A model generated the notes under the pieces. That model was not told the DNA's origin, searched no databases, and saw only the letters and a list, made by a program, of their open reading frames with translations. From assembly GCA_019155205.2 (NCBI GenBank), contig JAHNZQ020003148.1, forward strand, positions 631,728 through 676,465: a stretch of DNA of 44,738 bases, in the 5' to 3' direction. Positions 1 to 44,738 of this stretch are shown here, piece after piece. The DNA is from Gracilaria vermiculophylla. Taxonomy: Eukaryota; Rhodophyta; Florideophyceae; Gracilariales; Gracilariaceae. The translations under genes and the position numbers were made by a program. Position 1 is the stretch's first letter. Each line of letters opens with the position of its first letter.

Positions 1-1
1 T

Positions 2-1135
2 TCCAGGAAAACTCAGGAAGCCATCAAGGAAGCTCGCCCTCCCACGAACCAGAGGAAGCTCCGCTCCTTCCTAGGGTTGTGTAAAGTCTTCCGGAGGTTT
101 GTACAGAATTTCTTTCGTATAGCGGCGACGTTAAATCACCTCTTGCAGAAGGAAAAGCCGACGCAATTGGCTATCTTGACGGACGAGGAGTTTGAATCCT
201 TCGAAACCCTGAAGAGGAGACTAATAGAACCACCGATCTTGGTAGTTCCGAAGCATCACGGCCGAATGTTGCGGGACGCTGACGCCTGTAAATACCAGAT
301 CGGATGTGCCCTCCTACAAGAGCAACCGGAAGTTGGACTTCAACCCATCGGGTATTGGAGTCGCAGCCTCACCCCTATGGAACGGAACTACTTCACCTCG
401 GAGCGCGAATGTCTTGCCTTCTTGTGGGCGATTTTGCTTTTACGCCCGTAACTGGAAGGCTCGCGTTTCACCTTGAGAACGGACCACGCACCACTGAAGT
501 GGATACTGTCCTTGACAGATGCTTCCAGTCGCCTGGAAAGGTGGAGGTTACGCCTTTTCGAGTTCAAGTTTGACATCGTCCACCGCCCTGGCATTAAACA
601 CCAGGCAGCGGACGCGCTCTCGCAAATCTCCAACGAAAGGGAGGACAAAACACCTTTGGAGGACACTATCCCGTGTCTGGTTATCCAAGACGTCGACGGG
701 AAAGAAGGATCCGATGGAGAATGTTTGGAATGCTAAGAACCCGAAGGAAAGCATAGCGGACTCCCTGAGGTGATGGATCTTGTTGAGGTGGAGAAAGAAG
801 TTCTCCCCATTACCGTAGCGGAGTTCCTTAAGGAACAGAGTACGGATGCGTACTGCAAGGAGTGCCTCGCCACTGTGGGGAGTCTAACATCGTCATTCGA
901 CGTCGACTGAGACAGCGTGCTCGTACGCCGCGCCCCCCTGTATGGAGCTCTCCAAAAGGTGGTACCGACGAAGCTACGGGCGAGAGTGTTGTATCTCTTG
1001 CACTATCCTCGCCTCGCCGGGCACCCCGGTGGATCTCGGATGTATTTCACCATGTGAAGGGAGTTATATTGGCCGAACATGGCTAATGACGCCTTCCAAA
1101 TGATGGCGGATTGCTATTCCTGCGCTGACCCTTAG
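2..1135 (+). pseudogene. pol: Copy A pol: end of RT, RNase H and integrase zinc-binding region (broken)
   Basis: This is the C-terminal end of a Ty3/gypsy reverse transcriptase joined to RNase H and the start of integrase. The frame is open from base 2. The RT connection is visible as LRSFLGL at 59-79, and the RNase H region carries GCALLQE, YFTSERECLAFLWA and TDHAPLKW. The segment HRPGIKHQAADALS near 580-620 is the usual end of RNase H. Stops lie at 449-451 (a TAC codon in related copies), 734-736 and 908-910. The integrase zinc finger follows around 995-1130, with the His pair in LLHYP and AGHPG and the Cys pair in CYSC, and carries further stops. The reading frame then shifts near the hairpin at 1158-1224. 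It is closely related to the same region of copy C on the other strand. Confidence 0.92.
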
Positions 1136-1157
1136 GAGAGTATACAGAAACACCGGA

Positions 1158-1224
1158 CCACAAACTCCAACGGTCCTGAAGGTGGGAACGCTGTTCCCAC
1201 CTTCAGGACCGTTGGAGTTTGTGG
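1158..1224. repeat. Perfect 32-bp inverted repeat with 3-nt loop inside pol
   Basis: Bases 1158-1189 are the exact reverse complement of 1193-1224, separated by GCT. Copies B and C carry ordinary sequence at this place. The left arm is an inverted duplicate of the integrase segment encoding the region just before FVAMDILG. It displaces the normal sequence and coincides with a change of reading frame. Confidence 0.95.
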
Positions 1225-2414
1225 CCATGGACATCTTGGGTCCTCTTCCCAAGACGGAGCGAGGGCACCGATCTATCCTCGTGATTACGGATCGTTTTTC
1301 TAAGATCACGCGTGCCATCCCCCTGCTGAGCACCACTGCAGCAGATATGGCCGACACCTTTTCGGCGTATTGGGTTTACCCTTACGGGATACCGTTGTAA
1401 CTACTTACGGACAATGGCACCCAGTTCGCGGCGAGGCTCTTCAGCGCCGTCTCTGGAATGCTGGGGATGAAACAGTTGTTTACAACTGCCTATCACCACC
1501 AGACAAACGGACAGGCGGAAATGTTCAACAAGACCATCGCCTCGAGGCTGAAGCACTACGTCGCGGACCACCAGAAATACTGGGACGCCTATGTGGGCCC
1601 CCTCACGTATGCATACAACCTGCAGGTGCACTGCTCCACGGGGACCTCTCCTTTCAATCTTGTGCACTCGTGCATTCCGCCAAGTACCTTCATTGCGGCA
1701 AACGCCAAGGCGCAGACGGCTGATGGGCCACAGGCGCCAACGGCGGAGCATGCCAAACGCTCCATCCTAAGGAGGTATGAGAACGCACTCTTCCTCGCAA
1801 AGAAGAGACTCAACGCCTCGCAGAAAAGATATATGCAGGATTTCGACCGGAAGGTGATGGAAGGCCGTCACCTGAAAGAGGCCGACGAGGTTTTCCTCGA
1901 CAACTCCGGGGAAAGATCCGACGAACCGCCGGACGTCACGCGCAAGTTAGCGCTGACCACCTCAGGGCTCAAAAACGTCCTGGCCGCCTATAGAGATACT
2001 GTCGTCATTGAGGTGAACGGGCTCAGAGACGTCGTCTCCCGCGATAGGGTGACGAAAGTCCCGACGCCTAGCCTCTCAGGAATGCCCGCCGCCTCACTTC
2101 AGGGACAACGCACGGAGATTCCTCATCCGACCACCTCAGGCGCGACGACACCACGGGATACTGGCAACCACATCACCGCTCTTGGTGAACCATTATTGGA
2201 GGCTCCCAATGCCATCTTGACCCCTGAAGGTGACATCCTTTACGCGGTGGACCATATTGTCTCCCATCGACAAACCCCTGCGGGAATACTGCACCGCGTC
2301 CGATGGGAAGGGTACACCTCGAAGGACACCACGGAAGAACCTCCGAAACAGATCCCGGAGAACTTCTTTAGGCGATACTACACCAATCTGGTGCGGAAAC
2401 GCCTTTCCACATAG
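1182..2414 (+). pseudogene. pol: Copy A pol: integrase core, GPY/F module and chromodomain (one internal stop)
   Basis: The frame is continuous to the TAG at 2412-2414 except for a TAA at 1398-1400. Integrase core motifs are present: FVAMDILGPLP (first catalytic Asp, near 1222), LLTDNGTQF (second Asp, near 1405) and HHQTNGQAE (catalytic Glu, near 1500-1520). Then comes a GPY/F-like module around 1940-2060, ending RDVVSRDRVTKV. A chromodomain lies at about 2235-2360, with YAVDHIVSHRQTP and RVRWEGYTSKD. Chromodomains at the integrase C-terminus mark chromoviruses and are thought to steer integration to modified chromatin. The stop lies 238 bp from the end of the convergent antisense ORF. Confidence 0.93.
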
Positions 2415-2652
2415 GCGCTTCCGTTTAGAAAAGGGGAAAGGGGCCCCCAACCGGAGATATTTATCGTCTCCGCAGTCTATCCCCGACCTGGAGTTATCTT
2501 TTTCGCCTCCAGGATGCCGTTGCTCGTTTTTTGCATGCTCAGACGGCGGCACTTCGTGTCGCTGAGCTCGCGGGAACGGTCGAGTCATCTTGTAACAACG
2601 TTTCATGGAGCTTCGGCTCCAACTGAAGGATCCTTTATTCGCCAGGGTTCTC
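2415..2652. other. Convergent spacer between pol and antisense ORF, with AATAAA on the minus strand
   Basis: About 240 bp separate the pol stop (plus) from the antisense ORF stop (minus). On the minus strand AATAAA (2639-2634) lies 13 bp after that stop, as a polyadenylation signal would. Copy C has AATAAA in the same relative place. I see no other gene here. Confidence 0.7.
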
Positions 2653-4743
2653 CTACAGGTCACCGAATCGCGTTGAATACTCCGCTTCGAGGCACGCCTT
2701 TTCCGTGAGGGGTTGACTATCGAAGAACTCCGACAGGCTTTCCTTGAGGGCCGCCATCGAGGCTCGGTCTGTCCAGGCCTTGTGGAGCTCTAAGACCCAA
2801 GCACGCGCCTCGCGCAGAGCCTCTACAGGAGAAGCCGGAAAAGGTCGGCCTGTCACCAGGCACGCCTGCACCAACTCCTGGAAGGCTGCCTCCTGAACTC
2901 CAGAGGAGACTCCTCCCGACGGTGCACCCGATGCGGCCACCTCCCTTGACGGCGCAATAACCGCCACGGAAGTAGCTGCGGACGGCGGACTAGCTGGGAC
3001 AGGGCCTCTCCAACGGGACTCCACAGGCTCCGCAGTGGAGGTCGGCAAAGCCAAGAATGGAGTCGGTGAGGCCGGAGGTGACGGCGGCGCGGGAACTGGA
3101 ACGCTCTTCAGGCCAGGCTGAGTAATCGGCGTAGGGACGCTCCGCAATCGGGTTTGCACCACTGGGGCCGAAGGTACCGGGACGGGAGTAATCTCATCCT
3201 CTTCCATTGGAGACACGGCGGCTACCACTGCGGGAGCACTCGGCACTGCGGCGGGCCGCAGAGTTATCACCTCAGGAGGTGCGCCCATATCCTGTGACGG
3301 AGCCGGTAACCAACGGGGCGCATCAAACGCCAGACTCTCCATCGAGGGGTCGTAGTCGGGTACTCGAAGCCGTGGCACCTCAGGAGCCCGAGATGGCGCC
3401 ATACGGGAAAAGGCAAGGTATGCTTGCCCGTCATCGTCTCCATTCGGACTCGTCACAATGGGGTGAAACTTGTCCTCGCCGTAGTCGTACCAGAACAAAC
3501 ACGGTGTGTCACTCCACGCCACCTGGATGTTGTAATCCAATAGTTTCTCCGCTTCGGAGTCGCTCCATGCGGTGCCCTTCACCAGGTTTTGGATGCCAAA
3601 GTAGCGCAGGACCCGTATGATGGACGCCGACAAGGGGAGCAAACGCCCGGTGGTCGGCTGATATGACGAGTCCCAGTAGAGGCGGCCGTCGCGGCATCGG
3701 GTATAGGAATTTACGCCTTCGTCCGCCGCTTGGAGATACGCTATCAAGGTGCCAACCGCGAATTCCGTAGAGGAGACCAACATGACAAACCGACCTAAAG
3801 AGTAATGGGGATCCAGGACCTCGGAGGTCTGATACGCGATGGTCATGGGTGTCGTCACGTGGACGTGCGGGGATATCCAGTGGTCCCTCCGGGAGTCGTT
3901 CAACTTAAGGTAGTACTTCGGACGCTGTCCGAAAGGCATGTCATGGAATTTCGTGTTATGCCAACCATAGAAGTACCCGAAAGCGGTGCATACTCGAGTC
4001 ACGTCCGCGAGATGCGTCCCCCATCGATTTCGATTGGGCCAGCAGAGGCGGTCGTATGGGGGATCGAAGGGCAACACCGCGAATCCAGAGCGCCCGTGGG
4101 CAATGCTTTCGGGTCATCCCGCTCTCTGGTGCGATCTCTCTCTGTGGAGCAGTACCTGGAGGCGCGCCTGGACCTCTCGTTCCTCAGCGCACCTCAGGTA
4201 TGGAGTATCGCAGTGTCCCACCGTGGTTGGAGCGTTGTCACCATGCACCGGAGTATGAAGCCAGTGAGCGCGATATGCATCCACGCGGTTCCGCTTCTGG
4301 TCGTTCCACGCAACCTCCGGTACGGCGCGGAATCCCATCGCCTGAAGGTATGGGACGAAGTGGTGTAAGTAATCCTCCACGGGACACGGGAGACTCACGC
4401 GCCTATCGTGGAACGGGAGGAAGACCCGCGTGGCGCGATGATCGAAATGATCTCCTAGACGGAACGGTGCACGGGTCGAGGTGTGATACACCTCAGGATT
4501 CGATGGAGATGTAGGCATAGGAGTCGGAGAACACATGCCGAAGGTGTAGGAAGCTGGATGGATGGCGACCGAATGCGTGGTAGCACCTGAGGAGAGAGAT
4601 TTGACACCGCTTGGGGAATGACCCGCGGTTATATGCACCACCTAGGAGGGAGCCGCGCCAAGCCACCATCGTGGGACTCGAGGAGAAGCCCGGCGACCAG
4701 AATCAGGCGAGGTATGGAGCACCATAGCAAGGTGCGCGTTCAT
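2653..4743 (-). pseudogene. Copy A antisense ORF (aORF), about 696 codons, two nonsense changes
   Basis: This long minus-strand frame lies between pol and the 3' LTR. It starts at the ATG at 4743-4741, placed by agreement with ATGs in B, C and D, and ends with TAG at 2655-2653. It stays in one frame throughout, broken by TAG (4644-4642) and TGA (4116-4114); C has sense codons at both. After a variable N-terminus of about 75 residues there is a core rich in aromatic residues and His, with FDHRATRVF, VSLPCPVEDY, GYFYGWHNT, VGTLIAYLQ and CRDGRLYWDSSYQP. Next comes a Pro/Val/Ala-rich linker of about 170 residues, then a helical-looking C-terminal segment with EALREARAWVLELHKAW. I recognise no family, signal peptide, zinc finger or enzyme motif. 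A and C differ largely at third codon positions, which points to past selection on the protein. Confidence 0.82.
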
Positions 4744-5242
4744 ATCCAACGGAGAACGACGGGGATGCGGACGAAAGGATTATGAGTCTTGCACCTTCAC
4801 GGAGATTTGATGAGCGGACGCGAGGAAGCGGGTCTTTCCAAAAGAAGAAGCCTCGAAAGAATCGGAGTGGCGAGCGCCTCCAGGGAGTCGGTATCCCCTC
4901 AGGACTGACCTACGCTCCGTCCACGGAAGTTGCGCGCCTGCACCGCGCACGGCACGACAGAAGACGCGGACACTCGTGCCACTGACTGGCGCGACAGCAC
5001 GAACGGTTGACATCAAGATGGAGGAGGCGCAGCCGGGTTAAGGAGAAGAAGGGCCCACAAACGCCACAATGAAGGAAACGCGAGACCGCGGCAATACGCA
5101 TCGCAGGAGTACGAAAGAAGGAAGGAACGCCTGAAGGGGAGAACGTGCCAATCGCCGGAGGCCGCGCTGGCCTCAACACCGATAGGAGCCACTGCGGGGA
5201 TCAAGGAATAAAAAGATGCACCTCGAGGACGTGGTGCAATTT
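4744..5242 (-). other. Leader of the antisense ORF / 3' untranslated region of copy A
   Basis: About 500 bp lie between the antisense ORF start and the polypurine tract. Similar sequence occurs in C (28374-28873), B and D. Only short, poorly conserved frames are seen. Relative to the antisense ORF this is where a promoter and 5' leader should lie, but no clear TATA box is visible. Confidence 0.5.
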
Positions 5243-5253
5243 AGGAAAGGGGG
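5243..5253 (+). promoter_or_regulatory. Polypurine tract of copy A
   Basis: AGGAAAGGGGG lies two bases before the LTR start. It is the expected primer site for plus-strand DNA synthesis, and the same tract occurs in C in reverse orientation. Confidence 0.85.
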
Positions 5254-5255
5254 TA

Positions 5256-5808
5256 TGTAGTACAGTGGCTCCTAAGAAAGTATGGTGGTGTGGTTTTATG
5301 GTACAATATTCCTAAGGAGGGCTCGTATTTTATTAGCTGGGCCACGGGGTGCATAATTCCGCCCACGTGCGCTATAGTATTCTTAAGGGACGATAGAATT
5401 ATTATTTATTTTAGTTAATTTATGCAGGTAACTAGTACAGTAGTGAGACCTGCCGAGGCGGGCTCCCGGCTTGGTATTTAACCTGCCGGTTGAGCTCCAC
5501 CTCTGGGGAATTAAAGGCAAGCACACTTGAGTCTTCATCTACTTTTCCGGTTGGAGACTCTCGTCGATCCACCTCAGGTTTCTAGCCGCCGATCCCCCGA
5601 TCGCATCATAGCAGCGCCTGTAGGAGCATTTTCCGCCCAATAAACCTCCCCCTCCGCTTGCTGTTTGCGGATTCCCTTTGAGAATTTCACCGGCTCGCGA
5701 CAGCGGACACCGGAGACAACCTTTAGGAACACGCACCTTTGGAGTCAACAGAAACTCCTAACGGACGTTGTTTTTTACTACCTAAAGAGAAGGGCTGACA
5801 GTACCACA
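5256..5808 (+). repeat. 3' LTR of copy A (553 bp)
   Basis: The LTR begins TGTAGTACAGTGG after the polypurine tract and ends GACAGTACCACA, giving TG...CA ends. It aligns along its length with the LTRs at 27807-28360 and 37779-38333 (reverse), 40469-41023 and 42413-42964. The following bases already belong to the reversed LTR of copy B, and the matching left flank is outside the window. Confidence 0.93.
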
Positions 5809-5921
5809 ATAAGGGCTGAATTATATACTACGCGGCTCAGTTAATAAAATACGAACACTCTTTAGAAATATCTTGTCCTTAAGCCACATGACAATATCAC
5901 CTCGGGATCCATTGTACTATA
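5809..5921 (-). repeat. Copy B 3' LTR remnant (first ~110 bp of U3)
   Basis: The segment matches, in reverse, the start of the family LTR (compare 28248-28360), including the sequence around GGCTCAGTTAAT and the CACTGTACTA-like end. Its remainder should lie left of copy A, outside the window. Confidence 0.85.
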
Positions 5922-6168
5922 TGCCCGCTTTCCTCATTTTCAGAACCCCGAGATGCATCTTTCCATCGTTCGGTCCGTGAGCGCTTTTAATGGTATTAAG
6001 GTCAGGCGGCGCTCCCGCGATGTTACAAATCCTGTACTCTAGTATCTCCTCCGTAATTCTCCGTTCCCGCGCGGCATACCGACCGCTGGCTTCCGTATCT
6101 CCCTGGAGAAGATTCTGGGCCCCTAGCTGTTCTCGACTTAGCCTTGTCTACTTCTTTTCTGTATACCT
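5922..6168 (-). other. Copy B polypurine region and leader of its antisense ORF, first part
   Basis: In reverse this matches 40220-40466 of copy D. It holds a degenerate purine tract beside the LTR and untranslated sequence. It ends with TACCT (6164-6168), the left target duplicate of copia-1. No gene is seen. Confidence 0.75.
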
Positions 6169-6445
6169 TAATGTAGATTGGGCGGACCAATGCTTTGAGA
6201 TACCTTAATCGACTCAATCTTCCTCTTACCTTGAACACTCGGTTTGACTTCTTTTTTTTCGTCAAAAAAAGTGTTAGGGCCCTTCTTATTTAATATCATA
6301 CATCATTTATTTGGTATAGTTCTATATCTTTTCTATTATAGCCAATAAAAATGAAGATGGTGTTCTTCTATAGAATCCTATATAAACTTTCAGATCGTTC
6401 TAGCTGTATACTTTGGTCAAGAAGCTTCTACTTGATTCTACAACA
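6169..6445 (-). repeat. copia-1 3' LTR (277 bp)
   Basis: It aligns with 10759-11393 once the 353-bp insertion there is removed. Shared blocks include CAATCTTCC, CTTGAACACTC, CCAATAAAAATG and CAGATCGTTCTAGCTGTA. The inner end reads ACAACA. Confidence 0.9.
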
Positions 6446-7990
6446 CCTCTTCTCAAGTAAAAAATTTTTAAAGTCTCAAAGCATGTAAAAACAGTTCGTG
6501 TTTGATTTTCGTCAAAGGTTTGGTAAGAATATCCGTAATCATGTTTTCTGTAGGGAAGTATTTCAATCGAAATTAATTTCTCTCCAAACAATTCTGGACA
6601 TAGAAGTAACGTATTTCAATGTGTTTTGATTTTCCGTGTACACATTCTTTTTTAGACAGTTGCATGGTCGATTAATTGTCCACATGAACTGTAAAAGGCA
6701 AACTAAAATTTGATTTCAGTTCTTTGATTATTTTTTAAAGCCACTGTTTTTCTTTCACAGCTTCATTTAGACTGTCGTTCACAGGGCCACATAAATTTGT
6801 TTCCTACTGCTCCTTGATAATAACGAATTCCGTAAAATGTCGCATATCCAGAAATTGATTTTCCGTTTATTGTATTACCCCAACTTGAATCACTGTATAC
6901 GTTCAAAGAGTTTCCCAAAGTCCGACGATATAGAAAAACATAGTTTTTTGTTCTCTGTATATAGCGTAAAACCCTTTTACATCCTATCCAATGAACAGAG
7001 TATTATTCTGTACATTGTCTTAAACTTTTAATGGAAAAACACAAATCTGATTTAGTGCAAAGCATTAAATACTCAATTGATCCAATTATATCTCGATAAG
7101 GATAATTCATTTTTGTGCACTTTTCTTCTGCAGGTTTTTATAATATGTTTGCTTCCATTGGAGTATTGTTACCCTTGTAAAAGTCCATATTAAACCTTTT
7201 TAAAATCCGGGTGGCATAGGTTTTATGACTTTATTTCATTATACCTTTTTCTCGATGATAATCAATTTCTATGCCAAGGAGATGTCGAAGGTTTCCAAGA
7301 TCTTTCCTTTTATACGCAGAAGATAATTTTTGCTTTACTGTAGAGATTGCGGCTTCTGATTCAATGGCGATGACAATATCATCAACATACAGAGCGAGAA
7401 AAATGTTTATCCCTTCCAGAATTCCAGAGAAGATTCCATTATCTGCGAGAGCTGTTTTAAAATTCATTTTTTGCAGTGCATAAGTAGTTCATTTGTATCA
7501 TTCTCTCGGTGCTTGTTTCAAGCCATAAATTCCCTTTTGAAGTTTTCAAAGATTCTCAGGATGTTTTATATCAAGAAATCCTTCCGGTTGTTCTATATAT
7601 AATTCTTCATCATGGTCTTCATTTAAAATTGCCGTTTGAACATCCAGATCCCTGATTAACATTTTTTTCTTCCAAAGCTACAGCAAGTAGTGTACTCAAT
7701 GAAGCCATTCTTACCACTGGTGCATATGCCTCGAAATAGTTGATTCCAATTTTTTGTTGATATCCTTTACACACCAGTCGGGCTTTTAATATTTGTTCTT
7801 GATATTTGGTTTCTGGGTTTATTTTAAAGACCCACTCAGGCTGCAGAATATGGATGTTGAAAGGTTTAGAAACCAAGATCGAAGTTTTATTTTCAAAATA
7901 AAATTCCATTTCTTTCTCCATAGCTTCTTGTTTTCTAATAATGCTTTCTTAAAGTATTTAAGTTCCGTTTCATCTGCAAGCATCAAAGTC
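6446..7990 (-). pseudogene. pol: copia-1 reverse transcriptase and RNase H (broken)
   Basis: The copia-type RT is recognisable on the minus strand between about 7970 and 7231. It starts with WVFKINPETKYQEQI, then RLVCKGYQQKIGINYFEAYAPVVR, a normal copia block. The catalytic box LYVDDIVIAIES is near 7395-7360, and KDLGNLRHLLGIEI follows. The region between about 7200 and 6446 should be RNase H and is too decayed to give a clean frame. Frames are interrupted between 7619 and 7467 and again downstream. The domain order, with RT after integrase, is the mark of Ty1/copia rather than Ty3/gypsy. Confidence 0.88.
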
Positions 7991-8640
7991 TTCCTCGATT
8001 TTGAATTTTCTTGAGCTTCTGCATGTTCCTATATGAGCCATGTCAGCGATTTTCTTAGTCTCGTACGTCTTCTTAAATTTCGTTGTTCTTGATGCATATT
8101 TTTTTGGGATTCTGTTGCAATTTTTCCCATTTCTGTACCATTTGAAGTCTTTAAACTGTCTGATTCTAGTAAAGTTTGTTCTTCCGTGTCTTCGTTTTCA
8201 TCAATATTTGTTTTTATGATTTTTAATTACACAATTTCATCTTAAACAAATTTTGCCTTTCCACTTATGACCAACTTCTTTGTTGCATTATCCATAAAAC
8301 GATAAGTTTTTGTTGTAGTATCCAAGGAATGTGAAGACTCCTGATTTTGCATCCCATTTGCTTCTTTGCCTATTTAGAATGAAAACAAAAGCTTCGCAGC
8401 TAAGCACACCTAAATTAGAGACATCAGGTTTACTTTTAAATTACTTTTGATATAATCTACAAGTTCCAAGAAGTTTTGTTGTTAGAAAAGTTCTTATTTC
8501 ATTTGCTGTTTGAATGGCTTCTACCCAAAACGATTTGGGAATACATTTGAAATAAAGCATTCATCTTGCGTTTTCGGAAATAGTTCGGTTCTACATTTCT
8601 GCAATTCCATTCTCCGGAGGCTGGTAGGATCCTTTTGCCT
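7991..8640 (-). pseudogene. pol: copia-1 integrase C-terminal region and linker to RT (decayed)
   Basis: The stretch lies between integrase core and RT in a copia order. Only short frames survive. AT-rich sequence with scattered matches to the integrase tail and linker is seen, but no continuous domain can be read. Confidence 0.6.
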
Positions 8641-9240
8641 CATGTATTATTCATTTTTCGCTTGAAAATCTGGAAATGATTTACACATGTATTCCCCTCC
8701 ACGGTCACTTTTGATTCTTTTCAGAGTTCTTCCATCTTCGTTTTCTATCATCTTGAAAAAATTCTTTGTCGTCTTCAAAGCTTCCGTTTTGGATTTTAGG
8801 AAATATACAAACGGTTTTCTAGTGAAGTCGTCAGAAAAGGAATGAAACACAATTTTCCTTCTTTTGATGTAGTACTCATAGGGCCACATTTGTCTGTATG
8901 TTTGAGTTCCAGTTTGTCATTGGAACGAAATATTCGTGAGACGATAAATGATTTTGAAGTCATTTTTCCTAGAGCCCATCCTATGCATGAACTTAAGTTT
9001 TCCTTTTCAAACTTTTCTGGAAGACCATGAGCCGTTTTGTTAAAAATCAATTGTTCTGAAACAGTTTTTCCGAGATGTCTCAGTCTTGCGTGCCATAGAT
9101 TTGTTTCGGTAAACGTGGCTGCATATGCTGAATTTAACTCTGTGATAACCTTGAAGCTTTTAAAGCTGTACGTTCCATTGTCTTTTCTGATTTAAAATAG
9201 CGTTTCTTTTGAATTTTTCACTGTTTTGGAACATGAACTA
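8641..9240 (-). pseudogene. pol: copia-1 integrase: GAG-pre-integrase and core (broken)
   Basis: The minus strand encodes the copia integrase N-terminal segment near 9110-9050, with WHARLRHLG. Core sequence follows with HTDKCGPMSTTSKEGKLCF (near 8905-8850) and FKMIENEDGRTLKRIKSDRGGEY (near 8760-8690), where the second catalytic Asp is visible in SDRGGEY. The first Asp lies in HTDKCGP. Several frameshifts separate the blocks, so the gene is dead. Confidence 0.85.
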
Positions 9241-9308
9241 TTCTTGAAATAGATTTTGTGTCCTCTTTCATCTATCTGCCCAATAGATAATATATTTGTT
9301 TCGATTTC

Positions 9309-9551
9309 TTACACATACAGTACATCTTGGACTGGTATAGGCATTAGTTTTCTATTTTGTAATGTTTCCATATCAACATTTCCGTTCTTGGTAGAGTTCA
9401 CTGTTGTTCCGTCTTCAAGCCTTATTGCAATAAGGTCAATATTTTGAATACTATTTTCTGTGAACCAATTTCTGTCATTTGTTCTATGAAATGATGCACA
9501 AGAATCAAAACACCATGTTCCTAATAATTTTGTCGGGTCATTATTCGCCAT
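9309..9551 (-). pseudogene. pol: copia-1 aspartic protease
   Basis: The minus-strand frame contains WCFDSCASFH, matching the copia protease active site in which D-S-G is usual; here the Gly is Cys. It is followed by TNDRNWF, LEDGTTVNSTKNGNV and LYV, all typical of the copia protease region. The usual D-S-G triad is therefore altered. It lies between the zinc-knuckle region of gag and the GAG-pre-integrase domain. Confidence 0.85.
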
Positions 9552-10741
9552 TAAAAATGTTGCACTGTTTTTATCTGTGCCTTTCTGGGTGGACGGGTTT
9601 TTTTATGGGTTTTGCGTTTCCAACAATTGGCATTTTGTTTTACCTTTTTTCTTGCAGTAATGGCACTCGAAATTGAAGCTCTGTCTTTGATTGTAAGGAA
9701 ACTTTCCTTGTAAAAGTGTGTCATATCTTTCATTTAAGTCATTTTTCTTTTTACCAGATTCTTTACGTAGTATTCTATTTGTTTTTCTTCAACACTTAAA
9801 TTTTCTGCAATGTTTTCCAATGTCACAACCAGGCTTTTATAGCTTTTCGGTAATCTTCTTAAAAGACTCATTATATATTCTTCTTTAGACTTTTGTATTC
9901 CAAGCTGTTGTAGTTTTGTCTTTAAACGTTTCAGTTCTTCCATATGTTTTTTTGCAGACTCTTCTTCTGAAAGCTTTTCAGACTGTTATTTTTCTTCACT
10001 ATCCTTTTTGTTTTCAATACGTTTGTTTTCGTGAAGAACTGATTGTGTTTCTCAGGCTTTTGTTCTAGTTTCACAGAATTCAACATATACAATTTGATTA
10101 TCGTCAACTGATAAACAAATATCAATTGATGCCTTTTCTTTTAGAACAGCATTATTTTCTTCTCCATTCATTGTTTTTCAGTAACCCTTTTCTTTTAGAT
10201 AGTTTGTCATGGGAAATTTCTACGGGAAATAATTTTCCCCATTTAGTTTCTCGATTTTGAACGTGCTTTTATTCTCTGTTTCCATGGTTGCACTAATAAG
10301 TTTTCGAGTTGATACAATGAATAGGTTTATCTGTCTCTTGTACAGTTATTGACAAAAGCAATTTTCTTTGAGTTTTGTTCGAAACGAATTTCATCGTTTT
10401 TCCAATGTCTAATACATGAATTTCCAATAATTCTGGTTTTTCTGGTTCCTGTTATTTCAGTTTTGAACGATATTGAACGATTTTCTGCTGTACAGGACAA
10501 GAGGCTTCGAGAAGTTCTGATTCTTTTGGATTCTGTTAAATTCTAGTTTCCGAGCGATTTTTTCTGCCCTGCTACAGTACCGTCCAGGAATTTTCAAAAA
10601 TTCCTAAATTTTTCGGATTGCCGCGTTGATTGATTCTTCGATGTGTTCAGTTCGCTGAACTTGCCCAACGCTGTTCACCGGTTCACCGGATAGCTTGTCT
10701 TTTAAAACAGTTGTACCAGCGACGACATCTAGCTCATGCGT
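9552..10741 (-). pseudogene. gag: copia-1 gag and 5' leader (broken)
   Basis: The minus strand from about 10240 to 9560 encodes a decayed copia Gag. LKTKLQQLGIQKSKEEYI and MSLLRRLPKSYKSLVVTLE (9900-9800) match the UBN2-type copia gag domain. A nucleocapsid zinc knuckle survives near 9670-9640 as CHYCKKKGK, missing its His. Coiled-coil-like Lys/Glu-rich sequence lies between. The part from about 10250 to 10741 is leader and gag start with no long frame. Stops and frameshifts occur throughout. Confidence 0.78.
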
Positions 10742-10758
10742 GGGCTGCGCCCATAACC
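10742..10758 (-). promoter_or_regulatory. copia-1 primer-binding site, half initiator tRNA-Met type
   Basis: Directly beside the 5' LTR the minus strand reads GGTTATGGGCGCAGCCC. Apart from one or two bases it is the complement of the anticodon arm of eukaryotic initiator tRNA-Met (GGGCCCAUAACC). Copia of Drosophila is known to prime from such a tRNA half. Confidence 0.8.
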
Positions 10759-10931
10759 TAATATAGGTTGTGCAGTACTATGCTTTGGTAGACTTAAATC
10801 AATGCAATCTTCCTTTTATCTTGAACACTCTGTTTGACTTATATTTTCTCTCAAACATAGTATTAGAACCGTCCTTGAATAGTGTCCTATATGTTTTCTA
10901 CTAAAAAGCATAGTTCTATATCTTTTCTATA

Positions 10932-11284
10932 GTTGTAGTGCAACGCCCCGTCGAGGGTCTACCGCATCAGCGGACGTCATAAGTATTTCATCCGCTCCCG
11001 GCTGCCACAACCGTGGTTATGAGGAGTATTAGCTTCACTAGCCCCATTTGGGGGTGTNNNNNNNNNNNNNNNNNNNNNNNNNNNNNNNNNNNNNNNNNNN
11101 NNNNNNNNNNNNNNNNNNNNNNNNNNNNNNNNNNNNNNNNNNNNNNNNNNNNNNNNNCTCGTGTCGACCCTATCAGAGGGCTCTCTCGCTGTGCCACCTC
11201 TCATTGAGAGCAAGCTTGAACACCTTGGTGGTGCTTCCGCGACGCGGCTCGTGTCTGTGCCACGTTCGTAGTTTGCACTACAAC
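10932..11284. mobile_element. Insertion with 12-bp inverted ends inside the copia-1 LTR, contains the gap
   Basis: The block starts GTTGTAGTGCAA and ends TTGCACTACAAC, a perfect 12-bp inverted repeat. It is absent from the partner LTR. The visible inner sequence is richer in GC than the host LTR and has no ORF. It could be a small non-autonomous DNA transposon, or a solo LTR of another copia family, since its right end read on the minus strand starts TGTTGTAG. About 100 bp are hidden by Ns. Confidence 0.75.
11058..11157. other. Assembly gap (100 N)
   Basis: Exactly 100 undetermined bases, the customary size for a gap of unknown length. Frames reported across it are meaningless. Confidence 0.99.
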
Positions 11285-11398
11285 AGTAACCAATAAAAAT
11301 GCAGATTGTGTTCTTCTATGGAATCTTCTAGAAACTTCCAGATCGTTCTAGCTGTACATTTTGGTCCGGAAGCTTCAACTGGCTTATACAATATACCT

Positions 11399-11575
11399 CA
11401 TTGCGGCTAGAGCGCCTGTCATTCAAATTTTGTAGAGTATCTCTTTCGGGAAACGTCCGAGCCGTCGCGTCTGCTCGTTCATTTTCAATGTAGAAATCAT
11501 ACTCATACTTTTCGCTTCTACCCTTTTGTCGTCGTAAACTTTTCCTTTCTGCCCGGTCCTCGTCCTCTGTTGAAT
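11399..11575 (+). other. Copy B antisense ORF leader, second part
   Basis: The sequence resumes copy B after copia-1 and matches, in reverse, about 40080-40215 of copy D and the leaders of A and C. A shared block is TTTCGGGAAACG near 11446. No gene is seen. Confidence 0.7.
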
Positions 11576-13664
11576 ATGAACCCGCTTGCCGCTAAGGTGC
11601 TCGTCATCTCGCCTGCATCCCTTCGTCCGTCCTCTCCGCGCATTCCTCGCCGTTGTGCTGACATGACTTCTTTCTCCGAGGGACATAAAACGGCGGGCCT
11701 CTGCCCTGGTGGTATTCCGTCGAACTCTTCTGCTGCTACGAACTATTACGTACCCATCCTGTCAACTCTTTTCACCTATGGAATGACTTCTCCGGTTCAG
11801 GCTTCAGAGAATCCGACAAATCCTGAGGTTTACCACATCTCCACTGGTGCGCCGTTTCGCCCTGGAGAGCACTTCGACCATCGTGCTACGTGTGTCATCG
11901 TTCCCTTCTATGACAGGTGCGTCAGTCTCCCGTGCCCCATGGAGGACTATATTCACCATTTCGGACCGCACCTTCAGGGGATAAGATTCCGCGTCGTACC
12001 GTAGGTCGCTTGGAACGACCAGAAACGGAACCAAGTGATCGCCTTTCGCTCTCACTGGCTTCACACTTTGGTGCACGGTGACAACGCTCCGACAACAGTG
12101 TAGCACTGCAACACCCCTTAACTCAGGTGTACCGAGGAGCGCGAGATACAGACTCGACTCCAACTACTTCTGCACAAGGAAAGCTCACATCAGCGAGCGG
12201 GCCGGCCTGCACGCATCGCCAATGCACGCACCGCCCTTGCGATGTTACCTTTCGATCCCCTTTACAATCGCCTCTACTGGCTCAATCGCAAGCGATTCGG
12301 GATGCACCTTGCGGATGAGACCCCAGTGTGGAATGCCTTTGGATACTTCTTTGGTTGACACAATACGGAGTTCCATGAAATGCCTTCCGGGCAACGGCCA
12401 AAGTACCACCTCAAGCGAAACGAGTTCTTGAGTGCCCATTCGGTCTCCCTGCATCTATGTGTGGCAACGCTTATCACGTTCGCATATCACACCTCGGAGT
12501 TTCTGAATCCACAAAACGTCTTGGAGCGGTTCGTCACATTGATCGGCTCGACGTAATTCGCGGTCAGCACTCTAGCGGCTTATCTCCAAGCAGTGGCCGA
12601 GAGCGTCACTTCCTATCCTCGGTGCCGTGACGGTCGCCTCTTCTGGGATTCCTCTTATTAGCCAACCGCCGGACGTTTCCTTCCCTGGTCGGTGCCAGTT
12701 ATCCGTGTCTTTCGCTCCATGGGAACTCAGAACCTGGTAATGGGGACCAAGTTGAGCAAACCCCAGGCAGAGACACTGCTGTATTATAGCCTGCAGGTGG
12801 CGAGGAACGAGATGCCGGGCTTCCTTCGGTATCATTTTGGTGAAGACAAGGTTCACTGCATCGTGAGGAGCGTCCATGGAGACAATGGCGGGCAAGCCTA
12901 TCCGGCCTTTCCCCGCCTTTCCACTTCCCAGATTCCTCAAAAGCCACGGCTACGTCTCTCTGATTATAGTCCTATGCTGGAGAGTCTGGCGATCCGCACG
13001 CCGCCTTCGTTTCCCGCTCCGTCGCAGGACGTGGCTGCAGCTGCTGACGTTGGGACGCAGCCTCCAGCATCAATGCCGGATCTTCCCACAGTTATGGCTG
13101 ATATGTCTCCTATTAAAGAGGACGAGAGTACTCTCGTCGAGACTGCTTTCGCCCCGTTGGTGCAACCCCGACTACGGAGCGTTTTGGTGCCCGTTACTCA
13201 GCCTCACCTGAGAACTGTCCCGGTTCCTGTGCCTCCGTCACCTCCGGTGTCCGCTGATCCATTCTTGGCCCTGCCTACCTCCGTGGAAGTACCTGCAGAA
13301 ATCCGCTTCGGAGCCCACTGTCCCAGCCGGTCCGCCTTTGCGACTCTTTTTGCGGCGGATATTGTTCCATCGATGGAAAGTGCCGCTTCTGGCGTACCCC
13401 CGAGCGGTTCAACCCCTTAGTCTCTTGATACTGCCTTCCAGCAGTTACTGCAGGCTTTTCTGGTGATTTTCCGTCCTGCTCCTACATCTTTTATAGAGGC
13501 TCTGCACATGGATGGCAACTGGGTGCTAGAGCTCCATATGGCCTGGGCAGACCGGGCCTTGATGGCGGCTATCGAGGAGAACTTCGAGTGGTCTATGAGA
13601 TCAAAGCGCTAATGGTGAAGGCTCGACTAGAAGCGGAGAATGCGACACGGTTTGGTGACCTGTA
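11576..13664 (+). pseudogene. Copy B antisense ORF (aORF), in frame but with many stops
   Basis: This homologue of the antisense ORF of A and C starts at the ATG at 11576. One frame runs from there to 13612 with no net shift, interrupted only by stop codons at 12002-12004, 12101-12103, 12119-12121, 12356-12358, 12554-12556, 12659-12661 and 13418-13420. An indel near 13570-13610 moves the last part, so the family terminator (GACCTGTAG, ending 13664) is read in another frame. Core motifs survive: FRPGEHFDHRATCV, VSLPCPMEDYIHHF, GYFFG, CRDGRLFWDSSY, SMGTQNLVMGTK and FGEDKVHCIV. The Pro/Val-rich linker and the segment WVLELHMAWADRA are also present. A frame kept for 2 kb in so diverged a copy argues for long selection before death. 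Confidence 0.8.
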
Positions 13665-13775
13665 GGCGTGAGGAATCTGGCGACGAAAGATATCCCACGG
13701 AGAGACAGAAATAATATACCCTTAAAGTGGAGCAGCGGCTTCCCGAAGGGTGATTGCAGTACTCGTTGGCCGTGC

Positions 13776-15440
13776 TCAAGCGCCTAGCGGCGAGAGAGGA
13801 CGCCGCACAAGTGCACAAAAAGCTGGCAACGGCGGCTTGAACGCGAGAAAAAGCCCAGGTGAAGGAAAGATAGCGGAGAACGAAAACATTCCTGTCTTGA
13901 AGCCCCTCTCCTTATCCCGAACGGAAATGTCTTTGAAGAAATGCGTTTCCGCTTTAGGTTGGCGTGATATTTTGTGAGAAAATTCTCCGTAATGTGATCC
14001 GTGGGTTCCTTCCGTTTCATTCTTTGAGGTGTACTCACACCATTGTACGCGGCAAAGTAGTCCTGCAGGGGTTTGTCGGGAAGAAACAATATGGTCCACC
14101 GCATGAGTGATGTCACCTTGAGGGGTCATGATGGCGTCTGGAGCTTCTCTCGATGGTTCACCGAAAGATGGGATGAAATTTCCAGTAACCATCGGCGTCG
14201 TCGCTTTTGAGGTGGTTGGAGAAGGAAAATCTGTGGGTGGTCCCTGAGGTCGGGTTTCAGTCGTTCCTAAAAGGCTGGGCGTTGCGACTTTCGTCACCCG
14301 ATCGAGGGAGACGACAGACCGCAGCCCATCTACGTCGATGGCCACAGTGTCTCTGTAGGTGTCAAGGACTTTATAAGGGCCTGATTTACTTGGCGCTCTC
14401 TTTTGCATGACTTCCAGTGGTTCATCGGACGTCTCCCCAGGTCTGCTGAGGAAAACCTCGTCGCCTTCCTTCAAGTGAGGGCCGTCTTTTATCTTTTGGT
14501 AAAAATCCCGTATATATCTCCTCTGCGAGTCGTTATGTCTCCCCTTTGCGAGATACAGTGCATCTTTATAGCGACATAAAATAAATCGCTCAGATTGAGC
14601 CGCTGTTGGTGACTGTGGCCCATACACCGGGGGCGCCGTGGCGCGTGCCGCGAAAATGACACTAGGCAGGACGTGCGAGAGCATTAGATTGAAAGGACCT
14701 GTCCCCATGGAGCGTTTCACCTGCAGGTTGAATGCATACGTGAGCGGGCCCACGTATGCGTCTCAATCCTTCTAAACATCCGCGACGTAGAGCTTCAACT
14801 TTGAGGCGAGGGTTTTGTAAAACCTCTCCGCCAGTCTGTTGGTCTGGGCGTGGTATGCAGTGGTAAAAATCTGCTTTATACGCAGCATTCTGGAGATGGC
14901 GACGAATAACTTCGCCTCGAACTGGGTTATGTTGTCCGTAAGGAGATACAACGGGATACCGTACGGATAAACCCAATTCTCCTGAAAGGTGTCGGCAATT
15001 ACTGCTGCGGCAGTGCTCCGAAGCGGAATGGCGACCCTGATCTTCGACAGCCGATCGGTGATCATGAGGATAGATCGGTACCCTCTCTCCGACTTGAGAA
15101 GAGGCCCCAAAATGTCCATGGCCACAAACTTCAAAGACCCTGAAGGCGGGGACAAGGTTAGTGGCGTCCGGTGTCTGCAGATATTCCTCCGAGCGGCGGC
15201 GCACGAGTGGCAATCCGTCACATTTTAGAAGGCGGTTTTAGCCATGTGTAGCCTATAAAACGCCCTTCCCATGGTGAACTACATTCGTGATCCCCCGAGG
15301 TGCACGGAAAGGCGATGGTATTGCGAAAGATACAGCACAATCGCCCGTAAGCTCGCTGGGACAACATTTTGCAGAGTACCGTCAAGGAAAGCGCGGCGTA
15401 CAAGTACACCGTCTCGTTAGACATCAAATCTTGATGTTAG
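13776..15440 (-). pseudogene. pol: Copy B pol: integrase, GPY/F module and chromodomain (broken)
   Basis: The minus strand shows the integrase core with FVAMDILGPLL (first Asp, near 15120), YLLTDNITQF (second Asp, near 14945) and AERFYKT (Glu, near 14835). From 14753 a clean frame carries MGPLTYAFNLQVKRSMGT. The GPY/F module SGPYKVLDTYRDTVAIDVDG is near 14390-14330, followed by VVSLDRVTKV. The chromodomain is near 14115-13990, with HAVDHIVSSRQTPAG and RVQWCEYTSK. The normal terminator after the chromodomain is lost, so the frame runs on to 13776. A stop replaces a codon next to the position of the shared TGA of A and C. Confidence 0.9.
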
Positions 15441-17180
15441 ACTACCTATAGAGGCGAGAAACGCCTTTCAAAACGCATCCGTTTTCTGCTCCTTCAGAAA
15501 CTTGGCTATGGTGATGGGGAGAACTTCTCTCTGCTCCTAGACGAGGACCATCACCTCCAGGAGTCAACTAAACTTGCCTCCAGGCTCCCGGCATTTCAAG
15601 CATTATTTTTTTCACCATTCTTTTCTGTCGGCTTTCTCGATAACTTGACACAGAATAGTGTTCTTCGGTGGTAGTTTATCTTCGTCTTCGATTTAAATAC
15701 GCAATATTGCTTTTGCTGCCTGGTGTTTTATGCCAGGGTGGTGGATGACATCGAACTCGTACTCCAAGAGGCGTAGGCTCTACACCTGCAGGCGACTGGA
15801 AGCATCCATCAGGAACAATGTCAACTTCAATGGTGCAAGTACCGTCCTCAAAGTGAAACGCGCGCCTTCCAGGTACGGACGTAAAAGAAACAATACCCAA
15901 ATGGTGGCGAGACATTCGCGCTCTGAGGTGGATTAATTCCGTCCCGTAGGTGAAAGGCTGCTACACCAGTATCCTATAAGATGAAGTCAATTTTCAGGTT
16001 CTTCCTGTAGGAGGGCATATCGGACCTGATTCTTACAGACGTCTGTGTCCAGCACTATTTGGCCGTTCAGCTTCGGAAGTACCAAAAGCGGTGGCTCTGT
16101 TAGTGTCCTCTTCAAGGTGGTAAAGGCTTCAAAATCTTCGTTCGTCAAAAGAGCCAATTGCGTTGGTTTGTCATTCTCCAAGAGGGGACTTTATGGAGCT
16201 GTAATACGAAAGAAATTTGGAACAAATCTCCGAAAGAAATTATACAACCCCTCAGAGAAGAAAAGTTCCCTTTTATTCGTGGAAGGTTGAGCTTTTTTGA
16301 TAACGTCCAGAGTCTTTTAGGAAAACCGTAGACGGCTCAGGAGCACATCGTGCCCCAGGTAATCCACCGAGGACATGAAAAAGAAATACGTATCCAGCTA
16401 TAGGGGGAGTTAAGCATCCTTCAAGATAAAGAGCACGTGCTTGACATGCATAAAGTGCTCCTCCACGATGCGGAAAGTATTTAATAAAATCGTCAATATA
16501 CACCAGGTCGTACTGCCATTTCCTGCTTGACAGGATTATGTCCAGCGCTCGTTGGAACGTAGTGGGTGCATTCTGCAATCCAAATGGCATCATTAGGAAT
16601 CTGAAAATTCTACAGTGCGAAATGAATGTTTTGTTATCCTTATCGGAGAAATGCATCCCAATTTGCCAGTAGTCGCTGCTGTCATCCAGCGTGGAGAAAG
16701 CGGACGCATCACTTTAGGAGTCAATAAATTCGTTTATATGTGGTATCGAGAACGAATCGCGCACCGTCACGTCGTTGAGGCGTCTGTAGTCAATGTAGGA
16801 CCTCAAAGAACCATCTTTCTTCTTGTCGAACACCACTGGAGAGGTTCATTTGGAGTTAAAGGGTGGGATAATGCCTTTGTTTAACATCCGTTGGACATCA
16901 CCTTGTTCAAATTCAAGCGCATATGGCCCGGCTTTACTCGGAAGTTGTTGTACCGGTTTCACCTCAGGTGGGAGCTAGATCTGGTGCTTGACCAGGCTAC
17001 CCTGTACAAGACGACCATACCACATGTTTACGAATGCGAATAGCATCTCCAATATCCTATGGCAATACTCTTTAAACTCTTCGCCAATTTGGAGCTTCTT
17101 CTGCAAAGTGGCAGGCTTCTCTTTCTCTAGAGTCATCAATGCCGCTTCGGCTTCGATAATGACGATTGCATCGCATTTAG
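15441..17180 (-). pseudogene. pol: Copy B pol: reverse transcriptase and RNase H (broken)
   Basis: Ty3/gypsy RT on the minus strand is visible from about 17000. The catalytic box is DLVYIDDFIKY near 16510-16480, preceded by LMMPFGLQNAPTTFQRALD. After RT comes the RNase H start with KPTQLALLTNEDFEAFTTL (near 16165) and VRYALLQEEPEN. The later RNase H blocks around 15930-15700 are only readable with frame changes. Stops and indels are frequent. Relatedness to A and C is clear in every block. Confidence 0.88.
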
Positions 17181-17920
17181 AAGGGTCTTCTATGTAGGGC
17201 AGATGAACCAGTCCTCCAGCGGCGGGTAGTGCTCTTCCGAAGACAGATCCCCGTCTGAATCCGCAAAGGCGGCTTCTTCTGGTTAGCATGAACTGCCTTG
17301 ATGGGAGTAGTCGACAATATTTCGAGAACGCCATTCGGCATTATAGAGTGCTGCTTAGTAGTCATATGCAGACTCTCCTGTAGGAGTGGAGGGCCGGATA
17401 CAGGGGCCTGCACCCGCAATTCGGACGGACTCGTGGTTAGTATTTCGATACTCTTCACCACCCGGAGCTTATTCGAGTGCGTCTCCTTCGGAAGACTAAC
17501 CACTTCACGCGCATCGGCGTCTGGTCTCGAAGATATGGACACGATACCTACGAGACTGGTGCCGTACAACGTCACCTTCCGCAAGCGTGGGTATATTGCA
17601 TGTACAAACCGTTCCACAAAAAAGTTCCCTATGTGCATCGTGTTGCCCAGTTGCTCGCCACGAGGAAACACACCCAGCCGGAGATAAACTTTAATGCTCC
17701 ATGGCTTTTCAATGCTCAACGAGACGCGTATTGCACCGTAGGAAGCTTTCCAATCCTCAAGGAGCCGAGAGCAGATGGCGGTAGTACTTCAGTGTGGACA
17801 AGGTTTAGGCCAGCACCAGTGTCGAGGATAGGGCGCACCGTTGTAGAGGCGAGCGCAGAAGATTTTATGGAGTCAAACAATTTATATTTCTTACGTCGGA
17901 GCGTGTAGATAGGGTCTGCA
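17181..17920 (-). pseudogene. pol: Copy B pol: aspartic protease and linker to RT (broken)
   Basis: The protease active site RPILDTGAG is encoded near 17840-17815 on the minus strand, followed by HTEVLPPSALGSLRIGKL; copy C has the same block. The next 600 bp encode a linker, seen as FVERFVHAIYPRLRKVTLYG and SLVGIVSISSRPDADAREVV with one frame open from 17719. A further open frame overlaps at 17334-16975. Confidence 0.82.
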
Positions 17921-17999
17921 AAGGTGTAAAATGGGTCTAAATAGATTTAAGAGTCCGCCGTTTCAGCAGATAGCGTCTCCCCTTGTTCTAGAGACGACC

Positions 18000-20314
18000 T
18001 CTGTTGGGCCGAGGCTCGACGGCAAGGAGCTATGTGGAACCTTTACACGTGACTGTGAGGTTTTTTCTGGTTGAATGGGATTGGAGTTTTAGTGGGGGAC
18101 GGCTGCTGCGTTTGCGCATTTGGATGAGCCGTGTTCTCCTGCGGAGTAACCGGTTTGGGTAATGGCCCGTGCACTGGAGGCGCACATGTAAGTGGGACAT
18201 ACGGATCTCTAAGTGGAATGCTGTAACCGTAGTTTCCTTGAGAGGAGCGGGATTCGGGATACGCGTTTCGATAACTGCCGCTTTCCATTGGTGTTTTTTT
18301 AAGGTCCTTGAAGCTCTTCTCCCGTTACTGCAGGGGACCGACCCTCATTGCAGGGGTGATAGTAGTACAGTGTACTAGCTCTCGGGACTAACAAATCCTG
18401 CAAGGCGTTGGGTAGTTCCGGAAGTTTGCGAATCGAACACTACTGTAGAATCCCATCGAGGCGAACGAGGCAGGGGACGAGTGTGTCCTCGTACTAGAAG
18501 ATGCTCCGTGAGATGAAGCGTATGTGACAGCAAGGGCCTCTTCCCCTCCCTCGAGCGGGATCTTGTCGACCTCCCCTGAGATGCGGGAGTCCAATGACAG
18601 GGCGAATGCCCGACGGTTTCTGAAGGTCGTTGGTTTTTCCGAAAGTAAAGCGGGGCTGCGTCGAGCAGCACTGTGGGTATACCCATAGGATCACGTGAAA
18701 TATGCCTTCTCCGTATAGGTGGTCTTCGGGTGCATTGTCAAAAGATTACGCACATTGGCTCAGGTCGAGGGAAGGAGTCCCTTGACAAACAACGACTTCA
18801 GCTGCCTTTCGGAATACACGTTCCCACACCGTTAAGCCTTCGTCCACAGCTCCTGAAAAAATTTCGTTTCCGAAATTCTGGTATTCTGCCTCTGGAAGGT
18901 GACTACAGCATCAGCATCGAATATCACCTCATCTGCTGCGTACCTTTTGAGGAACGAATTCACCCCCTTGGGGTACTTCGTCAAAACTGACGTTCCGTAT
19001 TCATCTGCAATGGTGCTCTTCCCCGTGAAGTGCGGCTGCACTAGTGACTACGCTTCACCTGTGAGATAGATGTTAAATCACCAGACGGCGGCACCTTTAT
19101 GGATACAACTGGTGTTACACGCCGAACAGAAGCGTGTTAGAAACTTTAACACCGAAATGGGATCTTCATCTGAGAAGAAGTGGTTCTTCATTGGAATATC
19201 CGTGCAGGGTTAGATCCTCGTTTGTCGCTTGGCTACCGACGCGTTGTAAAGAGTGGAGCCATCATTCTACCGGTAGGTGTCACAATCCACTATTTTGGCG
19301 AAGAGGTGGTTAAACGGAACGACCTTTTTGACCATTCTGCTGTTCTTCTTAGGAGGTATACTGTCCCTCGAGCAGGAGCTGTTATGGATTCAGAGTCTGA
19401 GCTTCTATCCTATTCTATATCTCGCTTCCTGCTTTTATCCCTCCGGTTCTTGTGGATTCTTTCCTGTGGGTTGTCAGGGTTCTTGACGATATTTCTGCTA
19501 TCGAGATTCACTCGAGGAGTATCCTACCTTTTTCTACTGCGGTGATGTACTTCGCGATTGGTATCCAGTCCTCCTTCTTAAGGGTAGAGATTCAGACGAT
19601 TTAGAGCATTTTTTCTGAGGTGTTCCCGTTCTCGTACCGCGGTATCCTTTCCTCCTCTGGGGTAGGAGGGGACAGTTTCCTGTCTTTCTCTGCCCGTGGT
19701 CACCTTAGGTGTTGATATAAGGAACCTCTCCTGTACGGAAGAATGAATTTGAAAGGCCGCTGCAGGGAGCCGCTCTGCGGTTTGGGAATGAATTCCAACA
19801 CGAATAGCATCTCAGATCACCTCGAAGAAGGGGTCCGAATCCAGCAAGGCATTTACGGCCAGTTGAGGACTCTCCGTTGCGATTTCCTTCACAAGGGCGT
19901 CGCTGCGCGCTCTAAAAATTGCCTCGACACTTGCAGGGATTTTTTCGACCAGCTCATGTGAGAGGCAATCCATAAGGCGCGGACCCATTGACTCCAGAAA
20001 GAGGTTCGCCTCCGGGTGATCCCGTCTATGCAGCAGCTGAGGCGGCGGCTGCGATGCCGTGCGTGGGTCTTCAACCTTAAGGTCGTCGTTCTCCAGAGGT
20101 GTTGCGGGGATTCCACTTGCCTCCGATCGTGAACTGTCCCAACGCGATTCCTGAAACACTTTATAGAGGAACCAGGGTTCCTAAGGAGACTTTCAGGGTC
20201 CTCCAGTCTGACGGCCATCTCCTGGGGAGCGCTGCGCGTGCTGCGTCCACGGACGTAGTCGGATGATTGAGGGTACTGTACGGGGGTTTCCATTGGGGGC
20301 TTCGAGAGCTCCAT
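18000..20314 (-). pseudogene. gag: Copy B gag (broken)
   Basis: The frame begins at the ATG at 20314, matching the gag starts of C (37623) and F (43121). Early blocks are RSTRSAPQEMAVRLEDPESL and LLRNPGSS. A shift follows near 20200, after which PTASQPP-like sequence and LVEKIPASVEAIFRARSDAL appear in another frame (20159-19812). Further downstream, pieces of the capsid-like part are seen around 19050-18830. A Cys-rich motif CRICLSRELVHC near 18415 may be a decayed zinc knuckle. Many stops and frameshifts make it dead. By comparison with F the intact protein has a basic cluster, an acidic serine-rich stretch and a capsid-like domain. Confidence 0.85.
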
Positions 20315-20468
20315 ATAGGAGTAGGTCGGGGGTGATTTCCTTCCACTTCCGCATCCACTTAAAGAAGAATTTCACTGTTGGGTTCGAATCTATTTAGACT
20401 AATAACGCTGTTCTGTAGTGACTCTTGTGATTCTCTTAGGAAACGGACCTTCTAAGTCAAAAGACGAT

Positions 20469-20850
20469 TTTCAGTACTTTCAGTTTTTCTTTTGAGGTTA
20501 TAGTGCACAATGTCCTTCACAAGTTTTTGGTGACTCCAAAGGCGCGATTTCGTAACAGTAGTCTCCGATAATTATCGTCACGAACCGGACAATCCTGAAA
20601 GGGGGTCAGCAAGCACCAAGCGGAGAGCAGGGATTCCTGGGCGGACAATGATTCAGTAGGCAGGGGCTTCTACGAGGCTACCTAAGGACTGGCGGCTTAG
20701 AAACCTGAATGTGTTCAAAAAGAGTATCCGACCAGAAAAAGTAGAGAAAGACTGAAGGATGCTTGGTATACTTCCCCCAGAGGATAAGCGCGATCGGCAG
20801 ATTAAGTACCATGCCGTGAGCCTGCCTCTACAGGTCTCAATAATGTAATA
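20469..20850 (-). repeat. Copy B 5' LTR remnant
   Basis: In reverse it matches the R/U5 side of the family LTR (compare 27807-28185), including blocks near GCGGACAATG and CTTCCCCCAGAGG. Homology ends near 20850, so the U3 part is missing. Confidence 0.82.
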
Positions 20851-20953
20851 GCCCCTTAAACCAAGAGGCATCTCCTTGTCTGAATGTCGATACATTGTGA
20901 TCGAAATTCCAGGGATACGTATTTCCGAGAATTCGGCTACATTTACCTAAGGA

Positions 20954-21337
20954 ATGAAGTCTCATATTCTCCTAGAAGTTTGCAAAACCAGTCCAAAAAT
21001 GTTTGAAAAAGCAGCAAAGAATGCGCCAGACATCGACGCAGCTTTTTGTGGTGAAAAGATCATCTCTAGCTGCGGATTTGATATTAATACAGGTTCCAAA
21101 AATAAAACAGTTGCCATGGAGATTCGCAATGTCCAAAGGCAGAATAATCTGCGAGAAATGCGTGCTGAGCAAACGAGAGATTTGAAAAACAATGCCTGTT
21201 TAACTTGCATTAAGCCGGGGTGCCGTCCTTGGAATCGCGAAAATGGAAAGAACCAGCAACCGCAAAAGCCTGTTCAGGGATGCAACACCGAAACGAGCTG
21301 GACCTCTGACAGTGACTCATGTCATCAAATAAACTGA
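20954..21337 (+). pseudogene. gag: Element E gag, C-terminal part with degenerate zinc knuckle
   Basis: An open frame of 127 codons carries the end of a retrotransposon Gag. It has a Lys/Arg-rich helical region with NVQRQNNLREMRAEQTRDLK. ACLTCIKPGCRPWNR then matches a nucleocapsid knuckle of C-x2-C-x4-H-x4-C type, with the His and last Cys replaced. An Asn/Gln/Ser-rich tail with SDSD follows. The part upstream is missing. The start shown is only the first ATG, as the true gag start lies in lost sequence. Confidence 0.7.
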
Positions 21338-22329
21338 GTGCTCCACCTAAAGGAATCGTTAATACTCAGGTTGGACACAAACAGAGTGAGATCAACCGCT
21401 TAAAAAGCATGTCGAGGTATCGAAAGTACAAAGTGAAGGCCTGGAGAAGAAAAAAACGGCAATGATGAGCCAAATATCTCAAGTGCAGTGTAAACTGCCC
21501 AAATTCGGAGTCGGGATGACATCTCCTTCTCGGAAAGACCTTTAGCCGTAGAAACTTTACTTGTACTGAGTGGTACCATGAATAGACTCAGTGAAAAGGT
21601 ATTGAAAGATGATGCGTCTAATACTCGCTTGGAAAGCAAAAAGTTTCCGGCGAAGTATAGAAGCAGAAATATTTTTGAAGTTGGACAGTAAAACGTTTCT
21701 GTTGAGCACTCTCAAAATAAAACAATGGAAGAAGCACCGAAATTCATACCCAATCAGACTTTACGACTTGGAGATTATACCAATACGTCTCATTGAATCG
21801 TTAAAAATTGCAGTTATAGTGTTCTGTAGGAGATGCCGTGGAATTTTGCCGACAATCCCAAAATCGATTATGAACAAAGGAAAGCAAAAACTGGACCCTA
21901 AGTTATTCTAGTTTTCCAAAAGAATGATAAGAAGATACAAAAACCGAATCTAGGTGTGAAAAAGTTCCAAAGAATGATGATAAAGGACATCAATAAAGTT
22001 GAATTGTTCTAGTTGAGGTCTGAGACGTCAAGCATTCAAAGGGGGAAACGTTTGGCAAAAAGTAGGATAATTTGGAGTGAGTGCTTGCAGAATTCGCGTC
22101 TGTTTTCGAAACGGAGATACCGGCTGGATTGCCACCAAAAAGATTCTTTGATCATGAGATCCAGGTGAAGAAGACTCAAAACCTTAACACCATCCGTTAC
22201 TCTAGCTGCCTGCTGTCGAATAAGAAGCAGCAAAGGAATTTGTGGAGAAGATGCTGAGAGCTAGGAAGACAAAGCGAATCAAATAAACGTATGGAGCTTA
22301 GTTACTTTTTGGTGTGACAAAACTTTAAA
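21338..22329 (+). pseudogene. pol: Element E protease and pre-RT linker (decayed)
   Basis: No clean protease active site can be read. Around 21815-21880 the sequence encodes a block close to LGMPW..NP.IDY, the usual linker between protease and RT in Ty3/gypsy elements, across a frame change. A 100-codon frame at 21609-21911 overlaps it. The rest holds short frames only. Confidence 0.55.
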
Positions 22330-23039
22330 GGAGAAAGAGTCTTAGACTATCAAGCACTTAGTCGAATCACTAAGAAAAGTAACGCTTCCATCCTGAAGTT
22401 CAATGCGATGTATGCTAGGCTTGAGGCAGTATATTACTTCTTCAAGTTGTATCTCAAGATAGGATTCAATCAAATTTGGTTGAAGCCAGAGGATATCCAA
22501 AAGACTGCGTTTAACACAAAGTATGGCACTTTGAGTATCTTTTTATGCCCGTGGGGCTTTGAAATGCTCCGAAGACATTTCAAAAGTTTTATGAACCAGC
22601 TCTTTTACAATTGAATTGATACTTTTCTGGTGGTTTATATGGATGATCTTCTGATTTTCAGTAAGGACGAAGCAAGTCACTTGAAGCACTTGGAAATGGT
22701 ATTGCGTCGATTGAAAGAAAATAAGTTGTTTGTGTGCGAAGAGAGTGCGAGTTTATGAAAAGGGAGATCGCTTTCCTAGGATTTCTTGTCGGTGGAGATA
22801 GACTGAGAGTCTACCCAACTTACGTCGAAGTACTGAAGACTTGGCCAAAGCCGAAATCCTTATTTGAACCTCGACGTTTTCGGGGACTAACGCAATTCTT
22901 GTGAGCTCCCATACTAATGTTTTCAAAGGTTGCTGTTCCAATGCCGAAACTGACAAATAATGATAAGATATCGAAAAATGAAATAAAAAATGTGGTGATG
23001 CCTTTTTGAAGTTTAAAAACCGGTCACAAATGCACCAAT
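22330..23039 (+). pseudogene. pol: Element E reverse transcriptase (broken)
   Basis: The frame starts GERVLDYQALSRITKKSN, matching the DYR.LN block of Ty3/gypsy RT. It continues FFKLYLKIGFNQIWLKPED and TAFNTKYGTLSIFLCPWGF. The catalytic box VYMDDLLIFSKDEASHLKHL lies at about 22633-22692, intact in its two Asp residues. A stop at 22612-22614 splits the domain. The thumb region RRFRGLTQFL is near 22872. It is visibly distinct from the RT of the main family. Confidence 0.88.
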
Positions 23040-23880
23040 AATGGTATAATCAGATTGCAGCAAGCCGTTTACAAGTCACATTACTGCTTTACATATTGCT
23101 GTTGGTGGAACATTAACAGAACCTGATGAGAAGAAAAGAGACCGCGTTAGTGCCTCCTAGTCTAAGAAGTTGTCCACAACAGCGTCCGTGTATACAGCGA
23201 ATGGCAGAGAGCTTCTAAGGCTAATCTAATTCATTAACAGGTTCGGATGTTATGTGAAAGAGACGGAGCTCGAAGTCTTTAAAGACAACCAAGTGCTTAA
23301 GAGTTTTTCTAACGAAACAGAACCTCAGCAGAAAATAGTCTAGATGGCTTGGGGCCCATGAAAACTTCTTAGTTTCTCCCATAACTCTTAAAACTAGTAA
23401 GATACACGTCTCAGGAGATTTTCCATTTCGAGCTCCTCATGTTATCGAAAATATTGATGGTGGCTTACTACGTAATGAAGTTGAAGTGCCATATATCAAA
23501 CATAAAGAGGTGACAACTCGATACGGTGAGAATCAATTCTTTGGACCTGTTGTAAAAACCATGAAAAATGAATAGCCAGACAATGAGGTTCCAAGACGCA
23601 AATTGGAAAAGATACTTTTAATGTTCAGAAAGGATGGTGAAAGACTATTTTACAGTAAAAGCTTTGCATGCCAATAAATTCAGAGTTAGATGTGTTGCAA
23701 AAAGGGCATGAGTTTATGATAAGTGGTCTTTTCCAGTTTGCAAAAACTCTATCGAGACTTAACAATTTCCGTTGGAGGCTCAAGAGTCGAGATGCTCGGA
23801 CGTATTTGGAAGGATGGATGAGGTGTTAGCAGTTTATGGACTCAAATTAGAAGAAGTTAAACGACCCAGACTTCTTAAAG
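23040..23880 (+). pseudogene. pol: Element E RNase H and integrase N-terminal region (broken)
   Basis: RNase H blocks are readable with stops: FTSHITALHIAVGGTL near 23070, YTANGRELLRL near 23190 and FKDNQVLKSF near 23278, which stands for the TDH box. The connection to integrase follows at about 23400-23880 with no continuous frame. Confidence 0.75.
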
Positions 23881-24600
23881 CTACCAGACTGAAGAGGGGG
23901 CTCATTGTCTACAGACTTTATTGTAAGCTTACTCAAGTCAAATGGTGGGTTTGATGCGATAACTACATGGGTTGATCGGATGGCCGTAAGAGTTAGTTTC
24001 TCAAGTCACACCACCAATGACACAGCTGAAGAAACTTCAAATGCCTTCTTCTATAACATTTTAAAGCACCATAGAATGTCGGATAGCATAAACGCAGACC
24101 AAGATCCAAAGCTCGCATCAAATATTTGGGATCATCTAAGGAAACATTTGTGGAGTTCAGTTGAAAATTTCTACGAGCATAACTCCACACACTGATGGAG
24201 CGACTGAAATCATTAATAGAATGGCTCAATACGTGCTACCTTGGTATTGCAATATACCTCAGTATAACTGGGAAGAACCGCTGCTTACAACTGAGTTTGC
24301 ATGCAACTCTGCAGTAACCGGTAATCGTGAGATGTCACCGTTTGAATTAGATCTTGGATGAACAGCGAAGTCTTCGCTTGAGTTGCTTTTTCAAAAAGAG
24401 ATACCAGAGCAGGACGTGAAATAATTCAAGGAAACTAAAAAAGCTTCACTTGAACATGCACAGTACTCTTGCTAAATTGCAAAAGCTGGCCAAATTGCAA
24501 ATTCTACTATGAAGTATCGGGTTCCTAATTATGAAGTTGGAGGAAAGGTTGGCATCAAAATATCATTGTTCAAGGATTCCTCTCCGAAGTCTTGAGAATG
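23881..24600 (+). pseudogene. pol: Element E integrase core (broken)
   Basis: The integrase core is visible in two frames. TDFIVSLLKSNGGFDAITTW (first catalytic Asp) starts near 23910, and NADQDPKLASNIWDHL (second Asp) is near 24095. The Glu block TDGATEIINRMAQYVLPWYC is near 24190, shifted in frame. Then EPLLTTEFACNSAVTGNREM and SPFELDLG follow. A stop is at 24359-24361. Strong conservation of these blocks makes the assignment secure in spite of decay. Confidence 0.88.
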
Positions 24601-24779
24601 TGAGAAGCTAAGTGCCAGAAGACTCGCGGCTTTCCAAGTCGTGAAGTTAATTGGCAAAAATGCTTTGAAGCCTGATCTCCCTCATCAGAGCAAGATTCAT
24701 CCTAATGTTCTTGTCAGGCATACAATACCTCAAAAGGAACGACCATCTGATATTGCTGTAGCTCTTCAGTTAAGATCAG

Positions 24780-24980
24780 AACCGATATAAACAGAAGAAG
24801 GCAAAGAATATGATGTTGCAGCGGTTCTCAATCACATGAGAAGAGGAAGAGAATATCAGTTCCAGACCCTTATGAAATTAGAGCCCACTCACGATGCTGA
24901 ATGGATAAGCAAGAAATCTTTTGTTGAAAAAAATGGAATCGTTACTGGAGCATGGCAGAAACATTTTTGTCCATCAGTAC
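24780..24980 (+). pseudogene. pol: Element E chromodomain
   Basis: The frame carries YDVAAVLNHMRRGREYQFQT, LEPTHDAEWISKKSFVEKNG and AWQKHF. This is a chromodomain fold signature (aromatic residues in the strand, W in DAEW) at the integrase C-terminus. It differs from the chromodomain of the main family. Confidence 0.78.
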
Positions 24981-25030
24981 TGTTACCGCAATATCACTGA
25001 CGTGGAAGACAATAGTTCAGAGACGGGATA

Positions 25031-25325
25031 TGTGTGACAAACTGTTTGCAAGCTACACTTAACTTCTATAGTATGACGTCGAAAGATAGTTCAACGACGT
25101 CACTTGAAAATTCTGGACGCTTTCCAGTTCAGCCTGCTGTGCTGCAAAACCTACAACTTTGTTGTAGATATCTCCGGTGAGGAGAATCTAAAGTCCATAT
25201 TAAAGCGTGATGCTCCCGATTAACAGGGGCATCGAAGGAGCTCCCGTAAAGTTATATTCTACTTACCATCTACCTACTCCTATTTGTTTCAGTTTCGGTG
25301 TTTCTTCAACTTACATTACTGTAAA
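25031..25325 (+). repeat. Element E 3' LTR
   Basis: It begins TGTGTGACAA after a purine-rich AGAGACGGGA and aligns with the solo LTR at 41780-42095. It contains two GACGTC palindromes (25075-25080 and 25094-25099). Its right end abuts copia-2 RNase H sequence. Confidence 0.75.
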
Positions 25326-27495
25326 TTTTAAGAGATGGATTAATGGTTCTTTCGCAGATCGGATTAAACTGTTTTGTCTTCGACATCTAATCATGACTGT
25401 TTTGCAAGCCTTTCTTTTCTCTGTTCCATGAAATTCTGAAGAATAACTTACAATTGTAACTGTAGAGGAGAACTCTAGGCGCGATCTTAGCATAGCGCAA
25501 ACGAGTGAACCAATTAATTTTCTATTGGGAATACCAATTAAAAAATGTCCAGGGATATCTTCCTTAGAGTGCAGTTTGCGTCACAGAAAATTTCATATTC
25601 TTGAAGTCCCTCATAATGAACTTTTGAAGAACATATTCGATGTATTTTATTTGCAAACATTATATGATATCTTTTTCTCCATGATGCTCAATGTCAATTT
25701 CAAGAACATGAAATAATAAGCCAAAATCTTTCATTTGAAATCTAGAGCTTAATGTGTTCTATACAAATACAACAACGTTAAGGTGTTCACTTGCAAGAAG
25801 TATTTCATTGACATATAGATAATTAAATGCGCTCTAATTCTCAATATCTATTACTAATATTCCATTATAAGCGTATTTCTTTTGCTATGTTAAGATGGAA
25901 AACACAGAGCTAAAACTCCTGTGCCATCCTTTTGTTGCCTAAATCAAATCTTATATTTCCTTTCAAGCTGACAGAAATTTTCTTAATTTACGTGGTACAG
26001 TAGTCCTTCGGGGGATCCCATATAATTATTCTCAATTTAACTACCTTCCAAAGATGCTGTTTCAAAATTCTTTCGGATGTGTTTGCATTTTGTCAGGAAG
26101 TTCTATTGCAAGTATTGTTCTAAGAAAGGTCATTCTTACAACAGGAGCATATTTCTACCTAAAATCAGTTTTTTCAAGGTCGTAACCCTTTGAATACCTC
26201 TCTCGCTTTGAAAATTTTGTTCTACTATTCGTATAAGGTTTGATTTTCGTAAACTGTTTTTTTTTTTGGTACTCTTAAATCTTTGGTTTCAATAGCCAGC
26301 TTCCCGATTTCATTTACTTTCAAAAACTGCATCTCCGTATCCAAAGCATTTTTCCAAAAGTTTCTACGTGGTCCGGACGGAGACTATGATAGAATCTGAG
26401 GTTCATGTTCATCTGATATCGTCATTATAGTTTCAGTCGCCGTGTCATCATTTGAGTCAGCATGTTCATAAGTGAGCCAATTTGGATGTTTTTTATTTCT
26501 TGAACTTCTTCTATGGGTTTGCACCGGAACTTCAGATTCATTTATCGTGCTTCGAATATCTTCTGTAGTTTTAGTTCTCGTTTGATTGATTTCATAAGAT
26601 ATTGCATTATAAAGAATGTTTGAAGTTATCGGTACTTCAATTAATGTACTGTTCCGGAGTTTACTTTTTTTGCTGATGTACCAATAATACGTTTATTTGT
26701 CGTATCATTAAAAAAAATAGATTGCTACACTGTATCCGTAGAATGTATTTATCCTCAACTGCATAACTAATTTATTTCGGTTTTCTTCTGGAATGTAAAG
26801 ATATTCTTTGCAGCCAAAAGTGTTTGATGGAGATACTTCGTATTTTGCTCCAAACCAATTCCCCATGAGGGAATTGATCCATTACAAGTTTTGTAGGCAT
26901 AACATTGCAAAGGAAATTTGCTGTCTGGATTGCTTCAGCCCAGAATTCGAGTGAAAACGTTCGGTAGAAGAACGTATTATATGATTTTTAGCACAGCAAA
27001 GAATTGAGTCTTTCCATTAAATAACTTTGTTAAAGTTGCTAAGCACCTTTTCTTTCGTAGACGATTCCTTTTCCGTCCCAATACTTTAATGTGGTTTTCA
27101 TACATATTCTTCTCCGCGTTCATTTCCAAGTTTTTCATGAAACGTTTCCTCTGCTTTTCTACCAGTTTAACAAAAGTTTGCATATTTTTGTCTGGAAAAT
27201 ATAAGAGAACGATTTTCTTCTCTACTGAACAGTGCATGTCATATAACATTGCTTTTCAGCTTTTGACTTTACATACATAGGTCCGAAAATATCTGGTTTA
27301 CTTCATTCAAGTAACTTTACTCAATAAAAGCTTCCAATTAAAGGAAAAACACATGAGATACTTGTTTCTGAATATCATTTTCGACATACAATATGTCGCT
27401 TTTTTTGCTTTTCAGGGACACCGAGTGCTTTTTGCTTGCTTACAGTTTATGATGAAACTGTTTCCTCTTTCTGTTTAAATCATGCGTGCCATAGT
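25326..27495 (-). pseudogene. pol: copia-2: minus-strand Ty1/copia pol fragment (RNase H start to GAG-pre-integrase)
   Basis: The minus strand reads, from right to left, LWHA of GAG-pre-integrase (near 27488), integrase pieces at 27249-26977, the integrase-RT hinge, RT and the RNase H start. RT blocks include FQMKDFGLLFHVLEIDIEHH near 25730, and the catalytic box is NYLYVNEILLASE near 25835-25795, where the usual YVDD is changed to YVNE. KLIGSLVCAMLRSRLEFSST near 25530-25470 is the copia block after RT. No gag, protease or LTR is present. It is a different copy from copia-1 and more decayed. Confidence 0.82.
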
Positions 27496-27757
27496 TTCGG
27501 ATCAGAAAGGGGTGTTGCATATTCAAAATGTACTTCTCCCTGCGTTTCTGTTCCTCTTAATGAGTATACTAATTATATACCCATTTGAATATGTGTCTTT
27601 CTATTTGGCAAATCAGCTCCACCTAGAGAACAACGCACTCGCCGACTACATTCAAGGGCTTAGAGACATCTACCGAGCAAGACAACTCCCTCGGATACCA
27701 ATAGGTCGTTCGTCAAAGAAGAAACCAAAAGCCAACAGGACTCTAGCAATGGATTAG
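27482..27757 (+). other. Unassigned stretch with a 91-codon frame
   Basis: The first bases overlap the copia-2 end; the rest, up to the LTR of copy C at 27807, matches nothing else in the window. The frame has a hydrophobic segment of about 22 residues (PAFLFLLMSILIIYPFEYV) and a basic end (RSSKKKPKANR). I do not recognise it. It may be random, a host fragment or the edge of another repeat. Confidence 0.3.
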
Positions 27758-27806
27758 TCTTCTTTTTGAGAAGAAAAAACAACAGCTGGTATGGGGTCTA
27801 CCCAAC

Positions 27807-28360
27807 TGTGGTACTGTCAGCCCTCCTTTCCAGGTAGTAAAGCACAACTTCCGTTAGGAGTTTTTGTTGACTCCAAAAATGCGTGTTCCTAAAGGTGGTC
27901 TCCAGTATGCCCTGTCGCGAGCCGGGAGAATTCTTACAGGGGATCCGCAAACTTCAAGCGGAGGGAAAGGCTCACTGGGCGGACAATGCTCTTACAGGCG
28001 CTGCTATGATGCGACCTGGGGATAGGCGGGTTAGAAACCTGAGGATAATTGACGAGAGTCTCTAACCGGAAAAGTAGATACGGACTCAAGGGTGCTTATC
28101 GTCTCTTCCCCAGAGTTGGCGCTCAACCGGCAGATTACGTATCAAGCCAGGAGCCCGCCTCGGCGGGTCCTACTACTGTAGCAATTACCTGCGTAAGTTA
28201 ACTAAAATAAATAATAATTCTACCGTCCCTTAAGTATACTGTAGCGCACGCGGGCAGAATTATGCACCACGTGGCTCAGTTAATGAAATACAAGCCCTCC
28301 TCAGGAACACCACGCCACAAAGCCACATCACCATATTTCCTTAGGAGCCACTGTACTAGA
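27807..28360 (-). repeat. Copy C 3' LTR (554 bp)
   Basis: In reverse it runs from a TCTAGTACAGTGG-like start beside the polypurine tract to GACAGTACCACA. It aligns throughout with 5256-5808 and 37779-38333. Confidence 0.93.
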
Positions 28361-28361
28361 T

Positions 28362-28373
28362 ACCCCCTTTCCT
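28362..28373 (-). promoter_or_regulatory. Polypurine tract of copy C
   Basis: The minus strand reads AGGAAAGGGGGT directly beside the LTR start, as in copy A. Confidence 0.85.
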
Positions 28374-28873
28374 AAATTGCACCACGTCTTCGAGGTGCAT
28401 ACTCCGATTCCTTGATCCCCGGGGTGGCTCCCTACTGTGCTGAGGCAAGCGCGGTCTCCGGCGATTGGCACATTCTCTTCTTTTAGGCGTTCCTCCATCC
28501 CTTCATAATCCTGCGCAGTGTATTGCCGCTGGCTCGCGTTTCATCCCTTGCGATGTTTGTGGGCCCTGCTTCTCCGTAACCCTGCTGCGTCGCCTCCTCC
28601 TTGGCTTAACCTGTTGGTGCTATCACGCCACTCGGCGGTGCGAGTGTCTGCGCCTTCCAGCGTGGCGTGCGCGGTGCAGGCGCGCAACTTCCGTGGACGG
28701 AGGGTGGGTCAGTCTCGAGTAGATAAAGACCCCTTGGATGTACTTGCCGGTCCGATTCTTTCGAGGATTCTTCTTCTGGAAACAACCGCTTCCTCATGTC
28801 CGCTATTTCAATCTCCGTGAAGGTGCAAGATTTATAATCCTCTCGTTTGCGCCCCCGTCGGTCTTCATTGGAT
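28374..28873 (+). other. Leader of the copy C antisense ORF
   Basis: The 500-bp stretch matches 4744-5242 of copy A in reverse. A frame at 28465-28722 shares RARCRRATSVDG with copy A but is not otherwise conserved as protein. It may hold the promoter and 5' leader of the antisense transcript. No clear gene is seen. Confidence 0.5.
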
Positions 28874-30983
28874 ATGAAGGTACGCCTCGCTATGGTGCTG
28901 CATGCCTCGCCTGATTCCGGTCGCCCGGCTTCTCCTCAAATTCTACGATGGCGGCTTGACGCAGCTCCCTCCCCGGTGGTGCATATAACCACCGGTCGTT
29001 CCCCAAGTGGTGTCGGATCTCTCTCCTCAAATGCTACGTCGCGTTCGGTCGCCATCCATACAGCTTCCTACAACTTAGGCATGTATTCTATGACTCCGGC
29101 GCCTACATGTCATTCGAATCCTGAGGCGACCGCACCTTGACCGGTGCACCGTTCTGTCCAGGAGAGCATTTCGATCATCGCGCCACGCGGGTCTTCGTCC
29201 CATTCCACGACAGGCGCGTAAGCCTTCCATGCCCTGTGGAGGATTACATTCACCACTTCCCCCAATACATTGAGGCGATGCGATTCCGCGCCGTACCGGA
29301 GGTTGCCAGGAACGACCAGAAGCGGAAACTGGTGGATGCCTATCGCGCTCACTGGCTCCATACTCTGGTGCTCCGTGAAAACGCTCCGACCATGGTGGGA
29401 CATTGCGACACTCCATATCTGAGGTGCGCTGAGAAACGAGAGATCTAGGCGCGACTCCAGGTTTTGCTTCACAGGTGGAGCTCACAACAGAGGGCGGGGC
29501 GTCCCGAAAGCATTGCCGATGGATGCTCTGCCCTCCCGGTGTTGCCCTTCGATACCCCATACGATCTCCTCTACTGGCTCAATCGAAATCGATGGGGGAC
29601 ACACCTTGCGGACGTAACTCGAGTACGCACCGCTTTCGGGTACTTCTATGGTTGGCACAACACGGAATTCCATGACATGCCTTGGAAGCAGCGTCCGAGG
29701 TACTACTTCAAGGTGAATGACTCCTGGAGGGACCACTGGGTATCCCCGCACCTCTGCGTGGCGACGCCCATGACCTTCGCGTACCATACCTCCGAGGTCC
29801 TGGATCCGCATGACTCCCTAGGGTGGTTTGTCATGCTGGTCTCCTTTACGGAGTTCGCGGTCGGCACCCTGATGGCATATCCCCAAGCAACGGACGAAGG
29901 CGTAACCTCCTATACTCGTTGCCGCGACGGCCGCCTCTACTGGGACTCGTCGTATCAGCCGACCGCCGGACATTTACTCCCCTTGTCGGCATCCATTATC
30001 CGGGTCCTGCACTCCTTTGGCATACAAAACCTTATTAAGGGCACCGCATGGAGTGAGTCCGAGGCGGAGACGCTGTTGAATTACAACTTCCAGGTGGCGT
30101 GGAATGACACGCCGGGATTCCTTTGGTACGAATACGGCGAAGACAAGTTCCACCCCATTGTGAGGAGTCCGAATGGAGACGATGACGGGCGAGCATACAC
30201 TTAATTTCTCCAGCTGGCGCCTTCTCGGGTTCCTCAGGTGCCACGACTCCAAGTACCCGACGACGACCTCTTGATGGAGAGCCTGTCGCATGATACGCCC
30301 GGTCGGCTACCGGCTCCGTCCCAGAATATGGGTGCACCTCCTGAGGTGATAACTCCGCGACCCGCTGTAGTGCCGAGTGCTCCCGCAGTGGTAGTCATCG
30401 TGTCTTCTATGGAGAAGGACGAAAAATTGCTCCCGTCCCGGTATCTTTGGCCCCCGTCGTGCAACCCCGATTACAGAGCGTCCTTTCGCCTGTTCTTCGG
30501 CTTCGCGTGCGGAGCGTTCCAGTTCCCGCACCGCTGTCACCTCCGGTGTCACTGACTCCGTCCTTGGCTTTGCCGACCTTCACTGTGGAGCCTGTGGAAT
30601 CCCATCGGGGAGCCCCTGTCCCAGCTGGTCCGCCGTCCGCGGCTCCTTCCACGGCGGTTGTTGCGCCGATAACGGAGGTGGCCGCGTCTGGTGCACCGTC
30701 GAGCGGAGTTTCTCCTGGGACTCTGGATGCTGCCTTCCAGGAGCTGGTGCAGGCGTGCCTGGTGACGATCTGTCCTGCTCCGGCTTCTCGTGTAGAGGCT
30801 CTGCGCGAGGCGCGTGCTTGGGTCTTAGAGCTCCACAAGGCCCGGGCAGACCGTCGTGCCTCGATGGCGGCCGTCAAGGAAAGCCTGTTGGATTTCTTCG
30901 ATAGCCAAGGGCTCACAGCTAACACGCGCCTCGAAGCGGAGCATTCAACGCAATTCGATGACCTGCAGGTGATAGAGCCCTGA
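28874..30983 (+). pseudogene. Copy C antisense ORF (aORF), two frameshifts and two stops
   Basis: This is the homologue of the copy A antisense ORF, here on the plus strand because C is reversed. It starts at the ATG at 28874. A frameshift lies near 29130, stops at 29446-29448 and 30202-30204, and a second frameshift near 30425. The last frame ends TGA at 30981-30983, since the family TAG is CAG here. Core blocks match A and B: FDHRATRVFVPFHDRRVSLP, WLNRNRWGTHLADVTRVRTA, GYFYGWHNTEFHDMP, CRDGRLYWDSSYQP and YGEDKFHPIV. The Pro/Val linker and AWVLELHKARADR also match. Many differences from A are synonymous. AATAAA follows three bases after the stop. Confidence 0.82.
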
Positions 30984-30985
30984 CG

Positions 30986-30991
30986 AATAAA
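30986..30991 (+). terminator. AATAAA polyadenylation signal after the copy C antisense ORF
   Basis: AATAAA begins three bases after the antisense ORF stop. The equivalent hexamer lies at 2639-2634 in copy A. Position and orientation fit 3' end formation of an antisense transcript. Confidence 0.55.
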
Positions 30992-31129
30992 AGATCCTTC
31001 GTATGGAGCAGAAGCTCCATGATCTGTAGCTTCAATATGCATAGGCCGTGCCCGCGTGCTCAAAGAAACAAAGTGCCGCGACGGGAGCATGCGAAAAGCG
31101 AGCAACGGCAGCGTGAAGGCAAAAAAAAG

Positions 31130-32690
31130 ACCTACAGGTAGGGGATAGACTGCGGAGACGAAAAACAGCTCCGGTTGGGGGCTCCCTCCTCCATTCCTAA
31201 GCGGAAGCGCCTATGTGGAGAGGCGTCCCCGCACCAGATTGGCGTCGTTTCGCCAAAGCACGTTCTCCGGGATATGTTTCGGAGATTCTTCCGTGTCGTC
31301 CTTCGAGGTGTACCCATACCATCAGACGCGGTACAGTATTCTTGCAGGGGTTTGTCGATGGGAGACGATATGGTCCACCGCGTAGAGGATGTCACCTTCA
31401 GGGGTCAGGATGGCATCGGGAGCCTCCAGTAGTGGTTTACCGAGAGCGGTGATGCGTTTCCCAGTATCCCGTGGTGTCATCGCGTCCGAGGTGGTCGGAT
31501 GAGTACGTTCCGCGCGTTGTCCTTGAGGTGGGGTGGCGGGTATTCCTGAGAGGCTGGGTGTCGGGACTTTCTTCACCTAATCACGGGAGACGACGTCTCT
31601 GAGCCCGTTCCCCTCAATGGCGACAGTATCCCTATAAGTAGCCAAGACTTTGTGGGGCCCTGAAGTGTTCGGCGCTAACTTATGGGTGAAGTCAGGCGGT
31701 CCGTCGGATGTTTCTTAAGGTTTTTCGAGGAAAACCTCGTCGCCTTCCTTCAGGTGAGGGTCTTCTATCACCTTCCGGTCGAAGTCCTGTTTTCAACTCT
31801 TCTATAAGGCGTTCAGCCACTTCTTTGCAAGGGAGAGTGCGTTCTCGTCCCGCTTAAGGATGTAGCGTTTGGCTTGCGCCGCTGTTGGGGCCTGTGGCCT
31901 ATCCTCCGGGTGCGCCGTGGCACGTGCCGCAATGACGGCACTTGGCGGGATGCGCGAGAGCACCAGATTGAAAGGAGCGGTCCCCGTGGAGCAATGCACC
32001 TGCAGGTTGTATGCATACGTTATGGGGCCCACAAATGCGTCCCACTCCTTCTGGTGGTCCACGACGTAGTGCTTCAGTCTCAAGTTGATGGTCTTGTTGA
32101 ACCTTTCCCCCTGTCCGTTGGTCTGGGGGTGATAAGCAGTTGTAAACAACTGTTTTATCCCCAGCATTCTGGATACCGTGCTGAAGAGCTTCGCCGCGAT
32201 CTGGGGGCCATTATCCGTGAGGAAATACAATGGTATCCCGTAGTGGTAAACCCAACGCTCCAAAAAGGCGTCGGAAATCACTGCTGCAGTAATGCCTCGG
32301 AGGGCGATGGCACAAGTGATCTTCGAGAAACGAAACGTGATCACGAGGATAAATCGGTGCCCTCGTTCCATCTTGGGGAGAGGACCCAAGGTCGTCATGG
32401 CCACAAACTCCAACGGTCTTGAAGGTGGAACAGTGTGAGCGGCGTCCGGTGTTTCGGTATATTTCCCCTAGCGGCGGCGCAGGAATAGCAATCCACCACC
32501 GTTTGAAAGGCGTCGTTACCCATGTTCGGCCAATAGAACTCCCTTCGCATGGTAAAATACATCCGAGATCCACCGGGGTGCCTGACGAGGCAAGGATAGT
32601 GCAAGAGATACAACACTCTCGCCTGTAGCCTCGTTGGGACCATCTTTTGGAGAGCTTCATCCAGGGGGGCCTGGCTTACAAGCACGCCGT
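31130..32690 (-). pseudogene. pol: Copy C pol: integrase, GPY/F module and chromodomain (broken)
   Basis: From 32685 the minus strand encodes the zinc-binding part with LLHYPCLVRHPGGSRMYFTM and CYSCAAARGN. The core has EFVAMTTLGPLPK near 32405, where A and B have AMDILGPLP, so the first catalytic Asp is Thr here. YFLTDNGPQI (second Asp, near 32220) and GQGERFNKT (Glu, near 32110) are kept. The frame breaks near 31800. The GPY/F region near 31690-31600 is damaged. The chromodomain lies at 31395-31270, with AVDHIVSHRQTPA in one frame and the rest shifted. Confidence 0.9.
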
Positions 32691-32691
32691 T

Positions 32692-34330
32692 TCAGTCGAC
32701 GTCGAATGACGATATCAAACTCCCCACAGTGGCGAGGCACTCTTTGCAGTACGCATCTGTGCTCTGTTCCTTCAGGAACTCCGCCACAGTGATGAGGAGA
32801 ACTTCTTTCTCCTCCTCAACAAGAGCCATCAACTCAGGGAGTCCACTATACTTTCCTCCAGGTTCACAGCATTCCAAAAATTCTCCAGCGGATCTTTTTA
32901 TACCATCGGCGTCTTGGATAACCACACACAGGATATTGTCCTCTTAATGTGTTTTGTCCTTCCTCTCGGTGGACATTCGCAAAAGCGCGACCGCTGCCTG
33001 GTGTTTAATGTCAGGGCGGTGGACAGTGTCATACTCGGACTCGAGAAGGCGTAACCTCCACCTTTCCAGGCGACCAAAAGCATCCGTCAAGGACAGTATC
33101 CACTTCAGTGGTGCGTGGTCCGTCCTCAAGGTGAAACAGGAGCCTTCCAGGTACGGGCGTAAAAGCAAAACCGCCCACACGATGACAAGACATTCGCGCT
33201 CCGTGGTGGAGTAGTTCCGTTCCAAGGTGTGAGGCTGCGACTCTAATATCCGATGGGTTGAAGTCCACCTTCCGGTTGCTCCTGTAGGAGGGCACATCCG
33301 ACCTGGTACTTACATGCGTCAATTTCCAGCACCCTTCGGCTGTGCCGATTCGGAAGTACCAAGATCGGTGGTTCTATTACTCTCCTCTTTATGGTGTCAA
33401 AGGCTTCAAATGCCTCGTCCGTCAGGATAGCCAATTGCGTCGGCTTTTCCTTCTCCAAGAGGCGATTTAACGGCGCTGCTATACGGGAGAAATTCGGTAC
33501 AGACCTCCGGAAGACGTTACGCAACCCAAGGAAGGAGCGGAGCTCCGTCTAGTTTGTGGGAGGGTGAGCTTCCTTGATGGCGTTCTGAGTTTTCCTGGAA
33601 ACCTGTAGGCGGCCCGGGAGCACGACGTGCCCCAAGTAATCCACCAAAGTCTTGAAAAAGAAACATTTCTCCAGCTCCAGGGTGAGTCCAGCATCCTTTA
33701 AAAGTTGGAGAACGTGCTTCACATGAATGAAGTGCTCCTCCACGCTGCGGGAGTATATGATGACATCATCAATATTCACTAAGGCTTACTGCCACTTCAC
33801 TTTTGACAGGATTATGTCCATCGCTTGTTCAAACGTAGCGGGCGCGTTCTTCAATCTAAATAACATCCTTAGGGATCAGAAGACCCCACAGTGCGAGGTA
33901 AATTTTGTCTTTTCCTTATCGGGGTCACCCATCTCAATCTCCTAGTAGCGGCTGTTGAAATCCAGCATGGAGAAGACGGGCGCATCGCCTAAAGAGTCGA
34001 TACATTCATCCATACGGGGTATCGGGTACGAATCGCGTACCGCCACCTCGTTGAGACGTCTGTAGTCAAGACGAGACCTTTAGGAACCATCCTTCTTCTT
34101 GACAAACACCACTGGGAAGGTTTATTTGGAATTGAAAGGCTTAACAACGCCCTCCTCCAGCATCCGGTGGACCTCATCGAGTTCAAAATCACGCGCATGG
34201 GGTCCAGCCCTCCTCGGGAATTGATGTACCGGTTTCGCATCGGGTGTGAGCTGGATCCTGTGCTTGGCCAGGTCAACCTGACCCAGGCGACCGGACCAGA
34301 TATCCTCAAACCCGGATAGCATCTCCACTA
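32692..34330 (-). pseudogene. pol: Copy C pol: reverse transcriptase and RNase H (broken)
   Basis: RT starts near 34330 with EDIWSGRLGQVDLAKHRIQL and HQFPRRAGPH. The DYRRLNEVAVRDSYPIPRMD block near 34080-34020 needs a frame change. The catalytic box NIDDVIIYSRSVEEH is near 33780-33735, with the usual Tyr as Asn. YLGHVV, LRSFLGL and KPTQLAILTDEAFEAFDTIK lead into RNase H, with QPIGY, TDHAPLKWILSLTDAFGRL and RPDIKHQA near 33020. The C-terminal piece ends at a TGA (32694-32692) shared with copy A (908-910). Confidence 0.9.
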
Positions 34331-35263
34331 TCCTGTGGGGATACCCTTCGAAATCATCGCCAATTTGGAGCTTCTCCTGCCAGGTGGCAGGAATCTCTTC
34401 CTCTGGAGCCGTGGAAGTCGATTCTTCCTACATGGTGACGATTGCATCGCGGTTAGAAAGTTCTCCCGAACGAGGAAGATGATCCAGTCCTGCAGGGGCG
34501 GTTAGTGCCAGTCCGACAACAATTCCTTTCTGGAGCCGTATCGGCGACTCCTTGAGGTTGGAGAGCACAACCCTGAAGGTAATATGCGGTATTATTTCCA
34601 TTACACCGTTCGCCATCATGGTGTGCTGCTTTGTTGCCAGGTGTGGACTCCCCTGTCAGAATGAAAGGCCAGATGCAGAGGTCTGCAACCAAACCTCGGC
34701 CCGACTCCTTGCGGGTATGTCGATACTATTCATCACCCGAACCTTGTTCGACTGCGTCTCCTTTGCAAGATTATCCTTATGGCGCGCGTTGGCATCCGGT
34801 CGCCGAGATGCGGAGACGATACCTACAGGGGCGGCGTCGTGAAAAGTCACCTTCCAAAGCCCTGGATAGATTGCACGTACATATCGATCGACAAAGGAAC
34901 TGCCCAATATAAATCATGCGGCTACGTTGGTTTCCACAAGGAGCCACACGTTCACCTTTTCACCTTTAAGGAGCACAGCTAGAGATACAAAGGTATTGCA
35001 CCGAGTATATTCAATGCTCGACGCGACGCATCGCGAACCGTAGAGAGCTTTCCGGTCCTCAAGGAGCCGAGAGCAGACCGCGAGAGCACGTCGGCGTGCA
35101 CCAGATTCGGGTCAGCTCCGGTGTCGAGAATAGCACGCACCGTGATGAAGGCGAAAGGGGAACAACCGATATAGGCGAACACTTTCAAAATATCACGGGG
35201 GAGCGTGCAAACAGAGTCTTCAGAGGCGTCGAATGGGTGTAACGGAATTGAAAGGCCCGCCAA
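34331..35263 (-). pseudogene. pol: Copy C pol: aspartic protease and linker to RT
   Basis: A frame of 94 codons from 35263 carries FITVRAILDTGADPNLVHAD, the D-T-G active site of a retrotransposon protease, then ALGSLRTGKLSTV. After a stop at 34981-34979 the linker continues with FVDRYVRAIYPGLWKVTFHD, APVGIVSASRRPDANA and ANGVMEIIPHITFRVVLSNL. The latter resemble the second half of the protease/linker region of Ty3/gypsy elements. Confidence 0.85.
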
Positions 35264-35299
35264 TTCTACGTCGATGGAGAAGAAGGCGTCTCTACTTTT

Positions 35300-37623
35300 C
35301 GTAAAGCTGACCTCCGTGGAGCTGAGGATAGATGGCAGGGAGCCACGCGAAGCCTCTGCGCGTGGCCCTGAACGTTTTCCTGGTTGGAGAGGGGCTGAGC
35401 TCCAGTCGTGGACGGCTGCTGTGGTTGTGCATTGCGATGCGACGTGTTCTTTTGGGATGCAACCGGTTAGGATTCCCGTCCCTGCGCTGACGGCGCAAGT
35501 GACAGCGGAACGAGTTGCACTCCCAATGGTGCGCGGTAGTTTCCTTGAAGGGAGCGGATGTCGCGATACGCGGCTCGATAACTTTCGCTCTCCGTTGGTG
35601 TGTCCTTCAGGTCCTGAAAGTTCTTCTCCCGTTCCTACAAGATGGCGGCCTTCATTGCCAAGATGAGAGTAGTACAGTGTATTGGCTCTCTAGACAAGCA
35701 AATCCTACAAAGCGGTGGGTATACTCGAGGGTTCGCGAATCGAACATTCTTGTAAGATTCTGCCGAGGCGTATGACGTAGGAGACGAGAATAATCTCGTC
35801 CTAGACGGTGCTCCCTGAAATGAGGTGTATGGGAGGGCAATGGCCTCTTCCTTTTCCACCAGCGTGAGCTCGTCAACCTCTTCTGAGGTGCTGGAATCCA
35901 TCGTCAGGGCGTATGCCCGACGGCGCTTTGAGGCCACCGGTATGTCCGAAAGTGGAACGTGGCTGTAATGAGCTGCACAATGGGTGTACCCATAGTATTC
36001 CTCGAAACCTGCTACCTCCGCATAGGTGATCTTTAGGTGCCTTGTCAAGTAAATACACACCTAGGCGCTGATCAAGGGAAGGATTTCCTTGACAAACAAC
36101 GATTTCATCCGCCGTTCGCAGTACACGTTCCAACACCTTAGGGCTTACGTCCACAGCTTCTGCGATAACTCCATCTCGGTCGTTCCCGTGTTAGGTCTAT
36201 AGGAGGTGACTTCAGCGTCAGCATCTGCTATCACCTCTTCCGTTACGTAAATTTTGAGGAGGAACTTCACCATTTCCGGGTAAGTCGTCAAGATCTCGGT
36301 TCCAGAGTCATCCACAATGGTGCTCTCCCCCGTGAGGTGCGGTTGCACCAGCAAGTGCCCTTAGTCTGTGAGGAAGAACCAAAAGTACTACAGGGTGGAA
36401 CCATCACGGAACCCATTGGTATTACACGCTGAACGGAAGCGTGTGAGAAACTTCAACACCAAGATGGGGTCTTCACTTGAGAAAAAGTGCTTCTTCATCT
36501 TAATATCCATCCGGCGCTGGATCTTTTTGAGGAGTTTAGCGACCGACATGTCGTAAAGAGTGGAGCAATAATTCAATCTGTAGATGTCATAATCCACCAC
36601 TTTGGCGCAGAGGTTGTTAAGCGGGATGGCCATTCTGACCCTTCTGCATTTCTCCTTTGGAGGTATACTGTCCTTCGAGCTGGAGCTGTATACGGATTCA
36701 GAGTCTGAGCTTTTCTCCGAAACGGTGTCTTGATTTCTTCTTTTCTTCCCCCGTTTCTTTCGGCGTCTTTCCTTGAGGTGGTCTGGGATACTGACAATAC
36801 CCTCATTATCGCGATTCACCAGAGAATTATCCTGTCCTTCTGTCCTTGATTGAATTCCTTCGTGACTGCTATCCTGTCCTCCTCCGCAAAGCTTCAGGTG
36901 CAGACGGTGCATAGCAAGATTCCTGAGGTAGTCCTGTTTCCCTACTGCAATATCCTTTCCTCCTCTGGCGTAGGGGGTGGCAGTACCTTGTCCTTCTCTG
37001 CCCGGGGTCACCTTAGGTGTTGATAGAGGGAACCTCTAGTGTACGGAAGAATGACTTTGAAACGCCGCTACAGGCAGCCGCTGCGGAGATTGAAAACGAA
37101 CCTCCGCACGGATAACATCTGGTTTCACCACTAAGAAGGGGTTTGAATCCAGCACAGCATTCACAGCACATTGAACGGTCTCCGTTCCGATTTCCTCCGC
37201 AAGGACGTGGCGGCGCGCTCCGAAGTGTGCCTGTACACCTGCAGGTATTCTTTCGACAAGCTTCTGTGAGAGCCGTCCCGTAAGGCGCGGGGCCAGCGAC
37301 TCCAGGAGGGAGTTAGCCTCCGGGTGTTCATGTGCCTGCAGCTCCTGAGGTGGCGGCTGCGATGCCGTGTGCGATTATTAAACCTCCACGTCGGCGTTCT
37401 TCAGAGGTGTCGCGGAGGATTTTGCTTGCCTTCGATCGTGCACTCTCCTATGGAGATTCCTAAAACGATCCACAGAGGAGCCAGGATTTCTAAGGAGACT
37501 TTCAGGGTCCTCCAGTGTGGCGGCCATCTCCTTGGGAGCGCTGCGCGTGCTGCGCCTACCAACGGAGTCGGCTGCTTGAGGGTCCTGTAAGAGGACTTCC
37601 AATGGAAGTTCTGAGGGGTCCAT
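35300..37623 (-). pseudogene. gag: Copy C gag (broken)
   Basis: It starts at the ATG at 37623, with RRSTRSAPKEMAATLEDPES and LLRNPGSSVDRF. A 207-codon frame (37011-36388) carries KERRRKKRGKKRRNQ, a Ser/Asp/Glu stretch, NNLCAKVVDYDIYRLN and RRMDIKMKKHFF. It stops at 36388 where F reads on. The capsid-like part goes on at 36354-36145 (LTGESTIVDD, ILTTYPEMVKFLLK) and 36060-35635. CRICLSREPIHC near 35710 may be a decayed nucleocapsid motif. Its layout follows the intact gag of F, but at least four breaks are present. Confidence 0.87.
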
Positions 37624-37756
37624 ATAGAAGTAGGTCGGGGGGGAATTTCTTTCGCTTCCGAATAACCTTAAGGAGAAATTCTACTGCTGGGTTCCGATCG
37701 TTGCAAACGAGAAACACTGTTCTGTCGCAAACATTGATATTCCTCTATGAAATTGA

Positions 37757-37776
37757 CCTTCTAAGTCGGAACACCA
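37757..37776 (-). promoter_or_regulatory. Candidate primer-binding site of copy C
   Basis: Two bases inside the 5' LTR the minus strand starts TGGTGTTCCGACTTAGAAGG. The TGG start is typical of primer sites complementary to a tRNA CCA end. CCGACTTAGAAGG recurs at the same place in F, and ACTTAGAAGG in B. I could not match it to a specific tRNA. Confidence 0.5.
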
Positions 37777-37778
37777 GT

Positions 37779-38333
37779 TGTGGTGCTGTCAGTCCTTCTT
37801 TCGAGGTAGTTGAGCACAACGTCCGTTTGGAGTTTCTGTTGGCTCTAAAGCTGCGAGCTCCTAAAGGTGGTCTCCGATATTCGCTGTTGCTAGCCGGGGG
37901 AATTCTTTAAGGGGATCTGCAAACACCAAGCGGAGGGGGAGGTTCACTGGGGGGACAATGCTCCTACAGGCGCTGCTATGAGGCGACCTGGGGATCGGCG
38001 GCTTAGATAACCTAGGATGATCGACGAGAGTCTCTAACCGGAAAAGGAGATGAAGACTCAAGGGTGCTTGTCTTTACTTCCCCAGAGGTGGAGCTCGACC
38101 GGCAGATTAAGTATCAAGCCAGGAGATTGCCTCGGCAGGTCTCACTACTGCAGTAACTACCCTCACAAATTAACTAAAATAAATATGAATTTTAGCATTC
38201 CTTAAGGATACTGTAGCGCATGCGGGCGGAGATATGAACCACGAAGATCAGTCAAGAAAATACGAGCCTTCCATAGAAATATCACGCCATATGGCCACAC
38301 CACCATATTACCTTTGGAGCCACTGACACTACA
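37779..38333 (-). repeat. Copy C 5' LTR (555 bp)
   Basis: In reverse it runs from the boundary with copy D to GACAGCACCACA beside the primer site. It aligns with all other family LTRs and differs visibly from its partner at 27807-28360. Confidence 0.92.
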
Positions 38334-39025
38334 GATGGGCCACAGGCACCAACAGCGGCTCAAGCAATGCGCTCCATTTCAAGGCGCTTTGAGGACGTAC
38401 TCTTCCTCGCAAAATAGAGTCAGAATGCCTCACAGAAAAGATATAAACAGGATTTTGACCGGAAGGTGAAACAAGGCCTTCACTTGACGGAAGTCGAAGA
38501 GTTTTTCCTCGACAAACCTGAGGAGGCGTCCGATGAACAGCCGGACGTCACGGGCAGGATAGCACCTAGCACCGTAGGCCCTTCCAAAGTCCTTGACAGC
38601 TACAGGAACACTGTCGCCATCGAGGTAGACGGGCTCCGAGACGTCGTCTCCCGCGATTGGGTGACTAAAGTCCTAATGCTGAGCCTTTCAGGAACGTCCG
38701 CCACTCAACCTTAGAGGTAACCCGCAGGTATACATTCCCCAACCACCTCAAGAGCGACGACGCCGATGGATACTGAAAAACTCATGACACCTCTCGGTGA
38801 ACCATGGATGGAAGCCACAGACGCCATCATGGCCCCTCAAGGTGACATTCTTTATGCAGTGGACCATATTGTCTCTCATGGATAGACCCCTGCATGACTA
38901 CGGTACCGTGTACGATGGTATGCGTACACTCATAGAATGACACGAAGAAACCCACGGAGCACATTCCGGAGAATTTCCTCAGAATATATCACGCCAATCT
39001 GGAGCAAAAACGCATTCCCGCATAG
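38334..39025 (+). pseudogene. pol: Copy D pol end: integrase C-terminus, GPY/F module and chromodomain (broken)
   Basis: The start matches 1721 onward of copy A (DGPQAPT). The frame at 38466-38714 carries GLHLTEVEEFFLDKPEE and VGPSKVLDSYRNTVAIEVDG, then RDVVSRDWVTKV, a GPY/F-like module. The chromodomain follows near 38845-38990, with AVDHIVSHG then a stop, YRVRWYAYT and a frame change. The normal terminator TAG is kept at 39023-39025. Confidence 0.85.
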
Positions 39026-39287
39026 GCGTTTTCGTTTAGCAAAGAGGGAGGGGCCTCAAGACGTGGATGTTTTTCTTTCTTCGCCATCTCTCTCTCACCA
39101 GGAGTTCTCTTTTTTGCCTCCATGCTGCCGTACCTCGCTTTTCATACGCTTCTGCGACAACACCTCTTGCCACTGGGCGCTCGGGCACGGCCAACGAGTA
39201 ATGCTAACACCCGTCGGGGACCCGCTTTTCTACCTCCAGGGTATTCTATTCTGTCCCTACGTAGGATAACTTCCGTCGGCTGGTTTC
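39026..39287. other. Convergent spacer of copy D
   Basis: It corresponds to 2415-2652 of copy A. The AATAAA seen after the antisense ORF in A and C is not present here. No gene is seen. Confidence 0.6.
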
Positions 39288-40071
39288 TCACGCATACAGG
39301 TCACCAAACCGCGTTGCATTCTCCGCTTCCAGGTGCGCCTTCGCTGTTACCGCTTGGCTGACAAAGAACTCTGCCTGGCTCTCCTTGATGGCAGCTACCG
39401 AGGCTCGATCCACTTGGGCGTTAAGGAGCTCTAGGACCTAGTCGTAGGCCTTGCACAGAGCCTCTATAGGAGAGGAAGGAGCAGGACAGCCCGTAACGAG
39501 GCAACTCTGCAACAACTCTTGGAAGGCGGTACCAAGAGCCCCATGAGATATCCTGCCCGAGGGTATGCCAGAAGCGACAATTTCCGCTGACGGAACAACA
39601 ACCGCCACAGAAGGAGTCGCGAACGGCGGATGGGCGGGGACGGTGGGCTCCCGAGCGGATTCTGCAAGCGCTTCTGCAGAGGTCGGCAGGACCTAGGATG
39701 GAGTTGCTGATACCGGAGGTGACGGCGGCACACGAACCGAGACGCTCCGCAGGCCAGGCTGAACAACCGGAACCGGGACGCTCCATAGTTGGGGCAGCAC
39801 CACCGGGGTCGAGTCAGTTGGGACGGGAGTGATATCGTCCTATTATATAAAACTCATATCCACCACCACTGCGGGGAGATATGGCATCAATGCTGGAGGC
39901 TGCGTCATGACCTCAGGGGACACAGCCACGTCCTACGACGAAGCCGGTAATGGAAGTGGCGTACGAATCGCCAGGCTTCCTGTCATAGGATCACAGTCGG
40001 GGAATTGGCGGAGAGGACGGACTAAGGGATGCAGCCGAGGAGACATGCACCTTTACGGAGACCGAGTTCAT
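39288..40071 (-). pseudogene. Copy D antisense ORF with the core domain deleted
   Basis: The minus strand keeps the start (ATG at 40071) and the Pro-rich linker plus C-terminal part, but codons from about 20 to about 490 are missing. At the junction near 40015 a start-proximal sequence like that of B is fused to the segment before SMESLA of copy A. The family terminator TAG reads TAT here, so the frame would run to TGA at 39290-39288. Several shifts and stops break it. The fact that both ends survive shows it is the same gene. Confidence 0.72.
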
Positions 40072-40468
40072 TGCGGAAGAAGGACGATGATAGGGCAGAA
40101 CGGAAAAGTATGAGTGTGTTGTCTCCAATGAAGATAAACGAGCGGATTCGACGGCTCAGGCGTTTCCCGAAAGGGACCCTCGAATAAATCGGAGTGGCGG
40201 GCGCTCTAGCACCAGAGGAATACAGCAAGAAGGAGTGAACAAGGTTAAGTCGAGAAGAGCTAGCGGCCCAGAACCGCCTCAAAGTAGATACGCGAGCCTG
40301 CAGTTTGTACGCCACGCGAGAACGGGTAATTACGAAGGAATTACTAGAATACAGGATTTGTCAAATTGCAGGAGGCTGTTCTGACATAAAAACCATTCGG
40401 AGCAGCTTAGGGACCGAGGTGTGAGAAGATGCACCTCGGGGACGTTGTACAATTCCGTAAAGCGGGTA
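40072..40468. other. Copy D leader and degenerate polypurine tract
   Basis: It matches the leaders of A, B and C. This uninterrupted copy shows what the copia-1 target in B looked like (around 40215-40235). A purine-rich remnant GTAAAGCGGG lies just before the LTR. No gene is seen. Confidence 0.7.
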
Positions 40469-41023
40469 TGCAGTGCACTGGATCCTAAATTGATATTGCT
40501 GTATGGCTTTACGATGGGATATTCTAAAGGAGGGATCGTGTTTTATTAACTGAGCCGCGTTGTGTATTATTCGGCTTAAGTGTGCTACAGTACGCATGAC
40601 AAAATGTAGAATTTAGATTTGTTCTCGTTAATTGATGCAGATAAGTATTACAGTAGTGAGACCAGCCTGGAGGAACTCCCGACGCGGTAGTTAATCTCCC
40701 GGTCGAGCTTCACCTCTAGGGGAAGCAATACCAACACCCTTGAACCTTCCTCTACTTCTTCCGGTTGGAGACTATTGTCGAACGCCTTCAGGTTTCTAAG
40801 CCGCCGATCCCCAAATTGTCTCGTAGCAGCGCCTGTCAGAGCTTTGTCCACCCAGTGAACCCCCTTCTCCGCTTGGTGCTAGCAAACCGCCTTTCACGAA
40901 TCCCGTGGCTCATAACCGTGATTACCAGAGACCGCTTTTAGGAACCCGTACCTTTGGAGTCACCAAAAACTCCTGACGGACGATGTGCACTACAACCTTA
41001 AAAGAAGAACTGAAGATACCACA
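40469..41023 (+). repeat. Copy D 3' LTR (555 bp)
   Basis: It begins TGCAGTGCACTGG and ends GAAGATACCACA. It aligns along its length with the LTR of copy A but is clearly diverged. Confidence 0.9.
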
Positions 41024-41499
41024 TGAACCACCTCGAGAGAGGAAGTCTCCATACATTGTTTGTGGGACTTTTCCCTTATGAGCATTGCACTAAAGAAATG
41101 AAAGGTTATGATAATGCTGTACAGAACACTAATGATAGATGTAGACAACATCATCGTCAAGTTGACGAGACCAAGTTTTAGAATTTTCTATTATGGAGAA
41201 AGAGTTTTCAAATTGGATGTTTGTATCAGCACACTTTAAAAGCTGCCAATGTGAAAGCTGTTTCCAAAGTATGCAAAAACAGGAAATGTGATGCACTTCA
41301 TTCATTTTTAATACTATATTACAACGTAAATCAGAGTTTTAAGAGCAACAAGTTCAAAAATAATTTTTTATTGAAAAAAAATATTTAATTACAACCGTCA
41401 TTTTCTCTTGTTTGATAATCAATTTTTCCTCGGTATCACTGGATATCACTAATATAAAGTTTTGGCATCCAACTTATGTAAGATTTGGTCTTTTAAATT
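41024..41499. other. Unassigned AT-rich stretch
   Basis: Only short frames are present. It may include the far end of the Tc1-like fragment that follows, but no terminal repeat could be identified. I see nothing else. Confidence 0.5.
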
Positions 41500-41779
41500 T
41501 GAACAGTTTTCAAGAGTTTTTCAATAAAAGTTTCAAAATGAAATACTGTATTAATCTGCCTGTTATGGCCATAAGCAATCCAATCGAATGACCACTGGAT
41601 ATTTTCGATAAAATGTAATCCAAAAAGTGCCCTTGTCGCTGCATAACATGAATCCCATGCTCATAAAAGAAATCATTTCTTAGCATAAAAGTGTTCACTG
41701 CAGTATTATCGGGCTGAAAAATAAAAATTATTTCATAGAAGCAAAATAAAAATGAGACATGTAGTTGCATAGAGCACGT
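41500..41779 (-). pseudogene. Tc1-like transposase, C-terminal part of the DDE domain (broken)
   Basis: The minus-strand frame contains FIFQPDNTAVNTFMLRNDFF and YEHGIHVM, matching the Tc1/mariner block FQQDNAPxH....FFxxxxI with the second catalytic Asp in QPDN. The next block should be WPAQSPDLNPIE and is unrecognisable, so the last catalytic residue is lost. The fragment is cut on its right by an E-family LTR. Confidence 0.7.
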
Positions 41780-42095
41780 TGATTGCAACCAACGTTTTGC
41801 AAGTCACAATTTATTTATTTAGCGTGGCGTCGAAAAATTGTTCATTAACGTCACTAGAAGATTCTAGAAACTGTCCAGCTCAGCTTTCTGTGCTGAAAAA
41901 CTTATAACTCTATTCCAGATTATTCCAAGGGAGAGAATTGAAAATCTGTATAAAGACGTGTTGCTCTCGATTAACAAAGGCGTCAAACAACTCATGAAAG
42001 ATGTTTATTCAACCTACCGTCCACCTTTTCCTATTCACTTCATTGATAGCCTTCAAAATCTGTGGTACCATCTCTACAGACTACATTAATAGTAA
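41780..42095 (+). repeat. Solo LTR related to element E
   Basis: It aligns with 25031-25325: shared blocks include TTTTGCAAG, GTCGAAAAA, ACGTCACT, TCCAG, CAGC.T.CTGTGCT and CTCTCGATTAACA. No coding part of element E is attached on either side, so it is probably a solo LTR left by recombination. Confidence 0.72.
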
Positions 42096-42183
42096 CGTGT
42101 TTTAAACTTCTTATCCAAATCATAAAAAAAGTTAGAAAACATTGTCTGGAAGTGAAATACGGTTCCAGTTTTCAAAGATCGTA

Positions 42184-42412
42184 CAGTGCGGTTCAAAACT
42201 ATAGGACAATGCAAAAGCGCGCCAAAATATGGAATTCTGCCTACTGTAGCCACCCCTCTTCGTCAATACCATCAAAAACGCTTTTCAAAAGTATAGGACA
42301 TTCCGTAGTATCCCGCAGTTATGGCGAGAGGAAGTCCTCTTTCACTCTCAGAACACCACCAAATCCTTAAATATAAAGAAAAAGGACACAACGTGTTCAA
42401 TATTGCTATAAA
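42184..42412 (+). mobile_element. Tc1-like DNA transposon, left end with terminal repeat
   Basis: A TA dinucleotide (42182-42183) is followed by CAGTGCGGTTCAAAACTATA, a typical Tc1-like inverted-repeat start. A second similar block (CAAAAGTATAGGACA) lies at 42288. The transposase begins downstream and is cut by the LTR of copy F. The other end is outside the window. Confidence 0.78.
42321..42412 (+). pseudogene. Tc1-like transposase, N-terminal helix-turn-helix (truncated by copy F)
   Basis: The frame starts MARGSPLSLSEHHQILKYKE, continuing with KGHNVFNIAIN. This matches the paired-like helix-turn-helix that begins Tc1-family transposases and binds the terminal repeats. After about 30 codons it runs into the LTR of copy F, so the protein is truncated here; the rest should lie beyond F. 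It is on the other strand from the transposase piece at 41500-41779 and so is a separate element. Confidence 0.78.
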
Positions 42413-42964
42413 TAGAGTACAGTGGCTCCTAAGAAAAAACGGTGGTTTGGCCTTATGGTATAATTTTCCTAAGGAGGGCTCGTGTTTTATTAGCTTAGCC
42501 ACGTGGTGCATATTTCCGCCCGCTTGCGCTACAGTATCCTTAAGGGACGGTAGAAGTATTATTCATTTTAATCAATTTATGCAGGTTATTACTACAGTAG
42601 TGAGACCTGCCGAGGCGGGCTCCCGGATTGATACTTAACCTGCCAGTTGAGCTCCACCTCTGGGGATGTAAAGACAAGCACCCTTGAGTCTTCATCTACT
42701 ATTCCGGATACAGTCTCTCGTCGATCAACTCAGGATTCTAAGCCGCCGATCCCCAGGTCGCATCATAGCAGCGCCTGTAAGAGTATTGTCCACCCAGTGA
42801 ACCTCCCCCTCCGCTTGGTATTTGCGGATCCCCTTTAAGAATTCCCCCGGCTCGCGACAGCGGATACCGGAGACCTCCTTTAGGAATACGAGCCTTTGGA
42901 GTCAACAAAAACTCCTAACGGACGTTGTGCTTTACTACCTCGACAGGAGGGCTGACAGTACCAA
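42413..42964 (+). repeat. Copy F 5' LTR (about 552 bp)
   Basis: It aligns with the LTR of copy A from AGTACAGTGGCTCC to GCTGACAGTACCA. The last bases and the first few are slightly altered, so the exact edges may be off by one to three bases. Confidence 0.9.
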
Positions 42965-43120
42965 AACGGGTCTCCCGACTTAGAAGGTCACAGTTCCTAA
43001 AGGATTCGCACAAGTCGCAGCAGAACCGTGTTTCTTGTTTGCAACGACCAACCCCAACAGTGGAATTCTTCCTTAAGGTGATTCGGAAGTGGAAGAAAAT
43101 CACCCCCGACCGACTCCTCT
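42965..43120 (+). other. Copy F primer-site region and gag leader
   Basis: CCGACTTAGAAGG follows the LTR, as in C. A frame overlapping the gag start in another phase (PTVEFFLKVIRKWKKITPD, 43047-43103) is open in B, C and F alike. It may only reflect conserved leader sequence. Confidence 0.5.
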
Positions 43121-44738
43121 ATGGACCCCTCAGAACCCCCAATGGAAACCTCCCTACAAAATCCTCAAGAAACCGACTCCGCTGGTGGTCGTAGCACGCA
43201 AAGCGCTCCCCAGGAGATGGCCGCCACCTTGGAGGACCCTGAAAGTCTCCTTCGGAACCATGGCTCCTCTGTGGAGCGTTTCAGGAATTGCCTTAGGAGA
43301 ATGCACGATCGGAGGCAAGCGGAATCACCCGCAGCACCTCTGGAGAACGCCGACGTGGAGGTTGAAGAACAGCACACGGCATCGCAGCCGCCACCTCAGG
43401 AGCTGCAGGGACGGGAACACCCGGAGGCTACCACCCTCTTGGAGTCCTTGGCCCCGCGCCTTACGGATTGGCTCTCACAGGAGCTGGCCGAAAGAATTCC
43501 TGCAGGTGTTGAAGCCCTCTTCGGAGCGTGCCACCACGCCCTTGTGGAGGACATCGCATCGGAGAGCGCTCACCGTGCTGTGGATGCTTTGCTGGATTCC
43601 GACCCCTTCCTTAAGGTGATCTCAGATGTTATCCGTGCGGAGGTTCGCTCCCAAACCGCGCAGCTGCTCCCCGCAGCGGCGTTTCAAAGTTATTCATCCG
43701 TACAGGAGAGTTTCCCTCCATCAAAACCTAAGGTGGCCCCGGGCAGAGGAGGAAAGGATACTGCCGTAGGGAAACGGGAGAACCTGAGGAATCTTGCTAT
43801 GCACCGTCTGGACCTGACGCCCCGCGGAGGAGGACAGGACACCGGTCGCGACGAAGTCCACCTAAGGAGAGAAGGACAGAATACTCCTCGGGTGGGTAGC
43901 GATATCGGGGATATCGTCAGCAACCCAGACCATCTCAAGGAAAGAAGAAGAAAGAAACGGAGGGAGAAAAGACGCAAGCGAGACACCAATTCGGAGGGAA
44001 GCTCAGACTCCGAATCCGTAAACAGCTCCAGCTCGGAGGACAGTACACCTCCCAAGGAGAAGAGCAGAAGGGTCAGGAAGGTCGTCCCGCTCAACGACCT
44101 CTTTGCCAAAGTGGTGGATTATGACACCTACAGGTTGCATGATCGCTCCACACTTTACGACGCGTCGGTTGCTAAACGACTCACAAAGATGCAGCGCCGT
44201 ATGGATATTCAAATGAAGAAGCACTCCTTCTCAGGCGAAGACCCCATCTCGGTGTTGAATTTTTTTACGCGCTTCCGTTCGGCGTGTTACACAAATGGTG
44301 TCCATGAAGGTGCCGCCGTATGGTGCTTTCAGTTCTACCTCACAGGCCAAGCGCACTCGCTGGTGCAGCCGCGCCTCACGGGGGAGAGCACCATTGTGGA
44401 TGATCGTGGAACGGAGATCTTGACGACGTACCCGGAGGTAGTCAATTTTCTCCTTAAACGGTACGCCACGGACGAGGTGATAGCCGATGCCAATGCTGAA
44501 GTCACCTCCTACAGGCAGTACACCGGAATGACCGAGACGGAGTTCTCACAGAAGCTGTGGACTAAGGCCCTGCGGTGTGGGAATGTGTACTCCGAACGGC
44601 GGTTGAAGTCACTGTTTGTCGAGGGACTCCTTCCCTCGATACGTGCGAGGGTGCGTAATCATTTGACCACGCACCCAAAGACCACCTATACGGAGTTAGC
44701 ACGTTTCGCGGAATCCTACGGGGATACCCACCGTGCCG
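43121..44738 (+). CDS. gag: Copy F Gag polyprotein, open frame to the window end (at least 539 codons)
   Basis: The frame opens at the ATG at 43121 and has no stop to the end, making it the best coding sequence in the window. This start agrees with gag starts in B and C; an in-frame ATG at 43142 is an alternative. Residues 1-130 are acidic and Pro/Gln-rich. A basic cluster KERRRKKRREKRRKRD lies at about 273-290, resembling a nuclear-localisation or RNA-binding segment. A Ser/Glu/Asp-rich stretch follows (about 294-312). From about 320 onward comes a capsid-like helical region with FFTRFRSACYTNG, LLKRYATDEVIADA, LSKL-like FSQKLWTKAL and LKSLFVEGLLPSIRARV, typical of Ty3/gypsy retrotransposon Gag. 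The nucleocapsid and pol should lie beyond the window. Gag forms the particle that carries the element RNA. Confidence 0.92.
   Translation, partial: MDPSEPPMETSLQNPQETDSAGGRSTQSAPQEMAATLEDPESLLRNHGSSVERFRNCLRRMHDRRQAESPAAPLENADVEVEEQHTASQPPPQELQGREHPEATTLLESLAPRLTDWLSQELAERIPAGVEALFGACHHALVEDIASESAHRAVDALLDSDPFLKVISDVIRAEVRSQTAQLLPAAAFQSYSSVQESFPPSKPKVAPGRGGKDTAVGKRENLRNLAMHRLDLTPRGGGQDTGRDEVHLRREGQNTPRVGSDIGDIVSNPDHLKERRRKKRREKRRKRDTNSEGSSDSESVNSSSSEDSTPPKEKSRRVRKVVPLNDLFAKVVDYDTYRLHDRSTLYDASVAKRLTKMQRRMDIQMKKHSFSGEDPISVLNFFTRFRSACYTNGVHEGAAVWCFQFYLTGQAHSLVQPRLTGESTIVDDRGTEILTTYPEVVNFLLKRYATDEVIADANAEVTSYRQYTGMTETEFSQKLWTKALRCGNVYSERRLKSLFVEGLLPSIRARVRNHLTTHPKTTYTELARFAESYGDTHRA

What the first reader, a model, noticed from the sequence alone, without database searches (positions are those of the whole stretch)
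2653..4743. A long antisense third ORF in a chromodomain Ty3/gypsy element
All four copies that include the 3' part (A, B, C, D) carry a ~696-codon frame on the strand opposite gag-pol, between the chromodomain and the 3' LTR. The protein has a conserved aromatic core, a Pro/Val linker and a helical C-terminus, and I recognise no family. Extra ORFs between pol and the 3' LTR, some antisense, are known in some plant LTR elements, but this sequence and this host setting look new to me. A function in controlling or helping transposition is only inference.
Basis: partly seen in the sequence, partly recalled or inferred. Interest (0 to 1): 0.86.

Follow-up and report, generated by a model that had tools for sequence, protein, structure and literature searches.

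The report
Antisense gene in red-algal jumping gene
A family of retrotransposons in what looks like a red alga carries an extra protein gene on the opposite strand, which natural selection has clearly preserved although many copies have lost its middle, hinting that one element's protein can serve others.

Summary
The antisense frame is a real protein-coding gene. It lies between the chromodomain end of pol and the 3' LTR of a ~10.5-kb Ty3/gypsy element with many copies in this 44.8-Mb genome, whose phycoerythrin genes point to a red alga. In window copy A it has two stops; copy D has lost the core.

Across 29 copies dN/dS is 0.38 (core 0.26), against 0.46 for pol, falling to 0.28 (core 0.17-0.19) against diverged copy C. 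Four other frames give 1.04-1.35; the fifth shares the wobble base and is full of stops. No homologue was found; structure prediction failed.

Of 46 examined pol-bearing places without a listed antisense frame, 28 carry one of five recurring core deletions. The commonest (1,208 bp, 13 places) is a neutrally evolving haplotype block, apparently of one origin, on pol backgrounds like those of full-length copies. The gene is selected, yet its loss in cis seems tolerated. I infer a trans-acting accessory protein that deleted relatives borrow; gene conversion into dead copies is the main rival.

Antisense genes in this position are known in plants and fungi (Retand, Grande, Boty); the protein, host and deletion polymorphism look new.

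The parts
2653..4743 (-). Copy A antisense accessory ORF (ATG at 4743, stop 2653-2655; in-frame stops at residues 34 and 210)
1401..2414 (+). Copy A pol C-terminus: end of integrase and chromodomain (Chromo E 2.9e-4, 21.1 bits, under the 25.1-bit Pfam cut-off in this copy; over it in copy L033)
5243..5255 (+). Polypurine tract of copy A
   Evidence: motif match; PPT role inferred from position
5256..5808 (+). 3' LTR of copy A (TGTAGTACAG...CAGTACCACA)
27807..28360 (-). 3' LTR of copy B
28871..30965 (+). Copy B antisense ORF (frame broken near residues 98 and 530, two in-frame stops)
32902..35383 (-). Copy B protease, RT and RNase H region
37779..38331 (-). 5' LTR of copy B (outer border approximate), primer-binding-site-like sequence at 37757-37776
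11561..13585 (+). Copy C antisense ORF, diverged subfamily (57% aa identity, seven stops)
39297..39998 (-). Copy D: C-terminal third of the antisense ORF; core deleted
40469..41021 (+). 3' LTR of copy D (right border approximate)
42413..42965 (+). 5' LTR of a further copy whose presumed gag region runs off the window end
   Evidence: gag by position and repeat only; no Pfam match

Best explanation
The frame is a third gene of a chromodomain Ty3/gypsy retrotransposon in the nuclear genome of an alga, most likely red. It encodes a protein of about 696 residues: a conserved core of about 380 residues, a fast-evolving Pro/Val-rich linker and a C-terminal part. SHOWN: position, strand, ATG, purifying selection, and recurring core-deleted forms in which the frame is broken while pol is still constrained. 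INFERRED: it is made from an antisense transcript started in the 3' LTR or in the ~500 bp beside it. The protein acts in trans as an accessory factor (regulation, nuclear import or anti-silencing), so that a full-length copy serves deleted copies in the same cell. Deletions arose by reverse-transcriptase jumps between short direct repeats and were moved between element backgrounds by template switching or gene conversion. The molecular activity is unknown.
For: Coding: dN/dS 0.383 over the ORF and 0.262 in the core for 29 copies; four other frames 1.04-1.35; the sense frame sharing the wobble position 0.457, but with 603 stops in 20,329 codons against 118 in 20,357. The pol C-terminus control gives 0.459 in 25 copies. 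All 406 of 406 pairs are below 1, and the ratio falls from 0.55 in the closest fifth of pairs to 0.29 in the most distant, and to 0.28 against copy C (core 0.17-0.19), as expected for a selected source lineage plus decay after insertion. ATG at residue 13 in 25 of 30 copies. Element: LTRs, PPT, PBS-like site, ~10.5 kb, in one copy a 5-bp flank repeat with one mismatch; RT, RNase H, integrase, chromodomain. Tolerated loss: 28 of 46 examined places carry one of five recurrent core deletions, at or near short direct repeats (by eye). D1208 copies: six-frame dN/dS 0.78-0.95 over the deletion region (13 copies) but pol dN/dS 0.42. Fst against full copies ~0 in pol, 0.41-0.50 beside the deletion. 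Pol and deletion-block distances covary among the 13 copies after centring (r 0.47, p 0.003), so deleted lineages seem partly to replicate as such.
Against: Full copies are largely clonal (mean r2 0.26 falling only to 0.17 over 4 kb, permuted 0.05; pol and core distances correlate at 0.81; 22 copies). The spread of the D1208 block over pol backgrounds could therefore be ectopic gene conversion into already dead copies, which would not show dispensability. Uncentred, the pol-block correlation within D1208 is only 0.23 (p 0.12); centred it is weaker than in full copies (0.47 against 0.72). Even on the flank tree well-supported branches force at least 5 changes for D1208, so its single origin rests on the shared near-fixed sites. 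There are no expression data, no usable fold (pLDDT 26.5 and 42.6) and no homologue. The gag part of deleted copies was not examined, and no fully intact element was looked for.
Confidence: 0.55

Rival explanations
1. The antisense protein is needed in cis for each round of transposition. The core deletions were copied into old, dead insertions by ectopic gene conversion, so deleted elements never moved as such.
For: The deletion block is short (about 100 bp left and 200 bp right of the junction); full copies are otherwise mostly clonal; the D1208 label is spread over the pol tree (13 changes in 13 rows, shuffled mean 11.6; well-supported branches force at least 4).
Against: Five separate deletion classes each recur in 2 to 13 places; pol in deleted copies is as constrained as in full ones (0.42, 0.41 against 0.46), though old insertions would show that too; D1208 distances covary with pol after centring.
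Confidence: 0.22
2. The gene is not needed for transposition at all but serves competition between elements or a benefit to the host (for example limiting new insertions), so it is kept by selection at another level and lost often.
For: Strong constraint together with frequent loss.
Against: No sign of a host copy, but this was barely tested: 25 of 28 loci checked have pol next to the frame, the rest of the listed places were not checked and the lists are truncated. A limiting function would favour losers unless the host selects.
Confidence: 0.15
3. Only the antisense RNA matters (a non-coding regulator); the open frame is a by-product.
For: Antisense transcripts regulating elements are discussed in PMC7264820 (parts 1 and 2 of 3 read).
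Against: Third-position excess, dN/dS and stop depletion are specific to one frame of the antisense strand.
Confidence: 0.03
4. The frame is a separate mobile element or captured host gene that hitch-hikes in a few copies.
For: No homologue was found, so the origin is open.
Against: Fixed place and spacing (commonest gap about 249 bp between the match ends among 54 linked places) inside LTR-bounded elements, in both the A-type and the diverged C-type subfamily.
Confidence: 0.05

Closest known systems
Boty (BcGypsy1) of Botrytis cinerea with antisense gene brtn
   Same: LTR element with a chromodomain in pol and an extra gene antisense to gag-pol between pol and the 3' LTR (PMC4227169 passages; PMC7264820 part 1; PMC8365987 passages)
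   Different: Fungal host; homology of BRTN to this protein could not be tested because the original paper (Zhao et al. 2011, seen only as a citation) and the sequence are not held
Retand lineage of flowering plants (antisense TRP28 ORFs)
   Same: [quoted passage not shown] the author suggests a regulatory role (PMC11963269 abstract, background, discussion)
   Different: Non-chromovirus, plant host, TRP28 domain in 97% of clusters; here a chromodomain is present and no Pfam domain is found in the ORF
Grande gene23, RIRE2, PvRetro13 antisense ORFs
   Same: Same place and strand; Grande gene23 has its own promoter and a nuclear protein (review PMC7264820)
   Different: Plant elements; their sequences were not held, so similarity was not tested
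HTLV antisense genes (HBZ, APH-2)
   Same: Antisense gene read from the 3' end of an LTR element; regulatory (as told in PMC11963269 and PMC7264820)
   Different: Animal retroviruses; no claim of homology; expression not testable here

Membership tests
Ty3/gypsy LTR retrotransposon | Protease, RT, RNase H, then integrase, between LTRs | tested here: met
   copy L033 (RVT_1 6.7e-29, RNase H, H2C2, rve; protease 1e-4, under its cut-off); (LTRs, copies C14 and C27)
Chromodomain Ty3/gypsy element | Chromodomain at the C-terminus of integrase | tested here: met
   Chromo 26.3 bits, cut-off 25.1 in L033; 21.1 bits, under the cut-off, in window copy A
Chromovirus clade | Place in the chromovirus clade of the RT tree | not tested
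   no named reference RTs were fetched; the pol relatives found are unnamed
Elements with antisense ORF between pol and 3' LTR | ORF antisense to gag-pol between pol and 3' LTR | tested here: met
Elements with antisense ORF between pol and 3' LTR | Conservation like that of the other element proteins | tested here: met
   dN/dS 0.383 (29 copies) against 0.459 for the pol C-terminus (25 copies)
Elements with antisense ORF between pol and 3' LTR | Present in all or most copies | tested here: inconclusive
   54 of 119 listed pol places have a listed antisense frame and 54 of 156 listed frames have a listed pol, lists truncated; 28 of 46 other pol places examined lack the core
Retand | Non-chromovirus with TRP28 domain in the antisense ORF | tested here: not met
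   chromodomain present; no Pfam domain in the ORF at a meaningful E-value
Boty/brtn | BRTN protein homology | not testable with these tools
   BRTN sequence not held; homologue searches gave no hit at all
HBZ-like antisense gene | Transcription from a promoter in the 3' LTR | not testable with these tools
   no RNA data

The most novel reading that the evidence does not exclude
The family is a two-tier population: full-length elements supply an antisense-encoded trans-acting protein, while several classes of core-deleted elements that keep their own pol live off it. They exchange the deletion block with full elements during reverse transcription, so presence or absence of the accessory gene behaves like a long-lived polymorphism inside one retrotransposon family.
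Probability: 0.35. Interest if true: 0.68.

Novelty: new variant of a known kind. Interest (0 to 1): 0.52.

Why it matters
The review and the survey I read say that antisense accessory genes of LTR elements, described mostly in flowering plants and in one fungal family, have no known function. One with no detectable relative, in what looks like a red alga, with selection measured and with loss-of-gene haplotypes spread through the same family, suggests that such genes are a recurring solution. It also gives a natural comparison (same pol, with and without the gene) in which expression, insertion age and copy number can test what such a protein does and whether it works in trans.

Tried and rejected
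Homologues: two searches of 5.8 billion proteins, with the 486-aa frame (E up to 0.001) and with an 11-row alignment (E up to 1), gave nothing. Only the ~7,995 candidates sharing most words were scored each time and the method needs shared 5-residue words, so distant relatives in the ~50%-identical pol relatives are not excluded; those contigs could not be fetched. Pfam: nothing except one of 11 members at E 0.04 to XdhC_CoxI. NCBIfam: nothing for two copies. PDB: none for the single frame, 6wkk at E 0.88 and three chains of protein SET at E 0.59-0.63 with the core alignment, not taken as evidence. Structure: two AlphaFold2 jobs, mean pLDDT 26.5 and 42.6, too poor to search. IMG/VR scans for pol relatives: 2 and 19 pattern matches, none confirmed.

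Splicing as cause of the deletions: rejected; the D1208 junction, read by eye, is not GT-AG on the sense strand, and the junctions that could be read cleanly (D1208, D1121, D1162, D1427) lie at or near short direct repeats. A recent deletion: rejected for D1208, whose flanks carry 39 near-fixed differences. A test of selection on the leftover linker in deleted copies was uninformative (0.67 full, 0.72 D1208, 0.82 D1121; 65 of 68 rows found).

Rows dropped: L017 (78% identical) from the 30 loci for dN/dS; L017 and L006, then L010, L026 and L028 for low coverage, for pol (25 of 30 used); L017, L006, L008, L012, L018 and L022 for Fst (24 of 30 used); 22 of 30 used for linkage; one of the 8 D1121 copies (L084) has no pol fetched. 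The 46 examined places are the first 46 of 65 in order of pol score, not a random draw.

Full report
What is there. The window (G000 C10:631728-676465) lies in a 44.8-Mb, 27-contig assembly. The assembly carries phycobilisome genes (17 matches). One pair encodes phycoerythrin, whose alpha chain is closest to R-phycoerythrin chains in the PDB, best E 1.4e-98. Of 13 chaperonin matches, 9 span nearly the whole model in one piece, so introns look few. I read this as a red alga; the species is unknown, and the rRNA search did not complete. The window is packed with copies of one LTR element plus AT-rich sequence with Ty1/copia-like fragments recognised by eye.

The element. Two genomic copies can be bounded at about C14:5287823-5298339 and C27:2396158-2406687, 10.5 kb. 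LTRs begin TGTAGTACAG and end CAGTACCACA; a PBS-like TGGTCTCCCGAC follows the 5' LTR and a purine tract AGGAAAGGGGGTA precedes the 3' LTR. By eye, the first copy has a 5-bp flank repeat with one mismatch; the second shows none. In copy L033 Pfam finds RT, RNase H, integrase zinc finger and core, a chromodomain over its cut-off, and a protease under its cut-off; the presumed gag part had no match.

The antisense frame. It starts about 500 bp from the 3' LTR, runs towards pol and ends about 240-250 bp from the pol stop. In copy A it is 696 codons with two stops. In two other genomic copies, L031 and L032, it is open over 708 codons, stop to stop. At residue 13 the codon is ATG in 25 of 30 copies. 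The genome holds at least 89 matches to the 486-aa part and at least 151 to the copy-C part; both are lower bounds.

Is it a gene? The third codon position varies about twice as much as the others (0.196 against 0.113 and 0.100; 30 copies). Over 29 copies dN/dS is 0.383 overall, 0.262 core, 0.648 linker, 0.482 C-terminus. Four frames give 1.04-1.35. The sense frame that shares the wobble base gives 0.457 but has 603 stops in 20,329 codons, against 118 in 20,357 for the antisense frame, terminators included. The positive control, the pol C-terminus of 25 copies, gives 0.459. All 406 pairs lie below 1, and the mean falls from 0.552 to 0.293 from the closest to the most distant fifth. Against the diverged copy C (67-68% nucleotide identity) it is 0.28, core 0.17-0.19; there the wobble-sharing sense frame gives 0.41-0.43 with 30 stops in copy C. 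That trend is what a selected source lineage plus neutral decay of each insertion gives.

What the protein is. No match in Pfam, NCBIfam, PDB or the protein collection, apart from the scores listed under Tried and rejected. The model of the whole protein has pLDDT 26.5, that of the core 42.6. In copy L031 the core is rich in aromatics (13%) and the linker in proline (22%). No activity can be assigned.

Copies that lost it. Of 119 listed pol places, 54 have a listed antisense frame beside them, and of 156 listed frames 54 have a listed pol. Window copy B, which has a frame, is among the 65 pol places without one, so the lists alone prove nothing. I looked at 46 of those 65 (6, 40; 19 were not examined). 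Aligned to the L031 copy, 28 carry one of five deletions found more than once: 1,208 bp (13 places, one measuring 1,210, five with the gap split by the aligner), 1,121 bp (8, one measuring 1,122 in two pieces), 1,006 bp (3, one measuring 1,008), 1,162 bp (2), 1,427 bp (2). Six show no deletion of 60 bp or more in the stretch read; eight have other deletions (L042, L051, L055, L056, L057, L058, L064, L077; some small); four could not be judged (L043 mostly masked, L060 without the frame, L079 and L080 partial). The five class sizes are not multiples of 3; the single measurements 1,008 and 1,122 are. The D1208 junction is not GT-AG, and cleanly read junctions lie at or near short direct repeats (by eye). 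Window copy D is core-deleted too, at other breakpoints.

How the deletions behave. Among 13 D1208 copies all six frames give 0.78-0.95 over the deletion region, and in the eight copies whose translations I printed the frame begun at the usual start ends within about 60 residues, by eye at one stop in four copies and somewhat further on in the other four. Their pol gives 0.423, and that of 7 of the 8 D1121 copies 0.412, against 0.461 in full copies. On a pol tree D1208 needs 13 changes for 13 rows (shuffled mean 11.6), and well-supported branches force at least 4; support is thin (7 starred of 42 inner branches). On a tree of the 239-bp flank the classes cluster (D1208 7 changes, shuffled mean 11.9, as low in 0 of 500; D1121 4 against 7.7), but well-supported branches still force at least 5 changes for D1208. 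Fst between D1208 and full copies is -0.003, -0.002 and 0.006 in three parts of pol, 0.41-0.50 within 100 bp left and 200 bp right of the junction (39 near-fixed sites), 0.11 at 100-200 bp left, 0.02 beyond 200 bp left and 0.13 beyond 200 bp right. D1121 shows the same more weakly: 0.22 and 0.19 beside the junction, 0.14 a little further left, about 0 away from it. I read D1208 as one old, neutrally evolving block that has moved between backgrounds.

Two readings. Full copies are fairly clonal (mean r2 about 0.26 at under 50 bp, 0.17 at over 3.2 kb, permuted 0.05; pol-core distance correlation 0.81; 22 copies). The block may have moved by template switching between co-packaged RNAs, or by gene conversion among integrated copies. 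Within D1208, pol and block distances correlate only after centring (0.47, p 0.003; raw 0.23, p 0.12), less than in full copies (0.72 centred, 0.65 raw). I take this as moderate support for deleted lineages replicating as such, hence for a trans-acting product. A selected gene whose loss is tolerated in cis is most simply a shared, trans-acting one, but gene conversion into dead copies is not excluded.

Known kin. [quoted passage not shown] PMC11963269 abstract, background and discussion). Boty also has a chromodomain (PMC4227169 passages). Searches combining antisense ORFs with red algae or chromodomains listed no report of this one (titles and abstract starts seen); subscription papers are mostly absent from that library. 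I therefore call it a new variant of a known kind.

Noticed in passing
G000 C17:3006506-3176520 and C20:14835-103339: Phycobilisome genes, including a phycoerythrin pair, sit in a 170-kb stretch inside a 5.2-Mb contig that also bears many element copies, and a second partial set lies on C20: plastid DNA joined into a nuclear contig, or two plastid-like sequences in the assembly.
   Followed up: partly
G000 C19:45052-46560 and C2:14755-18479: Two similar plastid-type groEL genes on different contigs, the C2 one in two pieces (similarity judged by eye).
   Followed up: no
   Followed up: yes
P0001-P0009: Unnamed metagenomic proteins 45-54% identical to this pol, several on contigs of about 10 kb, which could show whether the antisense gene is older than this host lineage.
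   Followed up: no
window 7619-9602 and 22318-22614: Ty1/copia-like and another gypsy-like fragment in the AT-rich parts, very different in base composition from the 55% GC element (read by eye from translations).
   Followed up: no
window 5905-5934: A minus-strand LTR start with its own purine tract about 100 bp from the 3' LTR of copy A, the likely edge of a further, opposite copy.
   Followed up: no
window 11058-11157: A run of 100 N in the window.
   Followed up: no
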